A stretch of 64,000 nt of DNA. Origin: Rheinheimera texasensis DSM 17496 (GTDB lineage: Bacteria; Pseudomonadota; Gammaproteobacteria; Enterobacterales; Alteromonadaceae). The stretch lies in contig NZ_JONU01000007.1 of assembly GCF_000711985.1 (NCBI RefSeq), positions 868,001 through 932,000 on the forward strand, written 5' to 3'. Of this stretch, positions 1 to 64,000 are shown piece after piece. Position 1 is the stretch's first letter; every line of letters starts with the position of its first letter. A program made the translations under genes and the position numbers. The notes under the pieces are model-generated. The model was given only the letters and a program-made list of their open reading frames with translations, searched no databases and had not been told where the DNA came from.

Positions 1-444
1 AGCGGCGCCTTGCAAGACGGTCAGTCAACCAGCAGGCGTCGCTCCCGCCTCGATAGCCCCAAAGGCGCACAGGAAAAAAGCATCGATGCGACGATCTGGC
101 AGCTGCACAGTGCCATGGTGGATAAAATTCTCGCAAATCCGGCGCTGTTAGCGCCGGTCGTGGCGCAGCTGGAACAGGAACAGCAACAAGGATTATTGCG
201 TCACAGCGCTTATTTATTCTGGAGCTGTGCTTTTGCCATGATCCACCAGCCAGCGTTGTTCAGAGCTGCATTGTTAAGTCAGGAGCCACAGGCCTGCAAA
301 CATCGCAGGCGCACCCGCTTACGTGGCATTTTGACCGAAGCTGAACGCGCGCTGGTTTTAGCGGGACAATGGCAGCCAGCAACTGCGCCGGATGAAGATC
401 CTAACGACACAACACAGGGCGAAACCGCACTGGCGTGCAACTAA
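1..444 (+). CDS. C-terminal part of an unidentified protein
   Basis: The reading frame is open from the first base of the window, so the true start probably lies upstream; a TTG at position 10 is the first possible start inside the window. About 147 residues are visible and end at a TAA. The visible part is mostly helical and rich in Gln, Ala and Leu, with a basic patch (HRRRTRLRG) near residue 100 and an acidic, disordered-looking tail. I do not recognise a family and see no signal peptide or membrane segment. The next gene starts after about 140 bases and has its own leader, so the two need not be co-transcribed. Confidence 0.45.
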   Translation, partial: SGALQDGQSTSRRRSRLDSPKGAQEKSIDATIWQLHSAMVDKILANPALLAPVVAQLEQEQQQGLLRHSAYLFWSCAFAMIHQPALFRAALLSQEPQACKHRRRTRLRGILTEAERALVLAGQWQPATAPDEDPNDTTQGETALACN

Positions 445-586
445 AATGACCAGATTGGTCGCAGGTTAGAAGCCCCTGCAGCAACTCAGTGATTTCAGCA
501 CTAAAAAGCTGCCGCCGGGTGTACCCTAAGATGCTCTCATTGAGTACACTCAGACATCTTCTTGTTAGTTTTTGCTGGGTTTCTCC

Positions 587-3313
587 ATGTTACTGAATGC
601 TATTACCCGAAGCGTGCGCCGTCTGACTGCCGGCGCTACGCTGCCGCTTAGTTTATTGTTTTCTCCGTTATTTTTTTTCTCAGTGCAGGCTCATGCGCAA
701 CAGGCAGTTGCACAACCGGCCCCCGCTCCCACGGCGTTACCGCAGTCTGACAGCGCACAGCCAGCAGAAAACATCGCTGTACAAAGCATTGCGGTACAAA
801 GCTCCGCGCCACGCTTGGCCGGTGAACTGCAAAGCCGCCAGCTGCAAAGTAAATTTGGTAGTGTCAGTGTTGAAGCCCTGACGCAAAAAAATGACGATGG
901 CAGCGTCAACAGCCGTCAGTTTGTGCTAAAGACCGGACCAGCGACCGCGCCAGTGGAAAAAACCATCAGCCCGGCCAGCACTGACGCGCTGCTCATCAGT
1001 AAAAACCCGCTGTTTGATGCTGCCTTTGCGCTCAGCCAGCTGGAACGTCAGCAAAACAGTGTCAGTGAAATTACCGACTGGGGCTTCAACGACCAGCAAG
1101 CACTGCCTTGCCCTTGTTTTGAAACCGGCGCCAAATGGCATTATGTCTGGACCCGTGATTTATCTTATGCGTTGGATTTAGGCCTTAGCGCGTTGGACCC
1201 TGAACGCGCACAAACTTCCCTGCTGTTTAAAACCTCGCAGGTGCGGCCAGAATTGATTGCCCGTGGCGTGGAAAATACCGAAGTCGCGCTGCAGGATACC
1301 GGCTCCGGCGGCAGCTGGCCGGTCAGTTCCGACCGCGTGGTCTGGGTGTTAGCCGCCAGCGGGATGACCGCGCAAGACCCGGAAGGTGCGTCGAATCAGG
1401 CGGCCGCAGAGGCCTGGCAACAGCGTTGGTATGCGATTGCGCGCAATACCATCCTGCAGGACCGCAGTTATATTTTTGATACCAAGCTGGGGTTATATCG
1501 CGGTGAAACCTCGTTCCTCGATTGGCGTGAACAGAGTTATCCGAGCTGGACCGCCAAAGATACTTTGTTCCTGGCAGAGTCGTTTTCGCTCTCAACTAAC
1601 GTGTTGCATTATGTGGCCTTAAGCCGGGCGGCAGAAGCCGCCAAAACGCAGGAACCAGCCCGTGCTGCGGAACTTGCGCAGTGGGCGCAGGCATTAAAAC
1701 AAGCCATCAACAGCTGGTTCTGGTTGCCGGAAAAGGGTCTATACGCCCGTTATATTGGTGAAGTCTATAACCCGGTGGCTGTTGAACATTATGATTTATT
1801 GGGTTTAGCGTTGGCGATCACCCATGGCGTGGCCTCGCCGCTGCAGGCCCAGCAAATTCTGCAAAACTATCCTCTAACCCAGGCCGGCCCGCCGGTGATT
1901 TTCCCGGCGCTGCCAGACGTGCCGATTTACCATAACCGCGCAATCTGGCCTTTTGTCAGCGCTTATCTGCTACGTGCGGCACGCCAGCAAAATCAGGCTG
2001 AGCTGTTCCACAAGGTGGCAGTGTCGTTGTATCAAGGCGCAGTGCTGAATCAGTCCAATATGGAAAATCTGGAATGGCTCAGCCAAAAAGCTCATGTTGA
2101 AGATGGCGCTTTATCCGGCCCGGTGATTAATTCTGAGCGCCAGCTTTGGTCTGTGGCGGCTTACGGCGATTTGGTGGCCGGTCAGCTATTTGGAACTGAG
2201 CTCAAAGCCGGCATGCTCAGCATCAATCCGTATATTCCGGTAGATTTAGCACGTGAACTCGACCTTGGTAACAACCCGGTTCTGCAAAATCTGACGCTGG
2301 CCGGTACCACGCTGGACTTGCAGCTGGAGCTGCCACCACAGGCACGGCGGGGTCAGGTCTACCGGCTGGCGCAATTAAGCCTCAACGGCCAGCCGCAAGT
2401 GCTGACCGGCAATCAGCAATTCAGTATCAAACTCAGTGATTTCTCGCAGCAGCGCAACGAACTGGTGCTGAAATTACAAGCGTTCGACGCACCAGCATCC
2501 AGCGTGACTCAGCTGCGCACCAGCAATAATGCCGGGCCGCTCACTGGCCTTAGCAATAGCGAAAAACGCAAGCTGCTAGCGCCAAAAGAGCCGTTGCTGC
2601 AGCTCAGTCTCAGTGAAAAAGGGATTCCGACGTTGCGCTTTGACGCCGCCGGCGAAAGCGATACCCGCTTCACGCTGTATAAAAATGGCGTGCCGGTGAA
2701 ACTCAAACCGCGCCAGCAAGACTGGACTGACAGCAAAGCCAAAACAACCTACAGCCAGTGTTATGCCCTGACGCAAAGCTACAAGGATAGCGGCCTTAGC
2801 TCACAACCAAGCCGCACTTTGTGTACACCGGGCGCCGCAGTTAACTTTGTTGCCGGCCAGGGGCTGTTGAGTGCTGATCATGAAATCAGCGATTACCTCA
2901 ATCAACCGGTGTTTAAAAACTGGGGCGCACCGGAGCAACAGCTACAGCTGAACTTCAGCGCCAGCCACGAAGGTCTGCATGCCTTGCGGCTGCAATATTT
3001 TATCGATAATGGCCCGATCAATACCGGCATTACAGCGGTGGTGAAGCGCCTGAGCGCCAACTGTCCGCAATCTGGTCTGCAACAGGCGACGCTGGTGATG
3101 CCGCATCTTGCCACTGCACTGGAAGCCGGCTGGTCAAGCCGCGCTATGTTCCGCGCCAAGGCCGGTGAACAGTGTACTGTCACAATCAGCGATGGCTTTA
3201 ATATGAGTTATCTGCAGCATTTTAACTTGTACACCGGCGGCAAAGGCGGCCGTACCGGCCCGCTAAATCAGGCGGTGATCCAGCAGGCACAAATCCAGCC
3301 AATGGCGGAATAA
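587..3313 (+). CDS. Exported six-hairpin glycosidase-like protein
   Basis: A protein of about 908 residues with a Sec signal peptide (hydrophobic run ending in VQAHAQ near residue 38). The middle of the protein (about 150-560) has the look of an (alpha/alpha)6 barrel glycoside hydrolase of the amylo-1,6-glucosidase/six-hairpin type: WHYVWTRDLSYALDLGL, GSGGSWPVSSDRVVW and repeated Trp/Tyr-rich helices. The last 250 residues look like beta-sandwich domains. This suggests periplasmic cleavage of an oligosaccharide; the substrate cannot be read from the sequence. I chose the ATG at 587 over an in-frame TTG 15 bases upstream because it starts directly at the signal peptide. No clear Shine-Dalgarno site is visible. 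The family call is moderate; the export call is firm. Confidence 0.6.
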   Translation: MLLNAITRSVRRLTAGATLPLSLLFSPLFFFSVQAHAQQAVAQPAPAPTALPQSDSAQPAENIAVQSIAVQSSAPRLAGELQSRQLQSKFGSVSVEALTQKNDDGSVNSRQFVLKTGPATAPVEKTISPASTDALLISKNPLFDAAFALSQLERQQNSVSEITDWGFNDQQALPCPCFETGAKWHYVWTRDLSYALDLGLSALDPERAQTSLLFKTSQVRPELIARGVENTEVALQDTGSGGSWPVSSDRVVWVLAASGMTAQDPEGASNQAAAEAWQQRWYAIARNTILQDRSYIFDTKLGLYRGETSFLDWREQSYPSWTAKDTLFLAESFSLSTNVLHYVALSRAAEAAKTQEPARAAELAQWAQALKQAINSWFWLPEKGLYARYIGEVYNPVAVEHYDLLGLALAITHGVASPLQAQQILQNYPLTQAGPPVIFPALPDVPIYHNRAIWPFVSAYLLRAARQQNQAELFHKVAVSLYQGAVLNQSNMENLEWLSQKAHVEDGALSGPVINSERQLWSVAAYGDLVAGQLFGTELKAGMLSINPYIPVDLARELDLGNNPVLQNLTLAGTTLDLQLELPPQARRGQVYRLAQLSLNGQPQVLTGNQQFSIKLSDFSQQRNELVLKLQAFDAPASSVTQLRTSNNAGPLTGLSNSEKRKLLAPKEPLLQLSLSEKGIPTLRFDAAGESDTRFTLYKNGVPVKLKPRQQDWTDSKAKTTYSQCYALTQSYKDSGLSSQPSRTLCTPGAAVNFVAGQGLLSADHEISDYLNQPVFKNWGAPEQQLQLNFSASHEGLHALRLQYFIDNGPINTGITAVVKRLSANCPQSGLQQATLVMPHLATALEAGWSSRAMFRAKAGEQCTVTISDGFNMSYLQHFNLYTGGKGGRTGPLNQAVIQQAQIQPMAE

Positions 3314-3368
3314 AGTCAACACCAGGCCCGGCGCCGACTCGCCGGGTACCTGATCCCACGGAGTTGTT

Positions 3369-4244
3369 GTGAATTTTTATCTGATCCTGGCCTTATGTTC
3401 GGCAGTGTCGATGGCCAGCAGTGGCGTCATCGCCCGTTTATCCGGCCTTGGTGCCGCCGAACTGACCTTTTACCGGCTTTTTGTCGGCGCACTTTGTTTA
3501 GGCGCGCTGGTGCTTCTGCTGGGTAAACAAGCCGACCTGAAACAAAAGCCGGACCGGCGTATTGTGCTGAACGGCATATTGCTGGCAAGCTTTATGTTGT
3601 GCTTTCTCAAAGCCATCAGTTTTATCAGTCTCGCTAATGCCATTATGCTGGTGTATCTGGCGCCGGCGCTGGCCGCTATTGCCGCTCATTTCCTGTTCCG
3701 GGAAAAACTTGACGCGCTGTCCGGGTTATTGATTGCCTTGTCATTTTTAGGTTTTGCCATGTTGCAGCAATTTAAACTTGATTTGGTGTTAACAGCCGAA
3801 CAGTGGCCGGGTTTTGTTTATGGCGTGTTGTCGCTTGTGACCTATACCGGCTTTTTGCTGGCCAACCGCCACAGCGGCAAATCGGCATCACCGCTGCAAC
3901 GTGCGTTTTATCAGCTGTTGCTCGGGGCGCTTTGTGTCTTGCCATTTTTAACCGCAGCGCCAATCCCTGCTACAGACCAGTGGATTTGGGTGTTGCTGGC
4001 TGGTTTTTTCCCGGGTTTTCTGGCGATTTATCTGGCGATTGTCGCGCTGGAACATTTACCAACCCGGGTGTTTGGTACTTTGGCGTACATTGAACCTGTG
4101 GCGGTCATTCTGGCCGGCTGGTTGCTGTTTCAGGAAACGCTGAGTCTGCTGCAACTAGGTGGCGTGGCGCTGATTTTATTGGCCGGTTTGCTGCAATCGG
4201 TGTTGCATCAACAGCCCGCCCGCCAGACTGCGACATCACAATGA
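3369..4244 (+). CDS. EamA/DMT family transporter
   Basis: This 291-residue protein is almost entirely hydrophobic and has about ten predicted transmembrane helices in two repeats, the layout of EamA (drug/metabolite transporter) permeases of the inner membrane. The second half carries the usual ending: a helix with LEHLPTRVFGTLAYIEPVAV followed by a Gly/Leu-rich last helix. The start is a GTG preceded by an ACGGAG Shine-Dalgarno-like stretch. The gene overlaps the following acpH by four bases (ATGA), so both are probably translated from one message. The substrate (amino acid, metabolite or drug) cannot be inferred. Confidence 0.85.
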   Translation: MNFYLILALCSAVSMASSGVIARLSGLGAAELTFYRLFVGALCLGALVLLLGKQADLKQKPDRRIVLNGILLASFMLCFLKAISFISLANAIMLVYLAPALAAIAAHFLFREKLDALSGLLIALSFLGFAMLQQFKLDLVLTAEQWPGFVYGVLSLVTYTGFLLANRHSGKSASPLQRAFYQLLLGALCVLPFLTAAPIPATDQWIWVLLAGFFPGFLAIYLAIVALEHLPTRVFGTLAYIEPVAVILAGWLLFQETLSLLQLGGVALILLAGLLQSVLHQQPARQTATSQ

Positions 4245-4855
4245 ACTTTTTCGCCCATCTGATACTGGCCGAGCCGACGCCACAATCCAGGCTGGGCAAT
4301 CTGATGGGCGATTTTTGTCAGGGATTGGACCTTAAAACGCTACCGACTGCTGTGCAAGCCGGCATCTGGCGCCACCGTGCCATCGACCGTTATACCGATG
4401 CCGCCGCTGAAGTGCAGCAGGCCAAAGCGTTGTTCAGCAAGGCGCGCCGCCGTTTTGCGCCGGTAATGCTCGACGTGTTATTTGACCATTTGCTGCTCAA
4501 ACATTGGCCGCAGCTCGACAGCCGCCCGCTCGAGCCGCTGTGCCAGCAGCTGTACCAACATTTGTGGCAACAACGCAGCGTGATGCCGCCAGCGATGGCC
4601 GCGACGGTGACAGCCATAGTGCAACAAGACTGGTTTGGCAGTTATCAGCAACTGGATAACATCGGCATGGCGCTGGACCGAATTGCCAGCAGCATCCGCT
4701 TTGCTCACCAATTTACCGGCAGTATCGATGAGATCCGCCAGCATTCGCCTGCACTAGAAACCTTGTTTTTGCAGTTTTACCCGCAACTACAGGCATATGT
4801 CCGCGAACTGGGGCCGGAGCTGACTGCGTTGACTGCACGCCGACTTCCGGACTAA
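4241..4855 (+). CDS. acpH: Acyl carrier protein phosphodiesterase
   Basis: The 204-residue protein matches the AcpH family, which hydrolyses the 4'-phosphopantetheine arm from holo-ACP to give apo-ACP in the cytoplasm. Seen: the family's N-terminus MNFFAHLILAEPTP with RLGNLMGDFCQG near residue 20, then WRHRAIDRYTDAAAEV and a central LFDHLLLKHWPQL, whose His and Asp residues are those expected to bind the catalytic metal (HD-like fold). The length is normal for the family (about 190-200). The start codon overlaps the stop of the EamA transporter gene. Confidence 0.85.
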   Translation: MNFFAHLILAEPTPQSRLGNLMGDFCQGLDLKTLPTAVQAGIWRHRAIDRYTDAAAEVQQAKALFSKARRRFAPVMLDVLFDHLLLKHWPQLDSRPLEPLCQQLYQHLWQQRSVMPPAMAATVTAIVQQDWFGSYQQLDNIGMALDRIASSIRFAHQFTGSIDEIRQHSPALETLFLQFYPQLQAYVRELGPELTALTARRLPD

Positions 4856-4935
4856 AGCCTTCCGGCAAAAAATAGTGATACAATAAAACCCTTTAGCGGC
4901 CGCCCTGGCCTTCCCCTTCTTCACTCGGAGCTGAT

Positions 4936-5334
4936 ATGAGCCAATTTCCTGACGACGGCAACGGCGATATGCTGCAAGCCATGCAAGATTCCGGCATGGA
5001 TTTAACCAAATCATTGGATCTCGATTTTTACCTGGTCTTCCCGGACCGCGCCAAAGCAGAAAAAGCGTTGGAAGCCATGACCAAACTGGACCAACCCGGC
5101 GAAGTGGAACTGAATTTAAACGATTTGGACCAATGGGAACTGATTGTTTCGCTGAACATGGTGCCAGAGCACGCCGCCATCACCGCCAAAGAAGCTGAAC
5201 TGGACAAATTCGCCAAGAAATTCAGTGGCCACAACGATGGCTGGGGTGTGATGCAACATCAGGACGGCGACGATGAATTCGCTGACGATCATGACCACGA
5301 ATGTGATGATGACTGCGATCATCATCACCACTAA
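4936..5334 (+). CDS. RraB-type ribonuclease E inhibitor family protein
   Basis: A 132-residue acidic protein beginning MSQFPDDGNGDMLQAMQDSG, the signature opening of the RraB/DUF695-like regulator of RNase E. Known family members bind RNase E and alter its RNA cleavage. The core up to about residue 110 follows the family. The last 20 residues form an Asp/Glu/His-rich tail ending in five histidines with two Cys (HECDDDCDHHHH), which could bind a transition metal; such acidic tails are known in the family, but the His/Cys composition is striking. It stands alone between acpH and selO, 80 bases after acpH. Confidence 0.75.
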   Translation: MSQFPDDGNGDMLQAMQDSGMDLTKSLDLDFYLVFPDRAKAEKALEAMTKLDQPGEVELNLNDLDQWELIVSLNMVPEHAAITAKEAELDKFAKKFSGHNDGWGVMQHQDGDDEFADDHDHECDDDCDHHHH

Positions 5335-5348
5335 GACAAAACCCGGCC

Positions 5349-6803
5349 ATGGCTTTTACCGCTGAACTGACCTATCGCTCGCTGGGGCCGCTGTTTTACC
5401 AGACAGTGGCGCCAACTCCTGTATCAGAGCCTGCCTGGTTGCTGTTTAACGAAGCCTTAGCGGCCGAGTTACAGTGGCCGGAAGAAGCCCGGCAGACGCC
5501 GCTGGGCCTTGGCTATTTCAGCGGTAACCAGCTGGCACCCTGGATGCAGCCGACCGCTTTGGCCTATACCGGCCATCAGTTTGGCTCGCTGGCGCCGCGT
5601 TTAGGCGACGGCCGCGCTTTGTTATTGACGGAAGTGTTAAGCCAAAACGGCCAGCGCTTTGACGTGCAGTTAAAAGGCGCAGGCCCGACGCCGTTTTCCC
5701 GCCGCGGCGATGGCCGTGCCGCGCTTGGCCCGGTGCTGCGGGAATATCTCCTCAGCGAATGGATGGCTGCGGTGGGCGTGCGCACCAGCCGTGCTTTAGC
5801 CGCCGTTACCACCGGCGAGGCGATTTACCGGGATACGCAGGTGCCCGGCGCTGTGCTCACTCGAGTTGCGGCTTCACATATCCGCATCGGCACTTTTCAG
5901 TATGCCTCTATTCATGGCACGGCATCGGATGTCAAAGCGCTGGCTGATTATGTGATTGCGCGGCATTACCCGCAGTTGGCAACAGAGGCAGAGCCCTATC
6001 TGGCATTATTGCGCGCCATCGCAGCAGCTCAGGCCGATTTGATTGCCCATTGGATGAGCCTGGGCTTTGTGCATGGTGTGATGAATACCGACAATATGAC
6101 AGTCAGTGGCGAAACCATCGATTACGGCCCTTGTGCTTTTATCGATAGTTTTAACCCCAATGCCTGTTTCAGCTCTATTGATACGCAAGGCCGCTACGCC
6201 TACCGCAATCAGCCGCCAATAGCACAGTGGAATCTGGCGCGGCTCGCCGAGTCTTTACTTGTGCTGCTGGATGCCGACGAACAACAGGCCATTGCAAAAG
6301 CGATGACAGTGCTGAATGACTTCCCTGCCATGTATCAGACTGCACGGCTGCAGCGCTTTGCTGCTAAGTTAGGGCTACAATCTCCGCTTGAATCTGATCT
6401 GCCACTGATTGATGACCTGCTAAATGTGCTTGCAGAGCAACAAATTGATTTCACATTGTTTTTCCGTGAATTATCCCGTGCAGCAGCAACGCCGGGGGCA
6501 GCCGCCCGAGCACTTTTTGCGGAAGATGCAGCCTTTGATGCCTGGCACCAACGCTGGTTAAACCGGTTGGCGGCAAACCCAATCAACCCTGCCGAATTGA
6601 GCCAACAGCTGTTGCAGGCCAATCCGGCGTTTATCCCGCGTAATTACCGGATTGAACAAATCATCGAGAGTGCACTGAATGGCGATTTGGCGCCGGCCAA
6701 AGCATTTGTGAAAGCCAGTCAGACACCTTTTGTTGACGACGAATATTGGGCAGCTTTACCGCCGGCTGATTTTTGTGACTACCGGACTTTTTGCGGTACC
6801 TGA
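5349..6803 (+). CDS. selO: Protein adenylyltransferase SelO (YdiU/UPF0061)
   Basis: A 484-residue pseudokinase-fold enzyme that transfers AMP from ATP to Ser/Thr/Tyr of target proteins; SelO is linked to redox stress responses. Visible family blocks: YTGHQFG (about 73-79), LGDGRALLLTE (85-95), QLKGAGPTPFSRRGDGRA (107-124, with the nucleotide-binding Lys109), GVRTSRALAAVTTGE (143-157), HGVMNTDNMT (242-251) and IDYGP (257-261), which hold the metal and catalytic residues. The C-terminus is CDYRTFCGT: two cysteines in place of the selenocysteine motif of eukaryotic members. The length is normal for bacterial SelO. It starts 14 bases after the RraB-like gene and may share its message. Confidence 0.92.
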   Translation: MAFTAELTYRSLGPLFYQTVAPTPVSEPAWLLFNEALAAELQWPEEARQTPLGLGYFSGNQLAPWMQPTALAYTGHQFGSLAPRLGDGRALLLTEVLSQNGQRFDVQLKGAGPTPFSRRGDGRAALGPVLREYLLSEWMAAVGVRTSRALAAVTTGEAIYRDTQVPGAVLTRVAASHIRIGTFQYASIHGTASDVKALADYVIARHYPQLATEAEPYLALLRAIAAAQADLIAHWMSLGFVHGVMNTDNMTVSGETIDYGPCAFIDSFNPNACFSSIDTQGRYAYRNQPPIAQWNLARLAESLLVLLDADEQQAIAKAMTVLNDFPAMYQTARLQRFAAKLGLQSPLESDLPLIDDLLNVLAEQQIDFTLFFRELSRAAATPGAAARALFAEDAAFDAWHQRWLNRLAANPINPAELSQQLLQANPAFIPRNYRIEQIIESALNGDLAPAKAFVKASQTPFVDDEYWAALPPADFCDYRTFCGT

Positions 6804-6930
6804 AGTAGCCCCTACAATAGCAGCTGACACATGTTTTGATTTTTTGTCAGCCACCGGCTGATCTTCAGGGCCTTGTTAACGCTATAAAACCAACATTATT
6901 CAGCACGACGCTATTGGCCGGAGCATAACG

Positions 6931-7233
6931 ATGGGATTGGATTGCCGGGAAATTCTCGACGTCAAAGAATACGAGTTTTTACTGAACTGGTTTATCCGCA
7001 AACAGCAACAGCATCAGCTCGCCAGCCTGCAAGAGCCATTGAGCTACGACGGCCATTCCGAATACGACCAGCTGTTTAATCTACTGCTGGAACAGGCGCG
7101 TATCGCTTTTATCGAACAATTCGGCTATCCGGCACCGCCTCTGGTGTTTACCAACCTGTTTCATCTGGCCGAACTGGAGATAGCCGGCAAACGCAATGCC
7201 CGTGGCATTAAAACGCCGCCACAGCTGATGTAG
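6931..7233 (+). CDS. Small conserved-looking hypothetical protein
   Basis: A 100-residue protein starting MGLDCREILDVKEYEFLLNW, with helical, Gln- and Leu-rich character and no signal peptide or membrane segment. I do not recognise the family. It is supported by a sensible start (GGAG seven bases before the ATG), codon use like its neighbours, and a strong intrinsic terminator 25 bases after its stop. It is separated from selO by 127 bases without an obvious terminator. Confidence 0.6.
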   Translation: MGLDCREILDVKEYEFLLNWFIRKQQQHQLASLQEPLSYDGHSEYDQLFNLLLEQARIAFIEQFGYPAPPLVFTNLFHLAELEIAGKRNARGIKTPPQLM

Positions 7234-7257
7234 TTTTGCGCTGTTTACTTGAAAGAC

Positions 7258-7282
7258 AAAAAGCCCGCACTGCGGGCTTTTT
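7258..7282. terminator. Bidirectional intrinsic terminator
   Basis: The sequence AAAAAGCCCGC-AC-TGCGGGCTTTTT forms a GC-rich stem flanked by an A-run and a T-run. It lies between the convergent 100-residue hypothetical gene (plus) and the DUF547 gene (minus) and can end transcription from both sides. Confidence 0.85.
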
Positions 7283-7300
7283 AGCGTCAGGCTGAAAACC

Positions 7301-8476
7301 TTAAATCGCTGCAGCCGGTTGCTGCTGCGCGGTTGGTGTCTGTTGCTGCTTCGCCTGCATCGTCTGCCCACGCTGTTTCAGCAGATGATATCTTTCCAGC
7401 TGCTCAGACGTCAGTTTACGCGCAACCACCGGGCCTAAGGGTAATGCCGCCACTTTGACCGCAGTTTTATGGCCTTTGGTATTTGGCAATGTGCCGTATA
7501 CATCAGTCACGCTGTAATTCGACAAATTGGTCAGAATGGTTTTATTGCCCTGCAGATAAGGCTGTTCGTCAAGCCGCAAATAAGTGGCTAAATGCTTACG
7601 CAGGTCCGTTTGGAAATCCGGGAAATAGGCCGCACTGCGCTGGTAAAAACTGGAAACACGAAAACCCAAAGTGCCTTTGGGCAAGGTGCCACGGTTGGAG
7701 TTAATAAACTCAGCAGCATTCTTGACTAATTGCTGCTGCACGTTACTACCGGTATAGGCCATGGTTGGAATATTCGGGCTGCCAATCACGCCCTGGTACA
7801 GGCCATAAATCAATTCAGGCTGCTCTGGAAATTGTTTCGGCAAAATCGCGAACTGAATATCATCTAAACTCAGCCGCACACCAGCGACGGTCAGGATCTT
7901 TTGGCTCAGTATACCGGGCTGTTCTGCCGTCCCGAGTAAAAATGTTTCCAGATCTTTGCGCGGATAGACTTTGATCACTTCATCCAGCACTGTGATGTTA
8001 TACAAATTCAGCCAGTAGGCCAGCTGTTCGTTTTTAGTCAGTTGATTCAGCGGCGTTTGATCCGGTACTGCAGACAACTGCCGGCGCAGTTGGCCTATTA
8101 CATCCCGCATTTCCGGGTTGTGTTGATATTCTTCAAAATGAAAACGGTTGGCGGCAAGCGCGGTGAAATGGTCGCCAACCGGATAACTGCGATAAATGTC
8201 GTAGCGCTGTTCCCGCTCTGTCACTGTGCTGCGCTGCGGTATGCCTTCGGCTAACACTGAGGTGCGCAGCACCAGGTCCAGCACTTTGTAATCAATTTTT
8301 TTGCCCTGTTCTGTCCCGCCGAAAAAGCTGGCAGGCAATGCCTGTGGTGCCGCCGTCTGGCCTGCTGGCGAAGGATGATTTTCTAAGGTTGCGGCAGAAT
8401 GTGCATAAGCTGGATGGGTGAGCGTCGAAGTAAGCAGCAGCGCTGCCATGGCAGATACAGAAATGTGCAGTTTCAT
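7301..8476 (-). CDS. Exported DUF547 domain protein
   Basis: About 391 residues from the ATG at 8476, which follows an AGGGG Shine-Dalgarno site and begins directly with a signal peptide (MKLHISVSAMAALLLTS...AYAH). The central part (about 120-280) is a DUF547 domain: LTKNEQLAYWLNLYNITVL, then VAGVRLSLDDIQF, PELIYGLYQG and a terminal NSNRGTLPKG block. DUF547 proteins are thought to have a papain-like fold, but their function is unproven. The last 25 residues are Gln- and Ala-rich and look disordered. An in-frame ATG 84 bases further upstream is rejected because it would put 28 residues before the signal peptide. Confidence 0.8.
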   Translation of the reverse strand: MKLHISVSAMAALLLTSTLTHPAYAHSAATLENHPSPAGQTAAPQALPASFFGGTEQGKKIDYKVLDLVLRTSVLAEGIPQRSTVTEREQRYDIYRSYPVGDHFTALAANRFHFEEYQHNPEMRDVIGQLRRQLSAVPDQTPLNQLTKNEQLAYWLNLYNITVLDEVIKVYPRKDLETFLLGTAEQPGILSQKILTVAGVRLSLDDIQFAILPKQFPEQPELIYGLYQGVIGSPNIPTMAYTGSNVQQQLVKNAAEFINSNRGTLPKGTLGFRVSSFYQRSAAYFPDFQTDLRKHLATYLRLDEQPYLQGNKTILTNLSNYSVTDVYGTLPNTKGHKTAVKVAALPLGPVVARKLTSEQLERYHLLKQRGQTMQAKQQQTPTAQQQPAAAI

Positions 8477-8589
8477 CAGTGTCAGCCCCTGTGTGGTTAA
8501 CCGAAGTTTTGTTATTTGCGGTACAAAAACAACCCTAGCCAAACAAACACAAAGATGCAACCAACCATTACATTTATTTTACTTTCAGC

Positions 8590-8628
8590 AAAAAGTCAGC
8601 CGGCCTGCTCTGGCCGGGCTGACAAAAA
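8590..8628. terminator. Bidirectional intrinsic terminator
   Basis: A long GC-rich hairpin (GTCAGCCGGCC / GGCCGGGCTGAC) is flanked by AAAAA on both outer sides, giving a T-run on the minus strand as well. It sits just after the end of the metallo-beta-lactamase-fold gene and probably ends its transcript before the DUF547 promoter. Confidence 0.75.
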
Positions 8629-8633
8629 CCGGC

Positions 8634-9491
8634 TTAGGCTTGATACAAAGTCCTAATCCATTTCTCTTCAGTGATAAAGTTCCAGCTCCATTTTTTCCAC
8701 TGCGCGGACAAGCCTTTCGCCACCGCCTGATCAGCCGTTAAACCCTGGGCTTTCATCGCCTGCACTTCTGCCAAGGTCTGCTCCATCATGCTCAAAAAGC
8801 GCTGCAGGCCGGCTTTATCCATCAGCTCGCCATGGCCGGGAATAATTTTGGTGCTGTCGTTAATTTGTCCGATGATCGTTTTAGTGTTGGCAATGTAACC
8901 GGCCACCGAGCCGCCGCTGTTAAGGTCAATAAACGGGAAACGGTCGGCAAAAAACAGATCGCCCATATGCAGCACATTCTGCGCTTTAAACCAAACCACT
9001 AGATCGCCATCGGTGTGACTGACCGGCATCGTTTGCAGCAACACCTGCTGATCATTGATTTGCAGCGTTTTCTCGCCGCTGAAAGTTTCGGTCGGTAAAC
9101 CAGCCTTGTTGAACTTGGTATCGCTTTGCAGTCGGCTCAATACCGCCTGGTGTGCAATGATTTTGGCTCCGCCAGCGAGCGCAGCATTACCGTCGGTATG
9201 GTCTTTATGAAAATGCGTGTTAACTAATGTGTTGACCTGTACGCCGCTTTGCAGCCGCTCCAGCTCAGCCTTGACCAAAGGCGCTGTCGCAGCAAATTGG
9301 GCATCGACGACTAAAGCGCCATCTTTACCAAGCAAGGCGCCAATATTGCCGCCACTGCCTTTGACCATATAAAGATTTGGCGCCAGTTGCTGGCTGCTGA
9401 CTTTAGGCGCATCAGCGGCCAAAGCAGAATTCATCATTAAAGCGCTGCCAAAGAGCGCAAAGGCCGGAAATAAACGAACAGAGAGAGTCAT
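8634..9491 (-). CDS. Exported metallo-beta-lactamase-fold hydrolase
   Basis: About 285 residues from the ATG at 9491, which opens a Sec signal peptide (MTLSVRLFPAFALFGS...LAADA). The MBL-fold zinc site is visible: HFHKDHTDGN (HxHxDH) near residue 97, a downstream VSHTDGDLVVW His and the last His in IIPGHGELMD. This arrangement is typical of periplasmic SoxH/PqqB-neighbour type MBL proteins; some hydrolyse thioesters or degrade lactams, and the substrate here is unknown. The gene stands alone between the DUF547 and LTA-synthase genes, with a terminator directly after it. Confidence 0.85.
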   Translation of the reverse strand: MTLSVRLFPAFALFGSALMMNSALAADAPKVSSQQLAPNLYMVKGSGGNIGALLGKDGALVVDAQFAATAPLVKAELERLQSGVQVNTLVNTHFHKDHTDGNAALAGGAKIIAHQAVLSRLQSDTKFNKAGLPTETFSGEKTLQINDQQVLLQTMPVSHTDGDLVVWFKAQNVLHMGDLFFADRFPFIDLNSGGSVAGYIANTKTIIGQINDSTKIIPGHGELMDKAGLQRFLSMMEQTLAEVQAMKAQGLTADQAVAKGLSAQWKKWSWNFITEEKWIRTLYQA

Positions 9492-9601
9492 TGGCAAAGT
9501 TCCTGTGCTGTTTTTATGAAGTTGTTTTCGATGCAACTCCTTACGCCACTGACGCTAAATCTGATCAGTCCGCAACACAAGCCTTTGCCTGTCAAGTAAC
9601 A

Positions 9602-11596
9602 TTAAGGTGCGACCGCTGGCGTTTCGCAGCGGTGCTCGCTTTTATACTTCCCTTCCCGATACAGATAAGATGGCAGCTGCACTTCGGCCAGCGCCTTTTC
9701 GTATTGCTGCCGGCTGGCTGGTAAATCACTCAGTTGCAGCGACTTTTTCGCCTCATCGTAGCTGCCGCGCACCACAGTGCCATCCGGTTTTAAGATGGTC
9801 AGGCCGTCTGGCTGCTTCAGCGCAAAGTATTGATCAAACTGAATAAGCGCCCGCCCCGGCGAGCTGTTATCGAGCGTCAGGTCACGGCCTGTCATCGGAT
9901 GGCAGCTGCTGACACCCAGCATCGACAATAGCGTCGGCGCTAAATCAATCTGACTGCTCAGTGTATCAATAGTGCCGGCTTTGGTATCAGCACCTAAAAT
10001 CAGGCCGGGAATGCGGAATTTCTCCACCGGAATGAGGTTAGAGCCGTATACGCGGTTGTCGTGATCAGCCACAATTAAAAACAAAGTATCCTGCCAATAA
10101 CTGCTGTTGCGGGCTTTTTTAAAGAACTGCCCCATCGCCCAATCAGCATATTTCACCGCATTATTGACGGAATTTTTTGGCTCTTCATGTAAATCAATCC
10201 GACCATCCGGGAATTCAAAAGGCTCATGGTTGCTCGACGTAAATACCAGGCTGAAAAACGGCTGACCGGACTGCTGACGCTGCTGCTGCAGCCGGGTTAG
10301 CTCCGCATCGGCTTTATCAAATAAATCCTCGTCACTGGCGCCCCAGCTGGCAACGAATTTCGGCTTTTTCATCTGGTTGATATCAACGATTTGGCTAAAG
10401 CCATTGCCGGTAAAATAACTGCGCATATTGTCAAAATGCGCTTCGCCGCCATAAATAAACTGGGTGTGAAAACCAGCCGCTTTGAGTACAGACGCCAGCG
10501 TGGTGAAATTTTGCTGGCTGTTGGACAGCTTCACTGTGCTTTGTGCCGGTGTTGGGGCAAAACCGGCGACCACAGCTTCAATACCCCGTACCGAACGGGT
10601 GCCGGTGGCATACAGCTGATTAAACCAGAGGCCTTGTGTTTTCAGCTGTTCTAACTCAGGCGTGACCGGCACGCCACCGAGCGACTCGACAAAAGTGGCG
10701 CCCATACTTTCCTGTAACACAATCACCAGGTTAAGCGGTTTATCGCGCTGCACTGTCGCCTGCTGCTTATGCCATGTCGGCATAGCAGGATCATTGAACT
10801 GATACTGTTTTAGCCAGGGCCAGTCCCGCGCCTGCTGTAGCATCGTTGCTTCATCAAGTTTGCCGTACATCTCGGTCGAACGCGCTTCGTGGCGCAGGCT
10901 GTAGATGGCATAAAGCACGGAATAACCGGAGCTGATAATCAACGAATTGACCATCGCATCGGGCGTAATCGCAAACAAAGCCGGATTGGCCGGTCTGTGC
11001 TGTGTGGTCGAGCGGATACTGATAAACACCAGCACCACCACCAGCGGCCAGGTCAGCCATAATTTTTTATTCGAGGTACAGCCCTGCTGCTGCGCCACAG
11101 CGCGAAAATGCCGGGCCGCCAGAACCACCAGCAGCACCGTCAAAGCAGTGCCTAGCAGCAGCGGCACCCGAAAGCCATGCCACAAAGTGCTGAATACTTC
11201 TTTCGGGTATTTCAGATATTCGACATACAAACGATTGGGCCGGATATCGTATTGGAGAATAAATGATGGCGTGGATAACTCGATAAAAATCAATAAGGTG
11301 AGCGCAAACAAACACCAGACATAACTAAAACGCCGCCAAAGGGCTTTAAATCGGGACAGCGCCAGCATCGGTGCCAGCAGGAGCGGGACCACCAGCAATA
11401 AACCGAGCAAAATCAGGTCGGCGCGTACGCCCTGCACTAACATCCAGAGCGGATTGCCGGCAGCTTGCACCCGGTCCCATTGCCACAGCATCAGCGCGAT
11501 ACGGCTAAGGGTTAAACCAGCCAACGCCAGCAGAATAAAATGGGTAAAAACCAGATAAGGGCCGCTGATCCGGCTGAATAAAGACTGTTGTGACAT
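9602..11596 (-). CDS. LTA synthase/EptA-type membrane sulfatase family protein
   Basis: About 664 residues: an N-terminal membrane part with five transmembrane helices (residues 10-220) and a C-terminal periplasmic sulfatase-fold domain. Family marks are LVIVLQESMGATFVESLGG (metal-binding Glu), YATGTRSVRGIEA with the nucleophilic Thr, and IVADHDNRVYG near the C-terminus. Such enzymes transfer phosphoglycerol or phosphoethanolamine to envelope glycans or lipids. The start at 11596 follows GCAGGG; an in-frame ATG 30 bases upstream lacks such a site. An OmpR-type box, the same one as before the hemolysin-family operon, sits 52 bases upstream of this start, so the neighbouring two-component system is its likely regulator. 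Confidence 0.85.
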   Translation of the reverse strand: MSQQSLFSRISGPYLVFTHFILLALAGLTLSRIALMLWQWDRVQAAGNPLWMLVQGVRADLILLGLLLVVPLLLAPMLALSRFKALWRRFSYVWCLFALTLLIFIELSTPSFILQYDIRPNRLYVEYLKYPKEVFSTLWHGFRVPLLLGTALTVLLVVLAARHFRAVAQQQGCTSNKKLWLTWPLVVVLVFISIRSTTQHRPANPALFAITPDAMVNSLIISSGYSVLYAIYSLRHEARSTEMYGKLDEATMLQQARDWPWLKQYQFNDPAMPTWHKQQATVQRDKPLNLVIVLQESMGATFVESLGGVPVTPELEQLKTQGLWFNQLYATGTRSVRGIEAVVAGFAPTPAQSTVKLSNSQQNFTTLASVLKAAGFHTQFIYGGEAHFDNMRSYFTGNGFSQIVDINQMKKPKFVASWGASDEDLFDKADAELTRLQQQRQQSGQPFFSLVFTSSNHEPFEFPDGRIDLHEEPKNSVNNAVKYADWAMGQFFKKARNSSYWQDTLFLIVADHDNRVYGSNLIPVEKFRIPGLILGADTKAGTIDTLSSQIDLAPTLLSMLGVSSCHPMTGRDLTLDNSSPGRALIQFDQYFALKQPDGLTILKPDGTVVRGSYDEAKKSLQLSDLPASRQQYEKALAEVQLPSYLYREGKYKSEHRCETPAVAP

Positions 11597-11647
11597 CAAA
11601 ACCCTGCAACTTATTTTGTTTTTCATCGGGCATTGTGGCGGTGGGAT

Positions 11648-11663
11648 CTTAAAGAAACCTTAA
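11648..11663 (-). promoter_or_regulatory. OmpR-type regulator box CTTAA-N6-CTTAA upstream of the LTA-synthase gene
   Basis: Read on the plus strand the site is CTTAAAGAAACCTTAA, a direct repeat with an 11-bp period like known QseB/PmrA boxes. It ends 52 bases before the LTA-synthase start codon. Downstream in gene sense follows ACCGCCACAAT, a -10-like element matching the equivalent region at 20.2 kb. Confidence 0.6.
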
Positions 11664-11768
11664 GGCCCAAGCGGTGCGCGCCGCCACAAAAGTGTCACAA
11701 AACTTACCTAAATTAGCAGTTAACAGCAAGACTTTGCTGCACCGACCAGCACCAAACCGGTGCAATGT

Positions 11769-12494
11769 TTAAAACTCATACTCCAGAGCAAACCGCAGCG
11801 TGTTGTTGACCGTAGAAGCGTCAATCGCAAAAATGACCGCCAGTTCCCATTTCAGCATTTTCATCTGCTCAAATTTCTGTACGCCCATCAGACTGGGGCC
11901 GGCGCCTTTGTAATTTTCGCCGGCGTAAAACTCAAAGGCTGGCTGCAACTGCGGCAAATACCTATAGCGATATTGCAGGCGAAATTCACCCTCCAGCTCG
12001 TTTTCGATGTTATTCCCCCACTCATACACCGCCAGCGCGTTTAAAGTCAGGCTGGTTGGGCCAAATTCTTTTTCCATTAAAAGGCCTGTGGTAAATTCAA
12101 AATTGCCCAGATGGTTTTCCCGCTCCAGTTCAAACAACATGCCCCAGTCAGCACTGTATTGACCTTGTTCGGTCAACATCCAGCGCATCTCCAGTTCATA
12201 GCCACTGATATGATAATCATCCGGCGAGCGGCGTTCGGCCATCACATACAGCTCAAGCGCCAGCCGGTCCGCGATGGCGCGACCATAACCAAGTTTTTGC
12301 GCCATATCGTTGTCGTTCTGATGCGCGTTTTGCTTCTGGTACACATAACGATATTCAAATTCCTGTTCATACGGCTGCACATAAGGATGATAGACTTTGT
12401 CTACAACACGGCCATCGGCGAGCACTGGCTGACAAAAACCAGCACATAGCACAAACAATATCGTGAACAGGCCACCGGAAAAAATACGGTTCAT
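11769..12494 (-). CDS. Outer-membrane beta-barrel protein of the metal-uptake operon
   Basis: 241 residues with a signal peptide (MNRIFSGGLFTILFVLCAGF...LADG). The rest alternates aromatic and polar residues in the manner of a small beta-barrel and ends in EYEF, with the terminal Phe used by the Bam complex. It is the last gene of a five-gene operon; its start overlaps the FTR1-like stop by four bases (ATGA). The context suggests a porin-like or structural role in metal uptake, but I cannot name the family. A weak hairpin (GCACCG/CGGTGC) follows at 11739-11763. Confidence 0.65.
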   Translation of the reverse strand: MNRIFSGGLFTILFVLCAGFCQPVLADGRVVDKVYHPYVQPYEQEFEYRYVYQKQNAHQNDNDMAQKLGYGRAIADRLALELYVMAERRSPDDYHISGYELEMRWMLTEQGQYSADWGMLFELERENHLGNFEFTTGLLMEKEFGPTSLTLNALAVYEWGNNIENELEGEFRLQYRYRYLPQLQPAFEFYAGENYKGAGPSLMGVQKFEQMKMLKWELAVIFAIDASTVNNTLRFALEYEF

Positions 12495-13219
12495 GATTTT
12501 AACTCCCGCTGGCGCAGCGCCAGTAACACAAGCAGCGTCAGGCTCCAGGCCAGCAGCTGGCCCTGGCTGGGGCTGGACTTGTAACCCAGCAACGCATTAA
12601 GAAAATAACCGAGCTCTGAGCTCTCATCGATCCACAGATGTTGCGACCACACCGGTGCCGCGCCGCCCAGCCAATCCATCTGATGCAGAATAAACACCGC
12701 CGCACTGATTTGCCGTGCCGCACTGAAACACAACAGCACCGCAGCGACCTGCCGCCAGTGCCAGCGCAGTTCCAGCACCAGGTGGTACATCAGCACCGCA
12801 ATACTAAGGCTGATACCACTGCCAAGCGCAGCGCCCAACCACAGACTCTGGCTGTCATCAAGCTGGCGCGGATACAAAAATAAATACAACACCAAATTAC
12901 TGCCATTGACCAATAACAACGCGACCACTGCCGCAGCAGCTAACCATTGATGCTGCTGCTTCTGCAGCAGGAGCGCCGCGATAAAAACTGCACAGAGGCC
13001 ATAACAGCAGGCATACCAGAATTCCAGCCCCTGCCCGTCCAGCAGTTCCGCCAGCCAGCTGTATTGACTGCTTTGCAACACCAGCAAAGGCGCGCCGAGC
13101 AATAACACCCGCAGCAAAATAGCGCGCATCGCCGCTGGATTAGCCGCCAGCAGCAAACTCAGCAACAGCACCACCGGCAATAATTCGCGCAGCAGCAATA
13201 TTACGGTATTAATCAGCAT
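12491..13219 (-). CDS. FTR1-like membrane permease
   Basis: About 242 residues with seven predicted transmembrane helices. The first helix carries REL near residue 12, where FTR1-type iron permeases have REGLE; a second charged segment and the C-terminal GYKSSPSQGQLLAW match the conserved Gly-Tyr...Pro-Ser ending of the family. The second acidic residue of REXXE is replaced (RELLP), so the iron-binding motif is incomplete. The start at 13219 has a perfect GGAGG site; a longer frame exists but overlaps the cupredoxin gene more. It overlaps the cupredoxin gene by 11 bases. FTR1 permeases often work with a periplasmic cupredoxin that handles ferrous iron or copper. Confidence 0.6.
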   Translation of the reverse strand: MLINTVILLLRELLPVVLLLSLLLAANPAAMRAILLRVLLLGAPLLVLQSSQYSWLAELLDGQGLEFWYACCYGLCAVFIAALLLQKQQHQWLAAAAVVALLLVNGSNLVLYLFLYPRQLDDSQSLWLGAALGSGISLSIAVLMYHLVLELRWHWRQVAAVLLCFSAARQISAAVFILHQMDWLGGAAPVWSQHLWIDESSELGYFLNALLGYKSSPSQGQLLAWSLTLLVLLALRQRELKS

Positions 13220-13607
13220 CTTTGCCTCCGGCCTGCAGCGCCTGCCACTGCGCTTCCGGCAGTGCAATCAGCTGGCCTTTGGCACTGTCCGGATTATATT
13301 CACCGGTAAAGGGATAAGTGCCGGGCTGCAGCGGACCGACAAACACCACACCGCTGCTGTTGCCTAAAATGACTTTCTCCCGGTTCATTGAGAAGCTCTC
13401 AAACTCTTCCGGGTTCGGGTCCTGGTTATGGATAATGATTTTGACTTTTTTGCCGGCCGGCACCTGTAAAGTACTGGGGCTAAACAGATGATCTTTCAGT
13501 GTCAGTTCGAATACCGGCAGATTGTCGGCAAAAAGCTGCGCCGGCCAACACAGCAGCATCAGCACTAGCTGAAAATAACGCCGGGGCAGTGTAGGTTTTA
13601 ATGACAC
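13209..13607 (-). CDS. Periplasmic cupredoxin-domain protein
   Basis: 132 residues with a signal peptide ending near LFADN. The mature part is a cupredoxin_1-type fold: ELTLKDHLFSPSTLQVPAGK, KIIIHNQDPNPEEFES, then GPLQPGTYPFTGEYNPDSAKG. A His and Met residues (HNQD, FSMNRE) could bind metal, but the usual Cys of blue copper proteins is missing. Such proteins neighbour FTR1 permeases (FtrA/P19-like systems) and assist ferrous iron or copper uptake. It overlaps the sensor kinase gene by 10 bases and the permease gene by 11. Confidence 0.75.
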   Translation of the reverse strand: MSLKPTLPRRYFQLVLMLLCWPAQLFADNLPVFELTLKDHLFSPSTLQVPAGKKVKIIIHNQDPNPEEFESFSMNREKVILGNSSGVVFVGPLQPGTYPFTGEYNPDSAKGQLIALPEAQWQALQAGGKDAD

Positions 13608-14914
13608 AGCGGCAACTCCAGCGTCACAGCCAGGCCACCAAGCGCCGAACGGCCAAGCGCCAGCGTGCCCTGATGCAACAGCGCGATATCCTGCACTATG
13701 GCAAGGCCAAGCCCGCTGCCGGGCTGACCCGACTGATGCCGGTCACCGCCCACCCGATAAAAACGTTCAAACACGCGCGAATATTCCTCCGCAGCTATCC
13801 CTGGGCCCGAATCCTCGACCACTAACCGGGCCTTTTGGCCTTCCTGCTTTACGCTCAGCTGGATTTGGCCTTGCTCCGGCGTGTATTTGCTGGCATTGCC
13901 AAGCAGATTCACCACCAGTAATTTTAAGGCAAAAGCATCACCATCCAGCCACACCGACTCATCCCCTTCCAGTGCAACCTGTTGTTGTCTGCGTTCAATT
14001 TGCGGGTACAAGTCTATCACCACTTCGCGGCACAGCGCGGCAAAATCCAGTCGTTGCAATTTGGCGGAAAAATGCGCCGGATTGGTGCGGTTCAGCAGCA
14101 TAATCTGTTCAATCAACGCGCTCATCCGGCTGACGCCATCCTGCAAAGCAGGCATGATCCGATCCGGATCAGCCAGGCCCGCTTCCTGCCAACGCTGCTG
14201 CGCATTATGTAAATTGACCTGTAATACGGCCAGCGGCGTACGCAGTTCATGCGCCACATCGGCGGCAAAACGTTTTTCTCTGGCAAAAGCATCATCAAGA
14301 CGCGCCAGCAGCTGATTGGTACCGCTTAGTACCGGGTCCAGCTCTGTCGGTGTTTGCTCGAGTTGCAGCGGCGTCAAATCATCAGCTTTTTTTTGTGTCA
14401 GCTGGCGTGTCAGCTCCAGCAATGGTTTTAAACCACGGCCGACCAGCAGCCAAATCAGCAGCGCCTGCAGCGGCAGGCTCAACACCACCGGATAAATCGA
14501 CGCCAGCACCACCTGATCAGACAGCGCCAGCCGGTCCTGCAGCGGTTGCGCCACTATCACCGTCAAATCATCGATACTCTGTCGAAATGTTTGCCAGCGT
14601 TTGCCGGCAAAATTTTGCTCGCTATAACCGTCGGCGGTGCTCAACAAAGTTTCGGGGGTTTGCGCACTGTGATACACCAGCTGACCACCTTGCCATAGCT
14701 GAATGGCGTTGGCTTCAGCCAGCGTCGACGTGCTGTGCGGGTCGTCCGGTAAATACGGTGCCAGTACGCTGGCGGCTAAAGCTTTGAGGTCATCATCAAA
14801 CAGTTTTTGCGCCTGGGCGCTGCTCAAGCGGTAACTTTGCAGCGCGGCTAAAAAACTGGTCAGCGTCAGCAAGGCGATTAACAAAGTCACCAGATAACGC
14901 CGGATGGAGGTCAT
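13598..14914 (-). CDS. Sensor histidine kinase (QseC/PmrB-like)
   Basis: 438 residues. A first transmembrane helix (about 8-28), a periplasmic sensor region (about 30-138), a second helix (about 140-160), HAMP, then a HisKA domain with the phosphoacceptor His222 in FAADVAHELRTPLAV. The ATPase part shows the N box (LLVNLLGNASKYTPE), the G1 box (VVEDSGPGIA) and the G2 box (GSGLGLAIVQDIALLH). All catalytic blocks are intact. It overlaps the response regulator gene by four bases, and the following genes in the operon suggest it senses a metal or an envelope signal. Confidence 0.92.
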   Translation of the reverse strand: MTSIRRYLVTLLIALLTLTSFLAALQSYRLSSAQAQKLFDDDLKALAASVLAPYLPDDPHSTSTLAEANAIQLWQGGQLVYHSAQTPETLLSTADGYSEQNFAGKRWQTFRQSIDDLTVIVAQPLQDRLALSDQVVLASIYPVVLSLPLQALLIWLLVGRGLKPLLELTRQLTQKKADDLTPLQLEQTPTELDPVLSGTNQLLARLDDAFAREKRFAADVAHELRTPLAVLQVNLHNAQQRWQEAGLADPDRIMPALQDGVSRMSALIEQIMLLNRTNPAHFSAKLQRLDFAALCREVVIDLYPQIERRQQQVALEGDESVWLDGDAFALKLLVVNLLGNASKYTPEQGQIQLSVKQEGQKARLVVEDSGPGIAAEEYSRVFERFYRVGGDRHQSGQPGSGLGLAIVQDIALLHQGTLALGRSALGGLAVTLELPLCH

Positions 14915-15570
14915 GCCACGCTCACACTGTAACCGACGCCACGCACGGTTTTGATAAAGTCTTTTGGCAGTTTTTTACGTAAATTCGAGATGTGTACTTC
15001 CAGCGCGTTACTGGCAACTTCTTCGCCCCAGGCGTACAAGCTGGCTTCAATTTGCTCGCGGGTTTTGATGCGGCCGGCGGATTCCAGCAACAGTTTCAGC
15101 AACACATATTCGCGGCGGGACAGAGTTAAAGCTTCACCGTCAACCTGCACCTGATGTGCAGTGCTGTCGAGCACTACGTTGCCGACAGTGATGAGATGGC
15201 TGCTCGCAGTGCCAAGCCGGCGTTCAATCACCCGTAAGCGGGCAAAGAGTTCGGGTAATGCAAAGGGTTTGACCAGATAATCGTCGGCGCCTAAATCCAA
15301 ACCACGGATGCGGTCATCGACGCCGTCGCGAGCGGTGAGCACCAACACCGGTAGACGCGGGAATTTATGCCGGGTTTGTTTTAACACATCCAGGCCATCG
15401 ATATCCGGCAGGCCTAAATCCAGCACTACAGCGTCACAATCGCCACTGCGAATACTGGACAATGCGGCCGCTCCGGTACTGACATGGTTGACGGCAAAGC
15501 CCTGGGAGCTTAGCGCCAGCTGCACACCTTGCGCCAGCGCCTGATCGTCTTCTACCAGTAATACCCGCAT
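14911..15570 (-). CDS. OmpR-family response regulator (QseB/PmrA-like)
   Basis: 219 residues: a receiver domain with acidic pocket E7-D8-D9, phosphoacceptor Asp51 (VVLDLGLPDIDG), Thr79 and Lys101 (LVKPFA), then a winged-helix DNA-binding domain ending in RGVGYSV. First gene of an operon with its kinase, a cupredoxin, an FTR1-like permease and an outer-membrane protein. Regulators of this subgroup bind CTTAA direct repeats. Two such sites flank this locus, before the LTA-synthase gene and before the hemolysin-family operon, and are the likely targets (inference). Confidence 0.92.
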   Translation of the reverse strand: MRVLLVEDDQALAQGVQLALSSQGFAVNHVSTGAAALSSIRSGDCDAVVLDLGLPDIDGLDVLKQTRHKFPRLPVLVLTARDGVDDRIRGLDLGADDYLVKPFALPELFARLRVIERRLGTASSHLITVGNVVLDSTAHQVQVDGEALTLSRREYVLLKLLLESAGRIKTREQIEASLYAWGEEVASNALEVHISNLRKKLPKDFIKTVRGVGYSVSVA

Positions 15571-15638
15571 CCTTTCTCCGTATTTATACTCGTCATCTAG
15601 CCAAATCTTTAATGATGTTGGGTAGATGTGACTGACAA

Positions 15639-16286
15639 TTATTTTTTCAGCTTTTTCTGCACTTTAGCCAGCAAGTTAGCAATTTCCTGCTGCCGGCCGG
15701 CATCAGCACTTTCACGACCCGGCCGCGGCGCGGCTGCTTTAGCAATTTCAAGATAACGCAAAGCCTGTGCCCAGTCGCGTTTTCCTGCTAAATAATCGGC
15801 GTAAAAGTAGTTTGGATCAATCCCTTGTGGGTTTTGCTCCAGTGCTTTTAACAGTAATTCTTTGGCTTTTTTGTTGTCACCAAAGCCAATAGGCCAGCCA
15901 GGTACTTTGGCGTACAACACGCCGAGGCTGGTATATGCCGAGCCTTGCAATGCGGTCGGGTCCAGTGTGATGGCTTGCTCTAAATCGGCTTTCGAGCCTT
16001 CCGCCACCGACAAAGCACCTAAGCCGCCTTTGGCATTGGCGTAGCTCGATTTGATGATCCCGCGCCAAATCAGGGCTTCGGCTTTATCCGGATTGCTGCT
16101 GACCACTTTGTCTGCACTTGCCAGCAGTTCGGCAAAGGCTTTTTCGCGGTCATCTTCCGGCAAGCTATAGTTCACTTCGGCCCAGCGGTCCTGCAGCGGT
16201 TTGATATCCGCCAGCACGTCGGCCAATACGCTCGAGCTCAGTAGTAATGTCACTGCAGCAAATAAAGATTTGATCTGTGTTTTCAT
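15639..16286 (-). CDS. Exported TPR-repeat protein
   Basis: 215 residues with a signal peptide (MKTQIKSLFAAVTLLLSSSVLADV). The mature part is helical with tetratricopeptide-like repeats: PDKAEALIWRGIIKSSYAN, LDPTALQGSAYTSLGVLY and PNYFYADYLAGKRDWAQAL. Its role is unknown; it is the last gene of the hemolysin-family operon, four bases after the SDR gene, so it may act as a periplasmic partner of the product of that pathway. It has the same general build as the periplasmic TPR proteins found beside small-molecule export systems. Confidence 0.7.
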   Translation of the reverse strand: MKTQIKSLFAAVTLLLSSSVLADVLADIKPLQDRWAEVNYSLPEDDREKAFAELLASADKVVSSNPDKAEALIWRGIIKSSYANAKGGLGALSVAEGSKADLEQAITLDPTALQGSAYTSLGVLYAKVPGWPIGFGDNKKAKELLLKALEQNPQGIDPNYFYADYLAGKRDWAQALRYLEIAKAAAPRPGRESADAGRQQEIANLLAKVQKKLKK

Positions 16287-16290
16287 GGGA

Positions 16291-17097
16291 TTAAGCCTCT
16301 GAATGAGAAAGTTGGGCGTACCGACGGATCACGGCCAGCTTGGCGGCCAGTGCTTTGTCGACAATACCGGGAAAAATCGCATTGACCCGGACAAATAATT
16401 GCTCAGGCCAGCCGACAAAACGCCGGGCCTGCCCTTGTTGAATTTGCTGCAACAGTGCTGTTGCGACCAGTTGTGGGCTATCGCTTCGATTACCCAGTTC
16501 GCGGTTCATCGCCACTACTGCATCACTGTTGATGGCGGTATCAGTGGCGCGTGGCGCGAAGTACAATACTTGCACGCCAGTGTCCGAAAGCTCACGTTTC
16601 AGCGCTTCAGTAAAACCGCGCAGGCCAAATTTGCTGGCGCTGTAGCCGCTGAAACCCGGATAGCCGATGCTGCCAAAGGCCGAACCGACGTTGACAATCA
16701 GCGCTTCAGGTTTGCGCTGCAGTTCAGGCAACAAAGTTTGTGTCAGTAACATCGGCATCAATAGGTTAGTACCTAGCTGTGCGGCGAAATCCTGCTGCGC
16801 CACCAGACCAAACTGGCTGATACCAGCGTTATTAATCAGCACATCAATGCCTTGCAGCTCGCGGACAAAGGCCAGCAAGTCCTGCCGGTCCTGTGTTTGC
16901 GTTAAATCGGCGCTGAAAATCTGATGAGCAGCCGGATATTTAGCCACCAGTTCTGCCTGCAGCGTTGCCAACCGGACTGTGTTGCGTGCCACCAGCACTA
17001 AACGGGCACCAGCCGCGGCAAGCTCAAGCGCGATGGCCTGACCGATACCGCCACTGGCACCGGTCAATAACACCGTTTTGCCCTTGAGGTTCATCAC
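16291..17097 (-). CDS. Short-chain dehydrogenase/reductase
   Basis: 268 residues of the classical SDR family, cytoplasmic NAD(P)-dependent oxidoreductases. The cofactor motif TGASGGIGQ is at 13-21, NNAGISQFG near 88 and the catalytic Ser, Tyr and Lys in GSAFGSIGYPGFSGYSASK near 140-160. The two adjacent ATG codons at 17097 and 17094 overlap the stop of the upstream oxidase gene, indicating coupled translation. The substrate is unknown; the neighbours (AMP-ligase, di-iron oxidase) suggest a fatty or acyl intermediate. Confidence 0.88.
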   Translation of the reverse strand: MMNLKGKTVLLTGASGGIGQAIALELAAAGARLVLVARNTVRLATLQAELVAKYPAAHQIFSADLTQTQDRQDLLAFVRELQGIDVLINNAGISQFGLVAQQDFAAQLGTNLLMPMLLTQTLLPELQRKPEALIVNVGSAFGSIGYPGFSGYSASKFGLRGFTEALKRELSDTGVQVLYFAPRATDTAINSDAVVAMNRELGNRSDSPQLVATALLQQIQQGQARRFVGWPEQLFVRVNAIFPGIVDKALAAKLAVIRRYAQLSHSEA

Positions 17098-17789
17098 ACT
17101 GCCTCCGCTGTTGCAGCCACGGCCAGTTTGGCAATGCCATGCTCTGGCGTCAGAGTGCGGAAAATATCGCCATACAAGCGGTAGAAACGCTTAGCCGCAT
17201 GGATAATCACCGCCTGGTCGGCCGGGTCGTCGATTTTATCCATCAGATTTTCATAAAACTTAATATGGTCCTGGTCTAGCGCTCCGTGCGATGTCAGATA
17301 GCTGAACGCTGATTTTGGTAACTGCAGTTTATTGGCGATAGTTTCGGCGGCGTTTTCAGCCAGCGCTGTCGACGTGCCTTCGAGCACCAGCACCATGCCA
17401 AAAAAACCAACCGGATTTACCCGGCGCACTGTGTCATAGGCATAAGCGACCATCATCTCAGTGGCAAAGGACGGCGTGCTGCGACGGGCCATTTCTTTGT
17501 CGTAGCCGGTACGCTTGATGTCGTTTAAGATCCACTCCTGGTGACCTAACTCTTCTTCGATATATTCCGCCACCGCTTCGCGCAGCCATTCTTTTGCTTC
17601 TGGCAACAATGCACCAACACTCATCAGTAGTGGCACTGTATGTTTGACGTGATGATAAGCCTGGGTCAGAAATGCCACATAGTCATCGCGGCTGATATCG
17701 CCATGAAAACACCGGGCAATGATTGGGGCGCCCAGCAGGTATTGACGGTCTTGTTCGGTCGCTTGTAATAAAGTCTGGTAAAAGCTCAT
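17094..17789 (-). CDS. Haem-oxygenase-fold (TenA/PqqC-like) iron-containing redox enzyme
   Basis: 231 helical residues of the TenA/PqqC-like family now called haem-oxygenase-like di-iron oxidases. Candidate metal ligands: YHHVKH near 47, EYIEEELGHQEW near 75-85 (ExxxxH), EGTSTALAEN near 140 and GALDQDHIKFY near 175 (DxxH). Relatives include UndA (alkene formation from fatty acids) and amine- or N-oxidising enzymes, so an oxidation of an acyl substrate is plausible but not shown. A GGAGTGATTT ribosome site precedes the ATG. It lies between the AMP-ligase and SDR genes and overlaps the SDR gene. Confidence 0.8.
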   Translation of the reverse strand: MSFYQTLLQATEQDRQYLLGAPIIARCFHGDISRDDYVAFLTQAYHHVKHTVPLLMSVGALLPEAKEWLREAVAEYIEEELGHQEWILNDIKRTGYDKEMARRSTPSFATEMMVAYAYDTVRRVNPVGFFGMVLVLEGTSTALAENAAETIANKLQLPKSAFSYLTSHGALDQDHIKFYENLMDKIDDPADQAVIIHAAKRFYRLYGDIFRTLTPEHGIAKLAVAATAEAV

Positions 17790-17849
17790 AAATCACTCCG
17801 ATACAGCGGTTGTCCGCTAAAAATTTGGTTCAGTTGTTCAGTTCGTCCC

Positions 17850-17977
17850 GTATACCCAAAATCATTGAAGGTGCGGCTAGGCGGCAAGTTTGCGAGTCCC
17901 GGGAGCATAGCGGCCTATGTGACCGGGGCGAGCTAACGCAGCCAACACCGCCGCAACTTCAAGGATGAAGGGGATAC
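17850..17977. repeat. Palindromic intergenic repeat element (about 128 bp hairpin)
   Basis: The ends are inverted repeats: GTATACCC...TTGAAGGTGCGGC on the left and GCCGCAACTTCAAGG...GGGGATAC on the right. Nested inside are CCCGG/CCGGG and CATAG-CGGC-CTATG at the tip, so the whole element can fold into one long imperfect hairpin. It resembles the palindromic ERIC-like repeats scattered through genomes of marine gammaproteobacteria. Its right end reaches into the 3' end of the AMP-ligase gene and supplies the last codons and stop of that gene. No other copy was seen in the window. Confidence 0.75.
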
Positions 17978-19446
17978 AAAGCGGCAATTTGCTGTTGATA
18001 CCTTTGCATAATGGCGGCGCGGCGTGGCCGGCCATTGCTGGTTAAAGTACCTTCGACTTGTGATAAAGGCGTGGTCAGGCGGTGATAACGTGCCACGCGC
18101 GCATAATCCGGCAATTGCTGATTGACCCAGTCGATATAATCACTAAGCTGGGTATCGCTGACCGTTGGCGCGGCGTACAGCACGGCCACACAATAGGGTT
18201 TGGCATCGCCACACAGCACAGCCTGTAGCACCAGACCGGTTTTGGTCAGCTCGCTTTCCACCCATTCCGGTGAAATGTTGCGACCAAAACTTGAGATCAG
18301 TAAGTTGTTGCGCCGGCCCAGAATTTGTAAATCACCCGCTTCAGTCCACTGGCCTAAATCGCCGGTCGCGACCCACTCATTCTGCTCAGGAGTGTTCTGC
18401 CCCAGATAACCCAGAAACGGTGTTTTCACCTGAATTTCGCCCTGTTCAAGCCGTACTTCCAGATGTGGCAGCGGTTTGCCGGCGCTTTGTAATTCATCAT
18501 CTGTGGCGTGCGCGGCATCGACACTGCAAAGCGCGACCACTGAGCCACATTCACTTAAGCCATAGCCTTGATAAACCGGTAATTTCAGCGCTGCGGCCTG
18601 GCGCAAAGTATCGACCGCCACTTTGGCACCACCGACAGCGATAAACTGCAGACTGGCCGGCACCGGCCAACCTTTTAACGCCGCCTGCACCAACAATTGC
18701 AGTAATTCCGGCACCAAAATTAGGCTATTGGGCTGGGTTTGGCTGATAAGGCCCAGCAACTGCTGTGGATTAGCCAGACTACTGCCGGCAAAACCCCGGC
18801 CGGCGTCCGGCATCAGCAGCACTTCGCCACCGGCCAATAGCGGCGCATACACACCGGCGATATTTTCCAGCAGTAAAGACAGCGGCAGCAGGCATAAATG
18901 CCGCGGTTGGCTTTGGTCCTGCAATTTTGGCGCAATGCGCATAACCAGGCTTTGCGCGGTATTCAGCTGAGTTTGTGCCGACAGACACACGCCTTTGGGC
19001 TGACCGGTTGAACCTGAGGTAAAAGTAATTTTTTGCGCGCCGGCTGGTACCGGCAGCGCCTGTTGCTGCAGAGTGGCCGGGGTCTGGTACAGATAAAAAC
19101 TGCGGCAGCGGCCACGTAAAGTAAGACCAAGCTGCGCTGCCCACTCTCCTGGTACTTCGCGGTCCGACAATAAAAACTCAGGCCCCACCGCACTTAAAAC
19201 ATGCGTTAACTGGCCCTGACTGGCAAACAGCGGCAGTGGCACTAATAGCTGTTGGCTATTGAGGCAGGCGATATCTAACAACACCCAGTCCAGGCTGGTA
19301 TCGGCCCACAACACTAAGCGGCGGGCAGACAGATCCTGCAATAACTGCTGCCATTCGGTTACGCCGGCGGCAATCGCCAGCTGGTCCAGAGTTTGCCCAC
19401 TGACTAAATCAGTCAAACGTGCGCCTGAAGGGATATTTAACTGCAT
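17959..19446 (-). CDS. AMP-dependent acyl-CoA/acid ligase family protein
   Basis: 495 residues of the ANL (acyl/aryl adenylating) superfamily. Visible motifs: ITFTSGSTGQPKGVCLS at 140-156 (P-loop), VYQGYGLSECGSVVAL near 300, TGDLGQWTEAGDL near 380 and GRRNNLLISSFGRNISPEWVE near 395-415, with the C-terminal lysine region LTSNGRPRR. It should activate a carboxylic acid, perhaps a fatty acid, as acyl-AMP. It is slightly shorter than typical long-chain ligases. It follows the hemolysin-family gene by 11 bases. The final residues YPLHP and the stop codon are encoded by the arm of a palindromic repeat, so the native C-terminus may have been altered. Confidence 0.85.
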   Translation of the reverse strand: MQLNIPSGARLTDLVSGQTLDQLAIAAGVTEWQQLLQDLSARRLVLWADTSLDWVLLDIACLNSQQLLVPLPLFASQGQLTHVLSAVGPEFLLSDREVPGEWAAQLGLTLRGRCRSFYLYQTPATLQQQALPVPAGAQKITFTSGSTGQPKGVCLSAQTQLNTAQSLVMRIAPKLQDQSQPRHLCLLPLSLLLENIAGVYAPLLAGGEVLLMPDAGRGFAGSSLANPQQLLGLISQTQPNSLILVPELLQLLVQAALKGWPVPASLQFIAVGGAKVAVDTLRQAAALKLPVYQGYGLSECGSVVALCSVDAAHATDDELQSAGKPLPHLEVRLEQGEIQVKTPFLGYLGQNTPEQNEWVATGDLGQWTEAGDLQILGRRNNLLISSFGRNISPEWVESELTKTGLVLQAVLCGDAKPYCVAVLYAAPTVSDTQLSDYIDWVNQQLPDYARVARYHRLTTPLSQVEGTLTSNGRPRRAAIMQRYQQQIAALYPLHP

Positions 19447-19457
19447 CAGACTTCCCC

Positions 19458-20180
19458 TTAATGACCGGCTTGTTCAGACAAACTGGCGCCTGCGCTTTGC
19501 AATAAAGGCAGAAAACCACAAAGCATTTGCTGTAACTGCGGCTTGGCCATAATCAGCTGGTAAGCCGCTGCTAAATCCAGCTGGCAAACCTGCGGATGAC
19601 GCTGGTAATAACTGCCCCAATCGGCGGCAGCATCACCTAAGCGGCTTGGGTCGCCCTCTGCCAGCACGTTTAACTGCAGACCATGGCGGCTCAACATTGA
19701 CATCACGGTCGGTGTGGCACAGCACACCAGATGACGATAGCCCTGCTGATACAGCGCCACAGCCATGGCGATAAAGAGTAATAAGGTTTGTTGCCGGCCA
19801 CTGGCATACAGATTGCCAATCTCGGCGACCTGAGCACGCTGCGTCTGGATACCGGCACCGGCCAGCACTGTACAGATATCTGCATCAAGGTATTGTTCGA
19901 CAAAAAGACGTGGTGCCAGACCACTGCGGATACCGAGTACGGCCTGCCACTGACCATGCAGCGTGACTGCCAGCAGATGCGGCATAAACTGGCTGATGCG
20001 GGCGTCATAGGCCGCGGCAAAACCGCCGGCGATGAATTGCTCCAGACTGTGACGACCAGCGTGGTTGCGGTCGCACCACAGCAGCTGGGCCTGAGATGAT
20101 TCGGTACCGGCAGCCTGGCTCTCTTTAAAGGCCAGAGGTGGCAGATATTCAACCGGGGACAGCGTTACAGCAGCAGTCAT
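19458..20180 (-). CDS. Thermostable hemolysin family protein
   Basis: 240 residues of the T_hemolysin family (named after a Vibrio delta-hemolysin). The central block EIGNLYASGRQQTLLLFIAMAVALYQQGYRHLVCCAT is the best-conserved family part and resembles acyl-homoserine-lactone-synthase/GNAT-like folds, so acyl transfer is as likely as haemolysis (inference). No signal peptide is visible, which argues against a secreted toxin. It is the first gene of an operon with an AMP-ligase, a di-iron oxidase, an SDR and an exported TPR protein. The start at 20180 lies 52 bases from an OmpR-type box. Confidence 0.8.
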   Translation of the reverse strand: MTAAVTLSPVEYLPPLAFKESQAAGTESSQAQLLWCDRNHAGRHSLEQFIAGGFAAAYDARISQFMPHLLAVTLHGQWQAVLGIRSGLAPRLFVEQYLDADICTVLAGAGIQTQRAQVAEIGNLYASGRQQTLLLFIAMAVALYQQGYRHLVCCATPTVMSMLSRHGLQLNVLAEGDPSRLGDAAADWGSYYQRHPQVCQLDLAAAYQLIMAKPQLQQMLCGFLPLLQSAGASLSEQAGH

Positions 20181-20231
20181 TTCAACCTCTCCACAGGTCT
20201 TGTTTGATGATGCTGATTCTGGCGGGGGAAA

Positions 20232-20247
20232 CTTAAAGCAACCTTAA
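20232..20247 (-). promoter_or_regulatory. OmpR-type regulator box CTTAA-N6-CTTAA upstream of the hemolysin-family operon
   Basis: Plus-strand reading CTTAAAGCAACCTTAA, one base different in the spacer from the box at 11648. It is 52 bases from the start codon, the same distance as at the LTA-synthase gene, and is followed in gene sense by CCGCCAGAAT, matching CCGCCACAAT there. A further partial repeat (TTAATTAAGG) continues up to about 20260. Confidence 0.6.
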
Positions 20248-20324
20248 GGTTAATTAAGGTTGCTAAATTCATAGATGAACTATATCAACGTATTGAAATA
20301 AAAAGAATTTAATTTGAAATAAAA

Positions 20325-20762
20325 TCAGCCGCCAAAAATTAACTGCCAGAACGACGGGCTTCTTTCTTTGTGATACTGCTTTTTCAGCGCATCAACTTCG
20401 GCCAGCAGTTGTTTGGCGTGGTCGAGGTTCTGCTCAGCCAGCGCGCCTTGCACTAACACTAATTGCGCCGCAACTTTGTCCAGCCCTTGCTGAAACACCT
20501 GCTGTTTTTCCGGCGCAAACTGATAAGCCTGCACCGACGCGGTTAAATCAATAAGCGCCTGTACTTTGGCTTGCATGGTTGGCACATCAGCTGCCTGCAT
20601 CGCCTGCTTAAAATTCAGCCCCATCTGTTTCATCGTCGCTTCGACATCAGTGGTCGGCACTACTGTGGTTGTCACCGGTTCTTCGGCCAATACCGGTGCC
20701 GGTTGCATTAAAAGCCCGCTGAACAATACCGCGGTACAAGCAAAAAACTGCAGCCCTTTCAT
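20325..20762 (-). CDS. Cytochrome b562-like periplasmic protein
   Basis: 145 residues with a signal peptide (MKGLQFFACTAVLFSGLLMQ...VLAEE) and a four-helix mature part. MKQMGLNFKQAMQAADVPTM resembles the first helix of cytochrome b562 with its haem-ligand Met, and LKKQYHKE near the end supplies the His ligand. If haem is bound it would serve as a small periplasmic electron carrier. The C-terminal SFWQLIFGG is an extension. The gene is isolated and not obviously part of the hemolysin-family operon downstream. Confidence 0.65.
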   Translation of the reverse strand: MKGLQFFACTAVLFSGLLMQPAPVLAEEPVTTTVVPTTDVEATMKQMGLNFKQAMQAADVPTMQAKVQALIDLTASVQAYQFAPEKQQVFQQGLDKVAAQLVLVQGALAEQNLDHAKQLLAEVDALKKQYHKERSPSFWQLIFGG

Positions 20763-20884
20763 AACTACTACTCCGAAAAATGGTGCGCCAGTTTAGCACA
20801 GTTGTTTGCTCTGTTGCCTCAAAGGGGCGGATTGGCTAGACTACGGCGGTTTTTTCCGACGTTAATCAAAGTGAGAGAGCAGCC

Positions 20885-21595
20885 ATGGGCGCGCAATGGA
20901 AATCCAAACACAAAGCTGATGCCGCAGCGGCAAAAGGCAAACTTTTTACCAAACTGGCCAAAGAAATCATGGTCGCGGCGCGCAATGGTGCAGATCCGGC
21001 AATGAACGCCAAACTGCGCATGGCGATTGAAGCCTCACGCAAAGCGTCGATGCCAAAAGAAACGCTGGAACGCGCGATTAAAAAAGGCGCCGGTTTACTC
21101 GACGGCCCGGTCAACTATGAACACGTCGTTTACGAAGGCTTCGCGCCACATCAGGTGCCGGTAATTGTCGAATGTCTGACCGACAACAAAAACCGTTCAG
21201 CGCAAAGTATGCGGATTTTATTCCGCAAAGGTCAGCTCGGTTCTTCTGGTTCTGTCTCCTGGGATTTCAAACGCTTAGGCCAGATTGATGCCTCACCGGT
21301 CAACGCCGATGCCGACATTGAAATGGCGGCGATTGAAGCCGGCGCGCAAGATTTCGAACCAGGTGAAGACGGCGATGCAGTGTTTTACACCGAAATGACT
21401 GACCTGGACCTGGTAGCCAAAGCGCTGCCGGAATTTGGTTTTACCGTGTCAGCTGCCAAACTGATTTATAAACCAAACAACCCGCTCAGCATGTCATCGC
21501 TGTCCGCCGAAGCTTTGGCCGAAGTTGAACACTTCCTCGAAGCCATTGAAGACGACGACGACGTCCAACACGTTTATGTCGGCCTTGGCGAATAA
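20885..21595 (+). CDS. yebC: YebC/PmpR family protein (TACO1-like)
   Basis: 236 residues; the N-terminus [24 protein letters not shown] and [36 protein letters not shown] follow the YebC family, as do [22 protein letters not shown] and the acidic C-terminal domain. YebC-type proteins act in the cytoplasm as regulators or help ribosomes through difficult sequences. The N-terminal QWKSK variant is that of the shorter YebC-like (YeeN-type) branch. A terminator follows directly. It stands alone on the plus strand. Confidence 0.9.
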
Positions 21596-21613
21596 GCCTT
21601 CACTCCATATCTG

Positions 21614-21643
21614 AAAAGCCGCCGCAAGGCGGTTTTTCTTTCT
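21614..21643. terminator. Intrinsic terminator after yebC
   Basis: A hairpin GCCGCC-GCAA-GGCGG preceded by AAAA and followed by TTTTTCTTTCTTT. It ends the yebC transcript and may also act on azlD, whose stop lies a few bases further on the opposite strand. Confidence 0.8.
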
Positions 21644-21650
21644 TTATTTG

Positions 21651-21998
21651 TTACATACTCAGCAGCGCCAATACCGACACCAGTCCAAACACACCAACTC
21701 CGGCGCAGACCGGCCAACCCAGCGAGCGGGTGCGCCGCCAGACCAATACCGTCACGACACTTGCCAGCACTGTCGCCAGCCAGCCGCTGGCGGTTTCACT
21801 GACCGGGATCAGCGACACGCCGAGCATCGCGGCAATCATGGTCGGTGCCAGCACTGTGAGCCACAATGGCATCGCTTCGCCCTGGCGCACCGGGTCGCGC
21901 CGGCGCAAATGACGCTGCATCCATAGCAACGGCAGCATGCGCAGTAAAAGAGTACCGGCTGCACAGGCCAGTAATGTCAGCCAAATTTCAGTGCTCAT
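21651..21998 (-). CDS. azlD: AzlD-type branched-chain amino acid exporter small subunit
   Basis: 115 residues with about four transmembrane helices and the AzlD pattern LLRMLPLLWMQRH then a hydrophobic second half. It is the small membrane partner of AzlC in export of branched-chain amino acids or analogues. The ATG at 21998 has a perfect GGAGG site; the gene overlaps azlC by 11 bases, as is usual for this pair. Confidence 0.85.
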   Translation of the reverse strand: MSTEIWLTLLACAAGTLLLRMLPLLWMQRHLRRRDPVRQGEAMPLWLTVLAPTMIAAMLGVSLIPVSETASGWLATVLASVVTVLVWRRTRSLGWPVCAGVGVFGLVSVLALLSM

Positions 21999-22704
21999 GC
22001 TGTGCCTCCGTGCGGGTTGCCTGTTGTTGCAACAGATAAAACACCACAGCACCGCACAGAGCCGCCAGCGGGATCGCCAGATTGCTGTGGCCGGCCAGCT
22101 TCAACGCAAGCGCCACCAGTGCCGTGCTGCCCAAAGTGCAGGTCCATTGCCAGGAAGTAAAACGCGGCGCCAGCAGCACAATAAATAAAGCCGGCAGCGC
22201 AAACGGCAGCACTTGCCCGAGCAGCGGCCAGCGTGCGGTAATTTCTGCCCCGGCGACTGCGCCAAGCGCGGTGCCGGCTATCCAGCTGCCCCAGGCAATT
22301 AAAGCTGCGCTGCAATACCAGCCGAGACGCTGTGACTCCAACAACTGCGGCAAGCGGGTATGCGCCAGGGCAAAAATCTGATCGGTCAGACCATGCATCA
22401 GCCAGGGCCAGAGCCGGCCTGATGGCAGATAAGGCGCCAGATTTGGGCCATACACCACATGGCGGGCATTAATCAGTAAAGTCATCACTATCACCAGCCA
22501 CAGCGGTGCGCCGGCTGCGACCATGGCAATAAATAAAAACTGCGAGGCTCCGGCATAAATCAGCGTCGAAATCAGCACCGCCGCACCCGCGGTAAAACCG
22601 GCCTGCACCGCGATCAGGCCAAAGGAAATGGCCACCGGAATATAACCACCGAGTAGCGGTAAGGCATCACGCGCACCCAGTCGCCAGGCTGAGATGTTAC
22701 TCAT
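21988..22704 (-). CDS. azlC: AzlC-type branched-chain amino acid permease
   Basis: 238 residues, mostly hydrophobic, with the AzlC family blocks GYIPVAISFGLIAVQAGF, AGASQFLFIAM and NARHVVYGPNLAPYL. With AzlD it forms an inner-membrane exporter. The start at 22704 follows AAGGAA and overlaps the end of the XRE/cupin regulator gene by eight bases, so regulator, azlC and azlD form one operon. Confidence 0.88.
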   Translation of the reverse strand: MSNISAWRLGARDALPLLGGYIPVAISFGLIAVQAGFTAGAAVLISTLIYAGASQFLFIAMVAAGAPLWLVIVMTLLINARHVVYGPNLAPYLPSGRLWPWLMHGLTDQIFALAHTRLPQLLESQRLGWYCSAALIAWGSWIAGTALGAVAGAEITARWPLLGQVLPFALPALFIVLLAPRFTSWQWTCTLGSTALVALALKLAGHSNLAIPLAALCGAVVFYLLQQQATRTEAQHEH

Positions 22705-23230
22705 CACACAGTTCCTTCTGTTGATACACAATGGTCAGCAACGCCGTGACCCAGTGCTCACCACTGCGATACAAATGCGGCACATCGGCAGCAAACTGAT
22801 GACTGTCGCCGGCTTTGAGCCGTTTTATGCTGCCGGCAGACCCCACTTCGAGCTCGCCGCTGATGAGACAAATCATCTCAACCGTGCCCTTGGCATGCGC
22901 TTCGGCCTGTCGTTCAGTATGCGGCGCCACAGACATCCAATAAGCATCCACTGCAGGCCGATCTTTGCCCTGATCCAATAAACGTACCTGCACACCGGCA
23001 TCACCAACCAGCGCAGCTACCGGCGCAATTAAATTGCCAAAAGGCACACCAAGCTGCAGCGACAGCCGCCAAATGGTATCCAGCGTCGGGTTGCCGGCGC
23101 CCTGCTCCAGCCGCGACAGATTCGATTTAGCAATACCTGCCGCTGCCGCCAGCTGCGACAACGACAACCCTTTGCTCACCCGCAGGCCCTGAATATGCCG
23201 CCCCAATGTTTGTAAACTTTGCGGATCCAC
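22697..23230 (-). CDS. XRE-family regulator with cupin sensor domain
   Basis: 177 residues: a helix-turn-helix of the XRE type (KGLSLSQLAAAAGIAKSNLSRLEQG, residues 19-43) and a C-terminal cupin domain (GTVEMICLISGELEVGSAG... about 105-165) that probably binds a small ligand. Such regulators control neighbouring amino-acid exporters. The start is a GTG preceded by AAGGG. Two adjacent 16-bp palindromes stand between it and a TTGACA -35 element and are the likely autoregulatory operators. Confidence 0.88.
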   Translation of the reverse strand: MDPQSLQTLGRHIQGLRVSKGLSLSQLAAAAGIAKSNLSRLEQGAGNPTLDTIWRLSLQLGVPFGNLIAPVAALVGDAGVQVRLLDQGKDRPAVDAYWMSVAPHTERQAEAHAKGTVEMICLISGELEVGSAGSIKRLKAGDSHQFAADVPHLYRSGEHWVTALLTIVYQQKELCDE

Positions 23231-23261
23231 GCCATTGCCCTTTTACTGTTACAGCCGAATT

Positions 23262-23293
23262 GTTCCTTATATGGAACGTTCTATATAAAGAAC
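23262..23293. promoter_or_regulatory. Tandem palindromic operators before the XRE-azlCD operon
   Basis: Two back-to-back 16-mers, GTTCCTTATATGGAAC (23262-23277) and GTTCTATATAAAGAAC (23278-23293), each with the form GTTCY-N6-RGAAC and together near-palindromic. A perfect -35 TTGACA (minus strand, 23306-23301) lies just upstream, so the sites cover the -10 region. This fits repression by the XRE regulator encoded next to them. Confidence 0.7.
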
Positions 23294-23396
23294 AACCTAC
23301 TGTCAAGATCAACGAATGGCTTTTGGACCGCCAGAAATAGCAACAGGAGCTGAAATCAGCTCCTGTTTTAATGACCGACGAAATACTACTGCGCCG

Positions 23397-23807
23397 CTAA
23401 AACTTCAACGCCACTTTGACTGAAGCGTCAACTTTGCTGGCGTCAACATACCCAATCACCGATGGATTAGTCGCGACCAGTTTCAGCATTTCTTCATCAC
23501 TGCCAATTTCTTTCGGCGGTGTGCCTTTACCGGTAAACACCAGTTTCGACCAGTAGGCTTTAAGCTGACTTGACGATTTTTTCAGTACCGCATCGTTGAA
23601 GGCACTACTGGCCGGCGCTGCGTCCGCCAGCGCCAATGGCACGACCGACTGGCCGTCGGCAAAAGATTTTTCCCGGCCGAGGAATATTTTCGAAATGGTC
23701 GCTTCGTCCAACTGGTTGTTGTTCGAAGGATGCACTATCACAGCGACTTCAGCCAGGGCCAACTGACAAAAAAGTAAGCTACTGATTATCAATAATTTTT
23801 TCATCAT
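23397..23807 (-). CDS. Small phosphate-binding-like periplasmic protein
   Basis: 136 residues with a signal peptide (MMKKLLIISSLLFCQLALAEV). The mature part resembles the short PstS-like proteins of marine gammaproteobacteria: VIVHPSNNNQLDEATISKIFLGREKSFADGQ, FNDAVLKKSSSQLKAYWSKLVFTGKG and NPSVIGYVDAS. Two adjacent ATG codons (23807, 23804) follow GAGGAG. It comes seven bases after a porin gene, and the pair is probably one operon for uptake of phosphate or another anion. The usual Pst permease genes are not nearby. Confidence 0.75.
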   Translation of the reverse strand: MMKKLLIISSLLFCQLALAEVAVIVHPSNNNQLDEATISKIFLGREKSFADGQSVVPLALADAAPASSAFNDAVLKKSSSQLKAYWSKLVFTGKGTPPKEIGSDEEMLKLVATNPSVIGYVDASKVDASVKVALKF

Positions 23808-23814
23808 GCTCTCC

Positions 23815-25020
23815 TCAGAACACCAAATCGATGCCAAATGATAAGATTTTATAGTCGCCAACCGCAGCTCTGGTATCAGTGCCGCTGAAATAGTCGGCTT
23901 TGAAGGCGGCACTGGGGTGGAAGTCATAACGCACCGACAAACCGACGCCATCAAACTCACGCTGACCAAAAGCGTTATTGATGCCTTTACCCGTGGCCAG
24001 TAAGGCCGGATGAGCCACACCGTTGAGGAAATCATGGTCCGGCGACTGGGCATAATCTTCGGTATGCACCGTCAATACCACGTTGTCAAACCGCCGGCCG
24101 AGCGCCAGATACCAGGACTGGTTGGCTGCATCAGTTGAGTCTTTCACCACATAGTCAACAAACTCAAAATCCAGCAGCCAGTTATCGCGGTCGATCGCAA
24201 AGCCGCTGAACCAATAAAAGGCGTCTTTGTTATCCCAACCGATTCGCGATTTAAAATCCGCAATCTGTCCGGCAGTCGCGCCGGTTTTACTAGCAGCACT
24301 GATGCCAGCGGCAGCCAACGGAAACACAGTACTGTTATCGATACTGGTACCATCAATCTGCGCAGCAAAAACCCCTCCAAACAGCTGCCACCAATCTCCG
24401 GCCAGCGTGGCATTCGCGCTGATGATATTGTCCATACCAAAATCGACAAAGGTGTTGGTTACCGCGCTGAAGGATTCACCGGACCAACCGCCAAATAACA
24501 CTTTGGTAGACAGACTGTAGTCGCCAAGGTTGTATTGGCTGTCCAGCGCGACCCCTTCAATGGTACTGAAATCAAAATCGATGTAGACGGCTTTGGGCAA
24601 ACGCGAAAAATTGTGGGCGTAGCCAACTTTTTCGTATTCAGACTGATGGAAGATCGGGTTGGCGAAACGGCCGGCGCTTAGCCTGTGTTTGTCGTTGAAC
24701 TGGTAACTGAGGTAAGCCCAGCGCGCTTCGACTTCAAAGTCACTGCGACCTTCACCAAACAGCTGCACTGTTGCCGACAGCCCTTCGCCGAGATCGGCCT
24801 GCGCCTGCAGCGCAAACAACGACTCCGGATTAAACGACAATTCGCCTTCTTCAAAACCGGGAAACGGCTCCAGCCCGCCATCGCTTGACACCGAAGTGCC
24901 GCGTATCGATGCAAAGCCATTCAGAGTGATCTCGGCCAGTGCGGTGGCCGGCAATAACGCCGTGACCAGCACCAGCCCGAGTGACCGGAATGATTTATTA
25001 GCCAATATAATAGGTTTCAT
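23815..25020 (-). CDS. Outer-membrane porin
   Basis: 401 residues with a signal peptide ending in ATALAEI and a body of alternating polar and hydrophobic strands, with a C-terminal GIDLVF whose last Phe is typical of Bam-assembled porins. The N-terminal LNGFASIRGTSVSSDGG is porin-like. It probably lets the ligand of the following binding-like protein cross the outer membrane. I see no clear Pho box upstream. Confidence 0.75.
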   Translation of the reverse strand: MKPIILANKSFRSLGLVLVTALLPATALAEITLNGFASIRGTSVSSDGGLEPFPGFEEGELSFNPESLFALQAQADLGEGLSATVQLFGEGRSDFEVEARWAYLSYQFNDKHRLSAGRFANPIFHQSEYEKVGYAHNFSRLPKAVYIDFDFSTIEGVALDSQYNLGDYSLSTKVLFGGWSGESFSAVTNTFVDFGMDNIISANATLAGDWWQLFGGVFAAQIDGTSIDNSTVFPLAAAGISAASKTGATAGQIADFKSRIGWDNKDAFYWFSGFAIDRDNWLLDFEFVDYVVKDSTDAANQSWYLALGRRFDNVVLTVHTEDYAQSPDHDFLNGVAHPALLATGKGINNAFGQREFDGVGLSVRYDFHPSAAFKADYFSGTDTRAAVGDYKILSFGIDLVF

Positions 25021-25141
25021 CTCTATCCTGCCTTTTTTATGAAATATCCTTCAAGCGTAGCTGAAGCAGCAGGCAGCATAGAAAATTCGTTTAAAAACAG
25101 CTGTAAAAACGTGTTTGACCGCAAAATGCAGAGTCAGCGCC

Positions 25142-25555
25142 TCAGAATCGGGGCTGTTGCTGCTGTCGGTAAGCGCGAAGGCCTGTTAACGCCAGGCAGA
25201 CAATTAACAGCACACTGTATTCCATTCCGTTGCGGCCGGCACCAACAACGAACCAGCCATAAGGCGCATGAACCAACAGCAATCCCGTCGTATAAATGCC
25301 GATAAAGCCCAGCGACAAAGGCCAGACCCACTTGCCGGCGGCGTAAAGCACAGTGGCCATGATTTCAAAACCGGTGACAGCGGCAGCAAGATAAAATCCG
25401 GCTGGCAGGCCCTGCGTCTGTAACCATTCGCCAAAAGGCACCACACCGCCCCCCAACAACCGGGCCCAGCCATGTGCAGCCAATAAGCCGGCCAGAGTTA
25501 GTCGCAACAATGACCACAATAATGGGTCCAGTTTGTCGGGCCTGTTGTTGTACAT
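25142..25555 (-). CDS. DoxX-like membrane protein
   Basis: 137 residues with four predicted transmembrane helices. The pattern RLTLAGLLAAHGWARLLGGG, then GFEIMATVLYAAGKWVWP and a final NGMEYSVLLIVCLA matches DoxX/MauE-type proteins of the inner membrane. Function in this context is unknown. AGGAG precedes the ATG. The nitroreductase gene ends 39 bases upstream on the same strand. Confidence 0.75.
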   Translation of the reverse strand: MYNNRPDKLDPLLWSLLRLTLAGLLAAHGWARLLGGGVVPFGEWLQTQGLPAGFYLAAAVTGFEIMATVLYAAGKWVWPLSLGFIGIYTTGLLLVHAPYGWFVVGAGRNGMEYSVLLIVCLALTGLRAYRQQQQPRF

Positions 25556-25594
25556 CCTTTGCTCCTATACCGTCATGGGCTGCTGCGGGTTCTG

Positions 25595-26269
25595 TTACTC
25601 CAGCACAGTACAAATATGCGCAAATGGTTTTTTCTTCAGCGCATGCGCTGGCACTGTCGCGTCATCGGCCGGGTAACCCAATACCAGTAACATATAAGGC
25701 CGGTCATTGTCGTTATCACGGTCACAAATTTTACTTAAGAAACTCATAGGCTTGGGCGTATGCGTCAGCGACACCAGCCCGACCTCATGCGCCGCCTGAA
25801 TCAAAAATCCGGTCGCAATCCCCACAGATTCATGCACATAGTAATTGGTATCGCTGTCATTGTTGTCGATGCCGCCGCGTTTTTGCGAAAAAATCACAAT
25901 AAGCCAGGGCGCAGTTTCGAGGTACGGTTTATGTGCGTCAGTCCCTAATGGTTTTAACGCGTTCAGCCATTCTTCGCCGGCCCGGCCACTGTAAAAACCT
26001 GCTTCCTGCAGTTCGGCCTCCTGACGGATTTGTTTTTTTACCGCAGGGTCACTGATGGCGACAAAATGCCAGGGCTGGTGATTGGCGCCGCTTGGCGCAC
26101 TGGCTGCGATTTGAATTAACTTTTCGATGACCTGACGCGGCACCGGTTTGTCAGAAAAACTACGGATAGTATGGCGACGCTGCATCAACTCCAGATGCGC
26201 ACCGGCACGGCGTTGCAGCTCTTCAGCGTTATATACAATAAAATCAGTCAGCGGATATTGGGTTTCCAT
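25595..26269 (-). CDS. Nitroreductase-family FMN oxidoreductase
   Basis: 224 residues of the nitroreductase fold. Visible: MQRRHTIRSFSDKPVPRQVIEKLIQIAASAPSGANHQPWHFV (FMN-binding N-terminus, about 29-70) and HTPKPMSFLSKICDR near 180 followed by PYMLLVLGYPADDA. The spacing is closest to the iodotyrosine-deiodinase/BluB-like branch. It should bind FMN and reduce a small substrate with NAD(P)H. It is monocistronic or forms a pair with the DoxX gene. Confidence 0.85.
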   Translation of the reverse strand: METQYPLTDFIVYNAEELQRRAGAHLELMQRRHTIRSFSDKPVPRQVIEKLIQIAASAPSGANHQPWHFVAISDPAVKKQIRQEAELQEAGFYSGRAGEEWLNALKPLGTDAHKPYLETAPWLIVIFSQKRGGIDNNDSDTNYYVHESVGIATGFLIQAAHEVGLVSLTHTPKPMSFLSKICDRDNDNDRPYMLLVLGYPADDATVPAHALKKKPFAHICTVLE

Positions 26270-26420
26270 CAGAGGGCTCCGGCATGTGGATGAATCAGGG
26301 TAAAATTAATGTAAACACAAAGTAACTCAAAACTGAAATCCGACCATTCAATGCAGGCTAAATGCAAGTCAGCCGCCCAGTCGGTATACTCGGCATTTTT
26401 CGTTCAGAAGGAAGTCCCCA

Positions 26421-26936
26421 ATGTCCTGGCAAATCGCTGTCGCCTCCACCAATCCCGCTAAAATCAATGCAGTGCGCGACGCTTTCACTATCGCTTTTCC
26501 GGACAGAAGCAGTGAGGTGGTTGGCTTTAAAACAGAATCCGGCGTGGCAGCACAGCCGATGAGCTCAGCGGAAACTTTACTCGGCGCCGACAACCGCCTG
26601 CACAATTTACAACTGCAACAACAAGCCGATTTTTATGTCGCGATAGAAGCCGGGTTAGACGAAGGCATGACATTCGCCTGGATCCGCATCAGCGATGGCA
26701 AACGTGAAGGCCGCGCCCGCTCCGCATCTTTGCAGCTCCCACCAGTAGCTGTGCAGCGTTTAGCGCAGGGCGAGGAGCTTGGCGATGTGATGGACGATTT
26801 ATTTGGCACACAAAATATCAAACAAGCCGGCGGTGCTATTGGCTTGCTGACTCAACATAAACTGAGCCGCAGCAGTGTGTATCAACAGGCGCTGATTTTG
26901 GCGTTGATCCCGTTCTTAACACCTGAGTGGTTTTAA
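26421..26936 (+). CDS. yjjX: Inosine/xanthosine triphosphatase (DUF84, YjjX)
   Basis: 171 residues; the opening WQIAVASTNPAKINAVRDAF and FKTESGVAAQPMSSAETLLGA, then YVAIEAGLDEGM match the YjjX/DUF84 family, which hydrolyses the non-canonical nucleotides ITP and XTP. The length is normal. An AGAAGGAAG ribosome site precedes the ATG. The gene stands alone. Confidence 0.88.
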   Translation: MSWQIAVASTNPAKINAVRDAFTIAFPDRSSEVVGFKTESGVAAQPMSSAETLLGADNRLHNLQLQQQADFYVAIEAGLDEGMTFAWIRISDGKREGRARSASLQLPPVAVQRLAQGEELGDVMDDLFGTQNIKQAGGAIGLLTQHKLSRSSVYQQALILALIPFLTPEWF

Positions 26937-27242
26937 CAACAGGCCATTTTTGTATGTCGCACCATACTGGTGCGCTTCAGTCCTGACGAAAATCTTCCAG
27001 AGCAACCATCCTTTTAATATCAGAGTTCCCAGGCGGTTTGCTGCCAGTGTTGAGCGCCGTTTTTAATCTTCTAACCGCCACTGGTCGGTCGTTTCCAGCA
27101 TCTAATCGCAACCTGCCCAAACAGACTACGACCTTGGTCTGAAGTCATGCCGCCGTGGCATATCCATTGCTCTGTTGGCTTGCACAGATAAAACACCCGC
27201 ACAGCCGGGCGAATGAAAACAAGCACAAGACTGGACCTGTTG
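26937..27242. other. Gene-free stretch between yjjX and the chemoreceptor gene
   Basis: About 306 bases. I see no convincing gene, RNA or terminator; it presumably holds the chemoreceptor promoter. An in-frame ATG at 27213 could extend the chemoreceptor N-terminus by ten residues. Confidence 0.4.
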
Positions 27243-29621
27243 ATGAAGATTTCCCTACACACCAAAATGATTACTGCTGGCACCTTGCTGGCTTTTGTCC
27301 CGGCTCTGCTGCTCAGCATTTTACTCAGCATCAAAGCCGTGAATCAGGGCGCAGCCGCCTTACAGCAGGCTGCAGAACAAAAACTGACCGCCACCAGAGA
27401 CTCTACCGCCCTTCATGTCGAGGACTATCTGGCAACCATTGAGGATCAGGTCGTAACCTTTGCCGGCGACTTAATGGTACAGGAAGCCTTGACCTCTTTT
27501 AACAGCGCATTTAACGCCTACCCGGCCGCAGTTCCAGCCAGCGAACAGGCAACGCGCACCAAAGCAGTGCAGCAGTATTATCAGCAACAATTTGATCGCC
27601 GGTACGCGGAATTGAACGGCGGCAAAAGCGCTGCACCTGATGCTTTGCTGCAAAGTACAGCAACACTCAGTGTCCCGCTGCAATACCGGTTTATCGCAGC
27701 AAACCCCGCGCCACTTGGCAATAAAGATCAGCTCATCGATAGTAAAGAAGACAATGCCTATGGTATAGCGCACCGCAAATTTCATCCGGCTTTACATGCT
27801 TATCAGCAAAAGTTCGGTTATTACGACATTTTTCTGGTCGATGCCAAGAGCGGCAACGTGGTGTATACGGTTTTCAAAGAACTCGATTTTGCCACCAACC
27901 TCAACAACGGCCCGTACAAAGATACCGGACTGGGTCAGGCCTACCGGGCGGCCGTGAATGCCAAAGCGCCTGGTGAGACTTACATTACTGATTTTGCGCC
28001 TTACCTGCCCTCTTACGACGCACCGGCGGCTTTTATTGCCACGCCGGTTTTTGTCAATGAACAGCTCAGCGGCATCCTGATTTTTCAACTGCCGGTCGAT
28101 CGCTTAAATAATGTGATGACGCACAACAAAGCCTGGGCAGAGACTGGTTTTGGCGCTACCGGAGAAACTTATCTGGTCGGTGCTGATTTAGTTATGCGCA
28201 GCGATGCACGCGGTTTGCTGACGAGCAAAGACGCTTTTATCAGCCAACAGCTGGCCGCAGGCCTGAGTCAATCCGCAGCTGACGCAATCACGCTGAAAAA
28301 CACCACGATAGGCTTGCTGCCACAACGCAGCAAGTCGGTCGAACTAGCCTTCACCGGCCAATCCGGTGTCGGGCTTTTTAGCAAAACAGATGGCAGTGCC
28401 GTCTTTGCTGCTTATAAACCGCTGCAAATAAATGGACTGCAATGGGTGATCATTTCTGAAATGAGTGCAGAGGAAGCGCTGTTGCCCGTTCAGGCACTCA
28501 AACAAAGCATTCTGCATAATGCCGTGCTGGCCTGCATCGGCGCACTTTTCGCCGGCGCTTTACTCGGTTGGCTGTTCGCCCGCATTCTGTTGAAGCCTGT
28601 TCTGTCAATGCTCAATACTGTCAATGACATCGCGCAGGGCGAAGGCGATTTAACCCAGCGCCTGGATGTGCGGGGGCACGACGAGCTCGCTCAGCTATCT
28701 GCCGGGATGAATGCCTTTATCAGCCATATTGACGGCACCTTTTCTGGTGTTCTGAAGTCTGTGGTACGGTTAGTGCCGATTTCTGAGGACCTGAATCAGG
28801 TCAACAGCCAGCTCGCATCAGCCACCTCAGAACAACGCCGTCAGGCCGACGCAGTAAACCTGCGGTTGCAGGACACGCATGCTGCCACACAACAAGTGGA
28901 TACTGAACTGCAAGCGATCCGGGAAGCCGCCGGTGACGGTAATGCAGTGGTTGCGGTCAGTCAGCAACGCGTCAGCGAAGTAGCCACTTCTACTGCCGAA
29001 CTGCTGCAACTCATCGACTATTCAGTCGAGGCAATAGAAAGACTCAAAGGTGACACCGACCGTATTGTGACTGTTGTAGATGTGATCAAAAATATCGCTG
29101 CACAGACTAATCTGCTGGCGCTGAACGCCTCCATTGAAGCCGCCCGCGCTGGTGAGGCTGGCCGCGGTTTTGCCGTTGTGGCTGACGAAGTCCGCTCACT
29201 GGCGGCGAAAACCCACCAATCAACCGAAGTGGTAACGGGCATGGTCCAGGCGATCCAAAGCGGTACTCTGGCTGTGGTGCAACTGATGGAACAAGGCAAA
29301 CAAAATGCAGATCTGTCCAACCAGCATATTGACGCAGCCATTGAGCAATTAAACGCCGTCACCCGCGCCATGGCGCATATCAATGCGAAAGTCGACAGTA
29401 TTGCCGGGGCTATTCATTCGCAACAGGACAACTTTACTCAGGTCACATTTTGCTATGAACAAATGGAACAGAGTTTTGCAGATTCCAGTCAATGCAGCGA
29501 ACTGGCGTTTAGTGTTGGCCAGGATGTGAAAAAACTCGGCGACACCCTGATGCAAATGATCCAACGCTTTAAGGTCAGTGATAACAATTTGTCTGTAAAA
29601 CGGCGGACAAAAGCACGTTGA
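27243..29621 (+). CDS. Methyl-accepting chemotaxis protein
   Basis: About 792 residues. A first transmembrane helix (about 8-30), a large periplasmic sensor (about 35-425) with a dCache-like pattern ([37 protein letters not shown]), a second helix (about 430-450), HAMP ([27 protein letters not shown]) and the signalling domain with the invariant hairpin tip ([20 protein letters not shown]). It relays ligand binding to CheA/CheW. No che genes are nearby, so it is an orphan receptor. The start at 27243 puts the helix right at the N-terminus; an ATG at 27213 is also possible. Confidence 0.92.
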
Positions 29622-29713
29622 ATTTACTCAAACCGGTTTATCAGCAACACCGGCAGAATTGCGTTACAGGATGAGCCATGACGCTCAGCGCCAGACTCAG
29701 CACTTCGACGTCA

Positions 29714-29731
29714 GGGGGCTACATAGCCCCC
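29714..29731. terminator. Hairpin between the chemoreceptor and DUF1080 genes
   Basis: GGGGGCT-ACAT-AGCCCCC forms a strong stem in the 122-base gap between two convergent genes. No long T-run follows on either side, so it may stop or merely protect the two transcript ends. Confidence 0.45.
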
Positions 29732-29743
29732 CGCTCTGTATGA

Positions 29744-30535
29744 TTACAACTTACGTACCCAGATATTGCGAAAGCTGACCTTGTCGCCATGGTCTTGCAG
29801 TTTCAGTGGCGCACAGCCATGTGGCTGTTGCTGCGGCGGACCAATCCATTCGGTCGTCCCCAAAATTTCCGTATGGTTTTGCAGCAACACGCCGTTGTGC
29901 AGCACTGTGACATATCCAGGGCTCAGGCGTTTATCACCGTCAAAGCGCGGCGCTTTGTAGATGATGTCATACACCTGCCATTGTCCGGTTGGTTTGGTCG
30001 CGTTTACCAGCGGGATGGTTTGTTTGTAGACGGCGCCAGCCTGACCATTCGGGTAAGTCGGGTTTTGATATGAATCCAGGATTTGTACTTCATACTTGTC
30101 CTGGAAAAAGATCCCGCTGTTGTTGCGCATCTGACCGGTTTTCGCCGGATCTGCCGGTGGCGACTGCCATTCCAGATGCAGCTGGATATCACAGAAGTTC
30201 TCCACAGTTTGGATATCACCACTGCCAGGCTTGACCGTCATCACGCCGTCTTTCAGTTGCCACTTCGCCGCGCCGCCATCTTTCACCGAACGCCAGGCCG
30301 ACAAATCTCTGCCAAGCAAAGCGATAGCATCCGAAGGCACGTTCTGTTGGTCAAAGCTGACAACTGCCGGCACTGGCGTCCAGACTTCAGTGCGGGCGGC
30401 CTGGGCGTGGCGCTCGGCGTCGGTCATTTTGGCCAGTTCCGCCGCTGTTGGGAAATTGCCGCTCGCTGCCTGAGAGGCTGGCGCCACAACGCTGAACACC
30501 AGCGCGGCGCTGAATAAAACCGATAATTGCTGCAT
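29744..30535 (-). CDS. Exported DUF1080 (3-keto-disaccharide hydrolase-like) protein
   Basis: 263 residues with a signal peptide (MQQLSVLFSAALVFSVVAPASQAA) and a concanavalin-like DUF1080 fold: AIALLGRDLSAWRSV, KDGVMTVKPGSGDIQT, DIQLHLEWQSP, NNSGIFFQDKYEVQILDSY and WQVYDIIYKAPRF. Family members act on sugars carrying a keto group at C3, or are lectin-like. It is the last gene of a sugar-oxidation operon and should work in the periplasm on the product of the GMC dehydrogenase. The link is by context and family name; no activity is proved here. Confidence 0.82.
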   Translation of the reverse strand: MQQLSVLFSAALVFSVVAPASQAASGNFPTAAELAKMTDAERHAQAARTEVWTPVPAVVSFDQQNVPSDAIALLGRDLSAWRSVKDGGAAKWQLKDGVMTVKPGSGDIQTVENFCDIQLHLEWQSPPADPAKTGQMRNNSGIFFQDKYEVQILDSYQNPTYPNGQAGAVYKQTIPLVNATKPTGQWQVYDIIYKAPRFDGDKRLSPGYVTVLHNGVLLQNHTEILGTTEWIGPPQQQPHGCAPLKLQDHGDKVSFRNIWVRKL

Positions 30536-30625
30536 AAAAAACTCTCACAAAGTGATTCGGTGCGCTGCTAAAAACAGCGCCTTCTGTTGCTATAAAACCC
30601 AGGCTATAAAAACCAAGGCCGGCCA

Positions 30626-31228
30626 TTAGGTCGCCCAGGCTTTATCGCCTTTTTTATATGGCATCGCGCCGTCGTAACGGCCCGGTACTGCGACATAGCG
30701 CAGCACTTCAGTAGCACCCACTTTGGAGGTGAAAAACACAAAAATACTCAGCTGTTTCAGCAAGGTAAAATAGTGCGGTTCGATGCTGGCATCACCTTTG
30801 CGGTTTGACACGTTGGTGCTGTCATTGCTGGCAATTGCCGCATTGCGGGCACTGGCGTCTTTGTCGAGCTGCGTCAGTAAAGCTGTGCGCTCGGCAGCGG
30901 TCAGCTGCAAAAAATCCCGCTGATATTGTTGTTTGCAGCTTGCCTGCAGCGCAGCAAGCCCGGCAACAAACAGCGCTTGTTGTTTGGCGTCATAACAATC
31001 CTGCACCATCACGGCCATCTGCGCGCCGCAGGCCGCGTCTTTTGCGCCCGGCGTCTCTGTGCGCGGCAAAATGGTTTCGGCAATTTCATCCAGCAGCATA
31101 ATGTCGCCAGCACCAAATAAAGCTTTGCTGGCCGATGTGGTTTTGACGCCTGCAGCCCAGGCCTCACCACCGACAAAAGCCAGGCCGGTGGCGGCGGCGA
31201 TCATTTTTAACAGGTCACGTCTTTCCAT
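30626..31228 (-). CDS. Gluconate 2-dehydrogenase subunit 3-like small subunit
   Basis: 200 residues with a twin-arginine signal (MERRDLLKMIAAATGLAFVGG). The rest matches the gluconate 2-dehydrogenase subunit 3 family: LLDEIAETILPRTETPGAKDA, then PYKKGDKAWAT at the C-terminus. Such subunits pair with a signal-less GMC dehydrogenase and carry it through the Tat pore. The GMC gene ends one base before this start (TGA-G-ATG), so the two are tightly coupled. No cytochrome c subunit gene, usually the third partner, lies nearby. Confidence 0.85.
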   Translation of the reverse strand: MERRDLLKMIAAATGLAFVGGEAWAAGVKTTSASKALFGAGDIMLLDEIAETILPRTETPGAKDAACGAQMAVMVQDCYDAKQQALFVAGLAALQASCKQQYQRDFLQLTAAERTALLTQLDKDASARNAAIASNDSTNVSNRKGDASIEPHYFTLLKQLSIFVFFTSKVGATEVLRYVAVPGRYDGAMPYKKGDKAWAT

Positions 31229-31229
31229 C

Positions 31230-32921
31230 TCAGAGTTCCCCTTTTTTCAGTGCTTCGACGGCAAAGTTAGCCGCACGCGCAGTCAACGCCATATAAGTCA
31301 GCGACGGGTTGACGCACGACGCCGATGTCATACAAGCACCATCGGTGACAAACACGTTAGGGGCGTCCCACACCTGATTATTGGCGTTCAGCACAGACGT
31401 TTTCGGGTCGCGCCCCATCCGTGCCGTGCCCATTTCGTGAATACCCATGCCCGGCGCGTAATCGCCGTTATAACCATGTACGTTTTTCACGCCGGCGGCT
31501 TCAAAGAACTCCACCGCATCCTGCATCATGTCTTTACGCATGCGCAGTTCGTTGGCTTTCATTTCCACGTCCATCGCCAGCACCGGCAGACCCCATTTGT
31601 CTTTGACTTTCGGGTCGAGGAAAATCCGGTTGTCATGGTGTGGCAGCATTTCACCAAAACCGCCCATGCCAATGGTCCAGTGGCCGGGTTCGGTCAACGC
31701 CGCTTTTAAGTCGGCGCCAATTGCCAGCTCCGCCACATCACGTCGCCAGTTCTCGCGGCTAGCCGAGCCCTGATAACCAAAACCCCGTAAATAATCGCGT
31801 TTATCACCGCCCCAGTTGCGAAACCGTGGCACGTAAAAACCAGTCGGCCGGCGGCCAAAATGGTATTTGTCGAGGTAACCTTCGACTTCACCGTAAGCAC
31901 CAACGCCTAAGTGGTGGTCCATGACGTTGCGGCCAAGCGCATTACTGCTTGAACCTAAACCACCTTCCCAGACGTCTGTCGCTGAATTCATCAAAATCCA
32001 GGTGGAGTTAAAAGCCGACGCGTTTAAGAAAATGATTTTGCTGGTAAATTCAACGGTTTGATTAGTTTCACTATCCAAAACTTCGACGCCACGGGCGCGT
32101 TTTTTGTCTTTGTCGTACAGCACCTGAGTCACAATCGAGAATGGCCGCACGGTCAAATTGCCGGTTTTCATCGCGACCGGCAACGTTGAGGACTGAGTAC
32201 TGAAATAAGCGCCAAACGGACAACCCAACCAGCATTTCGCGCGGTATTGGCAGTTGACGCGGTTTTGTTCAGGTTTTGGCTGGGTGATGTTTGCCGTGCG
32301 ACCACAAATCAGCTGACGGCTGCCACCAAAGGCTTTTTTGATGCGCGCCGCCACATCTTTTTCGACGATGTTCAGCTCAAAAGCCGGCAGATACTGGCCG
32401 TCCGGTAACACATCCAAGCCGTCGCGATTACCGGAAATACCGGCAAAACGCTCTACATAATCGTACCAGGGCGCCAAATCGGCATAACGGATTGGCCAGT
32501 CCACTGCCACGCCCTCTTCCAGGTTGGCGGTAAAATCGCGCTCGTTGAAGCGATAACTTTGCCGGCCCCACAATAAAGAGCGGCCGCCCATGTGATAACC
32601 GCGATACCAGTCAAAGCGTTTTTTCTCAGTGTAAGGCGAGTCTTTTTCGTTGGCCCACATGCCGAAAGTACTTTCATTGAGCGGATAGTCACGTTTAAGA
32701 ACAGGGTAATCTTGTTTCATCTGTTCGGTCGGCCGATCGCGGTGTGGGTAGTCCCACGCCTCTTTCATCGCGTTGGTGTAGTCTTTGATATGTTCGATGT
32801 TGCGGCCGCGTTCGAGCAGCAACACTTTTAAGCCTTTTTCGGTCAGCTCTTTCGCCGCCCAGCCACCGCTGATGCCGGAGCCGACGACGATAGCGTCGTA
32901 ATGATTTTGCGCAGTTGTCAT
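31230..32921 (-). CDS. GMC-family sugar dehydrogenase large subunit
   Basis: 563 residues of the glucose-methanol-choline oxidoreductase family, FAD dependent. FAD motif VVGSGISGGWAAKELTEKG at 12-30, then HMGGRSLLWGRQSYR near 110 and the C-terminal active-site region MGTARMGRDPKTSVLN...VFVTDGACM near 500. There is no signal peptide; export probably relies on the Tat signal of the small subunit encoded next to it. Glucoside 3-dehydrogenases and gluconate dehydrogenases have this build. The neighbouring DUF1080 and TIM-barrel genes favour oxidation of a glycoside to a 3-keto sugar. Confidence 0.88.
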   Translation of the reverse strand: MTTAQNHYDAIVVGSGISGGWAAKELTEKGLKVLLLERGRNIEHIKDYTNAMKEAWDYPHRDRPTEQMKQDYPVLKRDYPLNESTFGMWANEKDSPYTEKKRFDWYRGYHMGGRSLLWGRQSYRFNERDFTANLEEGVAVDWPIRYADLAPWYDYVERFAGISGNRDGLDVLPDGQYLPAFELNIVEKDVAARIKKAFGGSRQLICGRTANITQPKPEQNRVNCQYRAKCWLGCPFGAYFSTQSSTLPVAMKTGNLTVRPFSIVTQVLYDKDKKRARGVEVLDSETNQTVEFTSKIIFLNASAFNSTWILMNSATDVWEGGLGSSSNALGRNVMDHHLGVGAYGEVEGYLDKYHFGRRPTGFYVPRFRNWGGDKRDYLRGFGYQGSASRENWRRDVAELAIGADLKAALTEPGHWTIGMGGFGEMLPHHDNRIFLDPKVKDKWGLPVLAMDVEMKANELRMRKDMMQDAVEFFEAAGVKNVHGYNGDYAPGMGIHEMGTARMGRDPKTSVLNANNQVWDAPNVFVTDGACMTSASCVNPSLTYMALTARAANFAVEALKKGEL

Positions 32922-32992
32922 CTGTTTTACCTGTGATCTGTTGTGTGAGCGCTCTGCCGGCGCCTCGGGTCGGTTGTTAAAGCTGTATTTGG

Positions 32993-33973
32993 TTAAACGT
33001 CACAAATGCGGACAGCATCCGCCAGCGACTGCACCTTGCCTTGTGGCGTCGCCGGCGTCGGAATAAATTCCTGTGCCAGATACCCCTTAAACCCTGTTGC
33101 GACTATCGCTTTGGCGATCGCCGGGTAATACAGCTCCTGCGTGTCATCAATTTCATGGCGCCCCGGCACCCCGGCGGTGTGGTAATGGCCAAAATACTGA
33201 TGGTTGTCCTGAATACTGCGGATAATGTCACCTTCCATAATTTGCATATGGTAGATGTCATACAGCAGCTTAAAGTTATTTGATTTCAGTCGCTTACAAA
33301 GCTCGATCCCAAAGCGCGAGTTATCAGCCAGATAATCCGGATGGTCGACTTTGCTGTTAAACAGCTCCATCTGCAGCACCACCCCACGCTTTTCCGCCTG
33401 CGGCAAAATCTGCGACAAGCCAATCACGGCATGATTGAGTGCAGTTTCGCGGTCCATGCCACGGGCATTGCCGGAAAAACAAATCAGGTTGGTGTAACCG
33501 GCGTCAGCAACTAAATCGATATGGGCCCGATAGCGTTTAATCAGTTCGGCGTGAAATGCTGGGTTACACCAGCCGTCGACCAGGTTAATTTCAGCGCCAT
33601 TACACATCGAGCAGTCGATGCCGTATTTCTTTAACGTCGGCCAGTCTTTGGGGCCGACTAAATCGATGGCACTGAAACCTAAGGATTTGACCAGCTGGCA
33701 CAGCTCCTCAATCGACAGATGGCTATAAGTCCAGCTGGCGACTGAATGTCGCACCCGGCCTTTGAGTGGCGGCGTCTCGTCATCTGTGCCATTTGCATCA
33801 CCTGCGCTGGCCGCTGCCTGATTGGATTGCGCTGCCGTTGCTGCACAACCGCTGAGCAAAATCGACGGCCCGGCGACGCCAAGCGCCACACTGCCGGCCG
33901 CCAGTTGCTTCAGCATATTGCGGCGGGATGTGCCAGTAGACGCAACGTCAGTAGATTGCGGCTGTTTAGTCAT
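32993..33973 (-). CDS. Tat-exported xylose-isomerase-like TIM-barrel protein
   Basis: About 327 residues. A twin-arginine motif (SRRNMLKQL) is followed by a hydrophobic run and a lipobox-like LLSGCAA, so it may be a Tat lipoprotein. The rest is an AP_endonuc_2/xylose-isomerase-like barrel: VRHSVASWTYSHLSIEELCQ, QMELFNSKVDHPDY, LLYDIYHMQIMEGD, YHTAGVPGRHEIDD and LAQEFIP, with conserved Glu, His and Asp metal ligands. It resembles hydroxypyruvate isomerase/sugar epimerases. The ATG at 33973 has AGGA at a good distance. It overlaps the MFS permease gene. Confidence 0.82.
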   Translation of the reverse strand: MTKQPQSTDVASTGTSRRNMLKQLAAGSVALGVAGPSILLSGCAATAAQSNQAAASAGDANGTDDETPPLKGRVRHSVASWTYSHLSIEELCQLVKSLGFSAIDLVGPKDWPTLKKYGIDCSMCNGAEINLVDGWCNPAFHAELIKRYRAHIDLVADAGYTNLICFSGNARGMDRETALNHAVIGLSQILPQAEKRGVVLQMELFNSKVDHPDYLADNSRFGIELCKRLKSNNFKLLYDIYHMQIMEGDIIRSIQDNHQYFGHYHTAGVPGRHEIDDTQELYYPAIAKAIVATGFKGYLAQEFIPTPATPQGKVQSLADAVRICDV

Positions 33974-35201
33974 GACGGCCATCCTGAGCTGCTGCTAATG
34001 TCTCGTTTTTGAAAATCAGTGCAAACAGCACCAGCACCACTGCGGCAAAACCAGCCGGGAATAACCAGATCTGGGTCCAGTCCGCGCCCGCCGCCGAGGT
34101 GTACGCCTGAGTCACCTGCCCCGCCACGCTAAAGCCAATCAGCATGCCGACGCCGTAAGTGGCGAGTGTGATAAGGCCCTGCGCCGCGCTTTTATAAGCC
34201 GCACCGGCTTTACTGTTGGTATAAATCTGGCCCGAGACAAAAAAGAAGTCATAACAAATACCGTGCAGCGCAATACCAACCAGCAATAAAGCCACACCAC
34301 TACCCGCGTCGCCATAAGCAAACAGCACATAACGCAGCACCCAGGCCGCCATGCCTAAAATCAAAGTCCAGCGAATGCCAAAGCGGTTTAAAAACAGCGG
34401 CAGCGCCAGCATAAACGCGACTTCTGATACCTGGCCCAGCGTCATTTTGCCGGTGGCATTTTCAACGCCGACCGCGGTCAGGAACGGGTTGGCATTCTGG
34501 TAATAAAACGCCAGCGGAATACAAATCAAAATCGACGAGACAAAAAACAGCGCAAAGTTGCGGTCTTTTAATAGTTTCAGCGCGTCCAGCCCCAGTAATT
34601 CACCAATCTTGACCTGACTGCCGCGCGCCGCCGGCGGTGTGGCTGGTAAAGTAAAGCTGTACAGACCAAGCGCCAGAGACGCCACCGCACACATCAGGAA
34701 AGTGTTTTGCAGCGCACCGGCCGCAATCGCATCGGCCGCATCCCAGCCGAACAGGTAGCTGATCACAAGGCCCGCCGCTATCCAGCCGATGGTGCCCCAG
34801 ACGCGGATTTGACCAAACTCACGCTCCGGCTGTTGCATCTGACCAAATGACACTGAGTTCACCAGCGCCAGCGTCGGCATATAAGCCAGCATGTAGCCGA
34901 GCACTAACGGATAAAACGCAGCGAAATCAGTCGCCTGCGCCATCAGATACATCAGTACCGCACCAATCAGATGCAGCACCGCCAAAATGCGCTCTGCGTT
35001 AAAAAACCGGTCGGCGATAAGACCAATAAAAAACGGTGCGATAATGGCGCCCCAGCTTTGGGTCGAGAACGCCATGCCGGTTTGCGGACCGTCAGCACCA
35101 AGGTTTTGGCTTAAAAAAGTACCCAGGGTGACAAACCAGCCCCCCCAGATAAAAAACTGCAGAAACATCATCGTACTGAGGCGTATTTTTATTGTACTCA
35201 T
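33966..35201 (-). CDS. NupG-like MFS sugar/nucleoside permease
   Basis: About 411 residues with twelve predicted transmembrane helices. The start LSTMMFLQFFIWGGWFVTLGTFL and FSTQSWGAIIAPFFIGLIADRFF follow the NupG-like nucleoside:H+ symporter branch of the major facilitator family. In sugar loci of this sort such proteins import mono- or disaccharides or their keto forms. Of two in-frame ATG codons (35207, 35201) the second has a GGGG site at proper spacing. It overlaps the following TIM-barrel gene. Confidence 0.85.
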   Translation of the reverse strand: MSTIKIRLSTMMFLQFFIWGGWFVTLGTFLSQNLGADGPQTGMAFSTQSWGAIIAPFFIGLIADRFFNAERILAVLHLIGAVLMYLMAQATDFAAFYPLVLGYMLAYMPTLALVNSVSFGQMQQPEREFGQIRVWGTIGWIAAGLVISYLFGWDAADAIAAGALQNTFLMCAVASLALGLYSFTLPATPPAARGSQVKIGELLGLDALKLLKDRNFALFFVSSILICIPLAFYYQNANPFLTAVGVENATGKMTLGQVSEVAFMLALPLFLNRFGIRWTLILGMAAWVLRYVLFAYGDAGSGVALLLVGIALHGICYDFFFVSGQIYTNSKAGAAYKSAAQGLITLATYGVGMLIGFSVAGQVTQAYTSAAGADWTQIWLFPAGFAAVVLVLFALIFKNETLAAAQDGRHD

Positions 35202-35279
35202 CGTCATCCCCGTGATTTTTTGTTGTTGTGTTCTTTGTTCTACTTGTTGTGTTTCGTATTGGCTCTCGATAACAAACCG

Positions 35280-36335
35280 CTATTCGAGGCCCAAAATCCG
35301 TCTGTTGCGGGCTGCATCCGAGCTGCCACCGGCAAAATCGTCAAAAGCGCGGCCGGCGCGTTCAATCAGGTGCGCGGCGATAAATGGTGCGCCCTCTTTG
35401 GCGCCCTGTGCTGAATCTTTTAAGCAACATTCCCATTCCAGCACTGCCCAACCGCGATAACCGTACTGAGTTAACTTGCTGAAAATGCTCTTAAAATCGA
35501 CCTGGCCGTCGCCTAATGAACGAAACCGGCCCGGTCTGTCGACCCAGTCCTGATAACCACCGTAGACCCCGGCGCGACCGTCTGGCCGAAACTCGGCGTC
35601 TTTAACATGGAACATTTTGATGCGGTCATGGTATCGGTCGATAAAGGCCAGATAATCGAGCTGCTGCAGCACAAAATGACTGGGATCAAACAGGATATTG
35701 GCGCGTGGATGGAAATTAGTGGCCTTTAAAAAACGCTCAAAACTGGCGCCGTCGTGTAAATCTTCACCGGGGTGGATTTCATAACAGACATCCACACCGG
35801 CCGCATCAAAGGCGTCCAAAATCGGCAACCAACGGGCGGCTAACTCGGCAAAGCCTTGCTCGACCAAACCGGCCGGGCGCTGTGGCCACGGATACACCAA
35901 ATGCCACAACAAGGCGCCGGAGAAGGTCGCGTGCGCCTTCAAACCTAAATTCTGACTGGCTTTGGCCGCGAGTTTGAGCTGCGCAATGGCCCATTCAGTG
36001 CGTGCTTTTGGCTTGCCGCGTAAATGCGCCGGCGCAAAGTTATCAAACAGCTCATCATAGGCCGGATGTACCGCCACCAACTGGCCTTGCAAATGAGTCG
36101 AGAGCTCAGTGATGCTAATGCCCACAGCCGCGCATTGCGCTTTGATCTCATCGCAGTAAGCCTGGCTGTTTGCCGCTTTTTCTAAATCAAACAACGCCGG
36201 ATCGTTAGTCGGCACCTGAATGCCTTTGTAGCCTAAATCCGCCGCCCATTTCGCCATCGTGATGAGATTGTTAAATGGCGCGCTGTCGCCCATAAACTGC
36301 GCCAGGAAAATCGCCGGGCCTTGAATACTGTTCAT
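35280..36335 (-). CDS. Cytoplasmic xylose-isomerase-like TIM-barrel protein
   Basis: 351 residues, no signal peptide. TIM-barrel sugar isomerase/epimerase family: LGYKGIQVPTNDPALFDL, VDVCYEIHPGEDLHDG, ANILFDPSHFVLQQLDY, IKMFHVKDAEFRPDGR and WAVLEWECCLKD give the metal-binding Glu, Asp, His and Glu. It is longer than usual for the family (about 280) through a C-terminal extension. It lies between the Gfo/Idh/MocA and permease genes and probably processes the imported sugar. Confidence 0.82.
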   Translation of the reverse strand: MNSIQGPAIFLAQFMGDSAPFNNLITMAKWAADLGYKGIQVPTNDPALFDLEKAANSQAYCDEIKAQCAAVGISITELSTHLQGQLVAVHPAYDELFDNFAPAHLRGKPKARTEWAIAQLKLAAKASQNLGLKAHATFSGALLWHLVYPWPQRPAGLVEQGFAELAARWLPILDAFDAAGVDVCYEIHPGEDLHDGASFERFLKATNFHPRANILFDPSHFVLQQLDYLAFIDRYHDRIKMFHVKDAEFRPDGRAGVYGGYQDWVDRPGRFRSLGDGQVDFKSIFSKLTQYGYRGWAVLEWECCLKDSAQGAKEGAPFIAAHLIERAGRAFDDFAGGSSDAARNRRILGLE

Positions 36336-36389
36336 TGTGTGTCCTTCAAACCAAAATTCGTCAAATGCACCGCTTAACCCGCGTATCTG

Positions 36390-37559
36390 CTAGCCCACGT
36401 CCGGCACGGCCTGCCATTTTTCATTGCTCACAGTGCTGACCGTGTCAATAAACGCCATGCCGCGTAAGCCGGCACTAATGCCTGGCACACCGCTTGGAGT
36501 TCCACATTGGCCGGCGCGAATAGCATTGGCAAAATCACGGTACAGATTGGCCATCGCTTCTAAATACCCTTCCGGGTGCCCTGCCGGCAACCGGCAACGC
36601 TTCAGTGCTTCAGCACCCAAACCGGCCTGACCGGCCCCGGCACGCAGTACATAAAACGGTGCGCCGTGTGGCCGCACTATGATGCTGTTTGGCTCCATCT
36701 GCTGCCATTCCAGCCCGCCTTTGTCGCCATACAGCCGAATTTTCAGCGCATTTTCTTCACCGGCACAGATTTGACTGGCAATGAGCACCCCGCTGGCACC
36801 ACCGTTGGTTTTAAACAGCGCCGCACCGTCATCATCGAGCCGCCGCCCCGGCACATGGCTGGTGAGTTCGGCACAAAGCTGGTTAATGCGCTGGCCACTG
36901 ATAAATTCGGCGAGGCCAAAAGCATGAGTGCCGATGTCGGCCATACAACCACTGTTACCGGCCTGCGCCGGATCTGTGCGCCAGCTTGCTTGTTTCTGTG
37001 CGCTGGCTTCTAAATTGTCGGTCAGCCAGCCCTGTGGATATTCGACATAAATTTTGCGCAAAGTGCCGAGCACGCCGTCGGCCACCAGCTGTTTGGCCTG
37101 CCACACCATCGGGTAGCCCAGGTACGTATGCGCCAGCCCATACAAGCGGTCACTTTGCGCCAGTTCTGCGGCCAGCAACTGCGTTTCCGCTAAGCTAACA
37201 CCCGCCGGCTTTTCACAAAACACATGAAAGCCTGCTGCAATGGCGGCACGGCTGACTGGCACATGTAGCTGATTCGGTGTGACTATCACCAACAGCTGCA
37301 TGCGCTCATGTTCCGGCAATGCCGCTTCTGCCGCTAACATCTGTTGCCAGCTGGCGTAAACCCGCTCTGGCGCCAGATCAAGGCTCTCACCAGTGCGTTG
37401 ATTGTTGCCAGAGTCCCGGCTGAAAGCACCGCACACCAGCTCAGTCTGACCATCTAATGCTGCAGCGTGGCGATGCACAGCGCCGATAAAAGCGCCTTCG
37501 CCGCCACCTAACATGCCTAAACGAATTTTCTTCGAACGCGGGCGGATTGATTGGGTCAT
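36390..37559 (-). CDS. Gfo/Idh/MocA-family sugar oxidoreductase
   Basis: 389 residues from the ATG at 37559 (AGGA seven bases before). Rossmann motif KIRLGMLGGGEGAFIGAVHRH near the start, and the family's catalytic CEKPAGVSL (EKP) near 125. The C-terminal domain ends in GLRGMAFIDTV. These NAD(P)-dependent enzymes oxidise or reduce sugar ring hydroxyls. It is the first gene of the minus-strand sugar operon, directly after a LacI-type operator. Confidence 0.88.
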   Translation of the reverse strand: MTQSIRPRSKKIRLGMLGGGEGAFIGAVHRHAAALDGQTELVCGAFSRDSGNNQRTGESLDLAPERVYASWQQMLAAEAALPEHERMQLLVIVTPNQLHVPVSRAAIAAGFHVFCEKPAGVSLAETQLLAAELAQSDRLYGLAHTYLGYPMVWQAKQLVADGVLGTLRKIYVEYPQGWLTDNLEASAQKQASWRTDPAQAGNSGCMADIGTHAFGLAEFISGQRINQLCAELTSHVPGRRLDDDGAALFKTNGGASGVLIASQICAGEENALKIRLYGDKGGLEWQQMEPNSIIVRPHGAPFYVLRAGAGQAGLGAEALKRCRLPAGHPEGYLEAMANLYRDFANAIRAGQCGTPSGVPGISAGLRGMAFIDTVSTVSNEKWQAVPDVG

Positions 37560-37652
37560 TGGGTTATCCTGGATCCTCTGCAAACTGAAATCAGCACAGC
37601 GGGTTGGCGTTCCAGAGGTTTTAGGAACAGGCCCGGCAGGCTATCTACAAAA

Positions 37653-37682
37653 AATGTAACGGATTACATTTTATGACGTCAA
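37653..37682 (-). promoter_or_regulatory. Promoter with LacI-type operator for the sugar operon
   Basis: On the minus strand a -35 TTGACG (37682-37677) and a -10-like TTACAT (37659-37654) are 17 bases apart. Between and over them lies the palindrome AATGTAA-N4-TTACATT at 37653-37670. Binding of the LacI regulator would block this promoter. Confidence 0.7.
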
Positions 37683-37799
37683 CCTAAAATCCGCTCAAAT
37701 GCAAAATATTTGCGTCATTTTTGCGCAAAACCAAATTAAGCACCGCACCAGAAACGAGCATTTGCACTAATTTATTGCTGATAAAAACCACACTCCCTC

Positions 37800-37844
37800 T
37801 TCACAGCACCAAGAATATCACTTATAAATGATACCGGTTACATT
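37800..37844 (+). promoter_or_regulatory. Promoter with LacI-type operator for the lacI-family gene
   Basis: A -35 TTCACA (37800-37805) and -10 TATAAA (37823-37828) are 17 bases apart. The operator AATGATACCGGTTACATT (37827-37844) starts inside the -10 element, giving autorepression. Its centre is 174 bp from the operator of the divergent operon, so looping between the two is possible. Confidence 0.7.
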
Positions 37845-37913
37845 AAAAGCTATTGCATTCTAAGGCCTGCAACTGAGTAGAATGCCGGTTTGGATCCAAC
37901 AAAAAGAACGCTT

Positions 37914-38984
37914 ATGTCCAATATCCGTGAAGTGGCCCGCCTGGCCGAAGTGTCCGTGGCAACAGTGTCCCGGACTTTGCAGCAACCCGATTTGGTGTCG
38001 CTGAAAACCCGCAATAAAGTGCTGGCCGCGGTCAAAGCGGCCGGTTATAAACCCAATTTAATGGCAGTGCGTTTTCGCTCCGGTAAAACGCATAATTTAG
38101 TGGTGTTGGTGCCGACCGTCGCCAACGTGTTCTTCGCCCGCGTCATCAGTGGCATGCAGGAAGCCGCACACGACAACCAATATGCGTTGCTGCTTGGCAA
38201 TACACTTGGCGATGATGAGATGGAAGCGGCCTATGCCCGCATGGTGCAAACCTCGCAAGCCGATGGCCTCATTCAGCTGCGTGCCCACAATCCGTTTGAT
38301 GCGCTGCAACAGCCCGACGCCGGTGACGAAGCGCCCGCGCTGCTGCCAATGGTCAATGCCTGTGAAGTACTGGACAAAGCGCCTTGCCCAACAGTGGTGT
38401 TGGATAACCGCGCCGCCGCCTGCGCCATGACCGAACATCTGTTAGCGCTTGGCCATCGCCGCATCGCGATGATTAAAGGCCCGGCCAGAAGCCCGCTGAC
38501 ACGCGACCGCGTTGCCGGTTATCGCGACGCACTGGAAGCCGCCGGTGTGCCTTTTGCTGCTGAGTTACTGTCACCCGGTAACTTCTCACTGCAATCCGGC
38601 TTTGACGCCGCCGCCGATTTACTGGCGCTGCCCAATCCGCCAACCGCGATTTTCTGTGAAAACGACGAAATGGCGATTGGCGCTATCCAACGCATTAAGC
38701 AACAAGGCCTGCGCGTACCGGCGGATATTTCCGTCGCTGGCTTTGACGATATTTCTTTTGCCGCTTTTGCCGATCCGCCACTGACCACTATTGCTCAGCC
38801 GGCCGAAGAGTTTGGCCGCACAGCGGTGCGCCTGCTGATTGACGTGCTGGAAGGCAAACTCAGCAAAGCGCCGAAAGTGATTTTACCGTTTGACCTGGTG
38901 ATCCGCGCCAGTACCGGGCCTGCGCCGGGGGCACATCAACAACAGCCCGATCTGCAGCAAAAAGACCAGCCCGATAAAAGCTAG
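37914..38984 (+). CDS. LacI-family transcriptional regulator of the sugar locus
   Basis: 356 residues: an N-terminal LacI helix-turn-helix (NIREVARLAEVSVATVSRTLQQP) with hinge, and a periplasmic-binding-protein-like sensor domain (NLVVLVPTVANVFFARVISGMQEAA, FCENDEMAIGAIQRIKQQG, ISVAGFDDISFAAFADPPLTTI). It is divergent to the sugar operon and followed by another TIM-barrel gene. Two 18-bp near-palindromes in the 354-base gap upstream are its likely operators. Confidence 0.93.
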   Translation: MSNIREVARLAEVSVATVSRTLQQPDLVSLKTRNKVLAAVKAAGYKPNLMAVRFRSGKTHNLVVLVPTVANVFFARVISGMQEAAHDNQYALLLGNTLGDDEMEAAYARMVQTSQADGLIQLRAHNPFDALQQPDAGDEAPALLPMVNACEVLDKAPCPTVVLDNRAAACAMTEHLLALGHRRIAMIKGPARSPLTRDRVAGYRDALEAAGVPFAAELLSPGNFSLQSGFDAAADLLALPNPPTAIFCENDEMAIGAIQRIKQQGLRVPADISVAGFDDISFAAFADPPLTTIAQPAEEFGRTAVRLLIDVLEGKLSKAPKVILPFDLVIRASTGPAPGAHQQQPDLQQKDQPDKS

Positions 38985-39021
38985 CCAAACCGATATTTGA
39001 ACCAAAACAGGGAGCTTCATC

Positions 39022-39894
39022 ATGTTCACGACCGAAAAACTGCCCTCGCCGGGCCGCCGCCAATTCCTGCAGCAAAGCAGTGCCGGCCTCGCCGCTGTTG
39101 CCCTGCTCGGCAACCCGCTTCAGGCGCTGGCTGCTGACTCAGGCAACTCAAAAAAAGCCGGTCTGCAGCTGTATACCCTGCGCGATATGATGGAGAAAAG
39201 TGTCGCTGACACGCTGAAGCTGGTCGCAGGTGTGGGTTATGGCGACGTCGAATTCGCCGGTTATTTTGGCCACAGTGCCAAAGATATCCGCAAACTGCTT
39301 GATGCCAACGGCCTTGCTGCACCGTCAGTACATGTGCCGCTCGAAGTGCTCAGAAGCGCGCTGCCACAAGTGATCGCAGATGCCAAAGTCATCGGCCATC
39401 ACTACATTGTGCTGCCCTGGTTGTCTGAAGAACAGCGTGGCGATTCAGTCGACAGCTACAAAAAGCTGGCAGCGGAGCTGAACGGTTTTGCCAAACCGAT
39501 TAAAGACGCCGGCCTGCAGCTGGCCTATCACAACCATGATTTTGAGCTGACACCGGTCAAAGGTGGTGTGCCTTATGATGTGCTGCTGAGTGAGACTGAT
39601 AAAGATTTAGTCAAAATGGAGCTGGATTTATTCTGGTCCGTTAAAGCCGGTGTCGACCCGTTAAAACTCTTTGCCGCCAATCCGGGCCGGTTCCCGCTGG
39701 TGCACGTCAAAGACATGGCCAAAGACGGCGCTATGGTCGATGTGGGCACAGGTACTATTGATTTTAAAGCGATTTTCGCCAAAGCCGACCAAGCCGGTAT
39801 TCGTCATCAATTTGTCGAACACGACAATTCTGCCAACCGCATCACCACCATCCGCCAGGGCTACCAGGCGCTGTCGCAGGTGCTGAAGGGCTAA
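39022..39894 (+). CDS. Tat-exported xylose-isomerase-like TIM-barrel protein
   Basis: 290 residues with a twin-arginine signal (PGRRQFLQQSSAGLAAVALLG...ALAAD). TIM-barrel sugar isomerase/epimerase: GVGYGDVEFAGYFG, LQLAYHNHDFELTPVKGG, LVKMELDLFWSVKAGVDP, PLVHVKDMAKDGAMVD and HQFVEHDNSA. It is the third protein of this fold in the locus and would act in the periplasm. It follows the lacI-family gene by 37 bases with GGAG before the ATG. Homologues with this signal and fold occur in 3-keto-glycoside loci. Confidence 0.82.
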   Translation: MFTTEKLPSPGRRQFLQQSSAGLAAVALLGNPLQALAADSGNSKKAGLQLYTLRDMMEKSVADTLKLVAGVGYGDVEFAGYFGHSAKDIRKLLDANGLAAPSVHVPLEVLRSALPQVIADAKVIGHHYIVLPWLSEEQRGDSVDSYKKLAAELNGFAKPIKDAGLQLAYHNHDFELTPVKGGVPYDVLLSETDKDLVKMELDLFWSVKAGVDPLKLFAANPGRFPLVHVKDMAKDGAMVDVGTGTIDFKAIFAKADQAGIRHQFVEHDNSANRITTIRQGYQALSQVLKG

Positions 39895-39902
39895 ATGCCA
39901 CT

Positions 39903-39923
39903 GCCGGGGGCTACGCCTCCGGC
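39903..39923. terminator. Hairpin after the plus-strand TIM-barrel gene
   Basis: GCCGG...CCGGC stem with a short loop seven bases past the stop; it lacks a clear T-run, so it is only a possible terminator. The following 170 bases are AT-rich and probably hold the promoter of the PKD lipoprotein gene. Confidence 0.4.
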
Positions 39924-40107
39924 AACACAGCGCGTTTGTTCGTACTTACCAGCAGATAACAGCCAAAAGCATCAGTCAAAACCCAATTCTTTAAATTAAT
40001 TTTTAAATAACTATTAATTAACTATTGATCATAAATAGCAATCTCCGTCATATTCCTATCCTGGGAAAAACTCCCACCAAGGAGCTTTACAACTGATGGA
40101 GAAAGTT

Positions 40108-42513
40108 ATGAGAAATTGTACACTTACCTTCCTGACACTGGCGTTGCTCAGTGGCTGCGGCGGCGGTAGCGGCGGCAAATCCCCCTCAACCCCGCAGCCC
40201 GACAAAGTCGTGACCAACCGGGCGCCGCAAGCGAAGATCAAAGCAGAGGCCAGCCCGCCTTATAATAATGGCCAGATATTGAAGTTCGATGGTTCAACCA
40301 GCACAGATGCAGATAACGACGCTTTGACCTACAGCTGGCAATTAACCAACAGCCAGCAACAGAACATTGCCCTGAATAACGCAACCGCACAAAAAGTTGA
40401 ATTCAGCCTGCAGGATGCCGGCAACTACACGCTATCGCTGCAGGTGCATGATGGCAAAGTCCAAAGTGACAAAGCCACAACCAGCTTTGAATTAAAAGCT
40501 GTACCGCCGGTGCAAAAGCCACCGGTTGCAGTGGCGGGGCCAGACCTTCGGGTGAAAGTCATGCAGCTGGTGCAACTATCCGCAGAACAATCCAGCGCGG
40601 AACAGGGCGAACTCACTACTCTGCAATGGCACCTGGTGAAAAAGCCGGCCGCCAGCCAGGCTATTCTGCAGCATGCCAATGAGATCAGGCCATGGTTCTC
40701 ACCAGACGTGGCCGGCCAGTATCAGGCCGAACTGACGGTGACCAATACGGCAGGTCTGCAGGCGCGCCAAAGTGTGAACATCACTGCCAGTCTCGCCACC
40801 ACAGACTTGCCACCGCAGGCCGAAATCAAAACGCTGGTTAGCACTATTGCGCCTGATTTTGCGCTGCAATTATCGGCCAGCGGCAGTCAGGACGACTCAG
40901 CAGGTCTGAAATACCAGTGGCAAATTAGCCAAAGCCCGGCCGGCAGCCAGCATCAGCTGAGCGAAACGGATCAGCCCATAGCCCGGTTTAGCGCCAAAAC
41001 GGCCGGTGATTATCAGTTGAGTCTGGTACTCACTGACGCCGCCGGCCAACAGAGCCGTCAGCAACAAAGTATCACAGTCCGCAGCAGTGATTTACCGCCG
41101 GTCGTGCGGCTTAGTGCACCAGAGCAGGCCGGTATTGCACAGACGATCGTACTGGACGCTGCTGACAGTGTTGACCCGTTGCAACTGCCGCTGCAGTATC
41201 GCTGGCAGTTACTGGCCAAACCTAAGGCCAGTCAGGTTCAGTTGCAGGATGCTTCCAGTAGCAAAGCCAGCCTGCGCCCTGATGTAACAGGTCAGTATCT
41301 GGTGCTGCTGCAGGTCAGCAATGGCAGGCAACAAACAGAGGTACGTCGGGTGATTGAAGTGGCAAGCCTGCCGACAGTTTTAATCAAAGGCCCTCAACAA
41401 GCTGCGGTTCAGCAGACGCTGACCTTGTTGGGCCAGGCCAGCGCCGTCAATCAGCCGCTCAGCTATCAGTGGTCGGTTTTACGCAGCCCGGTCAGCGTGA
41501 ATCTGACTGCCAGTACCGGCTCTCAGTTAGACTGGCGTCCGACTGCGACCGGCCGCTATCAGCTGCAGTTACAGGTAACTGACAGTGAGCAGCGGACTCA
41601 GGCCGCGCGCTGGGATCTGCAAGTGACGGATAACCTGCCACCGGAAATTATTCTGGCAGGCCCGGCTGAACAAACCGGAGTTCCGGGTGCGTTGTTCAGT
41701 TTTGACGCCAGTCAAAGTCGCGATCCGGAAAATGGCCGGCTCAGTTTTAGCTGGTTGATGACAAAACCGGCTGGCAGTAAAGCCGTGTTGCTGCAACCCG
41801 ACAGCGCCACGCCGAATTTTACCGCCGACGTTGCCGGTGATTATCTGCTGACACTGACCCTGACCGATGATGCCGGTAATAGCAGCAAAGCGGAGCGCAA
41901 AGTCCGCATCACTGAACCAACACAGACCATCAGCGGCACAGTGTCAGGACGGTTGTTAGATCCGGACAATCAGCCACTGGCAAATGACGTGACTATTTTG
42001 ATCAATGGCAGCCAAACAACAGCCGACAGCAATGGTTACTTCAGCAAAGTGATACAGCAACGGTCCGGCGAGGCGGTTGAAGTCAAAGTTCGTCAGCAAA
42101 AGTCTGCGCTGCTGACATACACCAGCCCGGTCCAAACCAAAGATAACTTCGAGTTAATGCTGGGAAATCAACGGCTGGTGCCAGAGTTGCCGCTGGAGAT
42201 GCTGACGATACAAGGCTGTGCATTTTATCGCGGACCAGAGCGTTTTAACTTGCGTTTTACCCTCAATGCCCTGCCTGCCGGTTCAATCTTCAGCAGCGAC
42301 TATACCGTGACTGTACCGGTCGATTTGACCAAGACGGGGCTGACAACATTGCTGCTGCCATCAGGTGCAGGTTATCGGGTTGCAGTCACTGACGCGGATG
42401 TGTTGCTGGATCACAGCTTTGGCAGTGGTGGCTTCGCCACCAGCCAGCAATACCAGCACCCTTTTATGCCACTGGGGACTATTCTGAATACTTTCACCTT
42501 CTGCCATCGCTAA
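40108..42513 (+). CDS. Lipoprotein with six PKD-like repeats
   Basis: 801 residues. A lipoprotein signal (MRNCTLTFLTLALLSGC) precedes a Gly/Ser-rich linker. Six tandem beta-sandwich repeats of about 90-100 residues follow, each with the pattern Y-x-W...G-x-Y...L-x-V-x-D (PKD/Ig-like), to about residue 610. Then come a carboxypeptidase-regulatory-like module (GTVSGRLLDPDNQPL) and an unidentified C-terminal part. This is a surface or periplasmic adhesion or scaffold protein. The ATG at 40108 has GGAG six bases upstream; an ATG at 40096 is less well placed. It is followed by a perfect palindromic terminator and stands alone. Confidence 0.82.
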   Translation: MRNCTLTFLTLALLSGCGGGSGGKSPSTPQPDKVVTNRAPQAKIKAEASPPYNNGQILKFDGSTSTDADNDALTYSWQLTNSQQQNIALNNATAQKVEFSLQDAGNYTLSLQVHDGKVQSDKATTSFELKAVPPVQKPPVAVAGPDLRVKVMQLVQLSAEQSSAEQGELTTLQWHLVKKPAASQAILQHANEIRPWFSPDVAGQYQAELTVTNTAGLQARQSVNITASLATTDLPPQAEIKTLVSTIAPDFALQLSASGSQDDSAGLKYQWQISQSPAGSQHQLSETDQPIARFSAKTAGDYQLSLVLTDAAGQQSRQQQSITVRSSDLPPVVRLSAPEQAGIAQTIVLDAADSVDPLQLPLQYRWQLLAKPKASQVQLQDASSSKASLRPDVTGQYLVLLQVSNGRQQTEVRRVIEVASLPTVLIKGPQQAAVQQTLTLLGQASAVNQPLSYQWSVLRSPVSVNLTASTGSQLDWRPTATGRYQLQLQVTDSEQRTQAARWDLQVTDNLPPEIILAGPAEQTGVPGALFSFDASQSRDPENGRLSFSWLMTKPAGSKAVLLQPDSATPNFTADVAGDYLLTLTLTDDAGNSSKAERKVRITEPTQTISGTVSGRLLDPDNQPLANDVTILINGSQTTADSNGYFSKVIQQRSGEAVEVKVRQQKSALLTYTSPVQTKDNFELMLGNQRLVPELPLEMLTIQGCAFYRGPERFNLRFTLNALPAGSIFSSDYTVTVPVDLTKTGLTTLLLPSGAGYRVAVTDADVLLDHSFGSGGFATSQQYQHPFMPLGTILNTFTFCHR

Positions 42514-42517
42514 AAGA

Positions 42518-42547
42518 AAAGGTAGCCAGACCGGTCTGGCTACCTTT
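42518..42547. terminator. Perfect palindromic terminator after the PKD lipoprotein gene
   Basis: A 30-base perfect palindrome (AAAGGTAGCCAGACC and its complement) begins four bases after the stop codon. It is flanked by A- and T-rich bases and can stop transcription from both sides. Confidence 0.75.
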
Positions 42548-42586
42548 CCTGCATCGCATGGTTCTGAAGAATTTTGCGGGCCCTGA

Positions 42587-42955
42587 TTAACTGGTCTGAC
42601 GCTCCACATGACGCCGGAAGTTATGCAAAATGCCAAGCCAGCCCTGTCGCTGCATTTCTGCGGAATTTTCATCTTCAGCATCAAAGGATTCTGTGACTTT
42701 GACCCCTTCGGGCGTGTTGATGAATTCGATATCTACCTGACGGCCGTCACCCAGCTGGTAACTCAGTGTCTGATAAGGCTTGATAGCAACAAAAGAACCG
42801 GAAAAATCAAAACCGAAAGAGCCATCTTTCGCTTCCATCCGGTAGTTAAAACTTCCGCCCACGACCAGCTCCAGCTCAGCCTTCGGGCAACACCATTCGT
42901 CGATGGCAAAGTTCCAGCACACAATATCCTTTGGTGTGACAAAGCTTTGCCACAC
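42587..42955 (-). CDS. AHSA1/START-like domain protein with frameshifted N-terminus
   Basis: The 122 visible residues match the AHSA1 (SRPBCC ligand-binding) family: WQSFVTPKDIVCWNFAIDEWCCPKAELELVVGGSFNYRMEAKDGS and the end QGWLGILHNFRRHVE. The reading frame is open only from a GTG at 42955. A well-placed ATG (42998) with GGAG encodes MKIST and would continue into LLNAPLELVWQ in the family pattern, but a run of four C in between shifts the frame by one. So the gene is either truncated, pseudogenised or affected by a sequencing error. Function of the family is hydrophobic ligand binding. It is the left-most gene of the minus-strand accessory region. Confidence 0.7.
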   Translation of the reverse strand: MWQSFVTPKDIVCWNFAIDEWCCPKAELELVVGGSFNYRMEAKDGSFGFDFSGSFVAIKPYQTLSYQLGDGRQVDIEFINTPEGVKVTESFDAEDENSAEMQRQGWLGILHNFRRHVERQTS

Positions 42956-43139
42956 CAGTTCTAAAGGTGCGTTTAGTAGGGGCTGTTGAAATTTTCATTA
43001 TCACTCCGTTGCTTATCAGTGCAAATCAGCGGACCTGCATTCAGGTTCTTCCTTCTGGTCGAAACGGCTTTGTATAAATCGGCAAGTTTTGGAAAAAATG
43101 TCTGCTAACGTCTGTCGCTCATGGTTCCTAACCAGTGCG

Positions 43140-43274
43140 TCAGCTGGATTTGTCTGACTTCGTCTTTTTATTGCCCTGCTGCTTTTTCGCATTGACCGCG
43201 ACAAAAATAGCAAAGGCAAACACCAAAAGCCCCATAGCTGCAGCGCCCAGCGCGATAAAAGTTGCTTCCGTCAT
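43140..43274 (-). CDS. Small single-span membrane protein (44 residues)
   Basis: A short gene with a very good ribosome site (AAGGAG, seven bases before the ATG at 43274). The product starts MTEATFIALGAAAMGLLVFA, has one transmembrane helix (about 5-27) and a basic, Lys-rich tail (KKQQGNKKTKSDKSS). I do not recognise it. A role as a small membrane regulator or accessory subunit is conceivable but unproved. It lies alone between the AHSA1 and GNAT genes. Confidence 0.6.
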   Translation of the reverse strand: MTEATFIALGAAAMGLLVFAFAIFVAVNAKKQQGNKKTKSDKSS

Positions 43275-43350
43275 TCTCTATCTCCTTGCTGATAAACTGA
43301 TATTTCCTGATGCTAAATAACCTTGTCTAGCATGCTGATGCCAACATGGT

Positions 43351-43773
43351 TTACTCAATATCAATGGAAAAATATTTTGCTTCGAATGTCATGCCATGCT
43401 GCTGATAAAACTGGTGTGCCCGTTCCCTGGCGACGCCAGAAACCAACCGAACCTGACTACAACCATTGGCTTTGGCGTACGTTTTTGCCCAATTCAGCAT
43501 TTGCACGCCATAGCCTTGGGAACGTTGATCCTGGCAGGTCACTAAGTCTTCGATTTCGACATACTTGCCACGATGCAACCAGGCGCCAGTTCGGATCCCC
43601 ATCACGGATTTGATTTGCGGGTCTTTTAAATACACCAGCCGGTAGCCGTGCTCACGCATCAACTCACGGACCTGTGCCACAAACTGCTCCTGCGCCAGCT
43701 GCGGGCGCAGCTGCGACAGCACCGGGTAACAATCGGCAATATCCTGATCAGTCTCGGCAATAGCGATTTGCAT
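43351..43773 (-). CDS. GNAT-family acetyltransferase
   Basis: 140 residues; the GNAT acetyl-CoA motif is QRSQGYGVQMLNWAKTYAKANG near 85, with the preceding strand VEIEDLVT and the end VARERAHQFYQQHGMTFEAKYFSI. It should acetylate an unknown small molecule or protein in the cytoplasm. A TTG one codon before the ATG is an alternative start. Such small GNAT genes are common in integron cassettes, but no attC site is visible next to it. Confidence 0.85.
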   Translation of the reverse strand: MQIAIAETDQDIADCYPVLSQLRPQLAQEQFVAQVRELMREHGYRLVYLKDPQIKSVMGIRTGAWLHRGKYVEIEDLVTCQDQRSQGYGVQMLNWAKTYAKANGCSQVRLVSGVARERAHQFYQQHGMTFEAKYFSIDIE

Positions 43774-43818
43774 CAATCGAACTCCTTGCCAGCGTCAAAG
43801 CGCCTGTCGGGTAAGGCA

Positions 43819-44283
43819 TCAGGCCTGATCATTCACAATCTCGATTTGCGCGATGTTTAACACCGGGATGTGCGTCTGATAATAGTATTTGCCCGACTGC
43901 CGTCGGTTTGCACTGATAAAATCGACCCGCACCCGCTGCGCGCTGCCTTTGACCATAATTTTTTTACCGGTAAAAAACGCTTCAGGCCCAACACCGTATT
44001 TCGCCTGCATTTGCGCAATCACGGCTGGATATATCGCCACTGTCACATTGCGCTGATCCCGGTAATCAAGTTCAGTATTAAGATACACCACCGCGTCTTT
44101 TGTGCCGGTGGCCTGGATAGTCAACAGATATTCGCCCGGCACTCCCTGAGGCGCCGACTCAGCAGCGCTCTTGATTATGTCCATGGTGTTGGTCATGGGC
44201 ACCGCAGGGGTACTGCCAGACAGCTGGGTTGTAGAACTGCAACCGGCCAAAACGAATACCAGACTTGCTAAAACAATACGCAT
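43819..44283 (-). CDS. Unidentified lipoprotein
   Basis: 154 residues with a lipoprotein signal (MRIVLASLVFVLAGCSS). The mature part is about 130 residues, mostly beta-like, with AAESAPQGVPGEYLLTIQATGTKDAVVYLNTELDYRDQRN and VKGSAQRVRVDFISAN. I do not recognise a family. The second half has OB-fold-like character (inference). It is followed by 190 bases without a gene. Confidence 0.65.
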   Translation of the reverse strand: MRIVLASLVFVLAGCSSTTQLSGSTPAVPMTNTMDIIKSAAESAPQGVPGEYLLTIQATGTKDAVVYLNTELDYRDQRNVTVAIYPAVIAQMQAKYGVGPEAFFTGKKIMVKGSAQRVRVDFISANRRQSGKYYYQTHIPVLNIAQIEIVNDQA

Positions 44284-44474
44284 ATTTATTTCCTTATAAC
44301 GAACTGACCGTTGTGATTCGGGAAAAACTAAAGGCCTTTATGCTGGTACAGAACAAACTCTGCCTTCCATCCATCAGACAAATACATCTTCAATCCCACA
44401 AACCAATCCTGCCATAAATTTCCAACGTTAAAGGTGATGATTTGGTGTTAAAAATCGCGCCCCACGTGAAGTAG

Positions 44475-44879
44475 CTATTTTGGCTCAGGTAACAATGGCG
44501 GGGTTGAATCCATATAAGTGAGATAGTCAGCCCAAATCGTATGAGTTCTTTCCTTGGTTAACTGCAATTTACAGCCGCTGGTCATCACTCCCCGGATTGA
44601 GCCACCGGACCAGACTTCACGGACTGAATCACAGTGTGTTGTTCGATAGGCAAGCCAGGCCCCTTGCCCATTTTCTATTGATTTGAAAATTGCGGCGTCA
44701 TCTGCGTATTTCTCTTTAGCCTTTTTAAGATATTGTTCTAAAAGGATATTGGCCGCTTCAACCTCTTTGGCCGCGCAAGTATTCATCTCGTATGTAGTGA
44801 AGGCATTATTGCAGTCGACTTCTTCTGCCTGACACACGCAGGACAACAAGACAACAATCAATCCAAGACGTAGTTTCAT
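44475..44879 (-). CDS. LprI/DUF1311 family exported protein
   Basis: 134 residues with a signal peptide (MKLRLGLIVVLLSCVCQAEE). The mature part shows the lysozyme-inhibitor LprI-type pattern: DCNNAFTTYEMNTCAAKEVEAANILLEQYLKKAKEKY, GQGAWLAYRTTHCDSVREVWSGGSIRG and SGCKLQLTKERTHTIW, with paired cysteines. Members are periplasmic or secreted; some inhibit lysozyme. Its start overlaps the end of the hydrolase remnant upstream. Confidence 0.8.
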   Translation of the reverse strand: MKLRLGLIVVLLSCVCQAEEVDCNNAFTTYEMNTCAAKEVEAANILLEQYLKKAKEKYADDAAIFKSIENGQGAWLAYRTTHCDSVREVWSGGSIRGVMTSGCKLQLTKERTHTIWADYLTYMDSTPPLLPEPK

Positions 44880-45145
44880 ATATTCCCTTCATGCCGGGAT
44901 GCTGAATCCACCCCATTGCTTTGCCCTATTAAATGCCCAATCGCCGCCAGAACAGCTTCAACACAAGCCTTGGGTTCAGCTTGCAGCACAAAGTGCGGCC
45001 CAGCCACCGCTACAATCTTCAGATTTTGGCAGGCTGCCGTAAACTCTTGCGACCTGTCGCAATCTGTTCGCCACAGATGCGGTGTATTGTTGTTTATTAC
45101 CTGCAGTTTGGATTCACCAACGACGTAAGCACATGATCTTCCCAA
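44876..45145 (-). pseudogene. Remnant of an alpha/beta-hydrolase C-terminus
   Basis: The frame encodes 89 residues without a credible start. The part FTAACQNLKIVAVAGPHFVLQAEPKACVEAVLAAIGHLI reads like the last helix and catalytic-His region (GPHF) of an alpha/beta-hydrolase; the 200 residues that should precede it are missing, and the upstream side runs into the GNAT gene. I take it as a truncated gene left over from a rearrangement. Confidence 0.55.
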
Positions 45146-45630
45146 CTTCCGTTAATTTTTAAATATTTTCTGGCAAGCCCTTCCTCAACAAAACCCAAAC
45201 GCCGAAGCAGCGCCGCTGACCTTTGATTGCAAGGCATATAATTCGCCATAATCCTGTTTAGCTGCAGCTCTGAAAAAGCATAATCAATGACATGGTCACA
45301 TAACTTTTTCATCAGCCCCTTCCCTTGATACCTCTTCGACACGGCATATCCCATGTTACAAGCCATAAAAGGACCTCTAACAATATTTGTCAGAGAGCAT
45401 ATCGCCACAATGTCCATCTCCATTGGGTTAAAGCAAACAAAATGCACGGATTTACCTTCGGCAAACTCTATCGCACACGCTTGTAGTCGACGTAGCCAGG
45501 CTTCAGCTGAATGAAATCCGTTGTCTCTGAGAGGTTCCCACCTATCTAAGTGTTCTGCATTTCTTTGGTAGAAATCAGCAAAAAAAGCTGCATCGTCTGC
45601 TGATATAAATCTGAATTCCATGTTTTTCAT
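45097..45630 (-). CDS. RimJ/RimL-type GNAT acetyltransferase
   Basis: 177 residues from the ATG at 45630 (an ATG at 45621 with AGGT is an alternative). RimJ-like N-acetyltransferase: FVCFNPMEMDIVAICSLTNI, NMGYAVSKRYQGKGLMKKLCDHVIDYAF (acetyl-CoA site Q-x-x-G-x-G/L) and NRIMANYMPCNQRSAALLRRLGFVEEGLARKYLKI. It should acetylate an N-terminal amine or a small molecule. The gene ends inside the frame of the hydrolase remnant. Confidence 0.85.
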   Translation of the reverse strand: MKNMEFRFISADDAAFFADFYQRNAEHLDRWEPLRDNGFHSAEAWLRRLQACAIEFAEGKSVHFVCFNPMEMDIVAICSLTNIVRGPFMACNMGYAVSKRYQGKGLMKKLCDHVIDYAFSELQLNRIMANYMPCNQRSAALLRRLGFVEEGLARKYLKINGSWEDHVLTSLVNPNCR

Positions 45631-45729
45631 ACCTGTCGACCGCCATAAAGGCGAGTAGCATGTTGCGCATCCTTTGCCCCAACTACTGTGTACTGGCATT
45701 TGCCCGCGATTGAATACTTGAAACACATG

Positions 45730-46860
45730 CTAAATAACCAAAGCTTCCAGCTGAGCTTTTTGGTCGGTACTCAGCCCCTTGAGTGATTGCAGCGCATCTT
45801 TTTGTGCGGCTTTGGCCTCAGCGGCCATTTTAAAATGCAGATAAGCGTTGATGAGCGCGGTATGCGCATGGAACGATTGCGGATAATTTGTCCGGTTCCA
45901 CTGCAGCAAAACCAGCGCATCCTGTGGGCGGTTCAGGTATTGCAGCCACTGGCCGTACCCATTGGCTTTATCTTCCGGGATCATCAGGTCTGTTTTAAGC
46001 AGTTTCGCGCGACTGGCAAATTTTGCCTGCAAATCGGCCAAAGTCTGCGGCTGCCCTTCTGGAATAGCCCAGCCGGCAAAGACGTGCTTTAAAGCGACAT
46101 ATTGCCCTTGCAACACTGTGGTGTTGTGGGTTTCATCGCTAAAAGTCTGGGACGCGACGACTAAATTGTCGGACGGAAAACGGCCCAGTAAATCGACAAA
46201 TTGTTGATACGGCGCTGTCATCGTCGGTTCTTCATTGGCAATGGATACAAATAGACGCCCCTGCAGGCGCTGCTGTTTCAGCGCCTGCTCAGTTAACCCA
46301 AGCAACTGATTGTTATCCCAATATAACGACGGGCTGATGGCGATAATCGCGTTAAACAAGCCTGGGCGCTTTACCAGCGCATTGATGGCAAACTGACCGC
46401 CATGAGAGGTTCCGGACAGGACCTGATAGTCCAGCGTCCGGTAATTCTGTTTCACATAAGGGATCACTTCGTTTTCAACAAAGGCTAAAAATTGGTCAGC
46501 GTTTTGTGGCTGGTTGGGCTTTTGCTGGTCTTTAGGGGTCAGCGTCAGGTCCCGTTCGCGGTGTTGCCGGTTCACGATGCCGACTACAATCATCGGCGGC
46601 ATCTGCTCAAATTTTGCTAAATAATCGATGGTTCCGGCGGTATGAGGGCCCTGAATGTCGCCGTCGGTGAGGTAGAACACCGGATACCGCTCATTACTCT
46701 GCTGATAACCCGCAGGCAGATACACTACCAGTTCACGTTGCTCTGCCAGTACCGCGCTTTTTATGCTGACTGCGCGCACTTCCGTTTGATCGGCAGCAGC
46801 CCAACCACAGCAAGGGCTGCACAGTAACAGCAGGATGAATCCATGGAGTATTTTTCGCAT
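45730..46860 (-). CDS. Exported esterase of the alpha/beta-hydrolase superfamily
   Basis: 376 residues with a signal peptide (MRKILHGFILLLLCSPCCGWAAA). The esterase-D-like fold carries GTSHGG near 150 as nucleophile elbow, VYLPAGYQQSNERYPVFYLTDGD as oxyanion region, and a late His in SDETHNTTV. Family members cleave siderophore esters (Fes/IroE-like) or other acyl esters; TPR-like helices follow at the C-terminus (YPQSFHAHTALINAYLHFKM). It begins an apparent group with the GNAT gene three bases downstream. Confidence 0.82.
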   Translation of the reverse strand: MRKILHGFILLLLCSPCCGWAAADQTEVRAVSIKSAVLAEQRELVVYLPAGYQQSNERYPVFYLTDGDIQGPHTAGTIDYLAKFEQMPPMIVVGIVNRQHRERDLTLTPKDQQKPNQPQNADQFLAFVENEVIPYVKQNYRTLDYQVLSGTSHGGQFAINALVKRPGLFNAIIAISPSLYWDNNQLLGLTEQALKQQRLQGRLFVSIANEEPTMTAPYQQFVDLLGRFPSDNLVVASQTFSDETHNTTVLQGQYVALKHVFAGWAIPEGQPQTLADLQAKFASRAKLLKTDLMIPEDKANGYGQWLQYLNRPQDALVLLQWNRTNYPQSFHAHTALINAYLHFKMAAEAKAAQKDALQSLKGLSTDQKAQLEALVI

Positions 46861-46957
46861 TTTCCTTCCCTAAGATTATGAATTTTATATATTTTTAAGT
46901 GTGGTAATTACAGCACAAGCGATAAAGCTAAATGGCAACCCCAGTGAGAAGTAGAGC

Positions 46958-47323
46958 TTATGGTGATACGTCTGCTTCAGACCAGACTGCAAACTCGTTA
47001 CCACTTGGCTCTGTGAAATGAAAACGACGGCCTCTAGGGAAGCTGAATATCGGTTTGATCACTGTGCCACCGGCGTCGGTCACTTTTAAAAGTGTGCTCT
47101 CGAGGTTATCGCTATAAAAAACCAATAACGCCGAGCCATTGGCTGTGATTGCGCTCAAATCGGCCTGGAAGAATCCACCATCCAGGCCCTGCCCGGAAAA
47201 TGCGGTGTACTCAGGGCCGTAGTCGGTAAACGACCAGCCAAAAGCCTTCTGAAAGAATGATTTTGTGGACTGCAGGTCAGCAGCCGGGAACTCAACATAA
47301 TTTAATTTTTCGTGTCTGGTCAT
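46958..47323 (-). CDS. VOC/glyoxalase-family protein
   Basis: 121 residues of the vicinal-oxygen-chelate fold: KLNYVEFPAADLQSTKSFFQKAFGWSFTDYG, FFQADLSAI, GSALLVFYSDNLESTLLKV and RFHFTEPSGNEFAVWSE. Metal-binding His/Glu residues of the family appear to be partly present. It could be a dioxygenase, resistance or binding protein. Small VOC proteins are frequent cassette genes, but no attC site is evident around it. Confidence 0.85.
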   Translation of the reverse strand: MTRHEKLNYVEFPAADLQSTKSFFQKAFGWSFTDYGPEYTAFSGQGLDGGFFQADLSAITANGSALLVFYSDNLESTLLKVTDAGGTVIKPIFSFPRGRRFHFTEPSGNEFAVWSEADVSP

Positions 47324-47468
47324 TGGGTTGACTCTGTTTTACTGATAAAGCTCAGCTAAGCGGTAATTTTTAAATTGCGGTTTTGCCTGACACTTTATGC
47401 ACACAAAAAACACGCAAATGCAACACAAAATAAACAACGTACGAAATGTGCGATGCGTCGGCGACTTA

Positions 47469-47984
47469 TCAGGTACCACTGCGCTCAAATGAAAAACCCG
47501 GCGGATACTGATGAAGCCCATCAAAGTCGCCTTTTGTCAGCGGTACGCCCCGAGACCGGGCAATGGCATACACCATCCCCACGTGGAAATAGAAATTTGG
47601 ATACGCAAAACGCATGAGAAAATCCTCTGCTTTCATTGAGATTGGCGCCGGGCCAGCCATATCTGCAATGACTACTTCGAGGTTGCTCTGCCTTTCATCC
47701 AAACTTGCCAGGTAGTGAAGTGTATCCTCAAGCTGAGCCCTTAAATTAATAAATGACTTCACCTCACGGCAGTACGAACTGACGTCTACACCCGCAATTG
47801 GACAACAGGACCTTAAGGCAAAACTGGCCACAATCTCGACTTGCACACATAAAGGGAACATATCGGGACTCAGTCTTTCGTGGAGTATATGTTCATCCCC
47901 GCCGACATGTTCCTCGACCTTGTTGAGTAAGCCCGAAAGTAAGCTTAAGTATTCAACAAAAATTGCAATATGTTTGTTTTTCAC
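47469..47984 (-). CDS. DUF1993 family protein
   Basis: 171 helical residues. FPLCVQVEIVASFALRSCCPIAGVD near 45 and RFAYPNFYFHVGMVYAIARSRGVPLTKGDFDGLH near the C-terminus are the DUF1993 blocks (DinB-like four-helix fold with possible metal-binding His). Function unknown. The start is a GTG with AAGG. It lies next to the left-most attC-like palindrome at 48.0 kb and may be a cassette. Confidence 0.82.
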   Translation of the reverse strand: MKNKHIAIFVEYLSLLSGLLNKVEEHVGGDEHILHERLSPDMFPLCVQVEIVASFALRSCCPIAGVDVSSYCREVKSFINLRAQLEDTLHYLASLDERQSNLEVVIADMAGPAPISMKAEDFLMRFAYPNFYFHVGMVYAIARSRGVPLTKGDFDGLHQYPPGFSFERSGT

Positions 47985-48015
47985 GACAGACCTTATCTAC
48001 ACCTGACGTTGTGTG

Positions 48016-48083
48016 CACAGTTGGCAATCTGCCTGCGGTTTGCCGCACGGGCCGCGAGCTGCGCAGCTTATTTGCGAACTGTG
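48016..48083. repeat. Possible degenerate attC site 1
   Basis: Inverted arms CACAGTT-GCAA and TTGC-AACTGTG enclose about 45 bases with further small hairpins (TGCGG/CCGCA). The size and position (downstream of the next gene, between two minus-strand genes) fit an attC site, but the flanking core 7-mers do not match the consensus. Confidence 0.4.
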
Positions 48084-48185
48084 TAGAAACTAAAGCCAAC
48101 CTTGCTATTTAAAAAGCAACAACAGCAATATTTACAATGACGTAATTGCCTTCTGATGTTTACAAACGATCAAATGATTTCAGCA

Positions 48186-48491
48186 TCAGTGCGTTTCAAA
48201 ATACTTTTTTAGCTCTTTGTAAAGAATCGCGCATTTGGGTGGCTCATCTATTTTGCCATCACGATCACAATCATATCCCGTAACTGTCACTAAACGACCG
48301 TTTCCAAATATATCGCGATCATCTTTTTCTATAGCTGTTACCTTTGGCGATTTTTTGATCCATTCAATATTTTCTTTAAACTGCAAAAATTCTGCTTTGT
48401 CAGTCACATTGATTAGTCTTTCAAAATCTACGTGCGCTTCACCAAAAACCTGAAAAGTTAACAAGCCTGACAAAATTAGAAATAATTTCAC
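48186..48491 (-). CDS. Small exported protein of the cassette array
   Basis: 101 residues with a signal peptide (MKLFLILSGLLTFQVFGEA). The mature part is Lys/Asp-rich (DRDIFGNGRLVTVTGYDCDRDGKIDEPP) with two Cys and a calcium-loop-like DCDRDGKID. No family recognised. The start is a GTG with a perfect GGAGG ribosome site, and this site lies right after an attC-type GTTAGCG core, so the gene's translation signals begin at the cassette edge. Confidence 0.6.
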   Translation of the reverse strand: MKLFLILSGLLTFQVFGEAHVDFERLINVTDKAEFLQFKENIEWIKKSPKVTAIEKDDRDIFGNGRLVTVTGYDCDRDGKIDEPPKCAILYKELKKYFETH

Positions 48492-48496
48492 GAGTC

Positions 48497-48562
48497 CTCC
48501 GCTAACGCCCGCACAATAGGCGAGCCATTTGTTTAAAGTACAGCGGACGTAAGCCGCGATGT
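48497..48562. repeat. Possible degenerate attC site 2
   Basis: A core CGCTAAC (minus strand GTTAGCG) stands at the boundary before the GTG-start gene, and GTTTAAC lies about 55 bases away. Internal arms pair poorly, so this site looks decayed or recombined. Confidence 0.4.
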
Positions 48563-48587
48563 TTAACACGATGGTTATGGCTGCAGA

Positions 48588-48959
48588 CTAAAACGGTGCA
48601 CATGTTGTCCCCTGATGGTAAATCATTTGCCACTGACCGCCCGCACTCCGACGCCAGATTGAACACCTGTGCGAATAAATTGGCGATGGATGATCAATTT
48701 TTAACATCTTCGCTTTGTATAACAACTGAGCACAGTCCAGGCTAAACATTCGTAATTCATAATTACTTGCGGTTATTTCAGGTGCAATCTCCGTTGGTAA
48801 ACGCTCCAACACATTTGCCTTGCCAAATCGCAAACCTGAAGCACCAATCTCAATAAAATCATCAGAGATTAGCTGAGCGAGTTCACTTGAAGAACTTCGA
48901 ACATCAGGCTGGAAAAGACGCTGCTCCAACCCGATTAATATTTGCTTCAAATCTTCCAT
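48588..48959 (-). CDS. DUF4440/NTF2-like protein
   Basis: 123 residues, start at 48959. The fold is that of SnoaL/NTF2-like DUF4440 proteins: LGLEQRLFQPDV-like first helix, LISDDFIEIGASGLRFGKANVLERL, then YRCSIWRR-like strand and WQMIYHQGTTCAPF at the end, which is the classic C-terminal signature. Function unknown, often small-molecule binding. A typical cassette gene. Confidence 0.8.
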   Translation of the reverse strand: MEDLKQILIGLEQRLFQPDVRSSSSELAQLISDDFIEIGASGLRFGKANVLERLPTEIAPEITASNYELRMFSLDCAQLLYKAKMLKIDHPSPIYSHRCSIWRRSAGGQWQMIYHQGTTCAPF

Positions 48960-48964
48960 AGAAG

Positions 48965-49046
48965 CTACGAAATGCCCAAACCTTGGCCGCCGCTGCGGCA
49001 ACAAACCGCAAAGTGCCGTACTTTGCCAGCCACATTTAACTTACTC
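48965..49046. repeat. Possible degenerate attC site 3
   Basis: Between two minus-strand genes lies a stretch with nested palindromes (CCGC/GCGG, AAAGTGCCGTACTTT) of attC size, but the 7-mer cores are not convincing. It may be a decayed attC. Confidence 0.3.
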
Positions 49047-49364
49047 TTAGCCAACGGCATACTTTTGCTTTGCATAGAAAAAGTAAACTAACGGCAATGA
49101 AGAAAAAATAAAAAATGAGACTAAAAACGACACTAGCCCTGTACCAGCGAAATAAACCAGACAGCCCGACAAGGCAACAAACACGCCTGACAAAATAAGG
49201 CCATTGCCAAATGTTCTGCAAAATTTACCAACATCAGCAATTTTACTGAAATCTACGCCATTGATGAGGTCTGATTTGTTTTTATAACCAATAAGAAAGC
49301 CGAGTAGAATAAAAACTACCCCAGTACTCAGGCAAATCAGAAGAATAAATAAACCTGTACTCAT
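49047..49364 (-). CDS. DUF3784-like small membrane protein
   Basis: 105 residues with three predicted transmembrane helices. STGLFILLICLSTGVVFILLGFLIGYKNKSDLINGVD with a following DFSKIADVGKFCRTFGNGLI resembles DUF3784 proteins. Function unknown. AGGAG stands before the ATG. It is followed (upstream side) by a clear attC site at 49381-49461. Confidence 0.75.
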   Translation of the reverse strand: MSTGLFILLICLSTGVVFILLGFLIGYKNKSDLINGVDFSKIADVGKFCRTFGNGLILSGVFVALSGCLVYFAGTGLVSFLVSFFIFSSLPLVYFFYAKQKYAVG

Positions 49365-49380
49365 AGCTACTCCTGTAAAT

Positions 49381-49461
49381 GGCTAACTATAAGCGCACGC
49401 GCGCGAACCTTGGTGAGCGTCGCTGCGCCCGCTGGCCGCAAAGTGTCGCGCCTTGTTAGCG
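49381..49461. repeat. attC site (integron cassette recombination site)
   Basis: 81 bases bounded by GGCTAAC and GTTAGCG. The arms GCTAAC...AAGCGC and GCGCCTT-GTTAGC pair with a bulged base; inner arms GCG-rich. It lies directly beside the ends of two minus-strand cassette genes. Confidence 0.8.
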
Positions 49462-49472
49462 AGCCATACATT

Positions 49473-50117
49473 TTAATAATTGGATGCTATAACTTTTGCA
49501 GCTTTTCTTTGTCCGGAAGAAAAAGTTACCGCAAATGTGACAAAGAAGCTCAATACAGACCACACATACAAATACATTGTCTCAAGAGTTTGCTTTCTAG
49601 TTTGATCAATTAAATTATTTGCCTTTGACGCGGTAATTTCTTTATCCTGATATTTTAATTTTTCCTCCGCTGTTGGAACGTAAACGACAAGACTATTCGT
49701 TTCATCTTTATAAATTATTGGTTGACCAAATTCGATATACATAACACTAGCTATAAGCTTTCTGTTATCTGAACTCTTGTTCTCTATTGCTTGCAGTGAC
49801 ATATTTTCTGGCATACTGGGAGTAGATGCAATTAACATTTTGGGCACAGATTGCAGCATATTGAAGCCAACCTTCATAAGGAAATTGTTAGCTAGAAAAA
49901 CGAAAAGGAATAAAAGGCAGTTGCCAAATTCTTTATCCTGAATATTATTTATCATTGCGGCTTGGATACTTTTGGCAAAACCGTAAGGTACTAAAATACT
50001 GAGCAGTAGAAAAGGCGGCCACTGAACATACCAAACAGAAAAAATGCTAGGCAATAATTTATTTCCCATCAATGGGATAATCCAAAGGAGCAGACAAACA
50101 ATCAGCAAAAATCTCAT
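49473..50117 (-). CDS. Four-helix membrane protein of the cassette array
   Basis: 214 residues with four predicted transmembrane helices (two near the N-terminus, one near 75 and one near 190). A central periplasmic or cytoplasmic domain with Ser/Asn/Lys-rich residues (SLQAIENKSSDNRKLIASV) and a coiled part follow. No family recognised. Low GC compared with the flanking core genes, as usual for cassette genes. The region upstream to the next gene is only 40 bases long. Confidence 0.65.
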   Translation of the reverse strand: MRFLLIVCLLLWIIPLMGNKLLPSIFSVWYVQWPPFLLLSILVPYGFAKSIQAAMINNIQDKEFGNCLLFLFVFLANNFLMKVGFNMLQSVPKMLIASTPSMPENMSLQAIENKSSDNRKLIASVMYIEFGQPIIYKDETNSLVVYVPTAEEKLKYQDKEITASKANNLIDQTRKQTLETMYLYVWSVLSFFVTFAVTFSSGQRKAAKVIASNY

Positions 50118-50157
50118 ACATACCTTTTAAAACTAACATCTCATGGCAGGGGATCGG
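50118..50157. repeat. Truncated attC-like junction
   Basis: Only about 40 bases separate two cassette genes. They contain CTAAC at one side and GGTTA at the other but no hairpin of attC length, so I read it as the remnant of a deleted attC or as a two-gene cassette. Confidence 0.3.
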
Positions 50158-50712
50158 TTACGGCGTCCTACTTGATTGACTCATTAAATCTTTCGTGAAG
50201 ATAGAAAAACCCTCAACGTCTTTCTTAGTGTTAAAGAAATTTTGATAAGGGAAGAGCTTATTTTTCAGAATTACAACATAGACAATAAGACAGGCATTGA
50301 TGATTACCCCCACCCAAACCGCCATAGGGTCGGCTTCGTACTCTTTGAATGAATCAAGGATACCCTTAAGAAGGAAAAAGCAAAGTACCAAATACCCCAT
50401 CGATTGTTTTTTATAAATGTAGTAAATAACTGCACCAGGTATCAATAGCGCAAAGGCCAAGACTGCAAACATTGCCCCTACAGGTAGCCCAGATAGAAAT
50501 GGCGATGCCCCAAGAACACCTAGCAAAACCAAAACAGAATATAAAGCAATCAAGATGTTATTGGCTCTGTTGTAGTTCTCAGACTCTTCGGCATCCGGGT
50601 ACATTGATAGATATTTCGAAACCTTTTTGGGATTTAGCCCTTCAGCTGAAGCCTTCTCGAAAATTGAATTCTTATTTTCGCCTTGCTTCAGAAGACGTTT
50701 CACTATCTTCAT
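50158..50712 (-). CDS. Membrane protein of the cassette array
   Basis: 184 residues from the ATG at 50712, which has AAGGAG; a longer frame would start within the attC site and is rejected. A charged N-terminal part (RLLKQGENKNSIFEKASAEGLNPKKVSKYLSMYPD), like a helical DNA- or protein-binding segment, precedes four to five transmembrane helices. No family recognised; AT-rich. Confidence 0.65.
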   Translation of the reverse strand: MKIVKRLLKQGENKNSIFEKASAEGLNPKKVSKYLSMYPDAEESENYNRANNILIALYSVLVLLGVLGASPFLSGLPVGAMFAVLAFALLIPGAVIYYIYKKQSMGYLVLCFFLLKGILDSFKEYEADPMAVWVGVIINACLIVYVVILKNKLFPYQNFFNTKKDVEGFSIFTKDLMSQSSRTP

Positions 50713-50727
50713 TGATACTCCTTGTAA

Positions 50728-50805
50728 ATTTAACGCCCCGCGCATACGCGCGAAATAATGAGCGTTACTGGCGCCGCAGGAACCCAATAACGCGGCTTGT
50801 TAGCT
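50728..50805. repeat. attC site (integron cassette recombination site)
   Basis: 78 bases bounded by ATTTAAC and GTTAGCT; arms TAACGCC-CGCG and CGCGGCTT-GTTA pair, with the inner palindrome CGCGCATACGCGCG. It ends seven bases before the AAGGAG site of the neighbouring gene. Confidence 0.8.
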
Positions 50806-50903
50806 TTGTTTATTTTGCGATAACTAAAGTTTTTAGCTGTCGCTGTGGCATCTTTTGCCATACATATACTCGAAAAAGCGAACTGCCTTTTTCTAATTTC
50901 CAT
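50730..50903 (-). CDS. Possible 57-residue cassette protein
   Basis: The only minus-strand frame in the short cassette between the two attC sites at 50.73 and 50.93 kb. It starts MEIRKRQFAFSSICMAKDAT and its second half is read through the attC site itself (PRYWVPAAPVTLIISRVCAGR). No good ribosome site is visible. It may be a real small protein or the cassette may be non-coding. Confidence 0.3.
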   Translation of the reverse strand: MEIRKRQFAFSSICMAKDATATAKNFSYRKINKANKPRYWVPAAPVTLIISRVCAGR

Positions 50904-50927
50904 TTACCCAGGGTGATTACTCCGAAA

Positions 50928-50999
50928 AGCTAACGACCATAGTTGCGGTGGCGAAACTGCTATGCAGTTTTGACGACCGACAGCCTGTGCTTGTTATAC
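50928..50999. repeat. attC site (integron cassette recombination site)
   Basis: 72 bases bounded by AGCTAAC and GTTATAC, with an inner hairpin AAACTGC-TA-TGCAGTTT. Its outer arms pair less well than in neighbouring sites. Confidence 0.7.
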
Positions 51000-51008
51000 C
51001 TCGTATGC

Positions 51009-51485
51009 TCAAACACTGCTCTGTTTCTTGGAGCGATGTGCAATTTTATTCTCATACGCGACCATCAATGCCTTCAGCTCCGTCGCTTCTTGCTCGTGGG
51101 CAGGATCACTCCATATCTGCTCATGCCGTCCATAGATCAAACGGAATTGCGTATCGGTGGTGAGAGCACCCTTTTGCCGCAATGCGACAATCTTCTCGAG
51201 TCTCTTAACCTGCAGGCTGTCTAAAGAAACTCTTAGTTTTTGCCTCAGATACTGATCTAATTCGCGTAATTCGTGGCCAGTAAGGTCTGATGTCATTTCC
51301 AATAGATCCTTTCTGGATTCTTTGAGACCAGCTAGATAAGAACTAGAAGGGTGGCGAGGCTCCTCGGTCTTCCGAATTGCCTCGGAAAGTTTAGGAACAT
51401 ACCGATCCATGAATTCTGCAAGCGCGAGTGTTTCGCGATAAACCGCTGACCATTCCTGTCGTTGCTTGTCAGTAAGTGGCTTCAT
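51009..51485 (-). CDS. Helical hypothetical protein of the cassette array
   Basis: 158 residues from the ATG at 51485 (AGGG eight bases before). Entirely helical and charged: LTDKQRQEWSAVYRETLALAEFMDRYVPKLSEAIRK and LTGHELRELDQYLRQKLRVSLDSLQVKRLEKIVALRQ, with likely coiled coils. No membrane segment, no signal peptide, no family recognised. Confidence 0.65.
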   Translation of the reverse strand: MKPLTDKQRQEWSAVYRETLALAEFMDRYVPKLSEAIRKTEEPRHPSSSYLAGLKESRKDLLEMTSDLTGHELRELDQYLRQKLRVSLDSLQVKRLEKIVALRQKGALTTDTQFRLIYGRHEQIWSDPAHEQEATELKALMVAYENKIAHRSKKQSSV

Positions 51486-51503
51486 GAGCAATCCCTGAAC
51501 GAG

Positions 51504-51580
51504 GTATAACGACAAGCTAAGCGGCAGCCGCTTGCGGCTGTCCCGTGCCGGCGGAGCCGGCCTTAAGCGTTTTGTTATGT
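51504..51580. repeat. attC site (integron cassette recombination site)
   Basis: 77 bases bounded by GTATAAC and GTTATGT. Arms AAGC-TTAAG-CGC and GCGTT-CTTAAG-like pair across two GC-rich inner hairpins (GCAGCCGC/GCGGCTG and GCCGGC/GCCGGC). The 3' end of the following cassette gene is encoded inside it. Confidence 0.82.
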
Positions 51581-51951
51581 GCTTGTTTTAAAAATTCATT
51601 GACAATATTACTTAGATCTATGTCCGTTAAGACACCACCGACTACTTTTTTCTGCATGTTCGGCTTAACAAATACATAGCCAAGTGAACTATCAAGACTA
51701 GATACATCAATAGAGATTTCATTGCCAAAGCATGTGTTACTTTTAATAGGGAGCTTTGTGTGAAAAGAACTTGAAACACCTTCGTTAGGTAGTCGCTTTT
51801 TAGTTTTATGGTAATAAAACTCATAGTCGGCTTTAGTTTCATATTCTATTGCGTTTTCATCTAGATTGTAGAAAAATATATGACCAACGCAGTTTTCTGC
51901 GCTGACTGATAATGAAAATATCAGAGTGAGGAAGATGAAGAAATTTCTCAT
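51517..51951 (-). CDS. Exported cassette protein with attC-encoded tail
   Basis: 144 residues with a signal peptide (MRNFFIFLTLIFSLSVSAEN). The mature part is about 110 residues with two Cys and beta-like character (CVGHIFFYNLDENAIEYETKADYEFYYHKTKK). The last 20 residues (from about HNKTLKAGS to QPQAAAA) are encoded by the attC site, so they are low-complexity. No family recognised. AAGG precedes the ATG. Confidence 0.65.
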   Translation of the reverse strand: MRNFFIFLTLIFSLSVSAENCVGHIFFYNLDENAIEYETKADYEFYYHKTKKRLPNEGVSSSFHTKLPIKSNTCFGNEISIDVSSLDSSLGYVFVKPNMQKKVVGGVLTDIDLSNIVNEFLKQAHNKTLKAGSAGTGQPQAAAA

Positions 51952-51966
51952 ACTAACCTTATTGGC

Positions 51967-52039
51967 ACATAACTGCCAAAGCAGCGGCGCGCGTTAGCGC
52001 GTCCAGCCCGCAGGGCGGTGCTGCCTTTGTTTGTTATGT
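51967..52039. repeat. attC site (integron cassette recombination site)
   Basis: 73 bases bounded by ACATAAC and GTTATGT. Arms AAAGCAGC and GCTGCCTTT pair; inner hairpins GCGCGCGTTAGCGCG and GCCCGCAGGGC follow. Confidence 0.85.
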
Positions 52040-52041
52040 GT

Positions 52042-52365
52042 TTACTTGATTGCATAGTTTTTATACTTAACAACAAATTCTTTTGCAGCTTCCAATGTTT
52101 CCGGGTATGGCACTGTTTCAATTGAGTTTTCTTTAATACAAATTTTCTGAAACCGAAACCCATGCTCGAATAGATACGTTATTTTTTGCCACAGCTTTAA
52201 ATCATTTTTTTTAGGGGCTTTAAAGTGCCGTCCAAAATTATGGGCGATTCCACCACACTCCGGACATTTAAGTTCTTTCGGATTTTCTTCCGCAAGATTG
52301 AACTCTCGTTTGAATGACTTTCTACAACTTAAACATGCAAATGCCATGTTGTATGGTGTCGGCAC
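52042..52365 (-). CDS. Zinc-ribbon-like cassette protein
   Basis: 107 residues. Two Cys pairs (FACLSCRKSF at about 9-18 and LKCPECGGIAHNFGRH at about 33-48) form a probable zinc ribbon. The rest is basic and helical. The GTG at 52365 follows AAGGGG and is preferred over the later ATG at 52347, which has no ribosome site. No family recognised; nucleic-acid binding is only a guess. Confidence 0.65.
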   Translation of the reverse strand: MPTPYNMAFACLSCRKSFKREFNLAEENPKELKCPECGGIAHNFGRHFKAPKKNDLKLWQKITYLFEHGFRFQKICIKENSIETVPYPETLEAAKEFVVKYKNYAIK

Positions 52366-52381
52366 GTGCTATCCCCTTTTC

Positions 52382-52453
52382 ACATAACGCCGCGCTCTGC
52401 GGAAATTTAGGAGCGCTAGCGAGTAAATTTTCCGTAGCAGCGCCTTGTTATGC
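52382..52453. repeat. attC site (integron cassette recombination site)
   Basis: 72 bases bounded by ACATAAC and GTTATGC, with long, nearly complementary arms (GCGCTCTGCGGAAATTTA and TAAATTTTCCG..AGCGC). One of the best-formed sites of the array. Confidence 0.87.
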
Positions 52454-52942
52454 ACTTTGCGCCACTTTGGTTGTATTGAAGCCTTCCTCGGGGGTGGGAG
52501 CCATAAAATACTTTGTAACCTGCTCAAACATATCTGGCGTATCAGTTGCCGCTCTTTCAGGCTGTTCTTCGCGCCGTTTTTCAATCTGTTTTAAACAGGC
52601 CTCATTTGACAAGTCGATGTATACCAAATTATGTGGAGCTTCAACCTCGGAGAAAATGCTCCGAAACCAATCTCTTTGTGACAGAGTATTTGCCGGGAAG
52701 TCCATTACCACATTAGACCCCGCAGACAATATGGATTGAACAAGCTTTTTAATCTGCGGCTTAAGTAGATTTGAATATTCGATATAGTCATTTAGTGATG
52801 AAATCTTATTTGGATAAAGTGACGCTAGCCATTCATCTTCTGAAAGCAATACTGCATTGTCTTTCTGTGCGATTTCGCTAGCTTTGGTAGATTTTCCTGC
52901 CCCCATTTTTCCACAGAAGAAGGTCAATGTTCCTTTGTTCAT
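52448..52942 (-). CDS. P-loop ATPase/kinase-like cassette protein
   Basis: 164 residues from the ATG at 52942 (AGGAG before it). Walker A motif FCGKMGAGKSTKASEIAQ at 8-25 and a strand NVVMDFPANTLSQRDW near 90 with an Asp that could serve as Walker B. Similar to AAA_33-type kinases that phosphorylate small molecules, or to zeta-toxin/chloramphenicol-phosphotransferase relatives. The longer frame upstream starts inside the next attC and is rejected. Confidence 0.75.
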   Translation of the reverse strand: MNKGTLTFFCGKMGAGKSTKASEIAQKDNAVLLSEDEWLASLYPNKISSLNDYIEYSNLLKPQIKKLVQSILSAGSNVVMDFPANTLSQRDWFRSIFSEVEAPHNLVYIDLSNEACLKQIEKRREEQPERAATDTPDMFEQVTKYFMAPTPEEGFNTTKVAQSA

Positions 52943-52960
52943 CTTTGCTCCTATTTTGAT

Positions 52961-53040
52961 GCATAACATATTAATCAACGGCAAAACGCACGCTTTAAAC
53001 CCTGCGCTATGCCTTTGATGTTTTTTAACATCAGTTAACA
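52961..53040. repeat. Terminal attC site of the array
   Basis: Bounded by GCATAAC on the left and GTTAACA on the right. Arms ATCAA-GGCA-CGCA and TGCG-TGCC-TTGAT pair well. It is the upstream-most site seen; the next 180 bases hold no cassette gene, no recognisable attI and no integrase gene. Confidence 0.65.
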
Positions 53041-53219
53041 CTACCGAAAAAAGCTACAGATCTCAATCTCTTTGCCGCGAGGCCACGCTTTGTAAAATCT
53101 GAAAGCGTGCATGGTGCCGCCTTTCGGATGCATCACCTTTTATTTACATTTTTCCGCCAGTGGGCTTGTACTGGGAAATTACTCAGGCTCTATTTTTTGT
53201 CGCAGCAATTTCAGCAGAA

Positions 53220-53696
53220 TCACATCCCCATGCCGGCAAATAACCTTGGGTTGTAGATATCGTGAAACACTTGTTCGAGGTGTAGCTGGCTGGCGTCTGG
53301 GTGGCTGGCGTTAAACAGCAGGATGCTGCCAAGGCCGGGCGGCACTGTGACGCTGGGCAGTTCCAGCGCAACTTTTGTTTGGCTGTGCAGCCAGTCGCTG
53401 CCGATTTGTTGAGTAGAAAGCGGATAAGGGAAAATGTCCCAGTCGGCGGGCAAAATACCGCTGAATGGTTCAATCAGGGCATCCGGTAACTGATATTGGC
53501 CGAGCCGGTAGCTTTTTGGGATAAAACGTGGCGATGGCAGATAGTTGGCGACTTCCAGCATGGCGACAGCGGCAGAACTGGCAAAATACAACACGCGTTG
53601 GCCCGGTTGATTCCAGCGGCCGCCGCTTTTAAAACTAGCGCCTTCGCCGCTGAAGTTCTGCAGGAAAGCTTCCGGGCAGATACGATACAGCTGCAT
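53220..53696 (-). CDS. RES-domain toxin
   Basis: 158 residues of the RES family, toxins that degrade NAD+ in the cytoplasm. LYRICPEAFLQNFSGEGASFKSGGRWNQPGQRVLYFASSAAVAMLEVANY carries the conserved Arg and Glu, and ILLFNASHPDASQLHL the late Ser. It starts at the stop base of the Xre-type antitoxin gene (one base overlap), the typical order for RES-Xre pairs. Stands directly beside the cassette array, where toxin-antitoxin pairs often stabilise the DNA. Confidence 0.88.
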   Translation of the reverse strand: MQLYRICPEAFLQNFSGEGASFKSGGRWNQPGQRVLYFASSAAVAMLEVANYLPSPRFIPKSYRLGQYQLPDALIEPFSGILPADWDIFPYPLSTQQIGSDWLHSQTKVALELPSVTVPPGLGSILLFNASHPDASQLHLEQVFHDIYNPRLFAGMGM

Positions 53697-54148
53697 CAGC
53701 TGAATTCACCAAATTCAATGGCTTGCAGCACGTCAGCCACCATTTTGCGGCCGACAAAACTGTCAAATAATGCGATGGGTTTGTCGCCGGACAAGGCCGG
53801 CATCGGGCTGTTCAGCCATTGGCGCGCCATGTCGGGACCAAACAGATTTTCAGCGCGACAAATCAGTTGCAGCATATCCAGCACCGGCTCGGCCTGGTGG
53901 CTGGGTAAAGTGCCTTTATACAGCCGGCTGATATTGGCGGCACTGATGGACAAGGCCACCACTAATACCGGTTTTAATTCGGGGAGCCACTGCAGCAAAG
54001 TTTTTACTTTGTCGCCGGACACGCCGTCGCGCACCAGCTGCAGATAACTGCGTTTATTTGCAAAGATTGTGGCAGAGACTGCACAGGCGTCAGAGACTGA
54101 CTGCTTATACAGCGTGGGGTTGGCGGCTTTATGGATAGAAGTTGTCAT
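53696..54148 (-). CDS. Xre/ParS-type antitoxin (DUF2384)
   Basis: 150 residues. The helical N-terminal part contains an Xre-like HTH region (LVVALSISAANISRLYKGTLPSHQAEPVLDMLQLI), and the C-terminal DUF2384 toxin-binding part shows ARQWLNSPMPALSGDKPIALFDSFVGRKMVADVLQAIEFG. It neutralises the RES toxin and probably represses the operon. GGAGG precedes the start. Confidence 0.9.
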   Translation of the reverse strand: MTTSIHKAANPTLYKQSVSDACAVSATIFANKRSYLQLVRDGVSGDKVKTLLQWLPELKPVLVVALSISAANISRLYKGTLPSHQAEPVLDMLQLICRAENLFGPDMARQWLNSPMPALSGDKPIALFDSFVGRKMVADVLQAIEFGEFS

Positions 54149-54371
54149 GACTCACCTCCTTGAACGCTGGTTTCACCATACCGCAAAATAGCCAATACAT
54201 CAAAATGATTTAACTACAAAATCAAAACGATGAACTCACCCATTGGCAGGGCAACGCTACAGCATCAATCAGTATTCTGTGCCCAAGATGCCATTCGCCT
54301 GTGGATGCTGTCTTTACTGGGCGGCATCATGGTTCTTGGATATGATGGTGTTTTTCCCACAGAAGCCTGAT

Positions 54372-55103
54372 ATGCAACCCCTTTCCCGCTTACAACAAAT
54401 GCTGCAGCGCCTGGGTCTCATCACCAGCAATGGCCACAATACTTCGGTTATTCATTTCACCGCCAAAATCCGCGTCGCACTGGCGGCCTTTATTGCCTTG
54501 TTCCTGATTGCCTGGGTCAGCCTGCAAGTTGCAGCGCAAACCGGCGCGGTGTTTTTATTGGCGTCTATGGGCGCATCGGCAGTGATTTTATTTGCGCTAC
54601 CGGCCAGCCCGCTGGCAAAGCCGTGGAATTTTATCGCCGGTCATCTAATTCCGGCCTGCATAGGTTTGGCTTGTGCCCATCTCTTTACCGACATTGCTCT
54701 GATGGCGGCGACGACAATAGCACTGGTGCTGTTTTCGATGTACGTTTTTGAATGCATGCATCCGCCCGGCGGCGCGACCGCACTGGTGCCGGTGATTGCC
54801 GCGCAAACAGGCCAGGTGCCGGAGCTGACATTTTTGCTCTGCCCTGTCCTGCTGAATCTGAGCATTATGGCCATTGCAGCCTATCTGCTGCGACGCACGC
54901 GCTGGGTCCCCGCCGGCGTGCACCCCGTCACAACTCCGGCAATCCCATTGGTACAAGTCGCACCGGCAGACATCACCGAAGCACTCAACAGCATGGACAC
55001 AGTGCTCGATATCGACGAAGAACAACTGCTGGAGTTATTCGAAAAATCAAAGCATTACGCGCAAGTTCGGATGCAGGGTTCTGCTGGCTCGGTGAGGAAA
55101 TAG
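54372..55103 (+). CDS. HPP family membrane protein
   Basis: 243 residues with four transmembrane helices (about 30-175). The family name motif HPPGGATAL is at about 130. The C-terminal 60 residues are acidic and soluble (DITEALNSMDTVLDIDEEQLLELFEKSKHYAQ). Relatives include nitrite transporters; the substrate is unknown here. The ATG at 54372 opens the conserved part; the longer frame from 54243 lacks homologous character. The gene lies on the plus strand, opposite to both neighbours. Confidence 0.82.
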   Translation: MQPLSRLQQMLQRLGLITSNGHNTSVIHFTAKIRVALAAFIALFLIAWVSLQVAAQTGAVFLLASMGASAVILFALPASPLAKPWNFIAGHLIPACIGLACAHLFTDIALMAATTIALVLFSMYVFECMHPPGGATALVPVIAAQTGQVPELTFLLCPVLLNLSIMAIAAYLLRRTRWVPAGVHPVTTPAIPLVQVAPADITEALNSMDTVLDIDEEQLLELFEKSKHYAQVRMQGSAGSVRK

Positions 55104-55283
55104 CTTCGTTGTATCACAGCAACAGAGAGAAATGGGGGCCTGTCAAGAAAGGTTAAATCTCATCACGGGATTGGTATTAATTCCGGGGAAAGGTCACCTG
55201 TCACTCCGCCCTAGTCAACGGCTGAGTCAACAAATATGGGCGGCTACAAGACCCGCCCCTACCGTTAAACATCACCCCATAAT

Positions 55284-55309
55284 AAAAAACCCGCCAAATG
55301 GCGGGTTTT
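55284..55309 (-). terminator. Terminator of the gcv operon
   Basis: AAAACCCGCC-AAAT-GGCGGGTTTT on the plus strand; on the minus strand the hairpin is followed by TTTTTTATT. It lies 37 bases after the gcvP stop and could also stop the HPP transcript. Confidence 0.85.
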
Positions 55310-55345
55310 CCTATCAATTTCAGAGTTTTACCTCAAAAATTTCTA

Positions 55346-58234
55346 TTACCGGTAATCTTCCGGGCTAGGACATGCACACATCAGGTTGCGGTCGCCGTAA
55401 ACGTCGTCGATACGTGTTACTGTTGGCCAGAACTTGTTGTCGGCAACGTACTGCGTTGGGAACGCAGCGTATTGACGGTCGTAGGCGCGGTCCCAGTTGG
55501 CGTCGAAAATGTCGGCCATAGTGTGCGGCGCGAAGTGCAGCGGGCTGTTGTCCGCGGTCCATTCGCCGGCTTCTACTTTGGCAATTTCTGCGCGGATAGA
55601 AGTCATGGCTTCGATGAACTTGTCCAGTTCCACTTTGGATTCTGATTCAGTTGGTTCAATCATCAGCGTACCAGCTACCGGGAATGACATAGTCGGGGCG
55701 TGGAAGCCGTAGTCCATCAGGCGTTTGGCGATGTCCATTTCGGTGACACCAGTCGCTTCTTTCAGTGGACGCATGTCGATAATACATTCGTGCGCCACAC
55801 GGCCGTTGGTGCCTTTGTACAGCACCGGGAACATCGGGTCCAGTTTGGCAGCCATGTAGTTGGCGTTCAGAATGGCCATTTCTGTCGCCTGACGTAAGCC
55901 ATCGCCGCCCATCATTTTGATGTACATCCAGCTGATTGGCAGAATGCCGGCACTGCCAAATGGCGCGGCCGATACTGCGCCGTTGTTCGCGCCGGTGTCT
56001 TCGATTTTCACTACTGCGTGGTTAGGCAGGAACGGGGCCAGCTGTTTTTTCACGCCGATTGGACCCATGCCCGGGCCGCCACCGCCGTGTGGAATACAGA
56101 AGGTTTTGTGCAGGTTTAAGTGCGATACGTCCGCACCGATAAAGCCTGGTGCTGTCACGCCCACTTGCGCGTTCATGTTGGCGCCGTCCATATAGACCTG
56201 GCCGCCATGCGCGTGGATGATGTCACACAGCTCACGAATGGATTCTTCAAATACACCGTGTGTGGACGGGTAAGTCACCATGATGGCTGCTAAGCGGTCT
56301 GACACAGCTTCGGCTTTAGCTTTTAAATCCGCCATGTCGATGTTGCCTGACTTGTCACAGTCGACCAGCACCACTTCGAAACTTGCCATCGCCGCTGTTG
56401 CCGGGTTAGTCCCGTGCGCAGATACCGGGATTAAACAGATGTTGCGGTGACCTTCGCCACGGCTTTCGTGGTATTTGCGGATCGCAATCATACCGGCGTA
56501 TTCGCCTTGTGCACCGGAGTTTGGCTGCATCGACATTTGGTCGTAGCCAGTGATGTTCACCAGCCAGTCGGCCAGTTCGCCAATCATCTGGTAATAACCT
56601 TCCGCCTGATTTTTTGGCACGAACGGGTGCAGTGCGCCAAATTCTGGCCAGGTCACCGGGATCATCTCAGCAGTGGCGTTTAACTTCATCGTGCACGAAC
56701 CTAATGAAATCATGGAGTGGTTCAGTGCTAAGTCTTTGTTCTCCAGCTTTTTGATATAACGCAGCATCTCAGTTTCGCTGTGATACTGGTTAAAGACCGG
56801 GTGCGTTAAGTACTTGGAAGTCCGCACTAAATCAGCCGGAATTGAGTTGGAGCCATTGGCGACGATAGCGGCGTCCAGCGCTGCTACGTCTAAACCATGG
56901 CCTTGGCCGAAGACGATATCAAACAGCTCAGCGATATCGGCAGCTGTAGTGGCTTCGCTGAAGCTGACGCCTAAAGTGTCGGCTAAATCAGTACGGAAGT
57001 TCACACCAGCGGCTTCAGCACGTGCAACCACTTCAGCACGGTTAGCCACGTTGAAAGTCACAGTGTCGAACCAGCTGTTGTGCTTCAGCGCAACGCCTTT
57101 GGCGGTTAAGCCAGCGGCGAATACGTCAGCAGAGCGGTGAATACGCTCAGCGATATTTTTCAGGCCAACCGGGCCGTGGTACACGCAGTAGAACGAAGCC
57201 ATGTTGGCCAGTAACACTTGTGCAGTACAGATGTTCGAGTTGGCTTTTTCACGGCGGATATGCTGTTCACGGGTTTGCATCGCCATACGCAATGCCTGAT
57301 TGCCACGGCGGTCTTTAGACACACCGATGATACGGCCTGGCATTGAACGTTTGTAATCGTCGCGCGTGGCGAAGAATGCTGAGTGTGGGCCACCGAAAGC
57401 CATTGGCACACCAAAACGCTGGGCAGAACCTAACACCACGTCTGCGCCTAATTCGCCCGGAGATTTTAACAACAGCAGTGCCATTGGGTCAGTCGCGACC
57501 GCAACTACAGCTTTTTTCGCTTTTAAATCAGCAATTAACTGCGCATCGTTACGTACTTCACCTGTGGTTGACGGGTATTGGATTAACGCACCGAATACGT
57601 CATGGTTCACGGCATCTGCCGCTTTACCGACGATGGTGTCAAAACCAAACATCTCGGCACGGGTGCGCACCACGTCGATGGTTTGCGGGTGCACGTCGTC
57701 AGCGATGAAATAAGTGTTGGATTTGTTTTTAGTGACGCGTTTGGCCAGTGCCATTGCTTCGGCAGCAGCGGTTGCTTCATCCAGCAGAGAGGCAGACGCC
57801 AGGTCCATGCCGGTTAAATCTAATGACACTTGTTGGAAATTCAGCAGCGCTTCTAAACGGCCCTGGGCAATTTCCGGCTGGTATGGCGTGTACGCAGTGT
57901 ACCAGCCCGGGTTTTCCAGCACGTTACGCAGGATCACGTTTGGCGTGTGCGTTGGGTGGTAGCCCATACCAATGTATGATTTGAAGATTTTGTTTTTGCT
58001 GGCAACCGCTTTTAAGTAAGCCAGGGCTTCCACTTCGTTAACAGCTTCGCCTGTCGCTAAAGGCGTGGTCAGACGGATGCCGGCCGGCACTGTCTGCGCG
58101 ATCAGCTCTTCGACGCTGCTGACACCTAATTCGGCCAGCATGGCCTGGGTCTGTTCAGCGTCCGGACCAATGTGGCGGGCGATAAATTCTTGATGATTCG
58201 CAAGTTGCGACAGGGTTTTGACTGAAGTGGTCAT
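55346..58234 (-). CDS. gcvP: Glycine dehydrogenase (decarboxylating), P protein
   Basis: 962 residues, full length for the homodimeric type. It decarboxylates glycine with pyridoxal phosphate and passes the aminomethyl group to GcvH. The PLP-binding Lys is in [20 protein letters not shown] (about 705), and [57 protein letters not shown] and [13 protein letters not shown] are the conserved blocks. It follows gcvH after 178 bases holding a hairpin. Confidence 0.97.
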
Positions 58235-58316
58235 GCCTGAGATTCCTGGTTGTGAACTTAAAAGCTGTTGTACGCAACCGGCCGCGATTGGGCCACCGGT
58301 TGCCGAAATTCAGTAG

Positions 58317-58389
58317 TGGCCAGCGTTGGCTGTCGCTGGCCACAAGGCTATGCCGGCCGCTAAATCAAAGCCCCGTAAAACGGGGCTTT
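58317..58389 (-). promoter_or_regulatory. Two hairpins between gcvH and gcvP
   Basis: A perfect AAAGCCCCG-TAAAA-CGGGGCTTT hairpin (58367-58389) without a strong T-run, and TGGCCAGCG...CGCTGGCCA (58317-58342). They may reduce read-through so that gcvP is made at a lower level than gcvH, or protect the gcvTH message end. Confidence 0.5.
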
Positions 58390-58412
58390 GCGGCGCTGGC
58401 TCTTCGCCTTGC

Positions 58413-58802
58413 TTATTCTTCGTCGATGGCGTTTTTGTAACCAGCGGCGTCTAACAGGCCGGCAACTTCGCTCTCGTCAGACGCTTTGATTTTGAACATC
58501 CAGCCGTCGGTGTATGGTGCGCTGTTAACCAGCTCTGGAGAATCGGTCAGTGCTTCGTTCACTTCAACGATTTCACCGGCGATTGGTGCGTAGATGTCAG
58601 AAGCAGCTTTCACTGATTCAGCAACTGCAACGTCGTCGCCCTGGGCTACAGAGTCGCCAACTTCTGGCAGCTCAACAAACACCATGTCACCCAGCAGGTC
58701 CTGAGCGTGCTCAGTAATACCTACGGTGTACACACCGTTGCCTTCACTGCGCAGCCACTCGTGAGAAGATGCATACTTTAATTCGGTAGGGATATTGCTC
58801 AT
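58413..58802 (-). CDS. gcvH: Glycine cleavage system H protein
   Basis: 129 residues. The lipoyl-bearing Lys65 is in [45 protein letters not shown] is the family N-terminus. It shuttles the aminomethyl group between GcvP, GcvT and lipoamide dehydrogenase. GAGGAA precedes the ATG; gcvT lies 70 bases upstream on the same strand. Confidence 0.97.
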
Positions 58803-58872
58803 TTATTTATTCCTCGGACCTAACTCGACGTTTTTTATTGAGTATTTGTGTAAAAATTCTGCAAAAGCCAGT

Positions 58873-59952
58873 TTAGACGACTTTTTTGCCCATGCGGACA
58901 AAAGACGGCTTCACCACTTTAACCGGGACTAATTTACCACGGATATCCACTTCAGCCGTGTCGCCGGTCGAAGCCGGGACCCGCGCCATCGCAATAGAAT
59001 ACCCTAAGGTTGGTGAGAAAGTACCAGAAGTGATTTCACCTTCGCCACCTTCGACAACCACGCGCTGACCATGACGTAACACACCTTTTTGTTCCATCAC
59101 CAGGCCGACCAGTTTGGCAGTACCAGCCGCTTTTTGTTGCTCAAGCGCTGCGCGGCCGATGAAGTTACGGTCGCTTGGTTCCCAGGCGATAGTCCAGCCC
59201 ATGTTGGCGGCTAATGGCGATACGGTTTCATCCATATCCTGGCCATACAGGTTCATGCCTGCTTCTAAACGTAAGGTATCACGTGCGCCTAAACCGGCTG
59301 GTTTTACCCCTGCATCTAACAGTTGTTGCCAGAAATCAGCAGCCTGGGCTTCTGGTACAGAAATCTCGTAACCGTCTTCACCGGTGTAACCCGTGGTGGC
59401 GATAAATAAATCACCGGCCTGCACACCAAAAAATGGTTTCATGCCAGCGACAGCAGCTTGTTGTTCAGCGGAAAGGATAGTGGCGACTTTGGCTTTGGCG
59501 TTCGGGCCTTGTACGGCGATCATCGCAAACTCAGGGCGCTCAGTGACGCTGACGTCAAAGGCTTTAGCTTGTGCGTTGATCCAGGCTAAGTCTTTTTCGC
59601 GGGTAGCAGAGTTCACCACCAAGCGGAAGAAATCTTCAGTCAGGAAATAAACAATGAGGTCGTCGATAACGCCGCCAGCTTCATTCAGCATGCCGCTGTA
59701 TAAGGCTTTGCCAGGGACTGTCAGTTTGGCCACGTCATTGGCCAATAAGAAACGCAGAAATTCGCGGGTGCGGCTGCCTTTGAGGTCAACGATGGTCATG
59801 TGTGACACATCAAACATACCGGCGTCCTGGCGCACGGCGTGGTGCTCTTCAATCTGTGAACCGTAGTGCAGCGGCATGTCCCAGCCGTGGAAATCGACGA
59901 CTTTCGCGCCAGCTTCAAGATGTTTTGCGTATAACACAGTTTGTTGAGCCAT
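58873..59952 (-). CDS. gcvT: Aminomethyltransferase (glycine cleavage T protein)
   Basis: 359 residues from the ATG at 59952, which has AGGAAAG; a longer frame upstream is not conserved. It moves the methylene group from GcvH to tetrahydrofolate, releasing ammonia. Blocks: [64 protein letters not shown] and MARVP near the end. First gene of gcvTHP. Confidence 0.96.
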
Positions 59953-60076
59953 CAGTACTTTCCTCTGGAGCCGGTACATAGCCGGCATGCTGGGTATAAA
60001 CCTGTAAGGGCAGAAAGTGACACAGTCCGTCGGGCGGATGCCGTTATAACCGACTGGCCACCAAAAGATGGCCCGG

Positions 60077-60082
60077 ATTATA
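60077..60082 (-). promoter_or_regulatory. Possible -10 element of the gcv operon promoter
   Basis: On the minus strand TATAAT lies about 125 bases upstream of gcvT, preceded by a TTGAGG at slightly short spacing (14). The leader between it and gcvT does not show the conserved glycine-riboswitch sequence. Confidence 0.35.
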
Positions 60083-60169
60083 ACCGATGGGTTTCGCCTC
60101 AAATAGCCCCTTTTCGATTAGATTTAATAATCCGAAAACAGGCGCTATGACCGCCCTCACCGTTCAACA

Positions 60170-61399
60170 TTACAGCGAGATGACGCCAGGCCGCGCCACA
60201 GCTGGTAAATCGCCCTGATTACCCAACGCTGCTGCCAGCAGCTGCCGCTTCACCGGTGCCAATTGATTAGTGGCCGCCATACCAACAGCTCGTACCAGCT
60301 TGGCCAATGGATGCTGCAACATAAAGCCGCGTTTAAAGGCTTCCATCAACGCAATCATCTGTTGCGCCTCAGCTTTTCGCCAGCGTTCGTATTGCCGCAG
60401 CATGCGCTGCTCATTACAGGTTCGACCAGTGCTGATATTTTGTACTATTAGTTCTGCTAATGCACAAGCATCCATCAGACCAAGGTTCATGCCCTGCCCG
60501 GCGAGCGGATGAATAGTATGCGCCGCGTCGGCCACTAACACGGCATTGTGCTTCTGCCATTGACTGGCATAACGCATTTTGAGTGGATAACTACGTCGTT
60601 CAGTTTGCACGTTAAGCACACCGAGCACCGACTGACTGGCCGCCGTCAGCGCCTGATTAAATTGATCTGCAGGCATAGCAATCAGCTCAGCTGCACGTTC
60701 CGGCGCCACGCTCCAGACGATAGACACTAAATGCGGGTCGACCAAAGGCAACAAAGCCAAAGGCCCGGTTGGTAAAAACACCTGGCGCGCAGTGGCCTGA
60801 TGCGGCTCACTGGTGCGTACCACAGCGACTAGACCATGATGGTCATAATCCCAAAACGCCAATGGCATTTTTAACTGCTCACGCACCATCGAATTGGCGC
60901 CGTCAGCACCGACCAGCAACTTGCTGATATAAGCGCTGCCGTCGGCCAGCGTCAGCAGATTCTGCCGCTCACTGGCACTGATTTGCTGGATGCGCGCGTC
61001 AAACTTCCACTGGATGTTCGGATATTGCAGCGCACGCTGATACAAGCAAGCCCGCAGCTCTTCGTTATCGACTATCCAGCCAAGTGCCGGGGTCTGGGCG
61101 AGCGCGCCTAAATCAGTGGTGGCAAATTCAATGCGGGCAAAGCTGTCCGCTTCCCATACTTGCATCTGCTGATAGGCCGGTTTGGCAGTTAACAGCTGCC
61201 AGACGCCAAGACTATCAAGCACCCGCTGCGACGCCAGATTCAGCGCACTGACGCGGTTGAGCTGTGCCGGTCCTGCAACAGGCGCCGGACCTTGTTCCAG
61301 CACTGTGATTGGTAAATCCGGGCAGTTTTTGGCAAGCAATAACGCCAACGTCAGGCCGGCACTGCCTGCACCGGTGATCAGAATATCGGTATCTAACAT
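60170..61399 (-). CDS. ubiI: 2-octaprenylphenol hydroxylase UbiI-like FAD monooxygenase
   Basis: 409 residues from the ATG at 61399, whose protein starts directly with the FAD motif DILITGAGSAGLTLALLLA. The second motif VADAAHTIHPLAGQGMNLGLMDACALAE near 280 and LVGADGANSMVREQL complete the ubiquinone-hydroxylase family. It hydroxylates the ring in aerobic ubiquinone synthesis (C5 in UbiI/VisC). It overlaps ubiH by seven bases, the usual pepP-ubiH-ubiI order, so I chose ubiI over ubiF. Confidence 0.85.
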   Translation of the reverse strand: MLDTDILITGAGSAGLTLALLLAKNCPDLPITVLEQGPAPVAGPAQLNRVSALNLASQRVLDSLGVWQLLTAKPAYQQMQVWEADSFARIEFATTDLGALAQTPALGWIVDNEELRACLYQRALQYPNIQWKFDARIQQISASERQNLLTLADGSAYISKLLVGADGANSMVREQLKMPLAFWDYDHHGLVAVVRTSEPHQATARQVFLPTGPLALLPLVDPHLVSIVWSVAPERAAELIAMPADQFNQALTAASQSVLGVLNVQTERRSYPLKMRYASQWQKHNAVLVADAAHTIHPLAGQGMNLGLMDACALAELIVQNISTGRTCNEQRMLRQYERWRKAEAQQMIALMEAFKRGFMLQHPLAKLVRAVGMAATNQLAPVKRQLLAAALGNQGDLPAVARPGVISL

Positions 61400-62766
61400 G
61401 ATGAATGTCCGGTGGCGGCTGCTTTTGCCGCATGAGAGGCCGCTGTAACAGCCGCTTGGTTCGCAGCTTGCTGATGCGCGATTTGTTGCTGTGTGATTAG
61501 TTGTTTTTGGCTGGCGAGCGGCGACAGCCCCATCGTCAGTGCGGCAAAAGGCTGCTTTAACATGTCGCACTGATTTAACACGCTGAGGCCAATACTGCGG
61601 CCTAATGCCAGCAACTTACTGTCGTTGGAAAATAACCGCACCAGACTGTCGGTAAAACCGACCACCTGCGCCATATCGGCGCTGCGCAATTGCTGATATT
61701 GCCGGGTTAAGCCATAAGCGCCGGCATCGGCGCAGTGCAGAGCCAGCAGCTGCAGCAGTGCGTCTAAATCGCGTAGCGCCAGATTAAAACCCTGCCCAGC
61801 AATAGGATGTAAGTTATGCAGGCTGTTACCGCACAGCACCAGGCGGTGGTCAGCGGCTTTAGCAGCAGTTTTTAATTTCAGCGGATACACCACGCGGTTG
61901 CCAACGCCATTAAAAACCCCGGCGCTATAACCAAAAGCGTGCTGCAGCGCGGCGACAAATTCATTGTCCGGCAAGGCTTTGAGCGCTAACGCCTGTTCCG
62001 GCTGACAAGTCCAGACCAGCGAATAACGCTGCTGTGTCAGTGGCAACAGTGCCAACGGGCCATCGGCAGTGAAACGCTCAAAAGCTTTGCCCTGATGCGG
62101 CGAAGCTACTGCGATATTGGCAATCAAGGCACTTTGCTGATAATCGTGCTGCACGCTGTCGACGCCAGCCAGTGCGCGACTGGGCGAGTCGCCGCCTTCG
62201 CACAGCACTAACAAACGGCAGCGAAGCGCAGCGCCGCTTTGTAATTGCAGATGTTGGCAGTCACGTTCTGTGCGAATAGCGCTGATTTGGTCTGGTCTAA
62301 ACCAGGTGAGCTGTGAAGCTGGCACTTGTTGCAACTGCTGATACAGCAGTCGGCCAATCCATTCAATTTCAATGACATAACCTAAAGCGCTGCGGCCAAA
62401 CTCAGCTGCCGTCAACCGACTTTTGCCAAAATGGCCACGATCCGACACCTGAATATGCTCAATGGCACAGGCGTGGGATTTGAGTTCCGGCCAAATCCCC
62501 CAAGTAGCCAGCAAACCCACGCTGCCGGCGGAAAGCGCAATACTGCGGCTGTCAAAGCTGCTGGTATGTTGGGCTGTGGTATCTGCGCTTAGTTGACCGG
62601 CGTTCTGTTGTTCAGGCTGTTGCTCAATAATCGCAATCCGCAACGCCGGCAACTGCCGGCTGATTTGCAGCGCCAGCATAGCGCCGGTCATGCCGCCACC
62701 GGCGATCACCAGATCAAAGTTGTGGTCGTGATTGTTATGGGGTGCCGTGCTTTGGGCTGAACTCAC
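61393..62766 (-). CDS. ubiH: 2-octaprenyl-6-methoxyphenol hydroxylase
   Basis: 457 residues. FAD motif LVIAGGGMTGAMLALQIS, UbiH-type FDSRSIALSAGSVGLLATWGIWPEL and SDRGHFGKSRL...ALGYVIEI, with the second FAD motif GNSLHNLHPIAGQGFNLALRDLDALL. It adds a hydroxyl at C1 in ubiquinone synthesis. The start is a GTG after AGGAGCAGGT. The first 15 residues and the last 35 (Gln/Ala-rich: QQQIAHQQAANQAAVTAASH) are extensions beyond the typical 390-residue enzyme. Confidence 0.92.
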   Translation of the reverse strand: MSSAQSTAPHNNHDHNFDLVIAGGGMTGAMLALQISRQLPALRIAIIEQQPEQQNAGQLSADTTAQHTSSFDSRSIALSAGSVGLLATWGIWPELKSHACAIEHIQVSDRGHFGKSRLTAAEFGRSALGYVIEIEWIGRLLYQQLQQVPASQLTWFRPDQISAIRTERDCQHLQLQSGAALRCRLLVLCEGGDSPSRALAGVDSVQHDYQQSALIANIAVASPHQGKAFERFTADGPLALLPLTQQRYSLVWTCQPEQALALKALPDNEFVAALQHAFGYSAGVFNGVGNRVVYPLKLKTAAKAADHRLVLCGNSLHNLHPIAGQGFNLALRDLDALLQLLALHCADAGAYGLTRQYQQLRSADMAQVVGFTDSLVRLFSNDSKLLALGRSIGLSVLNQCDMLKQPFAALTMGLSPLASQKQLITQQQIAHQQAANQAAVTAASHAAKAAATGHSSC

Positions 62767-62808
62767 ACCTGCTCCTGTACTTTGGTGGCTGCGCTTTAGC
62801 TGCTGCGG

Positions 62809-64000
62809 TTAAAACGACCGGTCGGCCATTAATGCTTCAATTTCAGCGATGGTTTTAGGCGCAGTGTCGGTCAGATTCAGATGGCCGTCTTTGATCACCA
62901 ACAAATCATCTTCAATTCGTACCGCCATACCCCACCAGCGCGGGTCACAATCAGAGCCCGTCGGAATGTACAGGCCAGGCTCAATCGTCAGCACCATGCC
63001 GGGCTCAAACGGCCGCTCTATGTCGGCAACTTTATAAGCGCCGACATCATGCACGTCGAGGCCAAGCCAGTGGCCAAGGCCATGAATAAAATACTTTTTA
63101 CAGGCTTGTTCGGCGATTAAGGTCGGCAGATCGCCGTTTAAGATACCTAAATCACGTAAACCGCGGGTCAGTTCAGCAATAGCGGCGGCGACAGTATCAC
63201 GCGTGCTGTTGCCGGGTTTGACGGCAGCGCAGGCGGCATATTGTGCGTCTAACACCACCTGATACAAAGCAGCCTGATCAGGCGTGAATTTGCCATTGAC
63301 CGGAAAAGTTCGGGTGATGTCAGCGGCATAACCTGCCAACTCGCCGCCAGCGTCAATCAGCACTAAATCACCGTCTTTGAGCGCATCATTGTTGTCGGTG
63401 TAATGCAAAATACAGCCGTTTTCGCCACCGCCGACAATAGTGTTATACGCCTGCTGCCGCGCGCCGTGCATGGCACAAAAATGACGGATTTCGGCGTCAA
63501 GCTGATATTCAAATACACCTGGTGCGGCGATTTGCATGGCGCGTTTATGCGCACCGGCACTGATACGGCCGGCCTCACGCATCAGCGCGATTTCGTGTTC
63601 GTCTTTAAATAAGCGCAGTTCAGCAGTCAGCGGGCGCAAATCAGTGATATGCACCGGTGCGCTGTAACCGCGTTTGGGATAAGTGCGTAGCGTTTGCAGC
63701 GTCTGGAAAATCTTCTCGTCCAGCTGCGCATAAGCACCCTGGGCAAATACCAGCGTTTGTTTGCCGTTTAGCGCCTGCAGCAGTTCCTGCTCTAGTACGT
63801 CGTTGCATAAAGCGGGTAGACCAAAGTGCTGCGCGGCCACTGCCGGACCAAAACGCCGGCCTTGCCAGACTTCGGCCAGCTCGTCTTTCGGCCGGCACAG
63901 CAGCAGTTCACGGCAGCTGCCATCGGCAGCTTTGCTTAGAATCAGCCAGGCTTCCGGCTCCGGAAAACCGGTCAGATACAGCAGGTCACTGTCCTGACGG
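62809..64000 (-). CDS. pepP: Xaa-Pro aminopeptidase (5' end outside the window)
   Basis: 397 residues are visible in an open frame that runs off the right end of the window; about 40 N-terminal residues are missing. It removes N-terminal residues before proline and needs two manganese ions. QDSDLLYLTGFPEPEAWLIL is the family's N-terminal domain; ligands lie in LIDAGGELAGYAADITRTF, HGLGHWLGLDVHD, TIEPGLYI and VRIEDDLLV. It precedes ubiH, as in many gammaproteobacteria. Confidence 0.95.
   Translation of the reverse strand, partial: RQDSDLLYLTGFPEPEAWLILSKAADGSCRELLLCRPKDELAEVWQGRRFGPAVAAQHFGLPALCNDVLEQELLQALNGKQTLVFAQGAYAQLDEKIFQTLQTLRTYPKRGYSAPVHITDLRPLTAELRLFKDEHEIALMREAGRISAGAHKRAMQIAAPGVFEYQLDAEIRHFCAMHGARQQAYNTIVGGGENGCILHYTDNNDALKDGDLVLIDAGGELAGYAADITRTFPVNGKFTPDQAALYQVVLDAQYAACAAVKPGNSTRDTVAAAIAELTRGLRDLGILNGDLPTLIAEQACKKYFIHGLGHWLGLDVHDVGAYKVADIERPFEPGMVLTIEPGLYIPTGSDCDPRWWGMAVRIEDDLLVIKDGHLNLTDTAPKTIAEIEALMADRSF

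Follow-up and report, generated by a model that had tools for sequence, protein, structure and literature searches.

Sedentary chromosomal integrons usually possess one attI, which lies beside intI. The genome of Rheinheimera texasensis DSM 17496 resembles those of Xanthomonas, Shewanella and Vibrio in its TIGR02249 integrase, its attI and its attC array, and in cassette products that are mostly unknown. It differs from them in that several attI copies lie far from its single intI. CALINs are defined by attC sites and a missing intI. Mobilisation of their cassettes in trans is stated to be possible in the accessible part of PMC12444791, and the array described here has in common with the CALINs of that partial text its attC cassettes without nearby intI. 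The same text describes for Xanthomonas recurrent CALIN loci apart from the intI locus, with intI kept, as found here; in the portion examined, however, no attI is reported at those CALINs. A further comparison is provided by the truncated attI sites found in mobile-integron cassettes, which are recombined by IntI1 (PMC12901181, accessible part). They also place attI away from its usual position, but there the attI piece replaces attC at the cassette end, whereas the Rheinheimera copies head separate chromosomal arrays. Dispersed attI copies appeared in no report found, as judged by titles and abstract openings, subscription papers being mostly outside reach.

The window, the whole 64 kb stretch that was analysed, contains a minus-strand integron cassette array at 48.0-52.97 kb, the left end of which extends to a DUF1993 gene (47461-48008). 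Palindromes alternate with short minus-strand ORFs along the array, as originally described, and the predicted AT-richness was confirmed: the GC content is 38-44% at 48-53 kb but 46-50% immediately to the left of the array and 52-53% towards gcvP. The attC sites were scored with home-made covariance models (R1-R3), and the features are the following, read from gcvP towards the distal end.

55346..58234, minus strand: gcvP, flank of the locus
53220..54148, minus strand: RES-Xre pair (RES 53220-53696, Xre 53696-54148; PF08808, PF09722)
52964..53118, minus strand: orphan attI and upstream (promoter-side) region, cassettes to the left
52385..52966, minus strand: cassette 1, AAA_33 P-loop kinase-like ORF at about 52448-52942 (PF13671, 87 bits)
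52382-52453, minus strand: attC of cassette 1, R3 E 0.0079
51970..52384, minus strand: cassette 2, weak zinc-ribbon ORF 52042-52365, below cut-offs
51967-52039, minus strand: attC of cassette 2, R3 E 1.1e-6
51507..51969, minus strand: cassette 3, ORF 51517-51951, no Pfam match at E<=0.01
51504-51580, minus strand: attC of cassette 3, R3 E 0.03
50931..51506, minus strand: cassette 4, ORF 51009-51515, start uncertain, no Pfam match
50928-50999, minus strand: attC of cassette 4, R1 E 1.7e-4 (model trained on the site), no R3 match
50731..50930, minus strand: cassette 5, short, no minus-strand ORF of at least 60 aa confined within it
50728-50805, minus strand: attC of cassette 5, R3 E 1.7e-13
49384..50730, minus strand: cassette 6, ORFs 50158-50715 and 49473-50117, no Pfam match
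49381-49461, minus strand: attC of cassette 6, R3 E 1.6e-20
48979..49387, minus strand: cassette 7, DUF3784-like ORF 49047-49364, below the Pfam cut-off; attC degenerate
48500..48981, minus strand: cassette 8, DUF4440 ORF 48588-48962 (PF14534, 52 bits)
48500-48580, minus strand: attC of cassette 8, R3 E 1.4e-6
48009..48502, minus strand: cassette 9, ORF 48186-48569, start uncertain
about 48023-48076, minus strand: weak attC of cassette 9, R3 E 0.17
47461..48008, minus strand: distal cassette, DUF1993 ORF 47469-47984 (PF09351, 118 bits), own attC lost or unrecognised

The sites had been proposed to be marked by RYYYAAC/GTTRRRY cores. This did not hold: a strict scan for such cores over the 64 kb gave 10 pairs, of which only one, at 40292 and outside the array, passed the pairing filter, and the cores of the array sites are mostly YTAACA...GTTA. 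That scan, like two looser hairpin scans, was either too strict or too unspecific, and all three gave way to R1-R3. R3 was trained on 20 attC sites, all from other genomes. It gave seven matches in the window, all on the minus strand and inside the array, and none outside the array at E<=1. Five matches have E<0.01 (49381, 50728, 51967, 48500 and 52382), and those at 51504 (E 0.03) and 48023 (E 0.17) are weaker. Five of the six palindromes listed as clean in the original prediction were thus recovered independently; the sixth, 50928-50999, was matched by R1 and R2 only, both trained on sets containing it. Two attC-like sites, 48500-48580 and the weak 48023-48076, were added to that list. No Rfam family scored above its gathering score at 44-58 kb, no tRNA gene was found in the window, and defence and NCBIfam scans of the window cassettes scanned gave nothing above curated cut-offs.

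The palindromes sit at gene 3' ends, as ordinary transcription terminators would. This reading is extremely improbable, and the terminator identity that had been named as a possible refutation is contradicted by a model built from the attC of other genomes that matches the array only, and by shared cassette units that end at crossover triplets. Cassette 1 is also present in an orphan array of a relative, G016 (94% identity), and the cassette 7 unit in an array on contig C33 of that genome (85%). The DUF1993 cassette is common to G017 and to the intI array of G007, in which the gene is flanked by two attC matches. Cassettes of one orientation ending in attC, together with units common to other arrays, bear out the integron assignment.

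The least clean of the proposed attC palindromes, 52961-53040, proved to be an attI instead, and an attI therefore heads the array. Across its 155 bp, the segment 52964-53118 has 90% identity to the DNA that separates the cassettes from intI on another contig of the source genome (C4), and its crossover, T|AAC, lies at 52964-52967. Among five attI copies, 13 of the 14 crossover-adjacent columns are invariant, compared with 21/45 and 19/105 further out. Folding indicated a dyad within attI, and the dyad was then aligned. CALINs in general could arise through the dispersal of cassettes or through their insertion at a genomic site other than attI (attG), and attG insertion has been described (PMC12444791, accessible part). 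Such an origin is very improbable for an array that starts at a close match to the attI region accompanying intI on C4, and attG-only insertion, with no attI at the head, is ruled out by that match.

The integrase had been expected upstream of the first cassette, where the RES-Xre pair was correctly recognised. No intI was found in the window, nor any remnant of one beside its attI. The proposed genome-wide search gave one match above the family cut-off, intact and on C4, so the absence of an integrase applies to the window and not to the genome. This IntI resembles the solved IntI4 over 319 residues and adjoins its own attI and cassette array. With intI on another contig and RES-Xre beside attI, the window locus alone is therefore not a complete integron. 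At least two attC sites without intI nearby do occur at the window array, as the CALIN-like label implied; the label misses the attI at the head of the array, a paralogue of the attI beside intI on C4, and the recurrence of this layout at other loci of the source genome. Five attI matches and a decayed sixth were found there. The further intI-less copies are dispersed, and correctly oriented DNA with attC sites follows each of them. All 20 attC matches of a genome scan with R1 (E<=1) lie beside the six attI; 15 of them are training sites and five are new, and scoring covered 150 of the 1484 first-look candidates.

Relatives extend this pattern. Matches to attI outnumber those to intI in 19 of 22 Rheinheimera genomes. 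The eight orphan attI sites that the window attI retrieved from relatives all have, on the strand and side of the crossover, an R1 attC match (E<=0.01), and none has one on the non-crossover side. G010 holds one cassette (349 bp, 92%) in both its intI array and an orphan attI array, and the orphan cassette at C4:433k of the source genome matches the intI array of G016 (92.5%). The window attI is orthologous in G017 and G010, and G010 shares the RES-Xre/attI block. In the comparison with relatives that had been suggested, G017 has both flanks, attI and RES-Xre in common with the window, whereas the arrays differ completely: no common cassette stretch of at least 100 bp was found at 48008-52964, and the break falls at the attI crossover, T|AAC.

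G004 and G008 carry intI at the gcvP locus, and RES-Xre takes its place in the source genome and G017. The array might then be a relic of a gcvP integron that lost its intI, passive, with an unused attI and with species differences older than the loss. The degenerate attC at 48023 and 48979 fit this account, as does the persistence of attI matches in G020, where intI gave no match. It is nevertheless unlikely, if the least improbable of the alternatives considered. The intI-less layout is common to the source genome and G017 (the block also to G010), so that the loss is most simply dated before the differences between the arrays; in addition, the crossover-adjacent box is the most conserved stretch, of 14 columns, in the five attI copies.

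The attI may also behave as a small element, mobile or repeat-like, that has spread and around which cassettes gathered later, so that attI multiplication and not the integrase would drive dispersal. The many copies per genome, the attI-containing unit of some 1.65 kb at C4:433k, which G010 lacks, and the 200-290 bp that orphan copies in G020 and G002 have in common with one another agree with this. It is improbable, since no terminal repeats or target duplications were recognised and G020 orphan copies retain a LexA-like stretch, as if from intI-bearing ancestors. This stretch is degenerate and was recognised by eye upstream of intI. The right flanks of the loci at C4:996k and C5:960k showed no clean empty site in relatives.

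We favour, with a probability of roughly two in three, the reading that the window array is a satellite platform of a distributed chromosomal integron, its orphan attI being served in trans by the remote integrase. This reading rests on sequence comparison, and trans action is inferred; exchanged arrays whose breaks fall at the crossover are an indirect indication of IntI-dependent recombination at the window attI. Several arrays may be served by one enzyme. The gcvP locus would formerly have been a complete integron, from which intI was lost, with RES-Xre in its place, and attI retained. The remote IntI would then insert and excise cassettes at the window attI in trans, the newest lying closest to attI, and RES-Xre may contribute to keeping the locus.

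Some observations count against trans service. Array turnover could stem from since-lost integrase copies or from homologous exchange. G020, without an intI match, has 12 attI matches, only two of them with attC at E<=0.01; in G002, such attC lie beside two of four. The genome's own intI array has no common cassette stretch of at least 170 bp with its orphan arrays. For the cassette promoter Pc, a simple scan gave no sigma-70-like site at 52900-53260.

For the genus, we hold at about even odds the wider proposal of a poly-attI integron in Rheinheimera, in which one integrase supplies and reshuffles cassettes in trans among several dispersed attI platforms, themselves copied, gained and kept independently of intI, and some CALINs elsewhere are possibly attI-headed too. 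Such platforms would go unseen because few attI sequences are recognisable; the attI accompanying intI in each genome can serve as a query for further copies beside the CALINs of that genome. The finding bears on the origin of CALINs: the CALIN-type cluster described here has a paralogous attI at its head. Trans service of the sites, if real, would make mobilisation in trans directly testable with natural sites, and the unit of the integron would then be a set of loci and one enzyme, not one locus.

GC content falls to 38-44% across 48-53 kb of the window (C5:868001-932000), within a genome (G000) of 4.59 Mb and 12 contigs, and in this interval palindromes alternate with short minus-strand ORFs. 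The palindromes had been read as attC sites. Covariance model R1 was trained on 15 attC sites of G000, six of them from the window, and R2 on 116 R1 hits at E<=5 spread over 44 loci. Compared with these two, R3, trained on 20 attC sites exclusively from other genomes, is the fair test of the window. R3 scored 19 hits at E<=1 on eight G000 stretches (204 kb), of which nine fall in the array beside the intI on contig C4, seven in the window and one each at loci L015, L016 and L158, with none at L007, L014 and L017. All seven window hits lie on the minus strand inside 48.0-52.5 kb.

attC sites recovered in the window by R3
49381, minus strand, attC, E<0.01
50728, minus strand, attC, E<0.01
51967, minus strand, attC, E<0.01
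48500, minus strand, attC, E<0.01
52382, minus strand, attC, E<0.01
51504, minus strand, attC, E 0.03
48023, minus strand, attC, E 0.17

The independent model thus recovered most of the predicted sites and added 48500 and 48023; the candidate at 50928 is supported solely by models having it among their training sites. Among the cassette products, AAA_33, DUF4440 and DUF1993 pass Pfam cut-offs and the others have no Pfam match or sub-threshold ones only.

The supposed seventh attC (52961-53040) has to be reassigned as attI: window 52964-53118 is 90% identical over 155 bp to the C4 stretch separating the cassette array from intI. The crossover T|AAC (52964-52967) is the start of cassette 1. The integrase itself, sought elsewhere in the genome, is intact at C4:938099-939043, an open frame with no stops scoring 465 bits against TIGR02249 (cut-off 265), and its residues 4-322 align to 1-319 of the solved IntI4 (2a3v). 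Beside the window attI, the expected intI position is occupied by RES and Xre genes (PF08808, PF09722), as had been noticed. The IntI protein matched just the two intact-intI loci among 35 loci, the next best at E 2.4, so that no recognisable intI remnant lies beside the orphan attI sites, i.e., those without adjacent intI. The LexA-like box (CTGT...ACAG) that several related loci carry ahead of their intI is, by eye, missing about 60 bases before the G000 intI (L001).

Searching G000 with the window attI gave five matches, including itself.

Other attI matches in G000
C4:937864, beside intI, 90% to the window attI
C5:960190, 80% over about 150 bp
C4:996727 and C4:433402, 80-81% over 52-63 bp

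In the alignment of the five copies, the 14 columns nearest the crossover include 13 invariant ones, compared with 21/45 adjoining and 19/105 further on; no other 14-column stretch surpasses this box. A sixth, decayed copy, missed by this search, lies at L158 12847 (C4, about 422.8 kb). In 20 kb there is a single occurrence of its core box (0.03 expected), and the best of its local alignments with other attI regions has E 1.2e-4, whereas up to 40 random control windows gave nothing better than 0.055. This attI-like sequence starts a small attC cluster (L158 11570-12860; C4:421.5-422.9 kb). Genome-wide, with 150 of 1484 first-look candidates scored, R1 gave at least 20 attC hits at E<=1 (C4:931-938k, 9; window, 6; C4:996k, 2; C4:433k, C5:960k and C4:421k, 1 each). 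Fifteen are its own training sites and five are new (C4:432748, C5:960777, C4:421569, C4:935322, C4:931383). The orphan array at C4:996k holds a cassette coding for a BrnT-family toxin-like protein (L015 10701-11132; PF04365).

The excess of attI over intI extends to the relatives. An intI match at E<=1e-30 was found in 18 of 22 Rheinheimera genomes, two at most in each. The window attI matched in 6/22, the attI of the G016 intI in 16/22 and both combined in 19/22; a single genome has as many as 13 matches. Each of the 19 has more attI than intI matches, these being match counts rather than verified sites, because some are partial. In 16 genomes of neighbouring lineages, one cross-species attI query matched 13, with four matches at most. 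All eight orphan attI of relatives found with the window attI are accompanied by an R1 attC hit (E<=0.01) on the side and strand of the crossover, and the opposite side yielded no such hit at any of them. Against this association count G020 (one contig, complete), where 2 of 12 attI matches (L057-L068) have an attC hit (E<=0.01) within 2 kb, and G002, where an R1 hit at this threshold and distance accompanies 2/4. G020 has no intI match at E<=1e-30 and seems to have lost its integrase. Many orphan copies in these two genomes share 200-290 bp with each other and carry a degenerate LexA-like stretch, by eye, where intI loci have one, which favours their descent from intI-bearing copies.

At the C4:433k position, a segment of about 1.65 kb, made up of cassette DNA, attI and a dispersed hairpin repeat, occupies the space between two genes that are separated by about 90 bp in G010 and about 880 bp, unrelated, in G017; gain in G000 and loss elsewhere are both compatible with this. 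The repeat occurs upstream of two orphan attI (L016 10654-10772, L014 about 9870-10060), with further matches elsewhere in relatives.

The flank beyond gcvP seems to be a recurrent integron site, since two very different IntI occupy it in relatives; in G000 and G017, RES-Xre takes their position.

intI directly beyond gcvP
G008, L048 9821-10762, 44% identical to the C4 IntI
G004, L051 9318-10283, 77% identical to the C4 IntI

Homology between G017 and the window covers 47367-48008, 52964-53119, 53224-54099 and 55227-60823. No match of at least 100 bp was found to 48008-52964, and different ORFs with four R1 attC hits lie between its conserved flanks. G010 shares 52964-54097, with different DNA beyond both ends. 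Homology stops at T|AAC in both. The DUF1993 unit at the distal array end sits between two attC hits in the G007 intI array; an array that keeps its distal cassette in common with a relative while the proximal ones are exchanged is the pattern expected of insertion at attI. Such changes could also be due to earlier integrase copies or to homologous exchange. The attI/RES-Xre block of G010 (L038, C71:150000-167342; a draft of 140 contigs) is flanked by DNA found at three other places in G000, which points to rearrangement breaks near arrays.

Cassettes shared between arrays were sought as matches of at least 170 bp among 33 array regions. In G010, one cassette is present both in the intI array and at an orphan attI (349 bp, 92%). 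Window cassette 1 recurs in a G016 orphan array (94%), both ends coinciding with crossover triplets, cassette 7 in another G016 array (85%), and the C4:433k orphan cassette in the G016 intI array (92.5%). The intI array and orphan arrays of G000 have no such stretch in common, a result against ready exchange in this genome. A cassette of about 350 bp without recognised gene occurs twice in the C4 intI array (L006 16233-16596, 17505-17867) and in both G010 arrays (L037 12287-12635, L038 9989-10339), with partial matches in G017.

Among the papers listed by the literature searches, none reports dispersed attI copies, judged by titles and abstract openings. The portions of published work consulted describe truncated attI within cassettes (PMC12901181), attI-like secondary sites (PMC10127599) and CALINs located away from intI (PMC12444791, PMC9229058), whose mobilisation in trans is said to be possible (PMC12444791). 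The array of the window, first read as CALIN-like, probably belongs to a distributed integron, in which the remote IntI would act in trans at orphan attI sites.
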